Source: Gracilariopsis chorda (Eukaryota > Rhodophyta > Florideophyceae > Gracilariales > Gracilariaceae). Taken from it: a stretch of 64,000 nt of DNA. The DNA lies in contig NBIV01000187.1 in assembly GCA_003194525.1 (NCBI GenBank), forward strand, positions 62,001-126,000, in the 5' to 3' direction. Made by a program: the position numbers and the translations under genes. Shown piece by piece: positions 1-64,000 of the stretch. Position 1 is the stretch's first letter. Each line of letters begins with the position of its first letter. The notes beneath the pieces are model-generated. The model did no database searches. It worked only from the letters and a program-made list of their open reading frames with translations, and had not been told where the DNA came from.

Positions 1-293
1 CATCTTCGGCACTATTGTCACTAAAAAGTTGTCATGTTTCATATGTACGAGCTGGCATTTGATCCACTTACGCAGCAGATATGCAGTTAAAATCAAACCA
101 CAAGTTGTGCATTGCGGACTAACTCTCTTACATGTCTGGGAAGACGCTAATTTATAAAGTTAGTAAGTTTCGATTATACTTTTATGTGATCAAATACTAC
201 GCAGTCCAATATACAAGCGCTTTTTAACACATAGCCAGTAATAGGTGAAGTGACTATGTTCCACTCAACAGCGCGGAGACGTTAATATTCCTT
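1..293. other. Intergenic stretch, left edge
   Basis: AT-rich non-coding sequence. I see no reading frame, repeat or RNA gene that I can support. It would hold the 3' flank of the minus-strand gene that ends at 294. Confidence 0.5.
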
Positions 294-947
294 TCAATAG
301 CGCGGAGGCGTCTCATAACCGGAGTTTGCGTACACTGGTTCAGCCTCATAGCGCGGTGCGGGATACTGCGGTTCACCCTTGACACCATACGGCTTCTTTG
401 GGAGTTCCTCGGAGTCGTACCATTCGCTTTCAGCGTCTGTTGGGTAGCCCTCGACATGAGGCCCGTAGTTCTGATCGTAATGAACTTTCTGGCACTTGGA
501 CTTCTCAACTCTCGGCTTCGGCTTTTCGGGCTTGCCGTGGCTCTCAGCCTTGTCGCACCTTCTTACATACTTGAATTTGGCGTAGCAGCGGGCATATTTG
601 TGAGCGTAGTAGTCCTTGCACTCGTAGCCATCGGCCTTTTCAATGTAGCAGCATTTCTTTGTCTCCATCCAGCACATATTGTCTGTTTCCGTAGTGTACT
701 TCTCATCAGTAGTCGGGGCAGAAGTTTCAGGAGCGGTGTATCCCTCCGGAGGCGGAGTGGGGGTGGCGTAAGACGGCTGAGTAGCGGCGTACTGAGCAGT
801 AGGTGGTGCTGTGGTAGTGGCCGTGTAGTGGGGGGTCGGGGCTACGGACGGTCGGTAACGGATGGTAGTTTCTCTTCCCATTCCGATGGATGCCCCAACC
901 GCCTCAGAAAGACAGACGTAGAGCCCAAGTGCAAAAATAAACTTCAT
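294..947 (-). CDS. Small secreted protein with a cysteine cluster (unknown function)
   Basis: A 217-residue protein starting at a true ATG (945-947 on the plus strand). It opens with a hydrophobic signal peptide of about 19 residues (MKFIFALGLYVCLSEAVGAS), so it is probably secreted or wall-associated. Next comes a Pro/Thr/Ala/Tyr-rich, likely unstructured or glycosylated segment (residues 25-85). A compact central block (about 90-150) has eight or so cysteines amid Tyr and Lys. The tail (150-217) is Tyr/Glu/Pro-rich. The plus-strand frames over it are low-complexity mirror frames. A TATA-like run lies roughly 110-120 bases upstream. I recognise no family. Extracellular matrix or cell-wall protein is an inference from the composition only. 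Confidence 0.7.
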   Translation of the reverse strand: MKFIFALGLYVCLSEAVGASIGMGRETTIRYRPSVAPTPHYTATTTAPPTAQYAATQPSYATPTPPPEGYTAPETSAPTTDEKYTTETDNMCWMETKKCCYIEKADGYECKDYYAHKYARCYAKFKYVRRCDKAESHGKPEKPKPRVEKSKCQKVHYDQNYGPHVEGYPTDAESEWYDSEELPKKPYGVKGEPQYPAPRYEAEPVYANSGYETPPRY

Positions 948-2322
948 TGCGAGAAAAGACGAGTATCGTGTTCGGGATATTTGAGGATTGTGTGTTCAAG
1001 TGTAGTTGCTTGTGGTGTGGTGATGAAGTTTTGAGGAAGGAGGGAAGTCAAAGCGATTAAATAGTCTATCCCGGGCTCTACAGAGTCAGAAATGGTCGGA
1101 TGACCTGCACCACGAAAGGGATTCCATATCCCGGCCTGAGCAGGAAGTGTGTGGGCCTTCACTCTAGAGGGCCAGATCGATACCACCACATATTGAAAGA
1201 CATTCCTATCGGCTTGAAGAGGTGCCACAGCAATGACACTGGGACCGAAGTGAGAGTTCTAAAGTAAGAGGTGCAACTATTGCCTCCTACTAAGGCCTTG
1301 TATTTCTTCTATCGCAGACACGCAGATGCAGTACGGTTGCGGAGTGGCATATTTTGTATTAACATTGAAGGGCGTAAGATGCTTAAGATTTCTACTGTGG
1401 TTGAACACGTTGTGGGATGAAGCAGCGTTGACTGGGCTGGCCCACTGTCGTCATTCTTAACCCTTGGAAGTGCTTAGCTCACTATATCAACACACCCTTT
1501 TTCGGGGAACGAAGACGTACCTTATATACGATGCAGGCCCGAGGTTCTGTTCCCATATTGGGTCACAGCCATCTGTTGGCACGTGTCGACACCATTAGTG
1601 AGCATGCTGTAGCAGAAGTCTGTAACGAGTAGATGGGCTGACAGCTAATGGCATATCAAACAATGGATGTACTGTTAGGTATCTGTATGTTGCACAAGGA
1701 AGGGAATCCGAGATAGCTTCCGGTTTCAAGAGTTTCACGTTTTGTCTGGCGGGCTGAGAAATAGGGGATTCAAGATATGAGAGGTAATACAGCGGTTGCA
1801 ATAGTTGACAAAGACTCGTTTCTCTGCTACAAGGACGTTGCAGCCGTGTGGAATGGTTTGGAAAAGCTGTAAACACTAGCTCGGGACAATAGCAGTTCTG
1901 AATTTCTTCTCAGACTTGGTATTTCATGTCGCTGTAGAAAAGACTACTTGTAGTATCTCATGCTTGCTACAACTTCATCGGATGTAAGTAGCCGCGGATC
2001 TATGTTGATGTAGCGCTCATCAAGAGTTTCAGCGCCAGGACAATGTCCTGTTGCTTTAGTGGAGCGTCTCTTGAAGCCGCGACCGCGTCTCGTTGCCTGC
2101 AACTCAACTACCAAGGGTACGTGTAGGTGTTTACTATATGACAGTCGCTGTCAGGAAAGCGATTAGGTCATTTCCATGTTCGGTCGTACACGTGGCCAAG
2201 CGGACCAGGAACATTACGTGTAAGGTCAGTCAACTTTTTCCCTTCGACAGCGGAACAGCAATGCAATGCTCTGACAAATAGGATTGGATAGTGCAAATTT
2301 TAATTGTAGTTACAAAATGAAT
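948..2322. other. Intergenic region between two secreted-protein genes
   Basis: About 1.4 kb with only short, unconvincing frames. It contains the promoter side of the gene at 294-947 and the 3' flank of the gene at 2323-3087. No repeat or RNA gene was recognised. Confidence 0.5.
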
Positions 2323-3087
2323 CTACATATCTAGTTTGAACATGGGGTACTCGCTCGGCTCCATGTCTGGTGTTTCGGTGGGCATCTCCATCGAAGGCTC
2401 GGGGAAGTCCATACCCATGTCAGTCGTACCCACCATGCCTGCTGGCGGAAGTACTGGTGAAGGGGATGGGACAACGATAGGCTCCATCATGGGCTCTGTC
2501 ATCGAATCTGTAGGTTTCATCATAGGTTCGGGCATCATCGCGAGCGTCGTCATAGGCTTCATGGTAGGCTGAGCCATGGTAGCCATTGGGGCCATGGTCA
2601 TTGGAACCGTCATCGGGTCCATCATGGGATCAGCCATCGGGTCCATCATGGGATCCGCCATCGGGTCCATCATGGGGTCAGTCATGGAGTCCATCATGGG
2701 GTCAGTCATGGAGTCCATCATGGGGTCAGTCATGGAGTCCATCATGGGGTCAGTCATGGAGTCCATCATGGGGTCAGTCATGGAGTCCATCATGGGGTCA
2801 GTCATGGGGTCAGTCATGGGGTCCATCATCGGGTCTGCGTCCATGCCCACATTCAGGATGCTCGGAGGCTGTACGGGTCCCGGAGTCGGAAAGAGTATGG
2901 AAGGGTCTGGCTTCGGCGTGCGTGTGGGAAACGGCGGGGGGGTTTGCTGCAAGACCGAGATGAAGGGGCTTCCTGGAGGCGGGGGAAGCGCTGAGAGGTT
3001 TTCGGCGCCTATGCCGACCGGTTCGGGAGCTTGCGCATGCGCGGTCAACGCCAGAGCGAGCGCGGCTGTTAGCGTCAGAGTCTTCAT
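2323..3087 (-). CDS. Secreted protein with Met/Asp tandem repeats
   Basis: A 254-residue protein starting at an ATG (3085-3087) with a classical signal peptide (MKTLTLTAALALALTAHAQA). After cleavage it begins with the segment APEPVGIGAENLSALPPPPG. This is nearly the same as in the small protein at 40014-40304, so the two are paralogues. The middle (about residues 80-160) is a run of near-identical eight-residue units of the type MMDSMTDP or MMDPMADP. The C-terminal part is rich in Met, Pro, Glu and Thr. Methionine and aspartate at this density suggest metal binding or an intrinsically disordered matrix protein, but that is inference. The two plus-strand frames over the repeats are mirror frames. 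Confidence 0.75.
   Translation of the reverse strand: MKTLTLTAALALALTAHAQAPEPVGIGAENLSALPPPPGSPFISVLQQTPPPFPTRTPKPDPSILFPTPGPVQPPSILNVGMDADPMMDPMTDPMTDPMMDSMTDPMMDSMTDPMMDSMTDPMMDSMTDPMMDSMTDPMMDPMADPMMDPMADPMMDPMTVPMTMAPMATMAQPTMKPMTTLAMMPEPMMKPTDSMTEPMMEPIVVPSPSPVLPPAGMVGTTDMGMDFPEPSMEMPTETPDMEPSEYPMFKLDM
2600..2830 (-). repeat. Coding minisatellite, 24-bp unit
   Basis: A tandem array inside the secreted-protein gene. The plus-strand unit is close to GGGTCAGTCATGGAGTCCAT plus CATC. Five copies are nearly identical, and variant copies (ATGGGATCAGCCATCGGGTC type) sit on the right-hand coding side and at the edges. The unit is a multiple of three, so changes in copy number keep the reading frame. 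Confidence 0.8.
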
Positions 3088-5774
3088 GGTTGCACGTGGT
3101 TTGGTATCAGAATCGGAGGGAAACCAAGGTTGGGCGGCGTTTGCTAGGGCGTGATCGTGAAGCGCAAGAGTCTCAGCGGGCGTGCGATGGTTTTAAGTAC
3201 TCTGTCTGTCTCTCTTTCTTTAAGGAAAGGCAGTTGGTGTAGGTTTAACGTGCGGTGCCTGCCTGCAACTCGAGAAAAGGAGAGAGGGATCCTAGGGATG
3301 GGGTGGGAATGATTTCTCGTGATCCGACACTCCACAAGCCGGTCGAGGAAGGACTACGACGCGTGAATGTTATAGATACCTATATGTGAAGTAGATCCCT
3401 GTTGTAACGTTGTAGACTCCTTGTTCAATGGGAGTCCACGTGGGTGAAAGCCGGCGGATGAGAAACGCGCAGCATAATATGCGACACAAGTGGCTAAGAA
3501 TTTCGCACTGTCTTGTTGGCAGCAAGGCAAAATTCTCTTCAACAACACAGCACAGATTTTTCTCGTACCAAGTGAACCGCCACTATGAACGCTCATGGCG
3601 ATGAATGGGTCAAAAACACCACGTTCTTCTTCGAGTGTAAGAAGGCATACGGAGGAAATGCGTCAGGAGCTTTACGCGTTCCCCGCGCATGGACCTCGAC
3701 TAACATGACAGGTAAAGCAAGTGCATCGATAATTTGCACACGTAGAACATCTCAGGAATGCACGGAGTAAAGGGTTGAAGGGTTATTCGTATCCACAGGG
3801 ATATGCTGAAAGTGGCAGACACCGCATAGGTAGAAACCCTATAAATACACAAAAGCAGAGGTGCCGACTGTGTAGGGTTAGCGATCGGTGCTGTTGTAAC
3901 CCTTTACTGCGTCTGAAGCTACACGTGTTGTTAAGAAGTCGAAGTCTTCCCAGATTCGAGTCGCAGCACGTTTGGCTTTCAACGCGTCAACTATGTAGAA
4001 CAGAAGCAACGAGAGTAGGATACCTCAGAACAGTTTGGCGACTGTTTTGACGACAGTTCAGCAGTAATGACGCGTTTAGCCTATCATTAGTGACATTGCT
4101 GCGCGTTTCCAAACGCGTGTACCATTCCATTAGATGTCCATTCAGCAGCGCCTCCTTGCCAACTCGTATCTAACCAATCCAGAATTCTTCAAGACTAGCC
4201 ACTATGTTTCCATCCTTTCTCAAGGGCTTATTCCGCATACAAGTAGGCTCACCGTATCGTTTGACGAGCCGTTCGGTGAACAGCGAGGCAAGTTGTCCGA
4301 CTTAGAACCTCTGATATGGCACTAACAAAGAATCTTTGTTTGGGTCTGATTCAGTCCGGGCCCTATTTCATAACCACACCTCAAAAAACTTTAACCTCGT
4401 CATTCTGGAGTCGCGATCCCCATCGCACCTAGTGTAGCACGCACACGCATCATACTGTACAGCAATATAAATAGTGAGCATTGGTGTCACATTTTTTCTC
4501 GACATAATTCATGGATATATGAACGGTCGGGATTAACTCGACCAACGGTACGATGGGTACCTTTGGTACAACTGTAACTGCTTCGCGTTATTCTTCGCAT
4601 TCTTGGAAGAACGAGCGCTCTACAATTCCAACTCCACATAGTGTAACTTATCTTTATAATGCTTCATTGAGGGGGTGGAACGCTTTTGTTTCCGAAGACC
4701 TTTTTGGCTCATTGATATGAGATGGCGGATGTGGTACGATCGGTACCAGGAGACGCCCAAGAAAGTACTACCTGGTTATGTATTCAAGATATCGTGTGCG
4801 ACACAGTTGCTCCATGGACAGACTGGAGACCATAACGTATTGCGTAAGATTCTGTTCGAGGAGAGATCTCTTAGCAGGCTGTTTCAACATGATGCAAACA
4901 CTGATGGTTAAACTGTTGCTCTGCATCCGACCATTATGACCTGAAGATCTTCTGCTGCGATGCCATCTGTCCGAGTTTCTTAGGTAAGAAATTAACATGC
5001 CTCAAATTATACAGAAGTAACCCTTCCCCACGGCATATAGTGAATTCATCTCCATTTTTTTAGGAAGATCTGATCTATAATCGAAGAAGCGAAGGGGTAA
5101 AATTTAGGACGAATCAAGAGTTGTTATCATGCGCGTATGATCTAAGGCCGAATATGTGATTGCGGGTCCTTTTCAGATCTGTAGTCACTAATCATCGTAG
5201 TTTGGCAGCTATTCCGTCACTTTTCCCCTTTTCTGACATATTTACCACGAGCAGGTATCTACCTCTTCCGAAACAAAGAACTCGACCGCGTGGTATATCT
5301 TTCGAGTATCTTCCATTTTAAAGCAACTTAGTTAACGATTCTAAGAAGCGCAACTGCAGTTTTATGCAGAACGCGTGGCCGTGATACAGACATAGCTTTT
5401 TGCTTTCGGTTCACATCACATGCAGTGAGACGAACAACCCGGCGCTCATTTTTTCGGTCACGAAAATTTCTAGACGGCGAACAAATGACGATGTCAATGT
5501 GGCTACGTTGACACTCATGGTACTATTCCGGCGATGACACGAACGACAACCACGAAACGTGTTCGTTCTGGCAAGGGCATCATTGGAATTGATGGCGAGG
5601 CATGAAGTATCCTTGAAGAATGGATACGTGATAGTCAGCATTTCTTTACGCTTCTTCGTAGGCTACGTGGACCATGGTGCCATTGTATATCGTTGGCGCG
5701 ATCCAACAGTTTTAAACGGCACCATGCTGCAGGGGCGAACAAACGAGCGCTGAAGTCCAAGGCTTAACCCCTTA
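3088..5774. other. Intergenic region
   Basis: About 2.7 kb containing the promoter of the Met/Asp-repeat gene and otherwise only short frames below 100 codons with no recognisable motif. I see nothing else in it. Confidence 0.45.
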
Positions 5775-5983
5775 GGCCCTTTCTACTATGGACATGGACA
5801 AAAGTCTATCTTGTCCATTGTCCACGATTTTGGGGTCACTTTTGAGCCACCCCACGGAAGAGACACTTTCGAATCGTTCTATCAGATTTGTTTTTAATTT
5901 TTCGTGAGTGAACATGACTTATTTTTTAATTCTTTTCCTGGTGCAGTGCCAAAAACGCATGTCCGTGTCCACATGTAGAAAGC
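5775..5983. mobile_element. MITE copy 1 (about 209 bp, inverted ends)
   Basis: The left end reads GGCCCTTTCTACTATGGACA and the right end, in inverted orientation, reads ACATGTAGAAAG. The interior has a TTGTCCATTGTCCACGATTT block followed by a GGGGTCA block. The same sequence occurs inverted at 61294-61507, about 75-80% identical by eye. Two dispersed copies with terminal inverted repeats and no coding potential fit a non-autonomous DNA transposon. GCTTAACC occurs on both sides (5762-5769 and 5982-5989) and may be a target duplication, but it does not abut the left inverted end exactly. Confidence 0.7.
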
Positions 5984-6644
5984 TTAACCTTTGCACTTCT
6001 GCGGTCTTCTTCAGAGGTGGTAAACGTCTTACAGCACGACAACTGTGGACCAATAAGCGCAAGCTTTGGAGGCTGTAAGCATCCCGGTTTGAGAACGATG
6101 TACCACACGTTATCCAGCGTTGCGCGTCAGGATTCTACTGTGCTGTAGAATTCCTAAACATTTGTATTTAGATAAGAATGGTACTTTTTTAGAAGCAATT
6201 TTGGATCGTCGACGTGACCGCTCTTATGTATAAGACGGGCTTTGAAAATGATGATGATGATGCTTTACTTCATGGCTAAGAAGGGCTGGTTATGCAATGC
6301 TGTTTGAGGCTTCGGCCAGGGTCCTAGGTTCCTTGAAAATGGCAGAAGACATATTCGTAATGAATATACGATAAGCTAGTGGCGAGAAAGAAATGCATCC
6401 CGTATTTCATACTCGTAAAATAAACCCGTATTCGCGCAACGATTTTTGAGAACAGTTCACAGTTTTCTCCCCAGCAGATAATGACAGCAATGTATTATTT
6501 GTACATATGATAGCAAAAGTAATTTAAACGTTAAACCTGTACTCTATTCTTGTGAGTTTACTGTTGATTTCCCGTTTTTCTTACCGCATTAGGTTTTAAA
6601 TCCATAATGCTTGCACCATTCTCTCGCATCAAAAGGGGTAGATT
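5984..6644. other. Intergenic region
   Basis: About 660 bases of AT-rich non-coding DNA in the 3' flank of the zinc-finger gene. No supported features. Confidence 0.45.
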
Positions 6645-7508
6645 TCACCTGAGGCTGCTGCAGGCCTCCTTGTGCTTTAAGAAAGCATGCCTCCTCTTAT
6701 AAAGCTTTGTGCAACCGTCACATCGGAAAGGACCTTTCTCCCTCTCTACATCCACTCCATGACGACCTGCTACGTGTCGGAACACATTACCCTTGATATT
6801 TGACGTGAAGGAACAGAATATGCATTTGTAGATTTCTTCGTTCTTATTCTTTGGTCTGTCCCGTTTCGAGCCATGTTCTTCCCGCATATGGTGTAGAAGA
6901 CCCCCACTTTTCTTGAAAAACGAAGGGCATAGCTTGCATTGGTAGGTATTCTTACCATAGTGCACATTATAAAGATGCGTTTGCAGCCTTTTCTCACTGG
7001 TGTAAACATGGTTGCATACATCGCAGGGGAATACTTTACCCTGTTGTAACTCTTCCACCCTTTCATGGGTTCGTTTTATATGTCTGTTTAGATTTTGGAG
7101 TGAGCCAAAACCTCTTGAACAGGTCGGGCATATGAGTAAATTGTCCTTCGAGATCTTCTGCACAGCATTTTCTGAAATTAATTCGCCTGCAGATAACTGT
7201 TTTCTCCCGTCTTTATCATTCTCACATGTTTCACTGGTACTTAAGAACTTACCCACATCTAGGGGGTCTATGTGCAAATCAGGAGGCCCCGTGTAATGTA
7301 AAGAAGGCATGCCTTCCTTGAATTCGTCCACTTCTTCGTCGGGAAAGGTACCCTGAATAGGGCCCATCATACTATCAGCAATGTACGTCTCCGGCGGGTA
7401 TCGCTCATTTCGACTAAAGATATCACCTACTCCGTGATCGGAAGAGAAAAGATCGTCTTCAATCTCCCACATGGATGGGACTTGGTCTACGCAAGACAAC
7501 CTTTGCAT
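6645..7508 (-). CDS. C2H2 zinc-finger protein with five fingers
   Basis: From the ATG at 7506-7508 the protein is 287 residues. Residues 1-125 are acidic and unstructured. Residues about 127-287 hold five C2H2 fingers in a row: CPTC...H(3)H, CDVC...H(4)H, CKLC...H(4)H, CIFC...H(4)H, and a last one with CDGC...H and a terminal Cys in place of the second His. The frame stays open upstream to about 7859 with no ATG. That extension has a Cys/His-rich patch (IDCAVCGPLYK) and may be an upstream exon or untranslated sequence. A nucleic-acid-binding role, probably as a transcription regulator in the nucleus, follows from the family; its targets are unknown. Confidence 0.75.
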   Translation of the reverse strand: MQRLSCVDQVPSMWEIEDDLFSSDHGVGDIFSRNERYPPETYIADSMMGPIQGTFPDEEVDEFKEGMPSLHYTGPPDLHIDPLDVGKFLSTSETCENDKDGRKQLSAGELISENAVQKISKDNLLICPTCSRGFGSLQNLNRHIKRTHERVEELQQGKVFPCDVCNHVYTSEKRLQTHLYNVHYGKNTYQCKLCPSFFKKSGGLLHHMREEHGSKRDRPKNKNEEIYKCIFCSFTSNIKGNVFRHVAGRHGVDVEREKGPFRCDGCTKLYKRRHAFLKHKEACSSLR

Positions 7509-7859
7509 TTGTTGTTTCTTAAAATCGTTTTGCTCCGTACTGTACCGCTGGTGCAAAATCAACGACAAACTATATATTACATCGCTTGGCGTGTCGCAGT
7601 ATTTATGCTTGCATACGACAGGAATCGAAGAATGGAAGTCAGCCAATTTTGAAAGATGTATTACTGTATGAAACCGCAACGTATGTTGAATCAGCCTTTT
7701 AGATATTTTGGGAATGATTGTCTTGTAAAGAGGTCCGCAAACGGCACAATCGATATAAATATTATTTGTCGCAACCACACATTTATAGAAGTTCAGGTTT
7801 GGCCCCAAAAACCAAACCAGCAGAGCTTTGAGAATCAGACTTTTAAAAAAAGGGAGCAA

Positions 7860-8987
7860 AGCTCCATGATGCTATGCATGAAACTAAGTAGCATGCACAG
7901 CCCATACGCAAAACTGCAAATAATGAAACAGAAGTCCTTGTGATTATAAGGGTAGCCTAAGTTGTTTTCGTTTTTCTGCGTTCTAATGAGGACGAAAAAC
8001 TGCGGGAATAACTTAAATCTGTGTTCTCGGCTTTACGACAACAGAAGAAGCTTTAAATGGTGTTTTGTGGCATGATACGGAATGGCCCGATTTACAAAAA
8101 CCTAGTCTTTGATAGTTTACTATACATAACGTCATCAATAAACTGTATGTTACCGAAACCTGTCAAAACGACCGCAGTAGGCTTTTGCTATCAGTGAACA
8201 CGAAGCGTTCTGTCATTGAATTGAAGAAATCTATGCAGTGTTCAGTGCACATGTTAGGGGCTCCCTCGCCAAGACTCAACGTCCGAAGATTTGTAGTTTT
8301 AGCCTTCACCTGTACCTGTACTGGAGGTAGCCTTGGTGCTTTCGAGCCATAGCCCTTGTTTACTTCAAATTTCTCGGGTATTTGTCGCGTACATGTCTTT
8401 TCCTTCCCTAGCGCTTTATTTTGGACAAGGGAAAATTTGAGACGGTTTCCCGACATAATTGAGCAAATCTCAACACCGCCCCGTACTATAATGATTTTCT
8501 GAGGGACAAGAGAAAGCGGCGTTCGGTCACGGGCGGCGTTGTGTGCCACGGTAAAGAAATGATAAAATGCGGTGAGAAAAGAGAAAAGGCGGACAAAGCA
8601 AATACACAAGCACAAGTAGTTCCATACAGTGAATGAAGAACGCAAAACATATGTTAAAGTGTGCAGAGGGATGCGCAAGTGCATGAATTCCAGAAGCACT
8701 GGGTTAGCTGTGGCAACAGGCATAAGATGCGTTGTTTGCACATTCTTGGGTGTGAACTGCGGCTCAGATAAGAGCAACACATGATTGTTCTCTCAACTGC
8801 GTCTTAATGCAACGCACAATTGACCGGCGCAGAAGAAGTTGGATCATACACCCAAAACATAGCCATCCAACGTTTTATCTTGTCTTTTGTCAACAGTTTC
8901 TGCAAACGCAAGATTTATGGGAAACTGCCGTCAAGTCATGCGAGTGTCTGCGAAAGAAAAAGCAAAGTTGATACATTTCAAGAGCTG
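7860..8987. other. Intergenic region
   Basis: About 1.1 kb. A minus-strand open frame of about 200 codons (8163-8780) is present, but its composition and lack of motifs do not support a gene. Nothing else was recognised. Confidence 0.4.
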
Positions 8988-10772
8988 TCAATCCGGCAAC
9001 TGTCCATTTTCGTCGTATGAAGACATCTGCATCGTAAACTGATAGATATGCACAACCGAGAACATATTTCCATTGGCCACAGTGAGATGCAGCACGTTTC
9101 GAATGACCATAACTGGCACACCAATCTTTAAGTCCAAGTTATGAGGTGTTAAACCAGCAGATGCATACTAATATCCAAAATAGGGAACGATAGTATTGAG
9201 GACGTCAGACGGTGAGTTCTGCCCACAGTCAGATTGTACCGTCGTAGCTGACGGAAAAGTGAAGCGTTCACCAGGTAACAGATCCAGCGCAGCCACATTA
9301 ACTTCGTCAACCAACCGGTTTTTGGGTGCCAAGAGCCTGTTTTTGAGATCCAAACCCTCTTTGCGTCTTGTTTTGAGCTACTTCCAGAGGAAATGGTAAG
9401 TGGTTTGCATCCCACCGTTGATTCTAAGTGTTAGTGAAGATTTGTTGGACATGGTGTTGCGTGTAATGGATGGTTATAGTGACGCACATGTCGGATTCGT
9501 GGTTTAACATACTTGATCGGTGAGATATAGCACGTGAACCGAGCACAATGTCCACAGATCAGTCTTCCAAGGTAACTCTTTCAGAATGTTTGTGTACACT
9601 TGTCACACATTTACATTCCTATCAGCCTCCATGTACACCTGCGCTACAACTTCAAGTAGCTGTGAGTACTCGCTGGATAGAACGATCGTTAAGCCCCGAC
9701 ATGGAGGCGTGTTTTCAGTTCAACTGCAGCCAAGATCTTTGAGCAACGCATCCTTGAGTTCTAAAAACTTTCGTGAAAGCATGGACGCCTCATCCAGGGC
9801 GAGCACTTGTATTTAGCGAAGCAGTTCGGCAAGTTGAGATCAGGGACCGTATCTGAACAACGTAGCTATGCTGGGAATTGTGCTGTACTTATCTGGTACA
9901 CCTAGTCCATGCAAGCTACGTAGAGTGCGACCAGCTTCGTATAGCGAAGCCGCAATGCCTGCTCTAGTACTCATTTATGCGAGCATGTCTTCCGACTCAG
10001 CGATATCGCGAAGGAGGTTGAGCACGTATGTCTTTCTGATTCCTATGAATCCTTGGACAAAAACACCATTCCAGGGGTGCTTGTCCGCTCTTGCAGCCCT
10101 TGTATTTGTTCCGATGTGGCAATGACGGGTTCAATGACTTCTCTTTGGCGAGGTTTTAAGGTAGCGTACCTTGACTTCAACGTTGACGCATTTTGCACCA
10201 CACGTGCGTCCCGAGTTGTAGTAGCTCGATTCGTCTCATTCAATGCTGCATCATTCTGCTGTAGATGTTTGCAGAGGAAGGTGTGATTGCAAAACAGTCG
10301 TCCACCGTACCAGTCTGAGATCTCCACCACACGCCGATATATTTCTTGCTTTCCTTGTTGCTGATCGCCTGTATGTATGTCGCTACATAGCGTCTCCCAG
10401 TTTTCAACAGCCATTTTCTCTGGGTTTGCCCCTTGTTGGTATAGTGTGACAACTAGATATCGTAGCTTAGAAGGCGTGCTGTAGATCTGCACTGCTTCTT
10501 GAAAAGCAATATCAAACTCGGATCCATCCGCAAGCAGTTCGCTTTCATTCGTAGTTTCACGATAAGTTTCAAACTGCTGTCCCTTGAAATTCCTTGCGTC
10601 GTTACAAGAGCTTGAGCCGTGATTCGTGAGCAGCAAGCGAGGAGCAAACAGCTCGATGTCGGACGCTTGGTGGAGGAGTTGGAAGTTGATACTCGAGAGT
10701 ATTGCTAGACGCTTCAGACATCGAGCATGAATCGCCTTGTTTGCGAGGAACCGGAGTATCGGAAGAACTCAT
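8988..10772 (-). pseudogene. Decayed PIF1-like (Helitron-type) helicase
   Basis: Read on the minus strand with several stops and frameshifts, this gives the second half of a Helitron-type protein. Around 10640-10380 lies a segment like the region just before the helicase (FDIAFQEAVQIYSTPSKLRY). Near 10060-10030 is a degraded Walker A (VFVQGFIGIRKT in place of GxxGxGKT), followed by a GIAASLYEAG-like motif. At 9353-9170 is the block LAPKNRLVDEVNVAALDLLP, and at 9150-9050 is GLTPHNLDLKIGVPVMVIRN, both typical of the PIF1 C-terminal helicase region. The Helitron Rep nuclease is not seen. A possible N-terminal ATG lies at 10770-10772. It cannot encode a working enzyme as it stands. Confidence 0.75.
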
Positions 10773-10899
10773 CGTGAGTGATCTATTTGAACACTTCGCC
10801 GCCTGCGACTACCACTGGATAGACGCGGGAACCCGCGGCTAGGGAGGGAAAGATGTGGAGCAACGCGTTTGCGTAATATCCGCGCGGATACTACTCATA

Positions 10900-11740
10900 A
10901 GAGTGAGACGTAGTCGCCGCAATGGCTCTACGGTATATGACTTGGACTCAAGTGGAGTGGCACCAAGTGGATGGTTTAGTGTGGGCAAGTTTACCTAGGA
11001 AGGCAGGAATCTGGAGTGGATTGCAGAATGATGGATGCGTGTGTGCGTGTGCTACAGCGCCATGATGTGGTGTTATGTTTTACTTGAGACGACCCTTCAG
11101 GGTGCCTGACACTGGTCTAGCCACGTGTGTGTACCTGAGAAGGTGTGCACTATTTTAGTTAATTATGAATATTTATTTCTGTAGTGTACCTACTTAGGTG
11201 AGCACGACCTCACTGTGGTGAGCGCTAAGTAAAGTCAACCCGAGTCTTCGGTCGCACAAAGTGTTCAGTTTGACCTGAAGAGTCCGGCTCTGGATTGTGT
11301 TGCCTTTGCAGCGTGAACTACTCCACCCGGAGGGTCACTGCAATCGGTTTGTACTATCTAACCACTCGGTACGACTACAGATATACTGTGTTTACTAATT
11401 GCCGTGGGACTTCTATTTTCTCTGTGTTACAGATATCGAGCCTGTATTGGGTATTCTTTTGTTGTTTCTTGTTGCTTTTGTACAGCCCCCTTTTCTGGGT
11501 TCGCACTGGTCCACTGTACGCGTGTTCCACCGTTTCCCAGTTTTACCGTTCCTCTTTACCTCCGTGGTATTTCCGAACTACCGTCGGTCTTACACCCGAC
11601 ACCTGGGTAGACGGAGGGCTTAACTGCTGAGTCTACCTCGCAAGAGGGCAGGGACTCGGACATTCTTGAGTGTCACCCATTTCCGGGGTTTGCACTGCAA
11701 AGTGTCCTTGGTAACTGTGAGCACTGTTTGGTTCGGGTTC
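10900..11740 (+). repeat. Possible highly diverged solo LTR related to gypsy-B
   Basis: Parts resemble the gypsy-B LTR in order. GTTTACCTAGGAAGGCAGGA (about 10989) resembles ATTTACTTAGGAAGGGTAGG in the LTR. A pyrimidine-rich stretch around 11400-11560 resembles the matching part of the LTR, and GGGCTTAACTGCTGAGTCTA resembles its last quarter. No clean TG...CA ends or target duplication were found. This is only a suggestion of an old LTR. Confidence 0.3.
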
Positions 11741-12503
11741 ACATGTTTTTTAACAGAAAATGTAAAGTGAACAAACGAAAAGATCAAAAGAGCACGTGTT
11801 TACTTATTAGAAACTTAAATGTGGATCCGAAAATGTATGGTCAGTACAGTGCTGAGGGTTCTTAGAACAAAAGCGCTCTAAGCAATCATATATGCCATTC
11901 GTGAACAGAAATAGACACAAAAATTGGAGAACAAGACAAAAAGAAGACGTATTTGCAAGAAAAGACGAGAATGTATGCGATAATCGATCAGCATTTTGAT
12001 GAGAGGTGCTTGAAAGACAAACGATAGAACAGCATCGCAGAATACGGTTTGTATAAATTTGGCGCTGTCTTTGGTCAGTTTAAAGCATAGACCACGCTGT
12101 GAGTATGCAACATTTGCTGTTTGAAATGAAAGAATAAGCGTAAAGTGAGCGGAGAGGTTTTTGTTTGAAGGGGTACATGTGACATAAAATATGGGGAATC
12201 GGGGTGTTGATTGTCCAAAATGCACGTATTGGAAAAAAGTGAGAAATTGAAGGATTTGCCGAAAGTCATATCCGAGGAACTCGGGCGCTGATGGGCTGAA
12301 ATTGTGACACATGTGACGTATTGTTGATTTACAACTCCCCGATATACTCAGTGTTGTGCTGCAATTTGGATTTGTACCAAAACTAAAAGCTGTCTGATTA
12401 CAACAAAGAAACAGGTCTTTTTGGGAAACCATTCGTCTCAACTTAAGCCTTGTCTCAAATAAAGCCCTCCGATTGCTAACCCTTTACCTATCATTGTAGC
12501 AAA
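11741..12503. other. Intergenic region left of gypsy-A
   Basis: AT-rich. A minus-strand open frame at 11878-12441 is Phe/Cys/Ser-rich with no recognisable domain, and I regard it as chance. No RNA gene was seen. Confidence 0.4.
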
Positions 12504-12508
12504 GGTAG

Positions 12509-12750
12509 TGTTGCGGTAGAAAAACGGGGGAGGACGCGCGTTCTTTTTGTGAGGGTGGAGCTGATGCAGACTAAGGGGCCACGGACTTTACTGATGTGCG
12601 AGTTGCTTCTTGCCTCTTTTTCAGGCGGTAAAGCGGCGAGACTAAGCGGTGCGCATTTGTGTGGACGAAATTTTCGGGCAGCGTCCAATAAAAATGTGCA
12701 GAATAAGAACTATATCTAAACCAACGCGTGTGCACCACTAGCACGTGACA
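12509..12750 (-). repeat. gypsy-A 3' LTR
   Basis: 242 bp, starting TGTCACGTGC and ending CCGCAACA on the minus strand. It aligns over its whole length with 39326-39588, which has an extra block of about 20 bp. Both share GCTTAGTCTCGCCGCTTTAC (minus strand). Identity is roughly 75-80% by eye. Confidence 0.8.
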
Positions 12751-12765
12751 TACTTCCCCCTCAAA
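12751..12765 (-). other. gypsy-A polypurine tract
   Basis: On the minus strand the sequence TTTGAGGGGGAAGTA directly precedes the 3' LTR, as expected for the plus-strand primer of an LTR retrotransposon. Confidence 0.7.
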
Positions 12766-12909
12766 CCACCGCCCCGGGCGGCGTTTCCGCGTTATACAAC
12801 CATACATTTCCCCAGAGCTTTGTGCTATTCCACTTGAAGATCTTCAAGAGCGCGCTAACACCCGAACACGCCTAAAAGGCGTCTACCGTGGCTAGGTACC
12901 AAGCCGAAA

Positions 12910-14110
12910 GTGAACTACACGAATAGGCAACGCCCATCGGGAATATCTTTCTGCAACCCTTGGGCCTCCATAATCGATATACACGAACGTTGTAGAAGAG
13001 GGATAAATGTTCGGGTAGAAAGAGAAACAATGGCAAAAGTGGAAAGAACGGACGACGCAAACAACATCGCCGACAGGAACGACCTAGCAAATCGATATCC
13101 AATCGATCAACTCGAAACAAGCCAAGCCTTCAATTACAAAACGCCCCACGTAAATCGTTTTCTGGAAAGACAATCCTTCCGATGCCGCCACTACTACGCC
13201 CTGTGCCAGCTCCAATTTTTCGCGTCTCCGATCAAAGAGATGGGTCGCATCACTCTGACATGTCTAACCATTGATAAGCTCGAGAAGGGTGTGCTCCGTC
13301 TCAAGCCGGTCCTTCTTTGGTACACGCTCTTGATGCGCCCTCCATCTCTAGTTCTGCAAAATCCAGCTTATGCCATTCTGGATGGGAAGTAGATCGTATA
13401 CTCTTCTTTGAAGGACAGTTCAGGGGAGCAAGTGGGAGACAAGTTGGACTCTCCGCATTTCAGATGATCGATATATGGACGTTGCAGATGTTCGACACGA
13501 CTCTATTTCGTCGGGCTTTTCGTACCGCGCCAATGATGACGGCCGCAAAGAAATCTTGCGAATGATGGACACATGCGAAGCGCCTACTGCTCCAGGGTCC
13601 GGTGGTGACATCCATGGTGGAGACTGTCGTAAGTTGATCATCGAATGGTGTAAAGCAATTCCCGGGTTCGCTGTTCCCATTTCTCAAGGCTCAGGTGCGC
13701 TTTCGTCGGATTTTCGTTTGCTGGAGTTCAGCATACGAGATGAGCGTCGCATTTATACCCGCAGCAACGATGACGAGTGTATGCAAGCTGCTCTCCCAAA
13801 CATTGTGGATGCGACATGTGGCAGAAATGGCGCTAACAGGCTGTCTGAATAGTTCGAGACGACTCCTACTACATTTGCAAGTCTGCGAGAAATGAGCTCT
13901 TTCGTGACGAGGCTCTCTTTTAAGGTCGAGCTTCGAAAAACTTCTATCGAGCTTCGGAACTTCTCCGTTTGGGATAAGGTGACTTCTGGCTACTACCTCG
14001 TGCGTATCTTGTATGATGGCCGTCATGCTTCATCCCGCTTTAACCATTTGATCATGGTCAACGGACGTCGCCGAATGATACTGGATAGTGCAGAGCGCCA
14101 TCTCTTATGA
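12910..14110 (+). pseudogene. Antisense reading frame X inside gypsy-A (damaged, unknown)
   Basis: Opposite to the gypsy-A genes there is a broken plus-strand frame. Its first part runs from about 12910 to 13392. Its second, in another frame, runs from 13475 to 14110 with one in-frame TAG at 13850-13852. The joined product would be about 350-400 residues of ordinary composition (for example SSGFSYRANDDGRKEIL and SAERHLL at the end). An AATAAA at 14257-14262 lies about 150 bases past the end. I recognise no family. It may be a captured gene or an unusual accessory gene of the retrotransposon. Confidence 0.4.
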
Positions 14111-14360
14111 CTCTGTAAGGATTCCCTCTTCTTAGTCGCTGGGGCTCATTCCCTATATTAGAAGATCATCGAAGTCCGTCAGCTCTGTCCCAAGGATCGC
14201 CAAGACTAGGGGAGTTGTCCTCATAGTTCTTATGCATATGGCGTTTCTTCTAGCTCAATAAATGATTCTTCTTTCTACGTATACATCTCGTCTATATGAG
14301 GCTTTTCTCTGGTGTATACACAACTAGCAAGAGGTCTTCACTGGCTTCGCCAAGCTTGTC

Positions 14361-14368
14361 TATAAAAG
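14361..14368 (+). promoter_or_regulatory. TATA box for antisense frame Y
   Basis: TATAAAAG lies 77-84 bases before the ATG at 14445-14447. It agrees with plus-strand transcription of a unit that ends near the AATAAA at 15093-15098. Confidence 0.5.
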
Positions 14369-14444
14369 AGCCGTTTAGGAGATGATTGCTTTAGTTTTTC
14401 TCCTGGGTAACACTGTTCGTTCATTCGGACAGGTTCTTTCAACC

Positions 14445-15035
14445 ATGAGTCAACCCCGTGAAGAAGTCAATGGCTTTGACTGCCTTCGCCCGGAGTTGAA
14501 GGAACGTTATACTCGTTTCCGGGGAGTTCAGGATCTCCACACGTCTCTTGGTAGAAGCACGCATGTCAACCGGGATGGCAATGCGGTTGATGTCGTCCCT
14601 CTGATGGGTCCTGGGGCCTCCCAGACGTCGCCAACCAGAACTACTCGAGCAGGTTATCTTCATGAGCCGGAACGTTTCAGAGCCTACGATTCTCTTCCTC
14701 AGGCTACTTTGGGCGAGGTTTGTGTGATACTCGAGTCTGCTCCAGTTCACCGTGCAGCCGGAAAAGGTCTTCAGAGACGTTCTAGTAGCTCTTGACTTGT
14801 CTATCGGAAGGAAGATGACCCTCGATTTCATGATGTAATGGTACTCATCCTGGCCGGAGAGAAAAGGGTTCATCAAGTCATGTCTTCTGCTACTAAACTA
14901 GGTGGCCGAGCTCTTGCTGAGTTTCCCCATCCAGTTCAGTTCTCAGACGGTCGTCATGTATGGGGTTATCGCAAAGAACCAGGCAACATTTCCATCAAGT
15001 ATGTGCCGCATGATGAGGTTGAAAGCGGAAATTGA
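14445..15035 (+). pseudogene. Antisense reading frame Y inside gypsy-A (one in-frame stop)
   Basis: From the ATG at 14445 the plus-strand frame is open to 15033-15035 except for one TGA at 14793-14795, giving about 195 codons. It begins MSQPREEVNGFDCLRPELKE and, after the stop, continues with LVYRKEDDPRFHDVMVLILA. A TATAAAAG precedes it and an AATAAA (15093-15098) follows it, so it looks like a small complete transcription unit in the 3' part of gypsy-A. No family was recognised. Alternatives are a captured host gene or an old insertion. Confidence 0.45.
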
Positions 15036-15179
15036 TGATCTGGTTTCGAACTAGCTATTCAGTTGACACTACGCATGAATTCCATTCCCATAAATAAACA
15101 CAAGTACCTGAGAAAAAAATTGTTCTTCTTGGCAGCTAGCACATTGTCCTAAGTTGTACGCAGTAATTCCTACCAAAGT

Positions 15180-17007
15180 TCATCGTGTAATCTACTCCTG
15201 CAGATGAGCAGGTCGTCGATAGTACAAAACAATCCGTCTGGAATGTATAGGTTCCCTGGATACCCTTCGATGTTGTCTACTTAGAACATAGCGTGGGTGC
15301 GATGGTCTTATTACTCGGCAGGGGCCGTAGAACCTTGACTGCAATGGAGCCCACTTCTTCTTGGCTTTGAGTACTTATCCGTCTGATACGAGCACCCCTT
15401 CACCTACGTTGAAGCGAAATACTCGCCTTTCGTCACGCTAAACCTCGTTCCGGCGTAGAGCACGAGTTGCGCTGCCTCTTTCTCCATCCAGCAGCTCTAG
15501 TCTCCTGTGCATATCACTGTAGTGGGCAACAAGTGCTGCCGGCTCGTAGTTGCTCATTCGTGGTGCTGTGCTGTATAGAAGCTCAAATGGGGACTGTCCA
15601 TCTACCATCTGGCGTCTCCAATATCCATACAGTACTCTTCATAAAGCGAAGTCCCACTCTTCACCTCTCTGGGTAACTTCTTTGGCCACCCCACGTTTCA
15701 AGGTCCTAACAATTCTTTCTGCCCTCCCATTTGACATGGGCGCATAAGCCAGCACCGTCTTCCAGAGGATACCCTTTTGTTTCATGAATTCGATCAGTGC
15801 TTTAGCCGGGAAGCAGGTTGCATTATCAGATATAATGAGCCTGGGAAGACCCAATGGCTGTATGATCTCTTCGCGTATGAATTTTGTAACTAATTGTGTC
15901 GTAGCCGTTACAGTCGTCTGATCAATCGGCCATCCCGTTACGTGTTTTACACGTATTAACATGATTCGATTTCTTTTCTGGGATGTAGGTAGTGGTCCCG
16001 CAAAGTCGATGGAAAACGCATGAAAATGCCCAGTCAATGGACACTTAAGGCCACTTTTATAGGCCACAATGCCCACTGCTCGTTGAAACCCATGGCAACT
16101 TTTCACATAGTCTATGACGTCACAGTATACCTTTGGCAACCAGTACCTTTCCAGTACAAAGTTGCTGGTAGAGTCTATTACCCAATGACGGATATCTTCA
16201 TGCAAAGCTCGTAATATCGTTTTCTATCCTGTCTGAAGGAGATCGACTGCAGTCCTTTCGGGTTTCTCTTCATGAGGCTTCCATTCCAGGCAATAAATCC
16301 CTCTGCATTTCTCTTAATTGAGCGCCTTTCCTGCACGTCTTCTAATTCTATGTCCATGCCGGAAAGAAAACTCTTGGTGGCTATTAGTTCTCTTTCGAGG
16401 TCATATCTTAGACTGGAATTTTGCACGAATAGGCTTAGTTACTCTTCTCACATCGTTCCCGGCATATCCAGCCTAGGAAAGTAGTCCGCCGCCTTATTAC
16501 TATTACCGGCTCGGTATTGAATCTTAAAGTCATACTCCGCCAGAAGATCCATCCACCTTACTACTCTACCGTAGATGTCCTTCTTCTTAAAGGCATATTG
16601 TAATGCTTGGTGATCGGTGAGCAGTGTGAAGGGCATCGTTGACAAGAGATATATTCTAAACTCCTTAAGAGCAACTTCTACCACCAGAGCTTCCCCTTCA
16701 CATTCGGAGTACCTTCGTTCAGCCTCGTTCATAGTGCGGCTAGCATACTGAATAAGGTGGATCTTCCCATCGTCCGGTGATTCTTTTGTGATAGTACGAT
16801 GCCCCGTGATATCGATGAGGCATTGGTCTCTACTATGAAATGTTGATTAAAGTCTGGGAATGAAAGCACGGGAGATGATGTCATTTTGTTTTTGAGATGG
16901 TTAAATGCATCCTGCATTTCCGGGGTTCAAGACCATTTCCTTTTTCACGATGTGGCTTCATGAAGAATGGCTGGCACTTCAGCGAAGCTTGGATTGAATC
17001 TTCTGTA
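15180..17007 (-). pseudogene. gypsy-A pol, RNase H and integrase part (3' fragment)
   Basis: The minus strand from 17007 continues the reverse transcriptase after the gypsy-B insertion, beginning with a YYRRFNPSFAE motif. RNase H follows (VETNASSISRGIVLSQ, then TDHQAL and AADYFPRLD) across frameshifts near 16730. Integrase (16205-15639) has a degraded zinc module and the D-D-E core: IDFAGPL, LIISDNATCF and NGRAERIVRTLK. Beyond a frameshift near 15640, remnants of the integrase C-terminal domain run to about 15200 (RFYGPCRV-like). Stops and shifts make it non-functional. Confidence 0.8.
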
Positions 17008-17012
17008 GTACC
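17008..17012. repeat. Target-site duplication of gypsy-B, left copy (GTACC)
   Basis: GTACC directly before the left LTR matches GTACC at 36420-36424 directly after the right LTR. This fixes the insertion point of gypsy-B in gypsy-A. Confidence 0.9.
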
Positions 17013-17866
17013 TGTAGTGCAATGGCCCCTCAAGGGGACTCAACCGAAGTGGTTTTTCATATCCAACGCATTGGTAAGCCGTATTGTCACGGAGGTATAT
17101 GAGTCGGCATGGGCTGATAGCCCATTGGGAGGATTTACTTAGGAAGGGTAGGCAATCCAGCGCACGTGTGCGGCGAGCCGCCGGGCACAGTGGGTGCCAT
17201 CTGAAGTGCCACAGGGCCCACGTGGAGTGCTGGTAACCGGTGTGCCGGATAGTAGATATTTTAGATAATTTCCGACTGTAGCATTGTCGGCGAGCCTGTA
17301 TAAGTAGCGGCCGGCGCCGCTACCCCCACACAGTAAAACCTAACAAGGGACTGGGCTCTGAATAATTTTCCGCTGGTGAGCGGCTACGACTCCACTATAG
17401 GAGACTGTCTCCACCGATCCCTGGTATTCATCCCCCTTGCACACCGAGGAGTGACTGCCCGTAGCATACGGTATATTTATTACTTGTTGGCTATTCGTTC
17501 TACAGTTTCAGACCGCCCATACGGATCTTTCTTCTCCGCCCTGTACGCCAAGTTTCGCCCGTGGTCTCGGGATTCTTCGCCACTGTCACCGGCCGGCACT
17601 CGCACACGTAGCTTGCGCCGACCTCCTTTCTTTTTGTCCCTGGAGATCTGCCGTTTACACGGATTATTCCCAACTTCTGGGTTTACCCCCCCGCCCTCCA
17701 TCAGTACTGCCGGACCGGATCACACGGATTTACACCCGGTTCACGCTGATCCCATGAGAGAGCTCAGTCTCTGAGTTACCCTTCTTAAGGGAGCAAGGCT
17801 GAACACCTTTGACGTGTCTTTCCGCCGTCGCGGCTGGTTCTCCCCGCTTTCGCTGATTGCACTACA
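17013..17866 (+). repeat. gypsy-B 5' LTR
   Basis: 854 bp with the terminal inverted repeat TGTAGTGCAAT...ATTGCACTACA. It contains GTATAAGTAG (17298-17307), a likely TATA element for genomic RNA. It is nearly identical to 35566-36419. Confidence 0.93.
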
Positions 17867-17886
17867 AGTGGTCTCCCGACCTAGAA
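17867..17886 (+). other. gypsy-B primer-binding site
   Basis: TGGTCTCCCGACC starts two bases after the LTR end. This would pair with the 3' end of a tRNA finishing in GGTCGGGAGACCA. The donor tRNA was not identified. Confidence 0.6.
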
Positions 17887-18005
17887 GGTTTGGGACCTTT
17901 CCGTCACTTGACGGCGATCATTTCTTTGTCCGTACTTACGGAAGCTCGAACTTGGTTTATTTCGGTCTGATTCTGTTCTAACTACTCCGCCAGTTCTCGC
18001 AGACG

Positions 18006-18158
18006 ATGCCTCGTCCCCCGATCGGTCGGGATAGAACTGGGTCTGTACCCGGTCCTTCGGGACTACCCCAGAGCCTCCCACCGCTTCCGCGGAATACTCT
18101 GGATGTCCCGGGAAACGATGAACCAGGTCCAGCTTCCCGGGGTGCTCAGTCTGCCACT
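18006..18158 (+). pseudogene. gypsy-B gag, 5' fragment
   Basis: It starts at ATG 18006 (MPRPPIGRDRTGSVPGPSG) about 140 bases after the LTR and reads a Pro/Gly/Arg-rich leader for 51 codons up to the left end of the DNA transposon. The rest of gag resumes at 28098 on the far side, in a frame that an 8-bp (or 2- or 5-bp) target duplication would keep intact. Confidence 0.75.
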
Positions 18159-18181
18159 CGTCGGTGTTCTCGGAATGCTAG
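18159..18181 (+). repeat. DNA transposon left terminal inverted repeat
   Basis: Inverted match to 28075-28097 with a single mismatch at position 11 (C versus T). The start could be a few bases to the right, because CGT/ACG at the edge may belong to the target. Confidence 0.85.
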
Positions 18182-18387
18182 ATAAGGGTGCTAGATCGCA
18201 AGTTTGTTAGGCAATCACTCAAAAAAACTACGAAAACGCTAGATTCTGCTAGTTCGTGGTGGTTGGCAAGCAAAAAAAAAAAATTTTTCGGAAATCACTC
18301 TTTCATATTTTCTATTGTCATCCGTCCCTAGTACCGCACTTCGCTAGTTTCAAGTTTAGAGCAAGTTCTTTGCTCACTAAACGCTAG
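18177..18387 (+). repeat. Subterminal GCTAG repeats
   Basis: GCTAG occurs at 18177, 18190, 18238, 18248, 18343 and 18383. On the right end the inverse CTAGC occurs at 27965 and 28075. Orientation toward both ends fits transposase binding sites. The role is inferred. Confidence 0.5.
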
Positions 18388-18405
18388 TTAGAGGGCTCGA
18401 AATGG

Positions 18406-18428
18406 CGCTGGCCGCGTAGCGGCCAGCG
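18406..18428. repeat. Subterminal hairpin, left end
   Basis: CGCTGGCCGC, a three-base loop GTA, then GCGGCCAGCG: a perfect 10-bp stem. A matching kind of hairpin lies near the right end at 27868-27901. Confidence 0.8.
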
Positions 18429-18601
18429 GCCCCACCCCCATGCAACCCAAATTAACTTACATATTTCCATCTCGTGGATTTCAAACTTCAAATTGTCAAA
18501 GTTTGGAGCCCAACTGTTCTCTCAGCCTCACTGGGTGGCACCCACACTCTTGAACACCAAACATAAAACCTCCCTTACCATCCTTACCATCCTTCTTCTC
18601 C

Positions 18602-19360
18602 TTATCCTCTCATTCCACGCCTCCTCTTCAACCGACTCTCACCTTCTATTCCTTCGTCGTCCTTCTCCTCCAACCTCTTCCTTACAGCCCCTCGACCGGG
18701 AGTAACAGGAGTGCCTTCCCCGACAACAGCTCTCCCTTCCGCATCACACACCTTCTTCTGCATTTCCTCGATTAGATGCACAGCCCTACCAACCAGTAAA
18801 AGTTGCTTCTCCAACACCAAAACCCGTCTACGCATCTCCTCGTTCTCCTTCCACAGTCTCCTCAGCTCCTCACCCACACACGCCACAACCCCATCGACAT
18901 GCATTTCCGCCCACACCCCAGCCTCCCTTGCCCTCCTACGCAGCTCAGCCACAGCACCCATAGGCACCCCTTCCTCTGAAGAACTCAGCACCATCCCCCC
19001 CATCTCCACCACAACCTCCTCGATACACTCATCCAAACGCTCCTTAAGCCCTCCGCCCACGCTCCTCACCAGTTTCTTCACATCGCGGTAAAACCGACTC
19101 ATTCGCCCCGCCCCACCTCCTCCTCCTCCCCGTCCTCCTCGACTTCCCTCGCCCTCACTTCCCTCCCCCCCATCCCCTCCCATCATCGTCCCAACCCCAA
19201 GCTCCCCGAACCCAACAACGTTCCTTCCCTTGCCCTCTTCACCATCACCCTTCCCTTCCTCCTCCTTCTTCGTCCTTGGAGGCGTCTCGGGGACCTCCCT
19301 CTTCTCCGCTTTATCCAACAACGCCAGTAGCTCCTCATCATTCACGTCTTCGCTAGACAT
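18602..19360 (-). CDS. Transposon cargo: coiled-coil protein with a basic tail (unknown)
   Basis: 252 residues from the ATG at 19358-19360 (MSSEDVNDEELLALLDKAEK). The first third is acidic then Gly/Glu/Lys-rich low complexity, with an unbroken Arg/Gly stretch near residue 75. A helical region with heptad spacing follows (about 90-215, for example LWKENEEMRRRVLVLEKQLL). It ends in an Arg/Lys-rich tail (SRLKRRRGMRG) that could be a nuclear signal. It is transcribed away from the centre of the element together with the membrane-protein gene. No family was recognised. By position it is an accessory protein of the transposon. Oligomerisation and DNA or protein binding in the nucleus are guesses from composition. 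Confidence 0.6.
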   Translation of the reverse strand: MSSEDVNDEELLALLDKAEKREVPETPPRTKKEEEGKGDGEEGKGRNVVGFGELGVGTMMGGDGGEGSEGEGSRGGRGGGGGGAGRMSRFYRDVKKLVRSVGGGLKERLDECIEEVVVEMGGMVLSSSEEGVPMGAVAELRRRAREAGVWAEMHVDGVVACVGEELRRLWKENEEMRRRVLVLEKQLLLVGRAVHLIEEMQKKVCDAEGRAVVGEGTPVTPGRGAVRKRLEEKDDEGIEGESRLKRRRGMRG

Positions 19361-19602
19361 GGCTACTACACGCCCCACCACAACGGCGCTCCCGTTCCTA
19401 ACCCAACCACCAAGCGAGCACTCCCCAGGTACTTATCCAACCGCATTTTTTCACTCGCCCGTTTTCGCGCCATTTCCCACCGAGTCGTGTCCCACCAATA
19501 ATCTGAAACGAAAAATTTAGAACGACATTAGTTTAACACTTCCTTCAGTTTACAACTCTATCACACTAACTTAGGTATGTACAGGTAGAACTACGAACGT
19601 GT

Positions 19603-20373
19603 CTAAAGAAATGGTTCAAAACGAGAACCAACAGGCCTACAGTGCTCTCCTAGATTCGCAACATACCTTCGAAAATGGTACTCCAAGTCCATATCCACAG
19701 CCATACCCAAAAGAAGCAGCACGAAAAAGATAGTATTCTCCACTACAGGCGCGAGTCCCCTTACCTTGTGCAAAGAAGTATCGCTCAGGAACGTGAAAAT
19801 CAAGTAGGTAAACACAACAGGGAACACCCTTCCGATATAGAGCCTCATAGTAGCCACACCATCTCTAAACGCAAGCACCTTATTCAAACCACCGTATACG
19901 GTCCTGCACACATCCAAAATCAGCCCAACACTACCTCTCTGCACATATGGGAGCTCTCTCTCATTGTTAATGCTGTCCCTAGTCACAAAAAACATCGTTA
20001 GCCGTTCAACCACATACGACATACCCCCAAACATGAAACCACCAGTGAAAAATGCAAGAGCACCAGTCCTAAGTTCCATTCCAATCGAAATTGGCGCTTC
20101 CAAGAAGTGATAGCCAACAAAAATACAAACATTCAACGGCAAAAGACCTGCCATCGTGAATCCAAGTAGTCTGTTTCGAATCACAGAAATCCGTGCCATT
20201 CGCTGGCTGTCCCGCAAAGGTACGTATGCCAATGAACCAAAATGCCTTCTATGCAATGCAAACACCATATCGAAGATAAACAAATGCAAAACAGTCTCCA
20301 GAATTACCACAATCAACATCTTCGGAGACATTCGAACATCCCCTACCACATAATGCATCAAAAGCGGTTTCAA
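19603..20373 (-). CDS. Transposon cargo: multi-pass membrane protein (unknown, start unclear)
   Basis: The open frame covers about 256 codons, with a first in-frame ATG at 20358 (MHYVVGDVRM). Four or five hydrophobic segments are visible: around residues 18-38, 70-90, 103-125, 190-208 and 215-232. The frame upstream of 20373 continues as another hydrophobic stretch (AWCAYAFLFSLAIGALYG) to a TAG at 20467-20469 without an ATG. A first exon or a recent stop is therefore likely. The loops are basic and the C-terminus is polar. A membrane protein is an odd passenger for a DNA transposon. I recognise no family, and transporter or envelope-like roles are not supported by any motif. Confidence 0.55.
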   Translation of the reverse strand: MKPLLMHYVVGDVRMSPKMLIVVILETVLHLFIFDMVFALHRRHFGSLAYVPLRDSQRMARISVIRNRLLGFTMAGLLPLNVCIFVGYHFLEAPISIGMELRTGALAFFTGGFMFGGMSYVVERLTMFFVTRDSINNERELPYVQRGSVGLILDVCRTVYGGLNKVLAFRDGVATMRLYIGRVFPVVFTYLIFTFLSDTSLHKVRGLAPVVENTIFFVLLLLGMAVDMDLEYHFRRYVANLGEHCRPVGSRFEPFL

Positions 20374-20769
20374 TACCCCATAAAGAGCACCAATGGCTAA
20401 TGAAAACAGAAACGCATATGCGCACCAAGCCCATGCTTTTCGCTTTTCCTCGCGTAGTCGGCATATCTATGTCAGGCCTTCGCAGCGAAGCGGATTTCCT
20501 GGGACAATGCTTCTTCGTCTTCGTAGAACTCTTATTCCGGCCGAGAACCACGCTGCAATCTTGAAGCGTTCGCGTGATCAAGTTGTCGTGGCACCCAGTC
20601 GCGTAAGATGCTCTCGTGATCACGTCTGCTCGGTTCAGGCGACGTGAGCATCTATACTTTTGAAATACATGGTATTGAAGACGTTTCCTGACAACCATTA
20701 AGTTCATTTAGGCGGCGCTGCAATGCACCTGTAATGATTTTGCATTGGTATTCGAAGTTTGTTTTTGGG

Positions 20770-20855
20770 GGTGGAGGTCCGTGGACCGGAGTGTCGTGGC
20801 GCTTCATCAGGCGCCTGATGAAGCGCCACGACACTCCGGTCCACGGACCTCCACC
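20770..20855. repeat. 86-bp perfect palindrome
   Basis: Two 43-nt arms (20770-20812 and 20813-20855) are exact reverse complements with no loop. The centre is CATCAGGCGCCTGATG. It lies in the gap between the minus-strand membrane-protein gene and the plus-strand methyltransferase-SET gene, that is, at the divergent promoter region of the element. Confidence 0.97.
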
Positions 20856-20865
20856 ACGTGGCGAC

Positions 20866-21002
20866 CAGCAGTTCCGAAAATCAAAAAATTAGTTTAAAAT
20901 TAGTGTCTGGAATGAACGGACATCTGCGGTACGACCTAGTAGGTCATGGGCGGAAGATGCATGGTTCATTTTACACTAATTTTTTGATTTTCTGAACAGC
21001 TG
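20866..21002. repeat. Second inverted repeat, 28-nt arms
   Basis: Arms 20866-20893 and 20975-21002 match at 26 of 28 positions when inverted (core GAAAATCAAAAAATTAGT). The 81-base spacer contains smaller inverted pairs (AATGAAC/GTTCATT, GACCTAGTAGGTC). The right arm overlaps the start of the open frame of the methyltransferase-SET gene. It could be a small MITE, an intron derived from one, or a stem in the 5' leader. Confidence 0.85.
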
Positions 21003-21026
21003 GGTGGGGATAATGAGGTCGAAGAG

Positions 21027-22931
21027 GTGGTGGAGAGTGTGGCTGCTCCAAGAGCTACTACTGGTCTGCAGACAACGACATTGTCTCAGAGACTGACGTA
21101 CAGCGTGAAGGAGACTGGTGTTCAACCTCCACCGTATCCGAAGACTTTAGATCAGTTGATGTCGTACGAGTACTGTGAGAGGCAGATGTCCCGCAGCTTC
21201 CGTCTTCACAACTGCAGTTTCCAAGACCTTGTCGAAGTCGACGACAACAAGTCCGGGGACAGCGAACTATCCATTGAAGGAAGGGTACAGTTCGTGCTTT
21301 CGGATCCCCCATATGGGACTCGTGCGGAGCGTAATCGGGAGAACAGTGGTCATGATGTTCTCACCGAGAAGACCATGGCCCGGGCAGGGAAAAGAATTTC
21401 AAAGTTGCTACGTCCCGGTGGGCATGTTATATTGTTCTGCTCGTGGGATCAGATACAGAAGTGGCGGGAGGTGCTGCGGAGTGTTACGTACACAGATGAC
21501 TCTGGCACAACTCGTTTTTCTTTTGTCGTGGACGAACAACCCCTCCAGTTCGTACGATCCATGGGGAACTCGATGGGTAATCCGGGAAGGCGGAGCTGTC
21601 GGCTGTACCAGACGTCGGAGTATGCCGTACATGCAGTGCGCTCTGGGGTCCCGTATTCCCAACAGCACAGAATGGTGAACTATGAGAACTTTAATTTTAT
21701 CCCTTCACGCTACCCGGCATATCACGCAATCATAGACCAGGTGCCGCCTATGTCTTATGGCGAAACTCTGCTATGGAATGTGACAAACTCGGAGAGAATC
21801 ACTACGAGGAAAAAGGTGCGACCGGAACAGAAGTGTAGGGCATTGCTGAAGGAACTCATTTGCAGGTTTAGTCAGCCAGGAGACCTAGTGGTTGACCTCT
21901 TTGCGGGGACGTTCTCTACAGCGATGGCATGCATGGAACTGCCGAAGCACCGGATATTTGTAGGATGTGAAGACGATAAAGCTTGCTTTGAACACGCAAA
22001 GCATGCTGCTATTGTTCGTTTTGCTTCTATAATCCGGGAGGGAAACACCAATCTTGAGAAGAACCAAGAGCTCAGGAAGATGGCCCATACTGTTGTCATC
22101 GCATTTCCAATGGGCAGATTGAGGCATACCTTGTCATGGAAGGCAGTCAATGGCTTTTCTCCGTACCAGATGCTTCCCCCACACGTCGTCCAGTTCCTGT
22201 CGACGCTGTGGAGAAGTGAAGAGGTAGCCAAATTGGGTAAGAGCAGGACCTTCGATCAATGGCCTAGCGTGCTGCAGGGTAGGATGAATCTGGAGAACAT
22301 GAACTCGCTGCTGGCAATGGAAGCTGTGCATTATGGACTACGAATCAGCAAGTCTACTATTCGCCACGATAACGCTGGTGTTGGAGTGTTTGCAACTCGT
22401 CGAATTGCTGTAGGGGAGGTAGTGTGCTACTTCTATGGGACACTCGTGTATCATGATCTGACGAACCGTAAAGAAGTGCACAAGACCTACGGGGACGGAG
22501 TTATGGGTGTGACGAAGGATCGCTTTCGAAAATATGCGGTGGAGGTGGATGTTCATGGGCATCAGTTCTCTGCACTACCTCATCGGAGAACACTGAACCA
22601 TGGAAAACAAACCAACCCGATTCTTTGGGTTGTTCCAGCTCCGTTTTGTGTTGCAGGGTATATTAACGACCCTAAGTATGTCGAAGGCGATAAGGACTTA
22701 GATGCTACGGTAGATGGCCTTGTGAAAAAGCGTGAGGCTAACGTGCGGATGAAACGTTCACCTGGCCTAGGGCTGAACCGTAGGAAACTAACAGACTACA
22801 GGCTTATCAAGCTGGAAGCCCTTGTTGAAATAGAGGAAGGGGACGAAATCTTTAGTGAATACGGAAATGTCTATGATTGGCATACTCAGACGCATCTGCG
22901 TATAGATGATGGAGCTATTGTAATTGACTAG
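21027..22931 (+). CDS. Transposon cargo: DNA amino-methyltransferase fused to a SET domain
   Basis: Open for 634 codons. The first ATG is at 21159 (codon 45), and the frame is open from about 20988, so an upstream exon is possible. Numbering from codon 1 at 21027, residues about 60-330 form a beta-class SAM-dependent amino-methyltransferase: catalytic motif IV DPPYGT at 93-98, then LLRPGGHVILFCSW (127-140), then the SAM-binding motif DLFAGTFSTA at 290-299. The order IV before I defines the beta class. DPPY favours N6-adenine; N4-cytosine cannot be excluded. Residues about 445-620 form a SET domain: GVGVFATRRIAVGEVV, GYINDPKY, ANVRMKR and IEEGDEIFSEYGN, the last in place of GEELxxDYG. The protein is expected to act in the nucleus on DNA and, through SET, on a lysine. 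All key motifs look intact. Confidence 0.85.
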   Translation: MVESVAAPRATTGLQTTTLSQRLTYSVKETGVQPPPYPKTLDQLMSYEYCERQMSRSFRLHNCSFQDLVEVDDNKSGDSELSIEGRVQFVLSDPPYGTRAERNRENSGHDVLTEKTMARAGKRISKLLRPGGHVILFCSWDQIQKWREVLRSVTYTDDSGTTRFSFVVDEQPLQFVRSMGNSMGNPGRRSCRLYQTSEYAVHAVRSGVPYSQQHRMVNYENFNFIPSRYPAYHAIIDQVPPMSYGETLLWNVTNSERITTRKKVRPEQKCRALLKELICRFSQPGDLVVDLFAGTFSTAMACMELPKHRIFVGCEDDKACFEHAKHAAIVRFASIIREGNTNLEKNQELRKMAHTVVIAFPMGRLRHTLSWKAVNGFSPYQMLPPHVVQFLSTLWRSEEVAKLGKSRTFDQWPSVLQGRMNLENMNSLLAMEAVHYGLRISKSTIRHDNAGVGVFATRRIAVGEVVCYFYGTLVYHDLTNRKEVHKTYGDGVMGVTKDRFRKYAVEVDVHGHQFSALPHRRTLNHGKQTNPILWVVPAPFCVAGYINDPKYVEGDKDLDATVDGLVKKREANVRMKRSPGLGLNRRKLTDYRLIKLEALVEIEEGDEIFSEYGNVYDWHTQTHLRIDDGAIVID

Positions 22932-23085
22932 CTTATATACTAAAGAAACCGAGTTTCTAAACCACATAGCTACTTTAGTGAAAAAGTCCTTGATGGGGGG
23001 GCGATATGTCAGGGGACCCATTCGGTTAACGAGTGGTAGGAACATCAGGGTAATTTTTTAGGGGTTTTCAGAGAGGTGGAACTAA

Positions 23086-24405
23086 TGCCAAAAACCCTTC
23101 GTGGCTTTTCGTGAGTTCTTCCTGCTCGGCACACGTCGTTTTAGGGCCGCGGTGTTTCCCCGCCACAAGCACGCGACATTATCTAACAGCTATGCCCGTG
23201 AAGGGGAAGAAGAGAGGCGCCGGGAGGAAGGCGCGACGAATGCACCGAAAACGCGACGGAGGGGTGTGGAGGAACGAAGTCCGAGTGGCACGAAAGGACC
23301 TCAGGTAGGAGCTACCCGCGTTCCGAGGAGCGGTTTGTCCGGGAGAAAAGGAGGGACAGGGGGTTCAAACCCAAGTGGCGCATCGGATCGCACGATAAAC
23401 GATAATTTGAGGCCGGAGCTCTCCCGAGAGGCGCGGTCTGGCAAGGAACCAAGGCGCGTGCAACGGATGAAGCGGAGATCCAACGAGGAAGCTGCGAAAC
23501 ACGACAGGAGCGGAGTGGAGGGAGATGGTGTTTCCGAGCAGGCACGCGCTGAAGGCTCAGGAGTGAGGAAGGTCTTGTCGTGTGGAAAGGTGGTGCAGGA
23601 GTGTCGTAACTCCAAGCGACGTGGAGCTCCCAGTGGTAATCAAGAGCGCGCGCAAGAAGAGGTGAATGTTTATTTGCCTGAGAGCGAAGGAGAGCGCGAA
23701 GATGAGATTACGAAGGGGAGGTGTACCGAAGGAAGTGCACGTGAGAAGCACGGGCGGTGTTCTAATGTATTTCATGAGAATGAGGCCACGAGAGATCAAG
23801 ATGGAAATGGTGGCACTCCCATCCGATCGAGGAATATGGACATCGTCCCTGACGTAGAGAAAGAAAGCGGACGCAATGCGCTGCGTACACCGGAAGGAAT
23901 GCGGGAGAGAAGGCGAAGAATTTCGGTATCATTTGACCGATCTTTCGAAATGGGATTGGAGGCGGAAGAGAATGTGAATAAGTCACCCCGTGATGAGCAA
24001 GTGGTGAGTACCGATGTTGTGAAGGACCTTGATGATGATGAGATCGGTGTGTTGTCTAGACCTACATTGGTTCAGAAGGTGAATTCGCTAAAGGGAGAAC
24101 TTGGAAGCCTTAAGGAGGACCATACTACTTTAAAGATATCTTTGAAGCTGACACAGGAGGAACTGAAGAGGATGAGGGAAGAAATGATCGAGAAGAACAT
24201 GCTGATTGACAGTTTGAGGGAAGGGATAAAGGTAAGGAGTGCGGAGAGAAGAAGAGCTGAAGGGGGAGACACTGATTTGACGAGGCGTAAAAAGTATGTG
24301 GTTGATGTGGACGAGAGCTTTTATGGATTTGCTAGGGTAGTGTATGATAGGATATTGTATTACGCAAAGTTGGAAGTGTCGGAGCTTTGTTTTACTACGG
24401 ATTGA
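23086..24405 (+). CDS. Transposon cargo: basic coiled-coil protein (unknown)
   Basis: The frame is open from 23086 to the TGA at 24403-24405. The first ATG is only at 23467 (MKRRSNEEAAKHD), so either translation starts there or an upstream exon is missing. The first 300 codons are Arg/Glu/Ser/Gly-rich and disordered. The last 130 include a coiled coil (SLKGELGSLKEDHTTLKISL and LKRMREEMIEKNMLIDSLRE) and an aromatic end (DESFYGFARVVYDRILYYAK). It directly abuts the next frame, which starts with the ATG after the TGA in the same reading frame. It may therefore be the front part of one longer protein cut by a stop. It lies 0.15-0.5 kb after the methyltransferase-SET gene on the same strand. No family was recognised. 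Confidence 0.5.
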   Translation, partial: CQKPFVAFREFFLLGTRRFRAAVFPRHKHATLSNSYAREGEEERRREEGATNAPKTRRRGVEERSPSGTKGPQVGATRVPRSGLSGRKGGTGGSNPSGASDRTINDNLRPELSREARSGKEPRRVQRMKRRSNEEAAKHDRSGVEGDGVSEQARAEGSGVRKVLSCGKVVQECRNSKRRGAPSGNQERAQEEVNVYLPESEGEREDEITKGRCTEGSAREKHGRCSNVFHENEATRDQDGNGGTPIRSRNMDIVPDVEKESGRNALRTPEGMRERRRRISVSFDRSFEMGLEAEENVNKSPRDEQVVSTDVVKDLDDDEIGVLSRPTLVQKVNSLKGELGSLKEDHTTLKISLKLTQEELKRMREEMIEKNMLIDSLREGIKVRSAERRRAEGGDTDLTRRKKYVVDVDESFYGFARVVYDRILYYAKLEVSELCFTTD

Positions 24406-25299
24406 ATGGAGAGGAACTGGACGAACCGGTGTGAGATCTTAGGGAAAGGGACGGAGTCGAGTGTATTCGTAGTGGGAGGGAACGAAATTGTTCCTCGGTG
24501 TCCCTTTGAGATCGTATCGGAGATGAGGGCGTATACACCGAGTTTGCGAGGAGGAAGCAATGAACTTTTGAAGTATTTGATTGGTGTTGAGATTGAAGGG
24601 CATAGATGGGAGTCGATTCGACAAGCGGGTAAGAAGATTCAGTGTATGCAGGACGTAGCTCGGGACAGGTGTTTGAGGCAGCGTATGAAGCAAACGTTGA
24701 GCGATGTGATTGGGGTTCGGAAGCGGGCGGCACGGGAAAAGTTGTTTTCGCTACTTGGGTATGACTTGATAGCAAGACGTGTGAGACCTCAGGAGGGGAC
24801 GGAGCTTGATGTGGAATTGAAGAAGCAGTTAGAGGAAGCGAGAAGCAAGTTAATGGGAAAGGAGGTAGAGAAGAGCCGAATCTTATGTGCATGGAGAATG
24901 AGTGCGATTGACGATCTTACATATTCTGGATTTCAAGTTGCTCGAAGGTTAAGGGACTTTGGTGGGGAGGACATGTACTTTAAGAACGGAGCTGCGGTAG
25001 AAGTGCTGGCAGAGTTTATGGGATATGAGGTGGTACCGGGAGGCGAAGGGAAGACAGATTATGTGGATGGAACTGTGATGCATTTGGCACGCTTGGATGC
25101 TTGGATCGGATGTGTTTTGACTGCGTTGGACACGAATGTGGGCCGTGGAGAAAAACGGCAGTTATTGTTTTCAAAGTTGTTTGGTGAGTATCTCCCGCTT
25201 GCTCTGGAGAACATAATTGGGGTGGCATGGGAGAGAGTGATGGAACGGCACCATGAGGAATTGGAGAATGTTTGGATGTCTTGGAGTAGTGAGATTTGA
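24406..25299 (+). CDS. Transposon cargo: unknown alpha-helical protein, same frame as its upstream neighbour
   Basis: 297 codons from the ATG immediately after the upstream TGA. It is non-repetitive with ordinary globular composition, for example SRILCAWRMSAIDDLTYSGF and HLARLDAWIGCVLTALDTN. I know no family for it. Its last 284 bases overlap, on the opposite strand, the predicted end of the transposase frame. The transposase part in the overlap is low-complexity, so this plus-strand frame is probably the real one there. Read-through of the TGA, or a recent mutation, would join it to the upstream 434-codon frame. Confidence 0.5.
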   Translation: MERNWTNRCEILGKGTESSVFVVGGNEIVPRCPFEIVSEMRAYTPSLRGGSNELLKYLIGVEIEGHRWESIRQAGKKIQCMQDVARDRCLRQRMKQTLSDVIGVRKRAAREKLFSLLGYDLIARRVRPQEGTELDVELKKQLEEARSKLMGKEVEKSRILCAWRMSAIDDLTYSGFQVARRLRDFGGEDMYFKNGAAVEVLAEFMGYEVVPGGEGKTDYVDGTVMHLARLDAWIGCVLTALDTNVGRGEKRQLLFSKLFGEYLPLALENIIGVAWERVMERHHEELENVWMSWSSEI

Positions 25300-27532
25300 A
25301 GAGGACGTGGGCATGTTCGAATATGCCTGCGTCGTTGAAGTGCAGACCTCCGTATCTACGTATGTCGTCGACGATGTGATCGAGGAGATGGAACTTGAGG
25401 GTACCGAGGTGCGAAGAGTGGTAGGGTCCGAGGACGGTGGTGGCTGTGAGTTTGAAGGATCTGATCTGTCGTTCGAGTGATTTGAGAGAGTCTTCGGTCC
25501 ATTCGGAAGTGGAGTTGTATCGCATGGCGTAGAGAACGAGATCTGTGTACTTGGTGAAGACGGAAGTGATTGGGGAGGAGTCGATTTCGTTGCAGCATCT
25601 GTCGAAGAATGCTCCGATGAAGGGGAATACCATGTCGAGTGCGCGGTAATCTTTTGCTTCGAGCATTCCACGGAGTCCTTCTGTGGTGAAGAAGCCGTTA
25701 AGAGCTTGAGCGTTGTCGGAGGTGGAGAAGTCTATGTGGAGTCCAGTTGCAGGGGAATCTTTTTCGATGGCCGCAAGAATGGAGTTGGAGTGTTTGAGGA
25801 TGGAGGTGCGGATGGATTGGAAGGATCTCTTGGATTTGCTGGGACCGACAATGGAGAAGAGGGAATCGGATCGGAGACGTTCGATTGCGGTGGCTTTGAT
25901 GAGTTTAGAGACGCCGAGGTGGAAGTTATGCAGTGGCTCGAAGGCGAAGATGTTGTAAGAAGAGAGAAGCGGAGTGATGTTGAAGATGGGGTATGATTCG
26001 AAGAGAGAAGTGTACTTTGCGAGGGAGAGAGAATGAAGTGCTGTTGCTGCCTCTTCTTTTTTGGTGCGTGCCACTTTTGGTTTCCGGGCGAGTTGCGCTT
26101 CCTCGGATTCGCGGAGAAGGCAGGTGTGCTGTCTGCGATTGGTTCGAGTTTGGAGTTGTGTGCGGAAGGGGATGGGATCTGTATTAAGGAAGAGGTGTTC
26201 CCCAGGGACGGTGCATCTCGGGCAAGGGTGCTGCGGCCGTGTTCCGTGGGAGATGGCGAGGATGTCCTTTGCTTCGGGGATGTCTGCGCAATAGCTGGCG
26301 AGGATGGGGTGGCAGTGGCGGAGGACACCGTGAGCGTCACGGAAGGAGAATCCTGGGAGCGCAGAGGTGAGGAGTGGGTTGAGGATGGTAGAGATGGCGC
26401 GCTGAATGAGGTTCATTTTGGTCTCGCGTGGGATGTTGGAGGATGATTTCGGGACGTAGTCGCTGCCGTCGTCGAAGGCGGTAAACGGGGAGAAGGAGGT
26501 TGGAAGGTATCCGAGGAGTGTGAGATTTTCGGATATACACTTTCGGCGGAGGGCATCGGAGAAGTTGAGAAACGTGACGTGGAGGGGGTAGGAATTGACG
26601 GAGGAGCTTTTCAGGGAGGTTGCGGACTTGTCCGAGTAGAGCTGGACGAGGCCGATGAATGATTCGATACCGGTTTCCTGGGGGGTGTGCCAGACGATGT
26701 CATCGACGGGGGACTGCATAATTTCCTGTTTGATGGCTGGGACGACTTTCTTTCCGAGGGCTGCAGCCATGGGATGTGCGAAAGCCGGGTGACCAGAAGA
26801 CGAAGAAGATGAGGAAGATTGAGATACCGGCTGGAAGAAGGTGTTGTTGAGGTGTGCGAGTGCGAGTTGTTGCTTGAGGACGTCGATGGCACGTTTCTGG
26901 AAGAGGGTTGCGGAGAAGGTGTTGCGCTTGTCTGTGATGGTGGAAGGGATGAAGCCGTTGGAGCTGATGCGTTGCTTGAAGAGGTCCTCTTGCAGTGCGA
27001 GGCACTGCCTGGCGGAGGAGATGGAGGTCTGGAAGGAGGACTTGGAGAAGTCTGGATGGTTGAGGATGGAGATGAGCTCGTCTGCTTTGCGGGTGCTGAC
27101 GGAGGATGCGATGGAGGAGATGTAGAGGACGAGTTGTTCGAGATGAGGGTTGTCGGCGAGAGGGGAAGGGGAACGAGAAGGGGGCGGGAGAAGGGGGTTT
27201 GAGGAGGAGACGGAGCCGATGGCGTGACTTGCGATATGGTAAGCGTCTTGGGTTTGAAGAGAGAGGGAAGCCTGTTGAAGTTCATATGGATCATCATCGG
27301 CGAGGGGGACGTTGTCGGAAGGACGGTGAGAGGGAAGGGGAGGAGAATTGATGGAGAGGTTGGGAACGGATTTTCGCTTCTTGGTCCTGGGAGGGAACTG
27401 AACTGGAGCGGTGGCTGTGGAGGAGGAACGCTTGTTGGCGGTGAGGCGATGGGGGCACCTGCGTTGGTGACTCTGAAGAGAGTATGTGGTGCGGCCGTGG
27501 AAGGAGCAGCGAGGGTAGCAACAGGGGAACAT
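25016..27532 (-). CDS. Plavaka-type (KDZ superfamily) transposase
   Basis: From ATG 27532 the protein is 838 residues; conserved sequence ends near 25260. It begins with a C2H2 zinc finger (MFPCCYPRCSFHGRTTYSLQ, then SHQRRCPH), as in Plavaka transposases. Numbering from this ATG, a first catalytic block sits near residue 300 (LVQLYSDKSATSL, then PLHVTFLNF). The block FRDAHGVLRHCHPILASYCA, then DIPEAK, lies near 397-422 and the CPRCTVPGEHLF motif near 437-448. FAFEPLHNFHLGVSKL follows near 530, and GIFEHAH, with the probable final acidic residue, near 737. These match the RNase H-fold DDE core and Cys motif of the family. No internal stop is seen, so it may be intact. It would cut and insert the element at its terminal repeats. 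Confidence 0.85.
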   Translation of the reverse strand: MFPCCYPRCSFHGRTTYSLQSHQRRCPHRLTANKRSSSTATAPVQFPPRTKKRKSVPNLSINSPPLPSHRPSDNVPLADDDPYELQQASLSLQTQDAYHIASHAIGSVSSSNPLLPPPSRSPSPLADNPHLEQLVLYISSIASSVSTRKADELISILNHPDFSKSSFQTSISSARQCLALQEDLFKQRISSNGFIPSTITDKRNTFSATLFQKRAIDVLKQQLALAHLNNTFFQPVSQSSSSSSSSGHPAFAHPMAAALGKKVVPAIKQEIMQSPVDDIVWHTPQETGIESFIGLVQLYSDKSATSLKSSSVNSYPLHVTFLNFSDALRRKCISENLTLLGYLPTSFSPFTAFDDGSDYVPKSSSNIPRETKMNLIQRAISTILNPLLTSALPGFSFRDAHGVLRHCHPILASYCADIPEAKDILAISHGTRPQHPCPRCTVPGEHLFLNTDPIPFRTQLQTRTNRRQHTCLLRESEEAQLARKPKVARTKKEEAATALHSLSLAKYTSLFESYPIFNITPLLSSYNIFAFEPLHNFHLGVSKLIKATAIERLRSDSLFSIVGPSKSKRSFQSIRTSILKHSNSILAAIEKDSPATGLHIDFSTSDNAQALNGFFTTEGLRGMLEAKDYRALDMVFPFIGAFFDRCCNEIDSSPITSVFTKYTDLVLYAMRYNSTSEWTEDSLKSLERQIRSFKLTATTVLGPYHSSHLGTLKFHLLDHIVDDIRRYGGLHFNDAGIFEHAHVLFKSHYSKTSKHSPIPHGAVPSLSPMPPQLCSPEQAGDTHQTTLKTITAVFLHGPHSCPTQSKHIRSKHPSVPNASQFHPHNLSSLRLPVPPHIP

Positions 27533-28074
27533 GGTGCGGGAAGGAGAGTTGAAGGATTGGAAGGAGAAAGGGGAGCAAAGGGGTTGGAGAGCGAAATGCG
27601 GGAGCGTAATTATTATGGCGCACGGGGATGAAGTGGAGCAGGTGATGCCGAGCGTTTTGCGCTGGCTCGTGGACTGGTGCATGCTATGCAAGGCCGCAGA
27701 CACTGACAACGAGTGAAGGATAGCGAGGGCTATCATGTTTTGTAAACTCTAATGTATTTCCTATATATGTATTTATCTGAGCATCCTATCCTTCTATTTG
27801 AAGGGGCAGTTCCGGTGGTCCGGTCAGATTTTCAATCTCACGTTCACATGTGAAGGTATGTAGTAGTGGAGTCTGGACTCCACTTCGCGGAGTCCGGACT
27901 CGGTTTTTGGTCCGAAATAACTTGGAAATGTGAAGTGCTTTACTAGTTTATACTTTCAAAAAAACTAGCAGTGTTGAATGTGTGAAAATATTTTGATGGA
28001 AATTGATTCATTCAAAAGTGGGTTTTAAGAGTCGATATCCGTCCATTTCAATTCTTTCCCTTTTGATTGTCAAA
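27533..28074. other. Right subterminal region of the DNA transposon
   Basis: About 540 bases of transposase 5' leader and end sequence. It holds the hairpin GGAGTCTGGACTCC...GGAGTCCGGACTC (27868-27901, one mismatch in the stem) and a CTAGC at 27965. The transposase reading frame stays open to 27736 without an earlier convincing ATG. Confidence 0.6.
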
Positions 28075-28097
28075 CTAGCATTCCGAAAACACCGACG
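28075..28097 (-). repeat. DNA transposon right terminal inverted repeat
   Basis: Read on the minus strand it matches 18159-18181 at 22 of 23 positions. Gypsy-B gag resumes directly after it. Confidence 0.85.
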
Positions 28098-29983
28098 CTG
28101 TAGCCCCCCCAGCTCAAGGACGGGATGTTCCCCCACCCGTGGGGGAAACAGCCCCTTCATTGGGGTCCAACGAGCTGTACACCCTCCGGGAGCTAGAAGC
28201 ACAGGTGAAGATCCTGCAATTTTCGCAGATGAATCTCCTCCAGGAGTTAACGTCCTTACATATAAAGTTTGAGAACGCCGACGTACGGGACGTTTCCAAT
28301 GACGTCCGAGTCTTGCGACGTGATGTCAACAAGATGATGGAAACCCGAAAAGTATCGGAAGTCCTCCACGAAGAGGCTGCAGAAAGGATCACTCGCTTAG
28401 CCGCCCGTCTGGAGACGGTGGAACAGACCATCATTATGGATGCTGCCGCCCCGGCGTTGCCGGGAGAGAACGAGGGGTCTCAGAAGTCGCAACGTGCGAA
28501 GGACCGCTGATCGCGGAAGAAGGAGGAAAAGGTGAACTCGGATTTGTCTTGCTCCTCCGGTTCCGATATTAAACCCGTTGGTTCGTCCTCCGACTCGTCA
28601 GACAGTGAGGGAGCCCGTCATCACTCCCGCGCTGCGCGGTCAAAATACACGAAACACACCCAGGGTGCCGCGAGAGGCCGTGGAAAGGGACGGAAGCACC
28701 TTGGTCTCAAAGAGTTAAAACCGACAAATTTATTGTATTGGAAGTTATTGTCGTACCAGTACTATCGGATGGAAGACTCAAGCATGAGTAGAACCCCAAG
28801 GGGGACTGGTCGTGTGAAGGACTGCATTAAGCGCCTTCAGCTGACCCTCCGCCACCAGGGATTCTCCGGGGACGACCCCATCCTCGTACTGGATTTCCTT
28901 GCCCGCTTCGTTGCGGAAGCCGATATTCTCAGAATGAGCGGGGCTCAGGCGTACGTTGCCTTGCCGTATTTTCTTACGGGAATGGCCAAGGATCAGTTCA
29001 ACTCGATTCGTGGATCCTCGAGAGCGTCTGAAGGAGGGGTAACCTGCCGGCCAGAAGCCGAGCAGTATCTCCTGAGGTCCTATGCCACAGGTAACGCCAT
29101 CCAGGTGGCACTACTCGCATTGCGAGATACTAAACAGAAGCCGGATGAGTCCGAAACCGCATTTTCCACGCGGCTGAACAAGGCATTCCACCGCTGTGGG
29201 AACGTATATTCTGCTCAGGAGCGGTGTACCATGTTCGTTGGTGGACTCGACCCTGTCATAAGGACCTTAGCTACCCGACATCGTCAAGATCGTCAGAGAA
29301 TCTCGTATCTCGAGCTCGTACAGTTCGCCCAGGCCGAGGGGGATGCCCTCCGCGCGAGGAAAGGGGCGAAGACACGCTCCCATAAGGTCCGCGATATCGA
29401 AGGAAGGACAACTTCACTACCCCTGAGTAATGGCTACACTCGTAGGGACTACGATAATTTGAACCTCGTACAGAGTGAAGTCCAATCTCTATCGACCACG
29501 GAGCTACCATCTTCCATGGAGACCTTGACAGAAGAAGCAAATCCTTCGCTGTACGTTGGCAACACCCGAAATGTTCCAGCATTGGCGGTGCCCTACTCCA
29601 ATGGAGTCAACCGCCAACGCCCCGGTTGGAAAGACCCCTATCCCCCGCGACAGGATCGCCGACCGCAGATAGCGGAACAACTCCGGACCATCATCTGCCA
29701 CCTTTGCTACCGTCCGGGACATGTGTTCACGAACTGTTTCCTTACGCTCAAGGAAATGGCAAAGGTGATCCTTCATTACGAAACATTGACTCCTGCCGAG
29801 AAGGAGAGAGTCCCCACTACCTCTTCTTACTTGCGGTCTAAGTCGGATTTCCCACGCTCGTCGGTGGCCTCTCAGCCACAGCAGCCGGATAACCGTCCTC
29901 CCCTTCCTCAAGGTGGGAACATACCTGCCCGTGATGGGCCCCAAGCTCCGCAGGAAAGCGGTGAACCTGCTCGGAAAAACTGA
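28098..29983 (+). pseudogene. gypsy-B gag, main part
   Basis: The frame resumes after the DNA transposon and encodes a coiled-coil region (LRELEAQVKILQFSQMNLLQ), then a TGA at 28508-28510. It continues in the same frame to 29983. The second part has a capsid-like core (ALPYFLTGMAKDQFNSIRG, then KQKPDESETAFSTRLNKAFH) and, near its end, a zinc knuckle CHLCYRPGHVFTNC of the CX2CX4HX4C type. The tail is Pro/Gln-rich. It is broken twice, by the transposon and by the TGA. Confidence 0.85.
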
Positions 29984-30179
29984 GCACGGGAGTCTCCTTT
30001 CAAGGAGGGGTGCCCCCAACGCCGAGGTTAGAGGCACCCGAGGCTGCACAGCCTCGCTCCCCGCTCAAAATCTTCACCAATGAAATGGCCACCACAGACG
30101 TGGACTCAGAACACTTGGCTGTTCTTCGTCGTCCGTGGATACGGTCTAAAATAACCAAATTCTGGAACGATTCCTGGTC

Positions 30180-33100
30180 ATGGCGAAACGGAACTACAAA
30201 GTGTATGCCGACCTAGGTGTTTCGAACCAATACATGGTCCGACAACTGTCCGTCCTCGATACGGGTGCTGGTCCAAATTTTTTGGTTCACTCTCTCTTGC
30301 CCCCGCATCTGCGACAGCGGACTCGCTCGGCGCCCGCGATAGATTTCGCCGACGCCAACAATAAACCGCTTTCTATCGTGGGAGCAATCGACCTCATCGT
30401 GAGGTTAGGCGGCTGCGTGGTACAGCTCCAGTTCTTGGTTTGTCGCGAACTGGCAGCGCCGATGATACTCGGATGTGACTTTTGCGACCGATTCCTCGAA
30501 TCTATTCGACCTCGGGATAAAACCGTCGAGTTGATCGATGGAACAACAATACCAATCGTTCGGAAACCACTTAGACGGGCGTTTAAGAAACAGGTACCGT
30601 TACCGGTCGCCCAACAACCGTTGGGGAAAAACGGTGCATCGACGAAGCTACGGATTGCCCGTTCGACGTGTATTCCCCGGCACTCAAAGGCGTGGATCAC
30701 TGTATCATCCCCCAAGCATGGCTTTCAGACGGTTCAGCCGTTGCCCTCACTATGTGAGAAATCCCAATTTGCGTTGGCCAACGGGTTTGTCCTCGTAGAA
30801 CCCAACACCCCTTTCAAGGTGCTAATCGCTAATTTCAGCTCCAACCAACAATGGCTGGTTAAATACCAGGTGATTGGTTCAGTTCTACCACAACCAGTGG
30901 CCATCGTCCCTACCAAGGTCTCTACGGCCGAGGTTCTTGGGATCCTCGAACTTAACGAGGGGGAGGAAAATGGATCCGAATCACATCTGGCCTCCGAGCT
31001 GTAGAAAAAGCCGGATTCACCCGGAAGCGAGCGAAAGGACCTCGTCGAGGAACTCGAGTCTCTGGACTTTGGCCACGTCCCGGAGACACACCACGAGAAG
31101 CTCCGGGATATGCTGCGGGAATTCAACCAATTGTGGGACGGGTCCCTGGGGAAAATTGGCATCACCGAACATCGGATTGACTTACTCCCGGATACCCGGC
31201 CAATCTCACAACACCCTTACAGGGCAGGGCCGACAGCTTGGGAAGAGGAAAAAACCAAGGTTGAGAAGATGCTCCGGGCAGGTTTCACCGAGCCCGCGCA
31301 GTCTCCATGGGCTTCGCAAGTGGTGCTCGTCCCCAAAACAGATGGGTCATGGCGATTTTGCATCGACTACCGCAAGCTAAACGCGGCCACCTTCAAATAA
31401 GTTTACCCCATCCCAAGGATGGACGAATGCATTGACTCCCTCGGGAGTGACAAGGTGTTCACAACCCTAGATGCAAACTGGGGGTATTGGCAGGTCCCTG
31501 TCAGGGAAGAGGACCGTGATAAGACGGCTTTTGTATGCCATCAGGGACTTTACTGGTTTAACCGGATGCCGTTTGGGCTGACAAACGCGCATGCAACATT
31601 TCAACGTGCGGTGGATATCCTGCTAGCCCACTTCAAGTGGAAAACTTGTCTGGTCTACTTGGATGATATTATTGTATTCTCCACTAACTGTGACGAGCAC
31701 CCGGAACAAGTCAAGGATGTGATGAGCGTCCTGCGAGATGCAGGGATAACCCTCAAACTGAAAAAGTGTAAGTTCTTCACCGACACCGTTAAGTACCTCG
31801 GTCATATTATCCACCCAGGGCGGCTGTCGATCGACGAAGTTAGGGTAAAATCCCTCAAAGAGGCGAAGCAACCGACAACTCAAACGGAACTACGATCCTT
31901 CCTCGGTTTGTGCAACGTTTACCGTCGCTTCATCCCGCGTTTTGCGGACATCGCAGCACCCTTGAATGAACTCCTTCGGAAGGGACAACCAGTGGACCTG
32001 GAACCATTCGACGAAACGAAGACCAAGGGATTTGCAGCCCTGGTGGATAGGGTCACGTTGCGACCTATTCTCTCGTTACCGAAACTCGGACTGCCGTACT
32101 CCGTGGACACGGACGCAAGCAACCTCCAGGTTGGATGCGCTCTATTTCAAATCACGGATAGTGGAGAACGTCTACCCATTGGGTTTTGGTTTCGGAGCCT
32201 CAACATGCACGAGAGGAACTACTCAGGGTCTGAGAAAGAGTTCCTCGCCGTCGTGTGGGCGTTACAAACGTTACGCCCCTACCTGATGGGGAATCAATTC
32301 ACCGTACACACCGACCACTTGGCTCTCCGCTGGCTGTTATCCATAGCGGAACCATCTGGCCGCTTGATGTGGTGGAGACTTCGCTTGTCTGAGTTCGACT
32401 TCGAAGTACAGTACAAAAAAGGATCCCTGAATGCCCAGGCTGACGCTCTTTCCCGCCTGCCGACTGCGGCGGAAGCAGAACCAGTCGATGACCTGGACAT
32501 ACCCTGCTTCCTCGTGGAAGAAGGGGAGGACGATACCGAGGAATCGGACGACGTCGACATATTTGACGCCATCTTGGCCGCAGTGTCAGCGGAGCCGCCA
32601 TTGGGTTCTTTTGTGCCAATAACCCCGGAAGAAATGGTCCGCGAACAGCAGACCGCCCCGTTGTGTACGGAGATTCGATCCCGTCTCAACGGGGGTGCCC
32701 AAATACCCTTCGTCACGAACGACCAGGGATACCTCGTGAGGACGGTTGCCGAACGTCCACAGATAGTGGTGCCTCACTTGCTGCAGTCTCAAGTGCTGAG
32801 CCTCGCCCATTACGCGAAGCTGAGCGCCCACCTCGGGGGAAGGAAGTTGTACTACCTCCTGCATAAGGACTTTTACTGGCCCGCCATGGCGGTAGATGCA
32901 TATGCCACGGTACGTGGGTGCTCCGATTGTGCTTGGAACCGCGTCAAGTTGCGGAAATACTCCAAAAAGCTGGTACTCTTCCCTGCTCGGGCTCCCTTGG
33001 AACTCGTCGCGATCGATATCTTCGGAGAATTTATCCGGAAACGCCGGGGAAACCGATACTTGTTGGTCATCACAGACCGCTTCTCAAATTTAGTGCGGAC

Positions 33101-34952
33101 AGTACCTCTTTCGAAGATATCCGCTTCCACGGTTGCACAAGCGTTTGTAACCCATTGGGTATTCACCTATGTGCCACCGATTGATTTGTTATCGGACAAT
33201 GGATCGCAGTTCACTGCGAAGTTCTTCCAGCACGTATGCCGGATCTTGGACATACAGAACTGGTTGACGACCACCGGCCATCCGCAAAGTAATGGACAGG
33301 TGGAGAGGTTCAACCGCACGATGCTCAACGCACTACGGACATTCGTAGTGGACCACCCAAATGATTGGGACCTCTACAAGGACGCTGTGACCTACGCCTA
33401 CAACACGCAGGTGCACCGAGTTACCGGGTTCTCACCGTTTGACCTCGTGCTGTCGAGGATTCCACCATCGGGGGCCATTGAGCCCCAAGCTACTTTGGAC
33501 AAGTTCCCGTCGCCACGGTTCCACCGTGACGCTTGGCGTGCATGGCTGAAGACCATTCTATCCGTTGTACAACGGAATTTTTCAAAGGCTCAAGCCGCCT
33601 ACAAGCGGGATTTCGATGCCCGGGTCAAACGGTTCGCTCCCACCGTACGGGAGAACGACTACGTGTTCCTCCGAAAAGAGTACTATAATCCCAAGAAGGA
33701 GAAGCGACACAAGCTCTCTCTAATCGCGGATGGTCCCTACCGGGTCGTGTCAGCCACCGATACAACGGTCGTCTTTGATATCAAGGGACAGCACGAACGA
33801 ATCTCCCGCGATCGCGTAGCTCGCGCTCTGCAGATTAACTCGGCAGCGGCTACCTCGCCAGTTGCCCAAGAGGGACCCGAACTATCGGCGGAAGCTACCG
33901 CCCATGAGAAAGAACTCCACCACTTACCGGGCCTACCTCATCCCCAACGTGGACTCGCAGATCTCTCAATGGAGCCCGAGAAGCAACTGAACACGTTAAA
34001 CAACGCCGCGCATATGCGTAGACGTACCGAACCCTTCCCAGAGATAATCAATCGCACCTCCGTCGCTCAACCTAAGGAAGGGGAGGGCATTGGGAGTTCT
34101 TGTGTACCCACAATACCCGCGCTGCAGCACGGAAGTGACACTGAGGCCGCACCAGCGGACGAATGCCCACCGGCCGCGGAAACACCGCCGCAGCAGCGGA
34201 ACGGGAATGATGGCTCGCGCAACGCCGCAAGAGCGGAAGATCGAACGCCCGTGCAGGCTAAGCGCACGGTTACGGCAGACCCAGGCCTGGGAGATCAAGA
34301 GCAGCCCCGATACACCGCCACCACGGTGAGCGGTAGCAGCGATGCCGGTAAGCAGGAGCACGCCACTGTAAGTGGACAGTTACCACCAACGGTGGGGTTG
34401 ACCAAGGCACGACAAACGGCGCCCGCCGTGGACATGCCGCCTCCACGGAAGAACGGCACAACACCAAGTGCACATGTAACCGTCGCAGAACGGCCGCCAC
34501 CGAAAAATCAAAAACTCGGAAATAATGGAGTAAGCCACGGCGAGCCGGCCGTTGACACGGGAAAGCAAACGCTTGGGCCCGATCCGCCTCCGCGGCACGT
34601 GACACTGCACCGCGCGCTTAGCGAAGAAGGCACGCCGCGAGGACTTGCGGAGATAGCGGAACTCAGCCCTCAGTATGGGACGCGTCCAGAGGATAAGATC
34701 CCGGTAAGGTTGAACGCTTTCAGCGTATTGGTCCAAGAATTGGAGTATCCCGAACAGTCGGTCGCCATAAGCTACTTCTTCGTATGTACGGTATCGCGAC
34801 ACATCAAAACCATAAGAGGGAGAAACCGGAAGCTTATTCGGAGCGCGGAAGTGACGCGCATACCCAAGTCGGGCCATCTCACTCCGAGCGCACGCCTTGT
34901 TCTCGGTATATTCCTACCAGAGGTCGGTGGACGGTACCGCGATACGAGTTAA
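30180..34952 (+). pseudogene. gypsy-B pol: protease, RT, RNase H, integrase, with two in-frame stops
   Basis: One frame runs from 30180 to 34952, interrupted by TAG at 31002-31004 and TAA at 31398-31400, both single-base-type stops with no frame change. The domains in order are: aspartic protease (VLDTGAGPNFLV); reverse transcriptase (FTTLDANWGYWQV, RMPFGLTNAHATF, LVYLDDIIVFS); RNase H (YSVDTDASN, HTDHLALRWL, ADALSRLP); integrase with a zinc module (HLGGRKLYYLLHKDFYWP, then CSDC) and D-D-E core (AIDIFGEF, LLSDNGSQFTAKF, NGQVERFNRTM). A C-terminal domain follows (KLSLIADGPYRVV). About 370 further residues are Pro/Gly-rich without a clear chromodomain. Pol lies in another frame than gag, about 200 bases downstream of its stop. 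Confidence 0.92.
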
Positions 34953-35552
34953 CCAGTCCCAGGACCAGACGACACTGACCAGTAGACCACCGGGGAGGAC
35001 TACGTCAACCGCATACGAGTCGATAAGGGCGGTGTCCCGAACGGCGATCGGATGGAACCAGGGAGCCCTGGCAAAGATACCGCAGTGTGAGTGCGGATTC
35101 CGGATACGGAGAACCCCATAAATGGGCCAACCTTCAGCCGTTGTCGGAAGCAGCGCCAACGGAGGCGCGCTCCAATCCTGTACATTGGGTTGTCTCGGAG
35201 AACTAGAGGCAGCACTGCTCGAAGCCAGCGACGCTGGGGGAGTCTCCCTCGGAGCAGAGAGCAGCACGGAGCGAAACCGTGGTTGTACGGGTACGAATAG
35301 CCTCGCGGTCGAGGTACGCTGAGGGATCGGAGAGCCGCGACTCGGATACCGCGGAGGGCGCAGCGGGGAGCCGGAATCGCCGGGATTGTTCGAAGAATGG
35401 CCTGCCTTCAGAGCGGGAGTGTCAAGATCGCTATAACGAGCCAGCTGAAGTTGGTTCGTTACCGAGCTTTCGGATGAATCGTTCCGCTGGGGAGCGGTAC
35501 TCATGGGCATCGTGTCCGGGCCCGGCTTCGCCCAACTGGGGTGTCCCCACTT
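34953..35552. other. gypsy-B 3' untranslated region
   Basis: About 600 bases between the pol stop and the polypurine tract. Only short frames on either strand, and no env-like gene. Confidence 0.6.
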
Positions 35553-35565
35553 AAGGAGGGGAAGA
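35553..35565 (+). other. gypsy-B polypurine tract
   Basis: AAGGAGGGGAAGA directly before the TGTAGTG of the right LTR. Confidence 0.8.
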
Positions 35566-36419
35566 TGTAGTGCAATGGCCCCTCAAGGGGATTCAACCGA
35601 AGTGGTTTTTCATATCCAACGCATTGGTAAGCCGTATTGTCACGGAGGTATATGAGTCGGCATGGGCTGATAGCCCATTGGGAGGATTTACATAGGAAGG
35701 GTAGGCAATCCCGCACACGTGTGCGGCGAGCCGCCGGACACAGTGGGTGCCATCTGAAGTGCCACAGGGCCCACGTGGAGTGCTGGTAACCGATGTGCCG
35801 GATAGTAGATATTTTAGATAATTTCCGACTGTAGCATTGTCGGCGAGCCTGTATAAGTAGCGGCCGGCGCCGCTACCCCCACACAGTAAAACCCAACAAG
35901 GGACTGGGCTCTGAATACTTTTCCGCTGGTGAGCGGCTACGACTCCACTATAGGAGACTGTCTCCACCGATCCCGGAGTATTCATCCCCCTTGCACACCG
36001 ATGAGTGACTGCCCGTAGCATACGGTATATTTATTATTTGTTGGCTATTCGTTCTACAGTTTCAGACCGCCCATACGGATCTTTCTTCTCCGCCCTGTAC
36101 GCCAGGTTTCGCCCGTGGTCTCGGGATTCTTCGCCACTGTCACCGGCCGGCACTCGCATACGTAGCTTGCGCCGACCTCCTTCCTTTTTGTCCCTGGAGA
36201 TCTGCCGTTTACAGGGATTATTCCCAACTTCTGGGTTTACACCCCCGGCCTCCATCGGTACTGCCGGACCGGATCACCTGGACTTACACCCGGTTCACGC
36301 TGATCCCATGAGAGAGCTCAGTCTCGGAGTTACCCTTCTTAAAGGAGCAAGGCTGAACACCTTGAGGTGTCTTTCCGCCGTCGCGGCTGGTTCTCCCCGC
36401 TTTCGCGGATTGCACTACA
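35566..36419 (+). repeat. gypsy-B 3' LTR
   Basis: 854 bp, the same length and ends as 17013-17866, with about 28 differences by eye, mostly transitions and clustered in the last third. It is followed by the target duplication GTACC at 36420-36424. Confidence 0.93.
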
Positions 36420-36424
36420 GTACC

Positions 36425-38445
36425 CCGCTAAGCCAAGAAAGCTGTGAAGTTCCGTGGTAGACGAAGGGCTTGGGGCCTTCTCTATGGCTGCGATTTTTGT
36501 CTGGGTCTACATTACCTCCTGACCTGTCCACAATTTGTCCTAATAGTTTGACTCTGGACTGGGAAAAACTACACTTTGCCACTTTCAATTTAAACCCATT
36601 GTTTCGGATCCGAGCAAATGCAATTTGACAATGTGTCAGATGGTCTTCTATACACTCTGAATATATCACGACATCATCCAAGTATACCCGAACATACTTT
36701 ATTCCTCTGAGGACTACATCGATCATCTACTGAAATATAACTGGCGCGTTCATTAGCCCGAACGGCATTACTTCGAATTTGTACGTCCCAAATCTGCAAA
36801 CAAAGGTAGTGGAGTCCTTAAAGTTCTCCGATACCCTAACCTGCCAATATCCAGAGAAAAGGTCTAGTGTGGTGACCATGTTGGCTCCTGCTAGGTCGTG
36901 TAATATCTCTTCAATCTTCGGTAGAGGCCATCTATCAGCCTTCATCCTGTCATTGAGACTTCGGTAGTCTATACATAATCGTGGCTTGCCATCTTTTTAG
37001 TGGCTATGATAATAGGGAAAGAACATGCTGAGGTGGCGGGTGTAATGATACCTGTCTTCAAAATGTTCTCAATTTCTTCTTTGACGATGGCGTGGTGAAA
37101 GGCGCCTTGCAGGGTAGTGGATTGGGTTGTTATCTGTGAGCTTAAAAAATGCTTCACTGGCACGTCCGAAGTACGCAAGTTGTTCAGAGACCAGGCCGTG
37201 AGAGTTTCATCTCTTAAAATCTTCATAAATTCTTTTTGAATCTCTGTCGGTAAATGACTCCATTTTGTTGCGAGAAGTAGGGACTTCTCATCATCATCAT
37301 CTTAGTCTTCCATGGTTATGATCTCCGTGTCTAGACCGCATCCTTCATCTTTTGTTTCTTCTCCGATGAGGTCGGGAAGTTCTTGAGCCTTTTCTGTGGT
37401 TAAGAGGTCCGGTTCAAACGCTTCCACGTCTTGCAAGGACAGTACTAGGTCATTATTCTCTTCCTCCGAGCTCAATGACGACGGAACAACGTCCAAGGCG
37501 GATGTGAAATCTTCACTATCAATCTCAGATTCTAATAACTCAGAAACTCTCTGGTCAAACTCCAGTTCTAACAAAGATGTTACTACATCGATAGTAACAG
37601 AAACGGTTTGATTCCCAAGATCGATGCAAGCCATTATTTCCTCTAACACCAGACAACCGACTATCACATCAACTGGGGGCTCATCTACAACGAGAAAGTT
37701 CAATGTGACTTTCGAATCTTCAATAACAACAGGAATGTCGCGAAGTACCCTTCGAACTGTGATAGAAGTCCCGTCGGTGACCTTTATTTTCCTCACGATG
37801 GGTTCAGGAGAGAGGAACAGCCGTGCGCATAAGTTATTGGATAAAAGGTTTGGTACGGCTCCGGACTGGATGAGTGCACTTACGGCCGTCTCGTATAGCT
37901 TCACGGTTACTACCTTAAGTCTCCTCGGGCTGATCCCAGTTTCCACCGGTGCTACGTAGCGTGAGGTGGTTCCCTTTACGAACAACTTTCTAATTTCGCG
38001 TCTGGCCTCCTCGTCGTCTCCACGTAGTAACTGGCTGAATTTGAGCCCGTAAGAGGCATTTGCAAGGTCGACTAAGAAATTGTACCTTCCAACGTGTTCT
38101 GGTATTGATTGTTTAGCTCGTGTAACTTTCTTCTTTTTCGTTTTTTTCTTTCGCACAGCTGCCCTTCTACGTTTTCTGTATACAGGCCGGCCGGTTAGGT
38201 CTATTATACGCTTAGATTTTGTAGATGGAAATTGGTCTTTCAGGTCCAGCAATGAACCGATATCAACCCTTGAGATTCTTAGCTTCTTTGGAAGTGCTTC
38301 ACCATCTGGGCCACATTTCGTTGCCTTTACAGGATCCTCGTTTTGTTCTTCGGTGACTACAGTGACCTGTGCGGCAGTGGCATCTGCGTCATGAATAGGA
38401 ATTCTCTTTCTCAGAGGTTCCTCTGCTTTAGATTCGACTCTTGCT
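36425..38445 (-). pseudogene. gypsy-A pol, protease and reverse transcriptase part (5' fragment)
   Basis: The minus strand from about 38445 to 37302 carries a Lys-rich linker and a retropepsin-like domain. Its active-site motif reads SALIQSGAVPNLLSN, so the catalytic Asp of D-S-G is replaced by Gln. After a stop at 37304-37302 the reverse transcriptase follows: EEIENILKTGIITPATSAC, MKADRWPLPKIEEILHDLAG, VTTLDLFSGYWQV, FGLMNAPVIFQ, and the YLDD catalytic box at about 36670 (VRVYLDDVVIYSE). It ends where gypsy-B is inserted. Several stops and shifts (near 36965 and 36727) make it dead. Confidence 0.85.
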
Positions 38446-38446
38446 T

Positions 38447-39326
38447 CTACGAGTCAAACATGTTTTTATTTCTCAAGAGAAGCCCTAGACCAACAAGTAG
38501 CCCCAGCATATAAAAGCTTATGACAATGCCGGCATCTAGTGTCACGGTGTGGGTTTGAGGGGCACCTACTGGCGCCATGTCCTGGATTCTGACAGCAAAA
38601 ACAGGTTTTAACATTTCAGTTAACACTTTGATCACTCTGCTTCTTTTTTACCAATAGTATTAGATGTGAAAGCTTTTCCATCAAATCTTCTATCTTGGAT
38701 GCAAGATTCTGCACCGTCTGCTCTGGTCTGCGATGAATCCGCCTTTTCTCAGACCTTTCAGCACCGAACGCCATCTTAGTAATATAAGAATAGTTCAGAG
38801 TTTCTCAGCAAGTGACAAAGTCTTTGATCGTTTCCATAAGAGAATTATATTCAGTAAAATCTCAAAGAAGAACGAACTGTGTCATGTACAGGTGTTCAGT
38901 CACTGCAGTTCTTAACAGTCCAAACTTGGCTTCCATACTGAACCCCATCTGGTTGAAACAGTTATCCATCTTCTGCAGAGATAGTATTGTATCACCAAGG
39001 CGCAGTGTACACATCATTGCTCTTTGGATGTATTCTTGGGGCTCGACATTCTCTGCAAACTCTTTGAAGAATCCGGCCTTTACGGCCTCTTAGTAATCTG
39101 CTGCAGGAAGCAATATGCAATCCGTGACATAGGTATTATAGTGGTAGTAGAATGCGTTTCCCTCGAGTTTATAAACAAGCTTAGTTGGGTTTTCATTGTC
39201 AGGCTTTCCTCTCATTAATAAATTCTCTAAGTAGAAAAAGAACTTTGAATTCTTACCTTCTTCACCGTCAAACATAAATCTAGGGGCCATACTACTCAAA
39301 GCATCATACCTTTTAGTGAGTACCAT
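38447..39326 (-). pseudogene. gypsy-A gag remnant
   Basis: It starts right at the primer-binding site (ATG at 39324-39326, or MAPRF at 39290). It reads a gag-like helical region (SKFFFYLENLLMRGKP, FNQMGFSMEAKFGLLRTAVT) with stops at several places. Near 38600 it has a zinc knuckle CFCCQNPGHGASRC followed by a second Cys/His cluster (CRHCHKLLY). It is the front gene of gypsy-A. Confidence 0.7.
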
Positions 39327-39588
39327 GTTGCGCAAGAAAAACAGAGGAAAACGCGCTTTGTTTTTGTGAGGAGGTGAAGGTGATGCGGACAAGAAGGCCA
39401 TGGACTGTAATGGTGTGAGAGTTGCTTCTTGCCTCTTTTTCAGGCGGTAAAGCGGCGAGACTAAGCAGTGCGCATTTTTGTGGACGAAATGCTCAGCTTC
39501 CATGCCGGAAGCTGGGCAGCGCCCAACACAAATGTGCAGAATAAACCCCATATCTAAACGAACGCGTGTGCACCACAGGCATGTGACA
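39326..39588 (-). repeat. gypsy-A 5' LTR
   Basis: 263 bp, TGTCACATGCC... to ...CGCAACA on the minus strand, directly followed by the primer-binding site TGGTACTCA. It contains an extra inverted pair (CAGCTTCCATGCCGGAAGCTG) absent from the 3' copy. Confidence 0.8.
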
Positions 39589-39593
39589 GGTAA

Positions 39594-40013
39594 GCAGAGA
39601 GCTTTTGTGCCTGGATCATGTCTCTTATGTTTGCCGCAACAAGGCAATGTGTAGCATTGGCACAGCAGCGTTAGTATCTTGAGCCCTGTCTTGCGGAGCA
39701 GCGGCAACAGGGATCATAGTCAGCTGCTAAGCTGCACCTACACTTTTGCGAAGACGAGGGTTGGAGCCCAGCCAATGTCGCAACTTGATTATCGCAACGT
39801 GTAACTTATGGCTTTATAGTTTTATTTGTGCTGTATATGCGATTATGGACTTGGGTCTCGTTCCAAATATGTAGCGAGCTCTTGAAAGGAAGTTGAATTG
39901 TATAATATCAACTGCGCAACTCAAGAAAGTAGTAGTAGAGCAAGACCGTTCCGTAGACATTGTTTTTGAACCCCAGTGAAGGAAGAAGAGCACGCCAAAG
40001 AGACATCGAAGCA
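39594..40013. other. Intergenic stretch right of gypsy-A
   Basis: About 420 bases between gypsy-A and the small secreted-protein gene. The only long minus frame here (part of 39090-39707) is an artefact of LTR plus gag. Nothing else was seen. Confidence 0.5.
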
Positions 40014-40304
40014 TCACGCGGGAGGAGAGGGAAAGATGGTTTCTTCCGGTTCGGGACTCATACCAGGTACTCCAACATCTTCTACATCCGGTAGTCCCAA
40101 CATAACGGGCGAGGGAACCGGAGTCCGATTCAGAGAGGCCGCTGAGATTGGTTGTGCTGGAGCTGCAGCAAGAGAGCTACCAGGAGGTGGAGAAAGAGCT
40201 CCGAAATTCTCGGCTCCAACGCCAACTGGTTCGGGGGCCTGCGCACCAACGCGCACATTGAGAAGGTAAACGACAGAGACAAAGACAAGGGCTGATAAGT
40301 TCAT
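40014..40304 (-). CDS. Short secreted protein, paralogue of the Met/Asp-repeat protein
   Basis: 96 residues from the ATG at 40302-40304. A signal peptide (MNLSALVFVSVVYLLNVRVG) is followed by AQAPEPVGVGAENFGALSPP, which differs from the 2323-3087 protein at only a few positions. It then has a Pro/Ser/Ala-rich remainder with no Met/Asp repeat. The two genes flank the nested transposon block, so they may be a local duplication pair later separated by insertions. An extracellular role is inferred from the signal peptide only. Confidence 0.65.
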   Translation of the reverse strand: MNLSALVFVSVVYLLNVRVGAQAPEPVGVGAENFGALSPPPGSSLAAAPAQPISAASLNRTPVPSPVMLGLPDVEDVGVPGMSPEPEETIFPSPPA

Positions 40305-41215
40305 TTTGGATGGCGCGAGACGAATAGGACGGAGCTCTTCGTGGAGACAGTTTCGCCGGGTTGACGGCGTTCAAATAGGGCTTGATGGAAGCGAGGGCTT
40401 TTTGGCGTAGAATATCTCTCCCTCGCTCTTATAGGTGCCTATGTATAATTCCTACAAGGCGCAGATCGTTTCTGTTCAAAGAAACGTTCGCTTACTACGT
40501 GGAACAACACTTTCACAGGCCATCGCGTAGAATCTACATAGATAGAACGACGAGAGTCGGTGGGCGCGATGATTAATGATCCAGTTTGTATCATGGTGCA
40601 AATTTAGAGAGGTTCCAAAGCAGCAACAAGAACACTAATCTTGTTGCTTTCGAGACGAAAAGTGTCGTAGATACGTGCGTTGTGCAGACCCCACGATCTG
40701 CGTATCATAATCTTTGTAATTTAACAGGACATGTCAGTGCCTTCATGGCAAAGAGATAGCAGCTGCACTCGAGACTGGAGTGCACGACGAGGCGGGAAGC
40801 AGTATAGATACTGTCGGATGGAGTGTTGACATAATGTTTGTGATTTTGGGGAATTTGAGTAGATGATTGGACGGTACGGCGCCTGTGTTCTCCATAAAGG
40901 CATGGACAAATGTAACGAGACAAGTCGAGAGCGTGCCATCTGTTGGTTTGCTTCAAGGGAAGCACATGAGAAAGGATTATTTCTCGGCGAGATCACGCGT
41001 GCACCACTTAAAGATACGATGAGTGCTCTGGGGGACGGTATGCATGGGCAGCCGCAACAACACCAACGAGAGCGTAGAAGCGATAAGAAAACGACCAGGA
41101 GGCTTCAAGCGGGGTTGCGTGCAGCACAGCTGGTCAAACAATCGAGCGTGCAGTATACAATAGGGAGCGATCTGAAGAAAGTGTGCATGTTTGAACGGCC
41201 ACTTGAGCATCAACA
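40305..41215. other. Intergenic region (shared 5' region of two divergent genes)
   Basis: About 900 bases between the minus-strand secreted-protein gene and the plus-strand XendoU gene. Frames of about 90-130 codons on both strands (40721-40996, 40863-41261) overlap each other and carry no motif. I do not call them genes. Confidence 0.45.
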
Positions 41216-42505
41216 ATGGGCGATACAGATATCTATCAACGCATCTACGATGCGGACATGAGTGCGGCGGGATCTGGAATTGCGGCACTGATAGCAGGAG
41301 AAACACGCGATGAGAAGCAAGGTTACATCATCGTGAACGAGGGTGTGGATGAAACAGAAGGAAAACGGTTATTTTCGGAGGTTCACATCCCCGAACACAA
41401 GGCCAAGTCATACGAACTTGCGCAGGCTCTTTTCGACAATTATGAAGCGTCAAATACGAAGCGCGAAAGCTATTTGGAGAAGGAACGAACGGAGATTGAG
41501 GCGTTACTCACATTTGCTTTGACACGACCTGCAATGAAGATTGCGCAGGAGTACGTTAAGCGATTCTTAAAGTTGGAAGTGTTGACAGATGATAAGTGGT
41601 ATGATATGGTGTATGACATGTGGTTTCGGTTCACTGAAAAGGAGTTCAGCCCGACTCATTCGGGATTTGAACATGTGTTCCTAGGCGAGGAATACGAGGC
41701 TATTTCCACGGTTGGCGGTTTTCACTGGTGGTACTACTTTGTTCAAAATGCTGAACGTATCGCGTACAAAGGGGCACGATACAGTTCAAAGGGTAAAAAG
41801 GATGCGATCGTGACGCCGGAGATAGTGACGATGTCATTCGCATGGCAGATAGACTCGGACAGTTTGATACAGAAACGCCAAGGTGGAATGTTGGTAGGCG
41901 TAAGTGTAGAAGCCTTTCTGGCGATGGGCATGGTTCGTGCAGTTGATGAAAGCGCGATTATAGCCGTCATCAACGGAGTGGAAATTGAACTGCGCATGTA
42001 TAAGAGTGAGGATAAGCTGTCTGTGGACACGTTCTACCCGACGTTCAAACGGCTGTTGGTGACGAAGAGTGCGGATAGTGCGGAAACGAATTCGGGGGTG
42101 GAGAAGGCGGAGGCAAGTGATACTGTTGTTGAAGGGCCGTTAAGAATTGTGAGCATTGTGGCAAATCCGATTGGGTCAGATGTAGGTCGGGAGAAGATAA
42201 CGCTGATGAATGTGTTTGGAGGGACGGAGACGGTGGGCTTGGAGGGATGGAAGGTGGTTTCGTCCAACAAGTCGAGCATCACTTTCGGGGAAGTCGAGCT
42301 TGTCAATGGTGCGGCGCGTACGTTTACGATTTCGCAGCGGGGTAGTTTGTCCTTGTCGAACAAAGGCGGCACGCTGAGGCTAGTCGGTGCAGACGGCGGC
42401 GTCGTGCAGCGTGTGCACTATGAGCGCGACGCTGCGCGACAGCAGGGCGCTGTGCTGCTGTGGGACGGCGCGGACCAACTGGTGCAGTATCCAAGCCAAA
42501 TGTGA
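41216..42505 (+). CDS. XendoU-type endoribonuclease with a C-terminal lamin-tail-like domain
   Basis: 429 residues from ATG 41216. Residues about 1-285 match the XendoU (poly(U)-specific endoribonuclease) family: HSGFEHVFLGEEY with the first catalytic His at 153, VGGFHWWYYF with the second at 170, and IQKRQGGMLVGVSVEAF with the likely catalytic Lys at 220, followed by a TFYPTF motif. There is no signal peptide, so it is probably intracellular. After a Ser/Glu-rich linker, residues about 305-415 resemble a lamin-tail domain (IVSIVANPIGSD, ITLMNV, LEGWKVVSSNKSSITF, LSLSNKGGTLRLVGADGGVV). Lamin-tail domains are often joined to nucleases in bacteria; the pairing with XendoU is unusual to my knowledge. 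It would cut RNA at uridines, with the tail possibly placing it on a membrane or chromatin. Confidence 0.8.
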   Translation: MGDTDIYQRIYDADMSAAGSGIAALIAGETRDEKQGYIIVNEGVDETEGKRLFSEVHIPEHKAKSYELAQALFDNYEASNTKRESYLEKERTEIEALLTFALTRPAMKIAQEYVKRFLKLEVLTDDKWYDMVYDMWFRFTEKEFSPTHSGFEHVFLGEEYEAISTVGGFHWWYYFVQNAERIAYKGARYSSKGKKDAIVTPEIVTMSFAWQIDSDSLIQKRQGGMLVGVSVEAFLAMGMVRAVDESAIIAVINGVEIELRMYKSEDKLSVDTFYPTFKRLLVTKSADSAETNSGVEKAEASDTVVEGPLRIVSIVANPIGSDVGREKITLMNVFGGTETVGLEGWKVVSSNKSSITFGEVELVNGAARTFTISQRGSLSLSNKGGTLRLVGADGGVVQRVHYERDAARQQGAVLLWDGADQLVQYPSQM

Positions 42506-43127
42506 TCGGCCCTGTTCTATTTCGGTAAAACTGCATTTTGGTGTGAGATTGTGCCCCTGTCTTTCGTAAGTCTGACCTTTGTCTCTGCTCAAGCGGGGTA
42601 TCGGTCGCGGGACCAACCGCAGCGATTTCTGCCACAGCGACTGGTCATCCTTCGAACTGCAAGAGGGACTTGACCGAATGGATGCATTTGGTAACATCAT
42701 ATTCGAATCACTAAACTGTCGTAGCTCTTGCTTTTTCAACGATGATCAAAGCTGATTCATCACAATCTCCACGTCCTGCACAAGGAAATCATCGCACCAG
42801 ATAAAGAGCATCCAACATGCATTCGTTTCAACCTACACAACAGCAAATCTTGCAAACCAGCCGCTTCACTGCTGACGAGTTGGGATTGTCACACAATATC
42901 CAATCTTTCTGACTTCACACATCGTGCTATCGCCAGAATTTATTCAGATAAACAGCATCCGAAGCTAACAGAAAACTAGGTCCGATAAAAGTGATGCTCG
43001 AATTGGTAGGCTTCTACAAATCCGGGAGACTTTCATCCAGAAACGACACGGAAATGTTTAACTGACAGAAGTCAGTCAGTACAAGTCCAGAATCGCCGCT
43101 TGCATTTAGGACCTGTAACAAGCGAAG
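42506..43127. other. Intergenic region between convergent genes
   Basis: About 620 bases, the shared 3' flank of the XendoU and kinase genes. No feature seen. Confidence 0.5.
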
Positions 43128-43997
43128 TCAGGCAAGCATCCAATCGAACTTGCATAGCTCATGGTTCTCTGACTTCTCAAGAGCAGATTTTAGAAGACTT
43201 CTCAACCTGCGATAGTCGAGAGGCCGGTGTATTAAAGCTTCGTGAACCATTACTCTAAATTCTTCAGGGATTGGCGTATGGGCCCTTGCTCGAAAATTGT
43301 ATGCCGCGTCAACATTCTTTCTGATAACTTCTTCTTGTTCGTCACTGAGATTGTCCAGTCGAAGTCCCGAGATTTGTTCGAGCGGCATCAGATTTCCTTC
43401 TCCATCTCGGAATAGCTCAACTGCCATGTCCAGGAGGTCAAAAATATCGTACAGACTGTGACAGGACACACAGCTTGATATACCGAAATCGATCAAGTAC
43501 AGGCTTCCCGTATCCAACTCACCTGTCACAACATTGGAAATTTTGATATCCCCATGGTAGAAGTGCTTGCGATGCAAGCTCTCAACGATATCAAACACTT
43601 GAATCGTGAGCATCAGAATCGTAGTGTTCGAAAAGTGCTGGTTTGATTCAACCCAGTACTTGTCAACAGAATTCCCAAGCTTCTGCATTACGATGTATGG
43701 AGTAGCGTCGTGTTCTCCATGTTCATACATTTTCGGAATCCGAAGACTTGGAGCACAAGCATTTAAAGTCTCCAGAACGTCTCTCTCGTTGTGGAGAGCA
43801 TCCTCTGCCTCTTCATCTTCTTCGTCAGAGGCAGATATACGAGCGAACTTGATAGCTACACGAGAGTACTCATTGTTTTTGTCTCCACAGTCGTGTACCA
43901 CCCCAACTGAACCATCGCCCAGTGCCTCTCCTACAATCCAACGGTTATTGACCGTTTCTCCATGGTAGTCATTTTCCTTGTCTGAAACCCCCGTCAT
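43128..43997 (-). CDS. CK1-like protein kinase
   Basis: 289 residues from the ATG at 43995-43997. It is little more than a kinase domain: Gly-rich loop GEALGDGSVGVV (about 28-39), VAIKFARI with the ATP-binding Lys, FYHGDIKISNVV as the catalytic loop (HGD in place of HRD, Asp kept) and LIDFGISS as the DFG segment. No APE motif is evident, as in the CK1 group, to which the short length and overall pattern point. An acidic insert (ASDEEDEEAEDA) follows the VAIK strand. Ser/Thr kinase activity is likely, since K, D and DFG are present. Substrate and pathway are unknown. Confidence 0.75.
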   Translation of the reverse strand: MTGVSDKENDYHGETVNNRWIVGEALGDGSVGVVHDCGDKNNEYSRVAIKFARISASDEEDEEAEDALHNERDVLETLNACAPSLRIPKMYEHGEHDATPYIVMQKLGNSVDKYWVESNQHFSNTTILMLTIQVFDIVESLHRKHFYHGDIKISNVVTGELDTGSLYLIDFGISSCVSCHSLYDIFDLLDMAVELFRDGEGNLMPLEQISGLRLDNLSDEQEEVIRKNVDAAYNFRARAHTPIPEEFRVMVHEALIHRPLDYRRLRSLLKSALEKSENHELCKFDWMLA

Positions 43998-46900
43998 AGC
44001 TCGAAAAGAGAATTACCGAAGTAGCTCTTGTGTCGCGCTCAGAAAGGTTGGCGTTGCTCTTATGTATCGCTTTCACAGACCGACGCAGAACTTGCAAGAT
44101 GGACAGCGAAAGTCAACGAGACGCTGGTCTAAATCGTGAACGGTTGCGATCTGTGTGCTTTTTGAACCAGTGATTCAACAGTACTCTATGTTTCGATTCG
44201 CGTCGCTTCAATAACACTGCTCGGCATGAGTGACATGAAAAGATAGAAGCCGACCGTTGCCGACCTGCAAACCTACAAATTATGTTCGGGAATGAGTGCA
44301 AATGCGCTGTTTTTGGCGCGAAATGATGTCTTGGGGTGTTATTGCCGTCTCCGACTTTGGGAAGAGGTGAAAAACGACGTCATTTCTGTTAAATGAGTTG
44401 ACCAGGTCCATCTACGAAACAATACGCCCACTGACCCGGGATGTCGTTAAACTCGCCCAGGCGAGCGGCGGACTGGTCGCCTTCGTCGACCCGGGATGTC
44501 TCTAAAAGCGACAAGACAGTCGGCAGACCGACGGCCCCGAACGACTTGGGTGGCACTATCCAGAAAAGGCCCCCGCTAAGCTGTGCGAAACGGTAGGCAC
44601 GACGCACGCGCTTCCCGGAAGATCTTGCCAGCTTTTCCCTGAATTTTCCCGGAAGGGTCAGGAGTTTCCTACGGAAACTGAGGCGGCAGTCTTACCTCAC
44701 GCAGCATCTCAGCATCGCGTGGATAATGGAAGAAAACAGGCCCGCCCGTACAAGGATCTGAATGGTTTTACAGGGTTTTACGGAACTTGCGCCAGGATTG
44801 AAGAAAAGCACGTGTGTTAGGTCGGTTCAACTACCCGAAATCGCCAAAGGTAAAGAGGAAAGGGTGGGTAGAACGTCGTTAGTGCAGGCCACGTGACCAT
44901 ATGCAGGGGCAAGTAAACTCCGTTTAATGATCGCTAGTGGATTTCCGGGGGATGGGAAAGTGCTAGTCTATCTATGATGAACGATACGACTCGCAAAAGT
45001 TGAAGAGTAGCTCGATTCTTTAAGAGACTTATTGCATCGTTGCTGCAGTTTTTTGATTTGATGACATAGTTTCTTATACTACCGCACCTAGAGGCATTTC
45101 CGAACACAAGGAAACTGAAGACTTGAAGACGGCTTGAGCCGCAGTCGGTTCGTGATGTGACATGTTAAGTTGCAGCTTAAGATTTCTTTCCATTCTTCAG
45201 TACGTGGACACAATAAACAGAGCATGCGCTTCGTGTTCTTCAGTTAGCTTCGACGCCTTGTCTTGAGTGCAAAAGCGTATCAACCGATGATCAGAAGTTG
45301 CACGCTCAAGTCTCCAAGAAAAGCGCATGTGCTGAAGGATAAGCAATACCATAGTCTGGCTGATGTATGAAGAGTGGATTCTGCTGCTTTGACAGGCATG
45401 TAAGGAAACGCACGAGAGATAATGGCGTCTCAGTAGATTCTTGACTCCTTCATGTGCTCGATTCTAATAATCGGCTTTGCCTTTCAATGAGTGGTTCTTT
45501 TCAACACCATAGGGTCCGTGCTATTTGCTTTTGCCCGGGTGAAGGTATTGTGGGCAATGCAAGAACGAAAGACAATCAAGACTTACTCTTAGCATGTCTC
45601 ACGAATCCAAGCCTCTCGATCTAATTGCTGACGCATATGCACGTTGGTGTTGGAATGAGAATTACAAGCATTGTTTTTGGAATTTCCATACATGGCTTTA
45701 GCTTATCAGCATGGGTACCGAGGTAGGCAAAACCATTTTAGCGAAGTTTGATACAATAATAGTACAGTTCGATACCATATCGCGGATCCTTCCTCATCAA
45801 CGCGCTACTCTCCAGCCAGAGATGGAGAGCTCAATTGCTTCATCAAGGCCAGCATAGCCCACCTAGAACTTTGAACCTATGCATAAAATCTTTGAATTTA
45901 GTCAATAGTTCAAAAGAAAGCGTGTAAACGATATAGAAAAGGGGAGCCTAATACATCTTCATCTTCTAAAAAGCTAACACTTTGACAAGGACAATGCAAG
46001 TAAAGAGCGCCCAGCTGTTTCATATTTGTATCAGCCTCTAAGTTGAAGTGGAATAGAGAGTTCTCTCATTTCCAGTCTCGCATACCGAAGTTGAAACACT
46101 GCAATCCATCTAGCTACAGCCGGTAGGCTGTGTTTCAGTCCGTTCAGGTCGGGTTTATAGACAGAATTGCGTCGCATGTTACATTGCAATGCTGGAAAAG
46201 ATAAGGGAATTGAAGAAGACCAAAGCGCGACTCTTTACCAACAAGGATACTCATAGATAAACTGTTTCAAAGACGTGAATCGAGAATCGGAGGCCATGTT
46301 ATAGATATAATGCCCGGATTAATAACAGCACATTCGGCGGTTGCCAAGCTCCGAGCTCGAGAAGATCAAAATAGATTCAAGACCGGTACGCTATCGATAA
46401 TATCTGCTTTGTGTTCTATCCAACGGGACACTCGAAAGCCTATGATTGAGTTTGGAACCGTTCTGATGAATTCAAACAGGGTCTGAACTTTGCTCACCAG
46501 ATATGGAATAAGAACGCGAACAACTCATCTTCTTACACTCAGTATCGCTCAAAGGTTGCCAGAGGGACCCATCTGATATATGTCATCCCCACGATCAGTG
46601 TGTGTAATCCCACAGCAGTGGAGATTTGAACACGTGCTTTGCAGAGCTGTCTCTTCACCAATATGTATTGCTGGAGCCTAAGCTAGTTGCCTATAGGTCC
46701 GTTCCCGATGGATATGCCATCAAAGCTAGGAGCGGTAGTCATAATTCAAGTTCGTCATAAGGGGGCGTCAGGAGAAGGCGTCATGAGGAGGCGCCAAACC
46801 GTTGAATTGTGATGAATGAGTGCCGGAGTGAGGGCGCGCTTGGAAGACGCCCACTAAAAAAGGTGTGTTATGTCCTCACATCAGCCACTAATTACAGGTA

Positions 46901-47225
46901 TGTTAGTCCTCACATCACCCACCCTGCGTTACTGCAACTGTCACAATTTTGTCGAGCTGATGTTGATCAGTAAAGCGAACTCCATTGCGAAGGGGTTACA
47001 TTTTGGGTAGATTAGGACATTAACTGAGATGCAAAGATGGGATGAGTGCTCGTCCATGGGTGGAACAAAGGGCAGAACTGGGTCATTTAGAGAGAAACTT
47101 GTTCTCTCATCACTCAACTTGGTTTGCAATTTTTACACTAGAACTAAAGTTGTGGCGTCAGTTCTGTTAGAGAAAGACTACTGGAGATGCACAGGTTACG
47201 AACCATCCGATAAGAGAACGGTTTC
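43998..47225. other. Long intergenic region
   Basis: About 3.2 kb with no supported gene on either strand. It holds a short tandem duplication near 46862-46920 (GTGTTATGTCCTCACATCAG-like followed by a second copy). I saw no tRNA, rRNA or transposon ends. Confidence 0.45.
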
Positions 47226-48116
47226 TCACTTGCGCAGCACAATCCAACTTTGAAAAGGGTTATCCAAGTCGTTAACGCGAACTTCACTTTCAAACATTTC
47301 TCCAAATAACTTCTTCTCGTACGAGGAATTGTAGTAGTACTTAGCGCGCGTTGAAACCATTTTGGAGGTTCCCCAGGTGCCACATTGCAGGACACCGCCA
47401 CGGAATGGTAAACTGAGCACCATGAGTCCGTCACGCATGAAACGCCAGAAATCCAAGAAGGCTGTTTTCCCATGTACGGGGTTGTAGGCGCAGGTGGTCA
47501 AGATTGCGATTCCATCCGGACGAAGAAGACGATGAATTTCCATGATAGCGAGCTGAGGGAACAGAACATGTTCAATAACCTGGTCAGCGCCTATGATGTC
47601 GTAAGAATTGGAAGGAAGATTCGTTCTGTGAATGTCAACTTGTGGGTATTGGGTTTCGGAGATGTTGAGCTTGTCTTCAAAGTTTTGAAATACGGAGAAT
47701 GAACCGCCGAGTTGAAGTGCTTGCAAAGGCTGAGATGGGAGTACATGTTTTGTATGCTCTTCAAGCAGGAGATGAACGTTGAAGTACATGATGAAACGAG
47801 ATAGGGAAGGGTACAGTTTTCGGAAGCGGGTGAGTTGTTCGGTGTCAGGAAGTGTCACTCGGCAGGTGTGATTGAGACGGCTTTCTAACTGTTCGGCATT
47901 GTCAAGTGGGTGATAAGCGTCGAGGAGCTGTTGCGCAGTGATGGTTCGAGAAGAGAATATGGGAAACGAAGCGGCGGAGCGATCGTGAAGAAGGGCGTAA
48001 ACAGCATAAAGAGAGACCGAGCATAGCAGCGACAAAAGAGTGACAAGTGCGTACAGCACCGGCTGAACGCGCTTATGGCGAGGCAAAGAGGGAAGTGAAA
48101 ACCAGGCAGAGCGCAT
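47226..48116 (-). CDS. Membrane-anchored SAM-dependent methyltransferase (type 11)
   Basis: 296 residues from the ATG at 48114-48116. The frame is open upstream to 48227 without an ATG. A single hydrophobic segment near residues 17-42 (VLYALVTLLSLLCSVSLYAV) is a signal anchor. The catalytic part has a weak SAM-binding motif (ALQLGGSFSVFQ), a central LPSNSYDIIGADQVIEHVLF and the post-II strand HRLLRPDGIAILTTCAYN, typical of Methyltransf_11 proteins. NPVHG and PFRGGV lie near the C-terminus. As a type II membrane protein it could act in the Golgi on glycans or small molecules, but the substrate is not readable from the sequence. It is divergent from nothing nearby and has its own promoter. Confidence 0.7.
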   Translation of the reverse strand: MRSAWFSLPSLPRHKRVQPVLYALVTLLSLLCSVSLYAVYALLHDRSAASFPIFSSRTITAQQLLDAYHPLDNAEQLESRLNHTCRVTLPDTEQLTRFRKLYPSLSRFIMYFNVHLLLEEHTKHVLPSQPLQALQLGGSFSVFQNFEDKLNISETQYPQVDIHRTNLPSNSYDIIGADQVIEHVLFPQLAIMEIHRLLRPDGIAILTTCAYNPVHGKTAFLDFWRFMRDGLMVLSLPFRGGVLQCGTWGTSKMVSTRAKYYYNSSYEKKLFGEMFESEVRVNDLDNPFQSWIVLRK

Positions 48117-48412
48117 GGTGGCGAAGAGAAGGGCGAAGGTGACGGATGGGATTGCTCGATGACGACGAAGAAGCGCAGTCGCCAGCGTTCTTGAGCGGCG
48201 TTCACCGCGAGATGTTGTGTCAGCCACGTTGTCTCAGGTTGTACACAATTCAGCCACTTCACGACCAGAGCGCGCGCACGTGCCGCCTGCCAATGAAGAA
48301 GAAGAGGAATTATTTGGGTCAGGTTTTCGTCATATCGCGCCAAAAATACGGAAACGCAAATGCCCACTTTCCCTACTTCCGTCAGCTCTTGAGGGTGGTA
48401 CACGTAGGAGTT

Positions 48413-48463
48413 AGAGGGTATTCCCGCCGCACATAGATTGCAAGTGGGGCGGGAATACCCTCT
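48413..48463. repeat. Perfect 16-bp-stem hairpin
   Basis: AGAGGGTATTCCCGCC (48413-48428) and GGCGGGAATACCCTCT (48448-48463) are exact reverse complements separated by 19 bases. They lie in the upstream region of the methyltransferase gene, and may be an operator, a small foldback element or an RNA stem. Confidence 0.9.
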
Positions 48464-49037
48464 GTAAGCCTTACAAGCAGCAACTTTCAGAGCTAAAACC
48501 TGTTCCACGTATTACAGTGGAAAGGCTAGCCTTCAACCCTAATTACACTTTGGCGGCACCTTGATAGCAGAAACGTACAATTTTGTTGTTGACCTTCCCC
48601 ATGCATATCCTGGAAAGCAGCCTTTCCTTCGAAACAAATGTCACTTGTTGACATTCTCTACCTCCTTCGCAGTGCAATTCCTTCGCAGTGCAATTGCGGC
48701 GTTTGCTGCTTTTCTTTCCCCAGATTTTGGCATGAAAATACCAAGGGTACCCTTGGTATTAAGGATAACCCTCGTTAAAAGCGCGCGAACACCGTTGGTA
48801 TCCAAAGTGTTCTTCGCGCAAGACATTATCCTGTGTGCTCTAAGGGGCCACTTGCGACTCTCGGTAGCCCGAACTCTGAGAGATTCTCTGCTTGATCATT
48901 TCTTCTAACATAACTGTTTCATATATAACATACAAGCGATGAATGATAATCCAGCGCTCCTTCTTTTATCGTCCTAAGTTCTGTTATAAGCGCTTCTATT
49001 AACATAGGTTTTCTTCAAGGGGGCCCTGTGCGTCGCC
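48464..49037. other. Intergenic region with a 24-bp palindrome
   Basis: About 570 bases downstream of the decarboxylase. It contains the perfect palindrome AATACCAAGGGTACCCTTGG plus TATT (48737-48760) and a tandem doublet CCTTCGCAGTGCAATT (about 48665-48695). No gene. Confidence 0.6.
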
Positions 49038-50984
49038 TCAAATTCCGCGACCATGCCTCTTCTTTCGGCTCCCCACAACTCCAGACATCATGTCAGTAAT
49101 CCTAGTGCGACCCGCGTCACTTTTCCCACCACCAACTTCCGGCACCACCACCGAGTACGGCGGACAGATGGGAGTGTGCGGAAGTTCGGGAATAGGTTCT
49201 CCACTAAGCACCATGTCTCTTGCAATCTTAACACGCTTCACAAGTCCCAACATGGTCTCGTACGTGATATTAACGTTCAGCGGGAACGACTTGAGCGCAT
49301 AAATAACTGCCCTTGAGTTACCCATATCGTCCTGGTAGTCAGTGGTACGGAACCCGGATGTGTACGTTGTATGCGGACCGTACATACCGTCAATTTGAGA
49401 ACCGCTTCTCAACCACCACCACAACGCGTCAGCCGTCTTCTGCTGCAGAATGTTGCTTTCCTCAAGAAGATCTCGAGCCTCTTCAGAATCCTCCGTCAGT
49501 TCCCGTTCATAACGTGTTTCAGCGTCTACGTCGTCGGGATACACACGGAACAGAGTTACAAAAGCAGTGTCTTCTTCGTTCACACAAATCATATTCGGTT
49601 CCGCCTTGAGGATTTCCCGTAGACACAGTGACATTTCCAGCACATTTGTGATGGTTGTTTGGAAGCCTTGCAACCCAAAGTATCGTAGCGTCGCCCATGC
49701 TGATAGCGCCGGGGCTGCCGAACGTGACACTTCCAAGCTGTACAATCCAGGGTTATACTCCGTACGTTCGTTCAAGTACACTGCGCCAGGACGGTTCATA
49801 AGCGACTTGAACTTTGGTAGATCCTTTGCGAGGAATAAGGAAGTAGCATAGGGTACCCATCCCGTCTTGTGGAAATCCACTCCTACAGCATCGGCATATT
49901 GAATCTTCAATATCTTGTTGTAAATTTGTTCAATTGTATCGGAGATTGACTTCGTTATGCCGGCTGGGTTCTTCGAAAAGTCGTAGCCCTTGAACGTCAA
50001 GAACGACCAACCGATCACTGCATCACAATAGATAAGAGGTCGATTGTAACCTGACGGATTCGGAAATTCGTCGAGCAAGGCAGCCACTTCATCCACAGGG
50101 TCAATTGCAAACGCGTCAGTAGTACCCATAGTGCAGATAACAGCAATTACGGGGATATTATTTGTGTTCAGCTCCACCAGCTTTTCTCGAAGATCTTTCA
50201 TGTCCATCGCATTGGTGTCGTCATCGGTTTCGATATCTACGATGTTGTCCATTCCAAGCCCAAGCCAGTCGGTCGAGTTCATCTTTGCGTAGTGACCCTG
50301 CTGTGATACCAGGATCTTCCCGTCCGTCCTCACGCCATTGAGTCGACTGTCGTGAAGCTGAAGCACGTGTGCGAGAGCGTACTTAACTGCGTACAAGTAG
50401 CATCCAGATCCACCGTAAGTGAACAAACCTCCGGCTTTAGAAGGGTCCCATCCAGGAATAAGACGCGTGATCATTGCAGACGTTTCCATTTCAGCTTTCT
50501 CCAAATTCCATGCATACTCTCCTTCGATGAAGTTTTGTGAAAAGTAATTGGCAAACAGCGTGGCAATGATAGATGCCTTGTTTGCAGGAGGAAGAACGTT
50601 TGGTTGTGATAATGGGTGAGCGGTGTTTACCATGCCCTCGAACAACTCGAGCATATCAGCGACAACGTCTTGAAGCGTGGATACCTGCTCTGGGATTTCT
50701 GCTTCGTTGACATCTGAATAGTCAGGAAGACCGAATTCGGTGCCGAGGTAAGCTGGCCCGCCCTTCACTTGCTTCATGGCTTCAAGCTGTGCAAGAGCAC
50801 AATCTACTTCTGAGCGAAATGAATCGGCTACACCCGTGTACGGACTCGGGAAGAAGGAGCTGCTGAGGACTTGACGGGTATGCAACCATTTCGGAGCAGT
50901 TCTCTTAATGCGTCCATTGGCACGGAACATGGACTTATAGTATCCATCCGGAGGTCCGTTCATGCTTTGGTGCGGCTTCGGCAT
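49038..50984 (-). CDS. Group II PLP-dependent amino acid decarboxylase
   Basis: 648 residues from the ATG at 50982-50984, without introns. The PLP fold is clear: GGLFTYGGSGCYLYAVKYAL (186-205) for the phosphate-binding Gly-rich segment, SQQGHYAKM with the ring-stacking His at 231, CTMGTTDAFAIDPVDEV (284-300), IYCDAVIGWSFL with the pyridine-binding Asp at 321, and GVDFHKTGW with the Schiff-base Lys at 373. All key residues are kept. The family includes glutamate, diaminobutyrate and aromatic amino acid decarboxylases. The substrate cannot be fixed from the motifs. It is longer than most members (480-520), with an N-terminal extension and a Gly/Lys/Arg tail. It is probably cytosolic. Confidence 0.85.
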   Translation of the reverse strand: MPKPHQSMNGPPDGYYKSMFRANGRIKRTAPKWLHTRQVLSSSFFPSPYTGVADSFRSEVDCALAQLEAMKQVKGGPAYLGTEFGLPDYSDVNEAEIPEQVSTLQDVVADMLELFEGMVNTAHPLSQPNVLPPANKASIIATLFANYFSQNFIEGEYAWNLEKAEMETSAMITRLIPGWDPSKAGGLFTYGGSGCYLYAVKYALAHVLQLHDSRLNGVRTDGKILVSQQGHYAKMNSTDWLGLGMDNIVDIETDDDTNAMDMKDLREKLVELNTNNIPVIAVICTMGTTDAFAIDPVDEVAALLDEFPNPSGYNRPLIYCDAVIGWSFLTFKGYDFSKNPAGITKSISDTIEQIYNKILKIQYADAVGVDFHKTGWVPYATSLFLAKDLPKFKSLMNRPGAVYLNERTEYNPGLYSLEVSRSAAPALSAWATLRYFGLQGFQTTITNVLEMSLCLREILKAEPNMICVNEEDTAFVTLFRVYPDDVDAETRYERELTEDSEEARDLLEESNILQQKTADALWWWLRSGSQIDGMYGPHTTYTSGFRTTDYQDDMGNSRAVIYALKSFPLNVNITYETMLGLVKRVKIARDMVLSGEPIPELPHTPICPPYSVVVPEVGGGKSDAGRTRITDMMSGVVGSRKKRHGRGI

Positions 50985-51126
50985 GGTGCTGTTGTCAGTT
51001 AGAGCAGGAAACGACGAACGACCCGAAACGTGTATGCAATGACTCTTGGGTTGCTAATCACTTGCAGCAACTCGATTGGGACGAGTCGACTGCTAAGTAT
51101 GCAGGCTGAAGTCGAGAGGTGGAGGA

Positions 51127-51134
51127 ATTTATAG
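51127..51134 (-). promoter_or_regulatory. TATA box of the decarboxylase gene
   Basis: CTATAAAT on the minus strand, about 143 bases before the ATG at 50984. Confidence 0.5.
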
Positions 51135-51207
51135 CGAAGGGCAAAATCATATTGAGATAGGTTCGAGTCGGAAAGAGGGAGTGATGGTGGACGCAAAACG
51201 GTGTGGT

Positions 51208-51366
51208 AACACTGTCAACCAACCAATGCAGGCAAGCATTCGTATAGCTGCCGAGATTGGATATTGCTTCGAGGATTGCATTCGTATTGCTTCCAAGCAC
51301 GGAAGCTATATCCAATATCGGCAGCTATCCGAATGTTTGCGTGCATTAGTTGGCTGACAGTGTTGG
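51208..51366. repeat. Long imperfect foldback (about 64-nt arms)
   Basis: Left arm 51208-51271 and right arm 51302-51366 match inverted at roughly 85-90%, for example GATAGCTGCCGATATTGGAT against GTATAGCTGCCGAGATTGGA. The loop is about 30 bases. It lies just upstream of the decarboxylase TATA box. It may be a foldback MITE or, as RNA, a small-RNA precursor-like hairpin. Confidence 0.88.
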
Positions 51367-54079
51367 GAGGTGCTTCCAACGAAATCGATACACCATACAA
51401 AAGTTACCTACCCTTCGGTATGCACATGTTGGCTGTAGGTTTACAGTATGCTGGTGGTTTATTTTCGACCGTGAATCATATGCACAGTAGGGTAAGTCGT
51501 ATTTGACATACTGTTACGATACAAGATAAACGGTTAAACGCCGTCTAATAAACAGCTGCTTCAAAGATTCGATCTTGCGCATGAAATATTTATCACTTCG
51601 ACGTACACGAACAGTTGTATCTGTTAAGAGTCAAAAGGTTTCCGTAAACGGTTCCAAGGGTAAGTGTGGACGCAAGCCTCGAAGCCTCGAAGCTCGAGCA
51701 CGAGCAGGAGAGAAAGGTAACATGAATGCTTTTTGTGAAGAATTAGACAGGAAAGGTTTTCCGTGGTGAAGGCTTGCTTGGAAGGAGAGAAGTGATGAAG
51801 GCAGAAATTCGTTGCTCGTGAAGAATCAAGACTGAAGGAAAGCCACGAGTGCGCAATTGGTGACATTGGTGCGTTGCGTTCATGATCCCGTGCAGTATAA
51901 GTTATGTCTAGTGTCTATCCGACCGCTGACCTCATATGAGGTCAAAACAATCAACTTAACCTTTAATTTTAGCTATTTTGATCGGATTTTTTTCGCCGTT
52001 TGTAGTCTGTATAAGTTATGCAACTTGTTTTTGTATTGCAAAAATTCTGAGCTTCTGTTGTTTATGCTAGGAGAGAAGCCGAAACATAAGACAAGCAGAT
52101 GGTTTAATAGAGATGTGCTCGTAAAATGTGTCTAGTTTACTACAAAGCTTTAGAAAACCGGCTTTTTTGATATCAAAAACGTACTTTTGATTCAAAAACA
52201 CCGTTTTTGACGCGTTTATGAAAGGTTCGAAACCTTCAAAAAATAATCATTTGGCAACATTTCATCCGGGCGGATAGACACTAGTCCACACAGGATCATG
52301 GACGCAACGAAGGTGCACAGTATGCACTGACAGACAGTTTGCACGTACACCTTGCCATTTTCATACACGAGCCAATCACGGCAAGTGCGCGTACAAGGTG
52401 TAAGCTTTATTTTTTTTGGCGAGATTTCGAGCTTTAGGATTTGTGCGCAGCTGTTAAGGTCGCAAAAAAGAAATGCGTCAACAGCTTCGTTCAACTTCTG
52501 CAATGCGATTTGTGTGCACGCAATTGTCACGCAACTGTCACGCAACTGTCACGCAACTCGACACGTGTACAGTTTTGTGTAGTATCAAAAACCAAATGTC
52601 GGTGGAAGCTACAGTAGGGTTCCCCCCCCCTGAGACAAAAAGAGCGCTGCGGAGCCAATTCGGTCCCCAACATTTTATTCAAAACATTTACTCTCTTCCC
52701 TTCTTCAAGCACGTGTTGTATCAAAAATTTTGATTCAAAATCTATATCTATTTGGCACATTGGAGCAAACGTATACCACGTGTACCACTGCACTCTGGTC
52801 GTCACGTTTGGTGATAATTTGATATCAAAGAAACCACAGCAGTGCCGTTTAGGATATCCACCGATTACACGTATGCAGTATTTTTAGATATCTACGAGTC
52901 GTCCACCTGCTGCAGGCTGTCATGGGCGCTGAAGCGGCTGTGTTTTGACACATTGTAAAACATGATGTGCACGCGCGGCGTAGAATACAAGCTGTTGATT
53001 GTTCCAACAAGCGCCGGTGGTGAACAACACGAACAGCTCAGGGGGATGGCAAATGCATGTGCACAGTACACATGCATCCTCCTTTCTACGCATGTAACGC
53101 TCAAGAACGCGGCCAAGAGACCGAGCTGTTGTGAACAAAGCACGCGCGCTACGCGCCAGGCGCATATCTCGGGAGCAATATCCAACCAAGTCAAGCAGTT
53201 TTCGGCAAGTTGTTCTGCATAAGTTAGCAATATTTTCGCTGCACGCGATCGGTAGACGGCTACGGTACAACGGTACTCGGTGGATGGAAGCCCGCTTGAC
53301 TGGCGCGCGATGGCAGGCCTGAAACAGAGCGAGCTTCCGCTGCACAAACGGCTACAGTTCGGAACAACAAAGCGCGCACAACTTTTCTGGAATAGGGCGA
53401 GCCATGCGCTTACTTCGTTCCGTAACATCTCATCCAATGGGCAGCAGCCAGCTGTGTATCTGGCACAGCTGTCAAGGCTGTCCCCGCATTTAGATGTGAT
53501 ATCATTGCATGCGCCGCCCGAGTGGTGCGATCACGGCTGAGATCGGCAAAACTCTTCAGCTGAACGTAGACTAGTCTATCCGGCACCAAAGGTAGACGGT
53601 ACCGGTACCTTTGCACCCTTCCTACATCTCCAAAGCATTCGCCCTTCTTTGCCCGTCGTTTAATGACGTAAGTGCGCGGAAGGCGAAGCCGCCTACGGAC
53701 ATGCTTCGTTCCACCAGTGCGCAGCTTCCACCGCACCGGCCGCGCTCAGGTCGCGGGTGAACGAAAGACAAGCCCGTGCACAAATATCGCCGCCGCGAAA
53801 GCATCGGAGACGCGGTAGTCGCTTCGCGTCTCTGTCATCCTGAGATTACACCGCCGTGCCCAGTCGCGGATGCGTACCGCAGCCGCAATGTGCTGAACCG
53901 CCTCCATATCTTCCACCTAAAGCTTACCACTCGTCCCCCTCCCACGCCGCTTCCTCTCTCCGAGCCAACCCCCCGTCCAGTTCCACCTCACACCAACACA
54001 CCCACCCGCACTCACTCGCAAGAGCGAAACACCCATAGCCCGCATTCCTCGTCCAACGCCTGCCGAAACACCTCCCAAA
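51367..54079. other. Intergenic region upstream of the symporter gene
   Basis: About 2.7 kb without a supported gene. It contains a possible non-autonomous element, with TTTTTTGATATCAAA (52163) and its near-inverse at about 52819-52832, and a short array of TGTCACGCAAC units (about 52527-52560). The minus frames of 140-180 codons near 52900-53440 overlap in two phases and have no motif. Confidence 0.45.
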
Positions 54080-55936
54080 ATGGCTCACCAACGCGGCAAA
54101 TGGTCCTCTCGCATGGCCTTCATCGTCGCGTCCATAGGCGCCGCCATCGGATTTGGTAACGTTTGGCGCTTTCCTTCCCTCGCCTATACATATGGTGGTG
54201 GTGCATTCTTTCTCCCTTATCTTCTCGCCCTCTTCATCATCGGAATTCCCGTCTTGATTCTCGAAGTGGCAGTGGGTCAGTTCTATCAAACCGGCGATGC
54301 GGGTGCCTTCGGAAAGGTTCATCCTCGATTTAGGGGTGTCGGCCTCTCCTCCATTTTCGCCGCTTTCGTCGTCACCACCTACTATTGCGTGCTACTTGCC
54401 TGGACCTTGCGCATGTTCGTGTACAGCTGCCAGGGTTCGGAAAACCGTTGGAAGGATGTCACAGGTAAGCAAGCTAATGACTGGTTCGTTGGTGTTGTAA
54501 CCGGTCTAAGCACAGCCGGCGATAATATCGAGCCCACTCGACTGGTCGGACCGAATGTAGCAGGACTTGCCGTCACCTGGATCTTCATCTATTTGTGTCT
54601 TGCCTTTGGTGTCAAATGGACTGGCCGAATTGCGTACGTCACCGTGGGACTGCCCATTGCAATCTTAATCGTGCTTCTTGTACGCGCCGTTACGCTTGAC
54701 GGAAGCGGTGATGGAGTCAAGGCTTATATCGGTGAGTGGGACATGAAAGTGTTGTCAGATCAGCCTGCCGTGTGGTCTGAAGCTGTTACACAAGTCTTCT
54801 TCTCTCTCTCCGTCACCTTTGGGATCATGACGGCGTACGCCTCGTATAATAATCGTAATGACCCCGTGTTTACAAACAGTATCATCATTGCCATCTCCAA
54901 TTCGCTCTATTCCATCGTTGCCGGCTTCGCTGTGTTTGGGACCATTGGCTATATCGCCCATAAAGAAGGTAAGACCGTGGACGATTTCAAAGATTTCAGT
55001 GGTGGTCCATCGCTCATCTTCGCTACTTACCCGGTGGCTCTGTCCACGCTGCCAGGGCACGGGCACTGGGAACGACTGTTCTTTATTGCCTTGTTTCTGT
55101 TGGGTATTGATTCCGCATTCGCTCTTGCCGAGGGTGTCACCACCGTGTTTCGCGACTCGGCTCTTTTGCGCAGGTTTCACCATGCGATCACCACCGCCGG
55201 TGTGTGTCTAGTAGGGTTTCTGGGAGGCCTTCTGTTCTGCACCGATTCCGGCCTCATCTTCTTGGACGCCACGGACTACTATGTGAACTTTATGATGATT
55301 CTCATCGGTTTCATGGAATGCTTCTCCATTGGCTGGATATACGGTATTGAGTCACAGATTAGTACGCTTGGATGGATGCCTGTTGTGGCGTACATGGCGG
55401 CCACGTTTGGACCCGTCTGCCTAGCATCGGGCTTTTGGTTTGGCGCCAATTCTGACGAGATCATGAAGGGATTCGTGTCACTGGTGGTGTCGTACGCAGT
55501 ACTCATGATGGGCGTGTTCTACCTATGCTACCGCGTCAAGCAGAAATCTTCCGAGGACATCACATGGCGCAGAATTCTGGTTGAACTCTTCATGGGCAAC
55601 GTGCTTAAGCTTCGCAAGGATCTCGTGGGTGTGGTGCGATACATACCTGTGCTATGGTTCTTCATGGTACGTCACTTGCTGCCGCAGTTGCTGTTAGTGC
55701 TGTTTGCAAACCTTGCCACCGCCAACAATGATGATACCCGTGCGCGTCGCAAGTTTGGGCACTATTCAAACTACCCCAGAGGATACCAGGCGCTAGGTAT
55801 TACCGTGTTCGTGTTGGCATGTGTGATTATTATGGTAGGCATGGTGTTCCCGAGAGCTTATGCATGTTTCGATAGGTCGACGATTACGGAGAACGAGCTC
55901 AGCGTAGAGGGGGAGGAGGTCGAGAGTGCGGTTTGA
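54080..55936 (+). CDS. Sodium:neurotransmitter symporter family transporter (SNF/SLC6)
   Basis: 618 residues from ATG 54080 with no intron. About twelve membrane segments are visible. The first, ASIGAAIGFGNVWRFPSLAY, carries the GNVWRFP hallmark that binds Na+ and substrate. YGGGAFFLPYLLALFIIGIP (TM2) and LEVAVGQF follow, then TYYCVLLAW (TM3), AVTQVFFSLSVTFGIMTAYA (TM6, unwound region) and IDSAFALAEGVTTVF (TM8). N- and C-termini are cytosolic in the family. It would take up an amino acid or related osmolyte with sodium across the plasma membrane; the substrate is unknown. Length and motifs suggest it is intact. Confidence 0.92.
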   Translation: MAHQRGKWSSRMAFIVASIGAAIGFGNVWRFPSLAYTYGGGAFFLPYLLALFIIGIPVLILEVAVGQFYQTGDAGAFGKVHPRFRGVGLSSIFAAFVVTTYYCVLLAWTLRMFVYSCQGSENRWKDVTGKQANDWFVGVVTGLSTAGDNIEPTRLVGPNVAGLAVTWIFIYLCLAFGVKWTGRIAYVTVGLPIAILIVLLVRAVTLDGSGDGVKAYIGEWDMKVLSDQPAVWSEAVTQVFFSLSVTFGIMTAYASYNNRNDPVFTNSIIIAISNSLYSIVAGFAVFGTIGYIAHKEGKTVDDFKDFSGGPSLIFATYPVALSTLPGHGHWERLFFIALFLLGIDSAFALAEGVTTVFRDSALLRRFHHAITTAGVCLVGFLGGLLFCTDSGLIFLDATDYYVNFMMILIGFMECFSIGWIYGIESQISTLGWMPVVAYMAATFGPVCLASGFWFGANSDEIMKGFVSLVVSYAVLMMGVFYLCYRVKQKSSEDITWRRILVELFMGNVLKLRKDLVGVVRYIPVLWFFMVRHLLPQLLLVLFANLATANNDDTRARRKFGHYSNYPRGYQALGITVFVLACVIIMVGMVFPRAYACFDRSTITENELSVEGEEVESAV

Positions 55937-56223
55937 GGGCGCAGGCCTTTGGGGAAAGCAGCGCAAGTGCACCAAGCAAGCGGCATATAGCAATCTGTAA
56001 CACTGTTTTATTGTTTAGCAACACTGAGATCAGCAATCCTTCTTCTTCGGCGAAGCGATGCATAAACTGGAATCCTTCTGTGCTGGCTGAAGCTCAGCTA
56101 CCACAACACTCGCTACAACTGCAATCGCATTCAATACAATTACATATACCAATCCTCTACCACTGGTACGAGGGGCTGAAGGGTTCTCGGCTCGTCCCAA
56201 TTCAAATGCGCAAACCGCTCCAC

Positions 56224-58071
56224 TTAGAAGCACTGAGCACTAGCACCGAAGTTGCTAGTTCCCGGAGGACACGGCTGGCAAACATCCGATGATGTGGCCC
56301 CTATCACAGTACTGACTGTCCCCGCCGGGCAGGAGCTGCACGATCCGGACCTTGGTTGATCGGAGAAGGTTCCCTCTCGACATCTTGTGCACCTATCCGC
56401 ACCAGCTGCACTGAACGTACCAGCGGGGCAGGGTTGGCAACTAGACGAGGTATCAGAGCCTTCTACAAGACTGAACGTTCCCGCAGGGCACGAAGTGCAG
56501 CTTCTTGACCTCAGATTCTCAGCAAATGTACCCGTGCTGCACCTGTTGCAGGTGCTTGATGAGCCGAGGCTGGCGGATCCTTTCGGACAGGGCTGGCAGG
56601 ATGAAGCTGACTGCGCCCCAACAATGGTTCCAAACGTTCCCGCAGGGCACCCCGTACAAGAGGAAGAACCCATCTGGTCCGAGTAACTGCCGGCTCCGCA
56701 ATTTGTGCAGGATGTAGCCCCATCGAAGCTGAACTTACCCTTTGGACATGGTCGGCACGCATCTGATGAAGTTGCTCCTACCGCAAGACCGAAAGTTCCA
56801 GATGGACAGCTCCTGCAGAAAGTTGCAGCGACACGATCACCGAATGTCCCGGCACGGCACTCTGTGCACAAGTTGGCACCACTTCGACTGAAAGTTCCCT
56901 TCGGACAGGGCATGCAAACGTCTGGCGACTCTCCTGCAGGGGTGGTGCTGAATGTCCCGGCGGGGCAGCTTCGGCAGGATGTTGATCCCGGCTGGTTGGA
57001 GAAGGTACCAGGTCTGCAACGATTACATCTGCTGGCACCTCGTCCACTAATGGTTCCTTCTGGACAGCTCTCGCAAGTCGACGGAGAACTGGCACCTATT
57101 GCTTCACTGAATGTTCCCGGTCTACAACGTCTGCAAGAAGTGGAACCAGGTTGGTCTGTAAATGTTCCTTCTCGGCACTGACTGCAACCTCTAGCTCTGG
57201 ATAAGCTGAAGGTTCCAGGTGCGCATGGTTGACATACCGAGGCTGATGTGGCACCCTCCTCTGAAGAAGATGTCCCGGACGGGCAAGATGTGCAAGAGTC
57301 GGAGCCTTCCCGATCAGCAAAGGTCCCAGCATTGCACCTGGAGCAGAACGTACTGCCACCGGAGCTGAACGTTCCAACTGGGCAATCCATACATTCGATA
57401 GACGATGTTGCGTTACGAACTGTACTAAACTTTCCAGAAGGGCAAGACTTGCAAAACGTAGATCCCGGCTGATCTGCAAACGTTCCAGGCCCACATCGAG
57501 TGCACACCGACTCACCAAACCCACTAAACGTGCCCCTTGGACACGGCGTGCAAGTATTCACTGACTCCGCCCCAATCTCACGACTGAAGGTTCCTTTGGG
57601 GCACCACGTGCAGAAACTGGAACCAATGGTGTCGGCATAGCGCCCTGCTTTACACTGATAACACCGGAAAGATCCCGCCGGGCTCAGGGTCCCCTTTGGA
57701 CAAGGTTGGCAAGCAGTAGGGGAATCAGCGCCTTGAGCATCGCTGAAAGACCCAGCAGGACATTTTGTGCAAGATCGTGCCGCTAAACGGTCAGAGAAAG
57801 TCCCGGCTTGACATGGGAAACAGTTTGGATTACCACCAGTTCCGGCTGCCGTACCGCGAGGGCATGGCAAGCAAGCAGCGCGTGAAGTAGCACCGGGAGT
57901 CTCACTAAATGTTCCGGGCGGGCAGAAACTGCAGAAATTGGAATCTTCTCTATCGGAGAAGCGACCAGGGGCACACGGTTGGCATGTGTTATTAAAGATG
58001 AATGTCCCTGTGGGACATATAGCCAGACATCCCGTCAGGAGCACGGAGAAAGAGAGAAACGCAAGCTTCAT
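56224..58071 (-). CDS. Large secreted protein of GCC2/GCC3-type (ephrin-receptor-like) cysteine repeats
   Basis: 615 residues from the ATG at 58069-58071. A signal peptide (MKLAFLSFSVLLTGCLAICP) is followed, almost to the stop, by about eleven tandem repeats of roughly 50 residues. The pattern is CxPCPxGTFS...CxxCxxGTFSDxxGSxxCxxCPxGTFSxxxGAxSxxxC. It is Cys-, Gly-, Thr- and Ser-rich with spaced disulphides, giving a rod-like extracellular protein, and no membrane anchor is seen. Such repeats occur in tyrosine-kinase-like receptors and in many secreted algal and protist proteins. Adhesion or matrix function is inferred. The plus-strand frames over it are shadows with LNVPAGQ-type mirror repeats. 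Confidence 0.9.
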   Translation of the reverse strand: MKLAFLSFSVLLTGCLAICPTGTFIFNNTCQPCAPGRFSDREDSNFCSFCPPGTFSETPGATSRAACLPCPRGTAAGTGGNPNCFPCQAGTFSDRLAARSCTKCPAGSFSDAQGADSPTACQPCPKGTLSPAGSFRCYQCKAGRYADTIGSSFCTWCPKGTFSREIGAESVNTCTPCPRGTFSGFGESVCTRCGPGTFADQPGSTFCKSCPSGKFSTVRNATSSIECMDCPVGTFSSGGSTFCSRCNAGTFADREGSDSCTSCPSGTSSSEEGATSASVCQPCAPGTFSLSRARGCSQCREGTFTDQPGSTSCRRCRPGTFSEAIGASSPSTCESCPEGTISGRGASRCNRCRPGTFSNQPGSTSCRSCPAGTFSTTPAGESPDVCMPCPKGTFSRSGANLCTECRAGTFGDRVAATFCRSCPSGTFGLAVGATSSDACRPCPKGKFSFDGATSCTNCGAGSYSDQMGSSSCTGCPAGTFGTIVGAQSASSCQPCPKGSASLGSSSTCNRCSTGTFAENLRSRSCTSCPAGTFSLVEGSDTSSSCQPCPAGTFSAAGADRCTRCREGTFSDQPRSGSCSSCPAGTVSTVIGATSSDVCQPCPPGTSNFGASAQCF

Positions 58072-58168
58072 CGGGTTAATTTCAACACCTTATGATTGAT
58101 CAAGAACCTGCTATGCTACCGAAAGCTGCATGGCGGCGCTCTAGAAATTGTGATAAAGACTCCATGGA

Positions 58169-58177
58169 CTTATATAC
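58169..58177 (-). promoter_or_regulatory. TATA box of the cysteine-repeat protein gene
   Basis: GTATATAAG on the minus strand, about 100 bases upstream of the ATG at 58071. Confidence 0.6.
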
Positions 58178-61100
58178 GGTTGGTCTGCTCATTTTCGTGG
58201 TTCTAGCCGGAACAGGAAAAGAAGTATACCGCGAGATCTAGTGTGCGGTGCTGGATCGTTGGACCTGGATCTGATTACATCTCCTTGACACCATTCCAGG
58301 TATATTCTTGTGACAACTACTGAGGAAGTTCGATAGTTGGGCAGGTCTAGCTAAGTTTAGCAAGCCCAGTATTTGAAGACCCTTATCCGATTGTAATGAC
58401 AATGCCGTAAACGGAAACGGAGCAATGTCGTGCCTGCTTCCGGAAGCTTTTGAACATCCCGCTTTTCCTCCCATGAAAATCGGCTGTGATAATACCACCG
58501 AATGAAAGGGCGACACCTATTTCCGTGGAACGGCCCTCATCGATTCAAGACTTTGACCGCGAATTAAGTCCGACACCCTAAGTCTTGCGATGGTTCACGA
58601 CCATGTGCATCTAGAAGGCAAGAACTTGACTCTCGCCATACTCTAAAGAATTTGAAATGATTTGTCATCACAACTCGTGTTTGTACTATGTAGCGTTTTC
58701 GAACCACAGGATGGTCCTGCTTCATCCTGGTGACACTAATGCATTGCTTCATGGGCAGGAGGGTAACGGTTTGCACATAGATACCATGATAGATGCAACA
58801 GAAAAGCGCGAGTTAAGCCTTTCTTTTGCACTGGCATGACTGTTATGACTTAGGCTTTGTCTTCCCAATATTCGTCCGTGAAACTTGGAAGATATACCGC
58901 TTTTGATGGTCGAACAGTACCGGGCATGGGCAAACCAATAATCTTTCGACTGCTTCCACAGAGTATCAATGTGGATAGGGCACCGGCCGCCTAAATTCTT
59001 CTTCTTTTTCTTCTTCATTGTGGACAATAGCTTTCTATTACTAAGCTGAAGGAGAGCTTTTAGTAAAAGCTTTCTCTTTTCAGGAAGGCCAAGAACTTTT
59101 GTGGCTGATGTCGGATTAACTGCTGTATACTTGGCAGCCTAAATCTCGAAGTTGGTTTGTTAAAGGGTGCGAAGAACCTACATGGCTGACCTGCTATGAG
59201 ATTGCTGTCCAAAGACAACTCATTTAGCCTTCATGCTTGCTTCTCTTTCATTTCATGGTCATCACTTGATCTGAATGACAATTTGCTCAAAATAGACATG
59301 GAGAGCAGGTTTCTTGTCTTTGTACGCAGCCATTCTTTCCTTATCTTATGCGATGCGCCGTTTCTACCCAATAAGAACAACTGAGGCGAGATTTGCATTT
59401 GGGTTGCATTTCGTCAAAACGTTGACCAAAGCCTTCTTGACAGCTATTGTCCTGATTTTGCATGTAACGTTTGGCCAGTTAAATTTCGATTCGAAGGTCG
59501 CCTTGTCTTCAGAAAAGTGCGTCCAGGACCCTAGAGCTAGGCCAAAGAATCAGGTGGGTTTACATTCTCGCCATCAGGTGATAGGGGGGTCGCTACCCTT
59601 TAGGTCTACAACCCTTATTCATCGTAGTCTGCACTCCCCTTCTGTATGCGACACAGCATATTTCCAGGCTGTTATGCTCTAAGGTACGAAATGTTAGGTC
59701 CAGCAGAACTACGACTTGCATGCATTCCTTGGCCGTTTTTGCCCTTGCGTTTCTTCATCAGTGTTCTGCGGTTGCTCCTCTCTAAGGTTATGCCCACTGG
59801 ATAACAACAAAGGTATCGAAGTTTCTTTGAGATATATTGCTATGAAAGACAAGCCCAAAAGATATCCTATCCAAGGAATCGTTGTACCCTGGGTCATGGA
59901 ATTTATTGGAGATATAATCCATCTAGCGGTCTTGGAATTATGGTAGTCTGAATGTTGGAGCCAGAGGGGTTTTGGAGGCCTTCGTAAGTCCGGAATATCG
60001 CTCAGCCATTATTAGAGCCTTTCTTGCATGGCTCATGAAGAAATATATGTACGAAACTCGCGACCATTTAGATAATTCATCAGGTAGGTCGTTGATTCAA
60101 ATATTTGACTCACTTGGAGAGCTATGGTTGTGTGCATTTTTTTCCGTATTTAAGCAGGACGTGCACGAGAAGTAGTAATGGAAAGGAGAAGACAGATGGT
60201 AGGATGAAGTGAGAAGCGAGAAAGATGGATTTCTAAGAAACCCTATTTACAGCAATTGCTAGAGTTCTGAAGTTATGTCTGAAAACCGAATAGCTCTTCA
60301 CCGTTATTGGCTCCCAAGTTCTTACCGGTTCATTAGAACAGCTAGGATGTGAAAGGAGGGCACTGCTTACAGAGGTAACCCTTACTTCCGTATCAAGAGA
60401 CGATCTGTTTGGCAACGACACAATTGACCAGTATAGCAGCCATGCTGACAGAGAAGACTACAAATCTAATTGGAACACATTTTTTGTTTGTTCTCCCAAG
60501 AAGAAGAAAGAGATTGTTCAGGTGTGGGCCACACCTGAACAATCTCAATTGATCTTGCTACAGTTTTAACTACGGAATGGCATGTTCCTAACATTTCGGG
60601 CTTACGAATAGATGTCGGAAGGAGGGTTGATCTAGCGACGCCTCGAACTCCTGAGCTGTTCGCATTGTTCCAGTTGGAAAGCACTCCAAGCGATTTAGCA
60701 ATAAGCTAGACAGCATCACTATCTCCGCAAGGTAAAGATCAGCAACAACGACATATGTCTAGAAAACGGCCGGCTAGAAGGGTGTTGGAATACTCACGGG
60801 GAGAGAAGTTGACAAGGACTCCCAACGCTTTCGGAATTCGCAGCGAGCGCCCAGAAAGAAGCAACGACAAAATGCCACAAAGAGATGATATGTTTTGTCA
60901 TGGGCGGAGCATGACAGTGTAACGTTTGTAAGCCACTTACACGTAGTCGCCAGCGATAGATATGCCACGTGTGTGTTTCTTTTGAGGGATCTGCTTTCTC
61001 AATTGCAGTAGCCTTAGTCTACCCAAGTAGCACTGCCACGTATTTGTAACCTGCCTGACGGGAAATGTAGGCTTCTGTGGTACACGTCGAAGTTCTACGC

Positions 61101-61293
61101 ACGTTGATGACCTGTGTGTGTAACCCAGCATCCATCGACTCTGTGGGAGTTCACTACAAGCTGATTCGTTCATTCAAACTCGGTTCCCCCTACGCTCGTG
61201 GAGGCTCACTACAAGTATCGCTGGACAAGCTCGCATCAGTGTCTGGCGGGACACTTTTGTAGCCCAGTCGTCTTACAGACTCAACCTATGCAA
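58178..61293. other. Long intergenic region
   Basis: About 3.1 kb. Short frames only (such as 59314-59682), with no motif. The one clear structure is the hairpin at 60510-60546. Confidence 0.45.
60510..60546. repeat. Perfect 18-bp-stem hairpin, one-base loop
   Basis: GAGATTGTTCAGGTGTGG, a G, then its exact reverse complement CCACACCTGAACAATCTC. No reading frame spans it convincingly. Confidence 0.93.
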
Positions 61294-61507
61294 GGCCCTT
61301 TCTACATAGGGACATGGACATGGGTTTTTGGCACTGCACCGGGAAAAGAATGAAAAATAATTCATGTTTACTAAGCGAAAATTTAAAAACAAATCTGGTA
61401 GAAAGATCCCGAAGTGTCTCTTCCGGGGGGTCGCTCTTTGAGCGACCCCAAAATCGTGGACAATGGACAAGATAGATTCTTGTCCATGTCCATATGTAGA
61501 AAGGGCT
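61294..61507. mobile_element. MITE copy 2 (about 214 bp), inverted relative to copy 1
   Basis: Left end GGCCCTTTCTACATAGGGAC, right end CATATGTAGAAAGGGC, forming terminal inverted repeats of about 25 bp that include GGACATGGACA. The interior matches copy 1 (5775-5983) on the opposite strand, including the AAAATCGTGGACAATGGACA block and GGGTCGCTCTTTGAGCGACC. The last is a hairpin that has decayed in copy 1. Confidence 0.75.
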
Positions 61508-62351
61508 GAAGATGTCGCGCCTTCATCAACAACGCCTTCACCGTTAATTCGCTCGTTAAAAAATTTTTGTACGATGCCGTTGGTGTAGATGGTATGAAAG
61601 GGTTCAGATAAAATGCGGCCAAGTGTACAATTTAAAGCTAGTCTTTATCTCTATCTGAGCATGCAGTAGACATACGTCTCTCTCTCTCTCCTTGTCATTT
61701 CGCCATCGCTTGGTATATGGTATTTTGTGTTGATCCGAGTTGTGACTTTTATTCCTTACGGTTCAAAGCATATATTGAGAGGTGCGTAGAAGGAACGGAC
61801 TCGATGCGCGATATGAACTTTTCAGCATTCAAAAACCTTCCTTCGTCTTTTGGTTCAAAAAATAATCCATTGCACTTGGGCCTCGTACCAATCCTTCGGA
61901 ACAGAAAAGACGCAAATCACTTCACCTACCATCAAAGACTCTAAAGGAGACGAGCGCAATGTCGGTGATGCTTCGTATTCAGCAGTGCTGTCAGAAATGA
62001 TGTGGCACTGCTCATCTTACGTTTCTTGTGCCGGGTACTGGGAAATGAAGGTTGACAAAACCCAATTGCGTGGAAACAGATTGTACACAGCGAAGCAAAC
62101 CATTTCATGAGCCTGTTGGGCAAAGCCGGGGTTTTTTAACGTCTTTGGTAACTGTTTCAAAATTATCTCGCACAGGTTCTGTACTTCTTCGACAGATCTT
62201 TTATTCTTGGGTAGAAGGCGCCAGTAAAAACTGACCGGCCTAGACAGAAGTAAGCACCCACTGTCTGAAGAGGCTTAAAAGCCTGCTTAAATTCCCGTTC
62301 CCGCACAAAAAAGTCATTGCGGTGTTCTGCAAAAGCGGTCAAAAATCTGGT
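61508..62351. other. Intergenic region
   Basis: About 840 bases without a supported gene. A TC-rich run (TCTCTCTCTCTC) lies near 61679. Nothing else. Confidence 0.45.
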
Positions 62352-62854
62352 TCAGCTTCCACCATGGTAGTTTTTGTAAGGAGATGGCTTGTCTGCAGCA
62401 TTTAGGTGTGAAAAAATATGTAGAAATGTGATAAGCAGATTCAGTGCCGTACGAAGAGCAGCAAACTTCTGACATCTCAGGAGTAACGGAAGCGCAGAAG
62501 ATCTACCTTTTGTAAGAATGCCAAGCGTCACCGAAGAGTCAGTAAAGAATATAATTCTTTGGTCTAATGCTCGTTTTCTTACCAGCCATTCAGTGCCAAG
62601 TAGTGCAGTGCAGTTGCCGACTCCAGACAATTAGTTTGTTCATCATTCTTCCATTTGTGCGTAAATGCGACAGGCCATGATAAGGTGGAGTTTAAATTTT
62701 GAGCAGATGCCTTAAGCGCCGCCTCGGTTCTCGGTTGGCTGCAGATTTCCCCTGAGAAGTCCGGGGAGTATAGAGGCGATCCGATGCTGTGATCCTTGTC
62801 GCCGTTGCGCAGAGTGTGGGGTGGACTGCCTGTATGAGAGATATTGCCGTTCAA
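62352..62854 (-). pseudogene. RNase H-like fragment of a retroelement (frameshifted)
   Basis: On the minus strand one frame ends ESATALHYLALNGW. After a shift near 62590 another continues WLVRKRALDQRIIFFTDSSV, then GRSSALPLL, and the SHLNAADKPS motif near its end. The order E...D-S...N-AD-P-S is that of RNase H in DIRS-like and related retroelements. No reverse transcriptase is seen between it and the frame upstream, so the element is deleted. Confidence 0.6.
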
Positions 62855-63281
62855 TGGCTACCATGCCTGCTTCAAGGGGATTTTCGGGAATTTCTCTCGG
62901 TGATAAAGTCGCATCCGCTTTAAGAGCAGAGTTCATCATTCGCTTGAGTTCATTTGGGTCGTCGTTTGTCATTTTTCGTAATCCGTCCTGTGACGTTGAT
63001 AGCAGCTTTTCAAGATCTTGCATAACGGCCTGGGGGTCACTGGACATTGCTGCCTCGGCTTGTCTCAGACGAAACAGATCGGCAAGAAGCTGAGGTTTCG
63101 TCGGAGGGTCTGAAAATGTTGTGCGCAGGTGTGGCGGGGCAGACTGGACAATCATTTGAAGCTGCTGTTCGTTGAGTGTGGTAAGATAGTAAATGGGTTC
63201 CTTGCTCATGAGGGAGCCATACGTTGGGGGCGGTGCTGCACTGGGTTCTGGGGTTTCTTGGTTGTGGTTGGAAGCCATCAT
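62712..63281 (-). CDS. Gag-like or unknown protein of a retroelement
   Basis: 189 residues from the ATG at 63279-63281. It is Pro/Gln-rich at the start and then helical and acidic (SDPQAVMQDLEKLLSTSQDG, LKRMMNSALKADATLSPRE). It sits directly upstream of, and overlaps, the RNase H fragment on the same strand, as a gag would. No zinc knuckle is present, so the assignment rests on position. It could be the truncated front of an element whose middle was lost. Confidence 0.45.
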   Translation of the reverse strand: MMASNHNQETPEPSAAPPPTYGSLMSKEPIYYLTTLNEQQLQMIVQSAPPHLRTTFSDPPTKPQLLADLFRLRQAEAAMSSDPQAVMQDLEKLLSTSQDGLRKMTNDDPNELKRMMNSALKADATLSPREIPENPLEAGMVAIERQYLSYRQSTPHSAQRRQGSQHRIASILPGLLRGNLQPTENRGGA

Positions 63282-63576
63282 AGCAACGTGTGGCAGACTA
63301 GGGACAAGGTTTGGTTGTGGAAAGGTGTGGAAGGTCTCGAGACGCAGGATTAGAGAGTGTTGGTAATCCAGTGGTACAAGGAAACAGAAGGGCCAAGTAT
63401 TTGAGCTGCTGATGCTTGGTGGGTGGGCTAGTACTGCAAGCTTCGTGTAAAGATCGCTCTTATAGGCGTTCGTGATAACTACACCTAGGATCGAGGCAGC
63501 AGAGGGAGTGGTGAAGGGATCATAGAGTCCGTTGGTGGGAGCGTTGTTGATTGATCCATGCGCCGTGTCTCATTGT

Positions 63577-64000
63577 TTAAGGACTGTGGATGAGGTCTAG
63601 CAGTTTTGCCGCGTATGAACGGATCAAAGATTGTTGTGAGTCGCTGATATTCGAGTTCAAAGGCCAAGACTTACCGTTGTCGAGATAATAGCGGAGCGAG
63701 TTCAAAGACTTCCAACGACCGTTAATAGCTATTTGCTGTACCGGCAAGTTGTTAACGTATTCTTCGGTTGCCTTCCCAATTCTTGCGGAATGTGTGGAAA
63801 ACCTGCCGTGAGAAAGACCAAATGAAGAAGATACGGTTTTTATGGGTGAGAGATACGTCTTGTAGCTGACATTTGGAGCAAAGTGGTGATTGCTCCGATT
63901 TTGCAGTTGATATGCACGTAAGAACTTGATGACCGTTTGGTCGTTGATTGGAACGGATTGCAGACGCCCAGTCGTTTTCGAGGTTTTTGCATCTTTGATA
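63577..64000 (-). CDS. Tyrosine recombinase, C-terminal part (runs off the window)
   Basis: The minus strand is open from the window edge to the TAA at 63577-63579, at least 140 codons with no ATG in view. The segment FSTHSARIGKATEEYV carries the H-x-x-R box, INGRWKSLNSLRYYLD the G-x-W box followed by the Tyr nucleophile, and the tail is helical. This is the catalytic core end of a tyrosine recombinase of the kind in DIRS-like retrotransposons and Cryptons. It lies about 300 bases upstream of the gag-like frame on the same strand. It could be the 3' gene of a neighbouring element or part of the same rearranged one. The visible part shows no stop or shift. Confidence 0.75.
   Translation of the reverse strand, partial: IKDAKTSKTTGRLQSVPINDQTVIKFLRAYQLQNRSNHHFAPNVSYKTYLSPIKTVSSSFGLSHGRFSTHSARIGKATEEYVNNLPVQQIAINGRWKSLNSLRYYLDNGKSWPLNSNISDSQQSLIRSYAAKLLDLIHSP

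What the first reader, a model, noticed from the sequence alone, without database searches (positions are those of the whole stretch)
18159..28097. A Plavaka/KDZ DNA transposon in a probable red alga carrying its own DNA methyltransferase-SET enzyme and other cargo
The sequence shows 23-bp terminal inverted repeats, a recognisable Plavaka-type transposase with its zinc finger, and five further cargo reading frames between the ends. KDZ elements in fungi are known to travel with DNA-modification genes (TET/JBP). Here the modification gene is instead an amino-methyltransferase joined to SET. I infer a mobile epigenetic module: the element may mark its own DNA and local chromatin to escape or impose silencing, or to guide excision. 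I know of no description of this gene set.
Basis: partly seen in the sequence, partly recalled or inferred. Interest (0 to 1): 0.92.

Follow-up and report, generated by a model that had tools for sequence, protein, structure and literature searches.

The report
Jumping gene carrying DNA-marking enzymes
A large family of jumping DNA in a probable red alga carries, as its own long-conserved gene, an enzyme that looks able to mark both DNA and chromatin proteins, so it can show how mobile DNA deals with the host's silencing machinery.

Summary
The element is real: inverted repeats at 18159 and 28097, Plavaka transposase, N6_N4-methyltransferase-SET gene. Near-identical ends occur at 40 or more genomic places. 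It makes 2-bp, not 8-bp, target duplications and empty sites exist, so it is a Plavaka-type (CACTA/EnSpm-like) element, not KDZ. The window copy is a wreck: three deletions, a frame shift and a stop broke five of six genes. Other copies show the parent: about 18.3 kb (inferred from overlapping copies), encoding a coiled-coil protein, membrane protein, 1417-aa protein, MT-SET (1060 aa), ORFB and transposase (1156 aa). MT-SET is not accidental cargo: 70 of 114 Plavaka places have a convergent N6_N4 methyltransferase within 8 kb (about 3 expected), in families down to 32-49% identity, and dN/dS is about 0.17. The methyltransferase part models as CcrM-type; the nearest solved SET sequences are KMT2C/2D. 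Likeliest role: writing adenine and histone methylation on element chromatin to stay active. That is inferred; no activity was tested. The 1417-aa protein has a dioxygenase-like HxD..H..R motif, by eye only. TET in Plavaka and SET in Harbinger/MuDR are known; my searches found this gene set nowhere in print.

The parts
18159..18181 (+). left terminal inverted repeat CGTCGGTGTTCTCGGAATGCTAG
28075..28097 (-). right terminal inverted repeat
18157..18158 (.). target-site duplication CT (left copy; right copy 28098-28099)
   Evidence: empty sites
18159..18458 (+). left subterminal region with 6 GCTAG/CTAGC motifs (0.5 expected in shuffles; motif picked after reading the ends)
18602..19360 (-). ORFA, coiled-coil-like protein (by eye), 252 aa from the first ATG; the only gene that looks intact in this copy
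   Evidence: homolog 38% identical in the C12 family
19603..20430 (-). 3' part (aa 143-417 of 417 codons) of a membrane protein gene; N-terminus deleted
20420..20707 (-). first 92-96 codons of gene5 (1417 aa in C204); the rest deleted
20429..20432 (.). junction of a 5.36-kb deletion (relative to C204) joining membrane-protein gene and gene5
20770..20855 (.). perfect 86-bp palindrome between gene5 and MT-SET; second hairpin, arms 20865-20900 and 20968-21003
21009..21010 (.). junction of a 1.66-kb deletion (relative to C53) that removed the MT-SET start and about 420 residues
21006..22931 (+). MT-SET gene, residues 420-1060 of 1060: N6_N4_Mtase (DPPY) and SET
23054..25269 (+). ORFB (codons 1-739 of the 821-codon open frame), broken by a frame shift near 23228, a TGA at 24403 and loss of the C-terminus
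25270..25270 (.). junction of a 1.31-kb deletion (relative to C53) that removed the ends of transposase and ORFB
25270..27736 (-). Plavaka transposase without its C-terminus (about 830 of 1156 residues); the frame below 25270 is not transposase

Best explanation
A defective 9.9-kb copy of a Plavaka-type (CACTA/EnSpm-related) DNA transposon whose parent is about 18.3 kb with six genes. Shown: terminal repeats, 2-bp duplications, empty sites, many recent copies, a transposase with the CMCT residue pattern, and an MT-SET gene kept with the transposase in convergent order in diverged families, under purifying selection. Inferred: the transposase cuts and pastes the element by its ends and subterminal GCTAG repeats; MT-SET writes N6-methyladenine on DNA and methylates histones on the element's own chromatin, keeping its genes or ends accessible and so opposing host silencing. 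The part of the other four cargo genes in this is unknown.
Against: No enzyme activity, 6mA, histone mark or expression was measured. Adenine specificity rests on DPPY and fold; PMC8885841 warns that this domain repeatedly evolved 6mA or 4mC specificity. The SET motif reads IND where NHS is usual (NHS recalled). No single intact 18-kb copy was seen. Some young copies multiplied without MT-SET (C15, C23), so it is not needed in cis for mobility. Bdelloid 4mC, the nearest eukaryotic precedent, is a silencing mark. 26 of 90 near-full-length methyltransferase places have no element partner gene found.
Confidence: 0.5

Rival explanations
1. Self-restraint: MT-SET writes repressive marks (as bdelloid N4CMT with SETDB1 is proposed to do), silencing the element outside a permissive stage or silencing rival copies, which keeps host damage low.
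Against: The SET-type sequence matches up to E 0.01 are KMT2C, KMT2D and KMT5A/SETD8 (E 5e-5 to 9e-3), with no SUV39 or SETDB1 among them; DPPY not SPPY.
Confidence: 0.22
2. Dam-like timing: adenine methylation of the palindromic CTAG in the subterminal GCTAG repeats makes transposase binding depend on replication (hemimethylation), as Dam does for bacterial IS10/Tn10 (recalled).
For: GCTAG/CTAGC is enriched within 300 bp of 4 of 5 ends tested in three families: 6, 6, 8 and 4 against 0.4-0.5 in shuffles; CcrM-type fold.
Against: The motif was picked after reading the ends and the shuffles keep only base content; the window right end is not significant (2 motifs, P 0.097); it may only be a transposase site; enzyme specificity is unknown.
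Confidence: 0.15
3. Passenger: MT-SET is a captured host gene that travels without benefit to the element.
For: Several young copies lack it or carry it shortened; only 18 of 33 young transposase rows have it nearby (the rest include deleted copies and contig ends).
Against: dN/dS about 0.17 between element subfamilies, convergent arrangement in 70 places, presence in the C12 family at 32% identity, no closer host ortholog found with the Chondrus protein (46 of 346 candidates scored).
Confidence: 0.08
4. An ordinary single-copy gene cluster or assembly artefact with chance inverted repeats.
For: None found.
Against: Dozens of places with the same ends, 2-bp duplications and empty sites.
Confidence: 0.01

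Closest known systems
Plavaka DNA transposons (PlavakaA/PlavakaB, CMCT clade), some with TET/JBP (Kojima 2025, PMC12730594, passages read)
   Same: Plavaka domain; C(2)C and H(3)H between second D and last E; 2-bp duplications; an epigenetic enzyme as cargo
   Different: Termini CGTCGGTG..CACCGACG, not TGT..ACA or CATCA..TGATG; fungal transposases match ours only at E about 1e-4; cargo is MT-SET plus four other genes
Amoebidium 'Plavaka giant repeats' (PMC11244446, section 7 and passages read)
   Same: Large gene-carrying repeats with a Plavaka transposase; the paper notes that hits for many of their genes are in dinoflagellates or red algae
   Different: Described as tandem clusters up to 50 kb, many genes being tyrosine recombinases; no MT-SET mentioned in what I read; sequences not compared here
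HarbingerS and MuDR families with SET histone methyltransferase, Phytophthora (cited in PMC12730594 introduction, passage)
   Same: DNA transposons carrying a SET gene
   Different: Other transposase superfamilies; no DNA amino-methyltransferase fusion mentioned in the passage read
Retrotransposons with C5 cytosine methyltransferases in dinoflagellates and charophytes (PMC5890265, abstract read)
   Same: A mobile element that encodes a DNA methyltransferase
   Different: Retrotransposons; host-derived C5-cytosine enzyme; no SET in the abstract
Bdelloid N4CMT (PMC8885841, passages read)
   Different: Host gene with chromodomain, SPPY and 4mC; here transposon-borne, SET fusion and DPPY
Zisupton/Kyakuja/Dileera (KDZ) with TET/JBP
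   Same: DNA transposons with DNA-modification cargo
Chondrus crispus 'adenine specific DNA methyltransferase' (P0007)
   Same: Same MT-SET domain order; 36% identity over 88% of the part searched
   Different: Its genomic setting could not be seen; whether it is transposon-borne is untested

Membership tests
Plavaka | Plavaka transposase domain above Pfam cut-off | tested here: met
   76.6 bits, cut-off 26.3; (control: 0 of 14 named genomes match)
Plavaka | D, D, C(2)C, H(3-4)H, E residue pattern | tested here: met
   D486, C506, C509, H784, H788, E808 invariant in 21 rows, D370 nearly; roles assigned by reading
Plavaka | 2- or 3-bp target duplication | tested here: met
   6 of 6 complete young copies; the C12 copy shows none
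PlavakaA or PlavakaB (fungal sublineages) | termini TGT..ACA (A) or CATCA..TGATG (B) | tested here: not met
   CGTC[G/T]GTG; so neither A nor B
KDZ | 8-bp target duplication (Zisupton) | tested here: not met
KDZ | KDZ-type transposase | tested here: inconclusive
   only Plavaka matched in Pfam at E up to 1 and 5; that Pfam holds a KDZ model is recalled, not checked
beta-class DNA amino-methyltransferase (N6_N4_Mtase) | DPPY before the AdoMet motif, CcrM-type fold | tested here: met
beta-class DNA amino-methyltransferase (N6_N4_Mtase) | DNA methylation activity; adenine rather than cytosine | not testable with these tools
   DPPY and best folds suggest adenine only
SET protein methyltransferase | SET domain by profile | tested here: met
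   23.3 bits, cut-off 22.4; 23 of 27 aligned proteins
SET protein methyltransferase | canonical NHS-type and catalytic Tyr motifs (recalled) | tested here: inconclusive
   Asn973 in 24 of 27, followed by Asp (not His) in 23 of 27; Tyr1038 in 23 of 27
2-oxoglutarate/Fe(II) dioxygenase (gene5 C-terminus) | family profile match and HxD..H..R | tested here: inconclusive
   H1223, D1225, H1298, R1314 also present in the one older copy read; no Pfam match of this part at E up to 10, no PDB match
ParB-like (gene5 middle) | ParB profile match | tested here: inconclusive
   VVLVDGYHR by eye; no ParB match in Pfam

The most novel reading that the evidence does not exclude
A eukaryotic transposon lineage carries a complete private epigenetic kit: a fused DNA-and-histone methyltransferase (writer) and, in the 1417-aa gene5 protein, a ParB-like binder joined to an HxD..H..R dioxygenase that removes or oxidises the mark (eraser), transcribed divergently from a palindrome-rich region and kept together since before the young and older subfamilies split.
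Probability: 0.33. Interest if true: 0.93.

Novelty: new variant of a known kind. Interest (0 to 1): 0.78.

Why it matters
It would be a DNA transposon with a bacterial-type amino-methyltransferase fused to a histone-type methyltransferase, kept in element families as diverged as 32-49% identity. It gives a direct system to ask whether 6mA can be used against (or for) silencing in eukaryotes, and whether MT-SET proteins annotated in red algae such as Chondrus are transposon genes.

Tried and rejected
KDZ filing with 8-bp duplications: rejected by 6 of 6 sites. Viral origin: the MT-SET profile against viral contigs gave 16 loci, all matched within residues 504-750, the methyltransferase part, at 22-49% identity, none reaching SET; transposase profile and gene5 C-terminus (single sequence, close relatives only) gave none. 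Host-gene origin: the Chondrus query found no match better than element copies, but 46 of 346 candidates were scored, so a host gene is not excluded. Taking C53 (11,851 bp) as the full element: dropped when gene5 appeared. ORFB function: model too poor (pLDDT 31), no Pfam, two public relatives among the 7993 best candidates scored. Gene5 remote homology by Pfam, NCBIfam, PHROGs, PDB, phages, viral contigs: no usable match; a SU10_MCP hit to a piece of the older copy (E 0.006, below cut-off), DUF hits at E 0.1-0.2 and NdmD at E 1.1 were taken as chance. The pdb_via list was filled by the methyltransferase part, so it says nothing on SET or the N-terminal part. Results against: the C12 MT-SET reads DAPY and its SET is cut short; C12 shows no target duplication; ORFA was not seen in the older copy, whose left end lay beyond the stretch read.
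Full report
Observation. The window is contig C187:62001-126000 of an unnamed 91.3-Mb assembly of 1081 contigs. The inverted repeats at 18159 and 28097 are present (22 of 23 complementary). Searching the genome with 301 bases across each end gave, for each, 40 scored places (of 135 and 119 candidates), all 98-100% identical and, apart from the window itself, beginning or ending within 8 bases of the repeats. Pfam finds the Plavaka transposase, N6_N4_Mtase and SET; nothing significant in the other frames.

Mobility. I read six complete copies of the young family at both ends: the window, C144, C15, C23, C27 and C53. All six have a 2-bp duplication (CT, CG, AT, AC, TA, AT). Joining the window flanks with a single CT gives a 312-base sequence that matches C328 and C87 from end to end at 91%, without the element. 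The element lies upstream of a gag-like frame (by eye; no Pfam match) and a frame with reverse transcriptase, RNase H and integrase domains, so it probably interrupts a Ty3-like retroelement. The C23 flanks match C51 end to end at 100% and 39 more places at 99% (40 scored of 151 candidates). Long shared segments of the young copies are mostly 99-100% identical (a few short ones 97.6-98.9%), so the insertions are recent.

The window copy is broken. Against C204 and C53 it has lost 5.36 kb (joint near 20429), 1.66 kb (joint near 21009) and 1.31 kb (joint at 25270); ORFB has a frame shift and a TGA at 24403. C53 (11,851 bp) has open frames for ORFA, MT-SET (1060 aa, ATG start), ORFB and transposase (1156 aa), but it lacks genes that C204 keeps: a membrane protein (417 codons; five hydrophobic segments by a simple scan) and gene5 (1417 aa). 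C204's own MT-SET frame is broken after 320 aa. Adding the part of C204 left of the MT-SET start to the part of C53 right of it gives 18,276 bp (arithmetic); I saw no single copy with all six genes intact. Order from the left end: ORFA (-), membrane protein (-), gene5 (-), MT-SET (+), ORFB (+), transposase (-). Gene5 and MT-SET are divergent around an 86-bp palindrome and a second hairpin, and one deletion of this copy ends at the second hairpin.

Older and distant relatives in the same genome. Of 72 MT-SET rows (70 of 365 candidates scored), 28 are 97-100% identical and 44 are 54-74%. Copy C46 of the older group has the right terminal repeat with 2 mismatches and the order membrane protein (73%), gene5 (64% and 53% in two pieces), MT-SET, transposase (75%); its left end and any ORFA lie beyond the stretch read. 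ORFB of older copies is 32-51% identical. A third family, C12 (13,450 bp between CGTCTGTGTTCTCGG-type ends), has ORFA (38%), membrane protein (33%), MT-SET (32%) and transposase (49%); neither gene5 nor ORFB was detected in the 16.8 kb read, its left genes are turned round, its MT-SET is damaged, and no target duplication shows. So transposase, MT-SET, ORFA and membrane protein recur in the young and C12 families; gene5 and ORFB were seen only in the young and older groups.

Association test. Genome-wide Pfam searches scored 150 N6_N4_Mtase places (of 175 candidates) and listed 114 Plavaka places (123 of 133 candidates scored; Plavaka matched in 0 of 14 control genomes). Within 8 kb, 71 of 150 have a Plavaka place, 70 of them convergent, covering 70 of 114 Plavaka places; about 3 pairs are expected if places were independent. 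Many places are copies of one family, so the P value (4e-70) only excludes chance; independent support comes from the different families. Of 90 near-full-length methyltransferase places, 46 have the convergent Plavaka, 18 more have gene5 divergently upstream, and 26 have neither. Three of those 26 (two on C32, one on C34) are young copies with both ends. The other 23 are unexplained: deletion, decay, contig ends, other families or host genes.

Selection. Comparing the C53 MT-SET with the five older copies held (L041, L042, L043, L045, L046) gives dN/dS 0.159-0.180 at dS 1.11-1.16, similar for the N-terminal, methyltransferase and SET parts. Gene5 against C46: 0.198 overall, 0.126 in the ParB-like stretch, 0.132 in the C-terminal part, 0.33 in a linker; membrane protein 0.31 over 270 codons; transposase N-terminus 0.44 over only 52 codons. 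The method is a simple count (Nei-Gojobori), dS is near saturation, and the older copies carry stops, which if anything raises the ratio.

How it may work. The transposase has the CMCT residue pattern described in PMC12730594 (passages). GCTAG motifs are dense near four of five ends tested; the motif was picked after reading the ends, and the fifth end (window, right) is not significant. Such subterminal repeats recall the transposase sites of CACTA elements (recalled). I judge it most likely that MT-SET writes adenine methylation and a histone methyl mark on the element to keep it accessible: 6mA marks expressed genes in several eukaryotes (PMC12695648, title, abstract start and passages), and the SET part is nearest to KMT2-type enzymes among solved sequences (their H3K4 role is recalled). 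The opposite, self-silencing, is the main rival because the bdelloid precedent silences. Nothing here measures activity.

Gene5. By eye its C-terminus reads H1223-x-D1225, H 73 residues further on and R another 16 on, as in Fe(II)/2-oxoglutarate dioxygenases; the four residues also stand in the older copy read. The 16-residue H-to-R step resembles JBP1 and AlkB (recalled). No profile search supports it, so it is a lead. If true, the element would hold writer and eraser together. Fungal CcTET, a close relative of Kyakuja-borne enzymes, acts on 6mA according to PMC12730594 (passage).

Novelty. Full-text search for 'Plavaka' found 11 papers, 10 listed; none of the titles or shown abstract starts describes such an element. 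Of these I looked inside two: PMC12730594 (passages) and PMC11244446 (section 7 and passages), which reports Plavaka-flanked giant repeats in Amoebidium whose genes hit dinoflagellates or red algae; I did not compare sequences with them. Searches combining transposon, adenine methyltransferase, SET, N4CMT and red algae found no description in what was listed; subscription papers and Repbase are not covered. SET in Harbinger/MuDR, TET in Plavaka, and C5 methyltransferases in retrotransposons are in print, so I call this a new variant of a known kind.

Noticed in passing
window 20770-20855: Perfect 86-bp palindrome next to a second hairpin in the divergent gene5/MT-SET intergenic region; C53 holds the palindrome sequence on both sides of the hairpin (one side shortened), C27 lacks it; one deletion ends at the second hairpin.
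   Followed up: partly
window 28532-29983 and 31419-34952: Gag-like frame (by eye) and Ty3-like pol frame of the retroelement that the transposon probably interrupts; related copies without the insertion exist.
   Followed up: partly
L074/L075 (C12:166000-182800): A distant 13.45-kb Plavaka family whose ORFA and membrane-protein genes are inverted relative to the young family.
   Followed up: partly
C3:361971, C228:8556, C330:6997: Other methyltransferase-Plavaka pairs with a short 2.3-2.55 kb gap, perhaps families without ORFB like C12.
   Followed up: no
window 56224-58071: Protein with 13 ephrin-receptor-like cysteine repeats, minus strand.
   Followed up: no
window 41216-42505: XendoU endoribonuclease-like gene, plus strand.
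   Followed up: no
window 6645-7859: Protein with C2H2 zinc fingers, minus strand.
   Followed up: no
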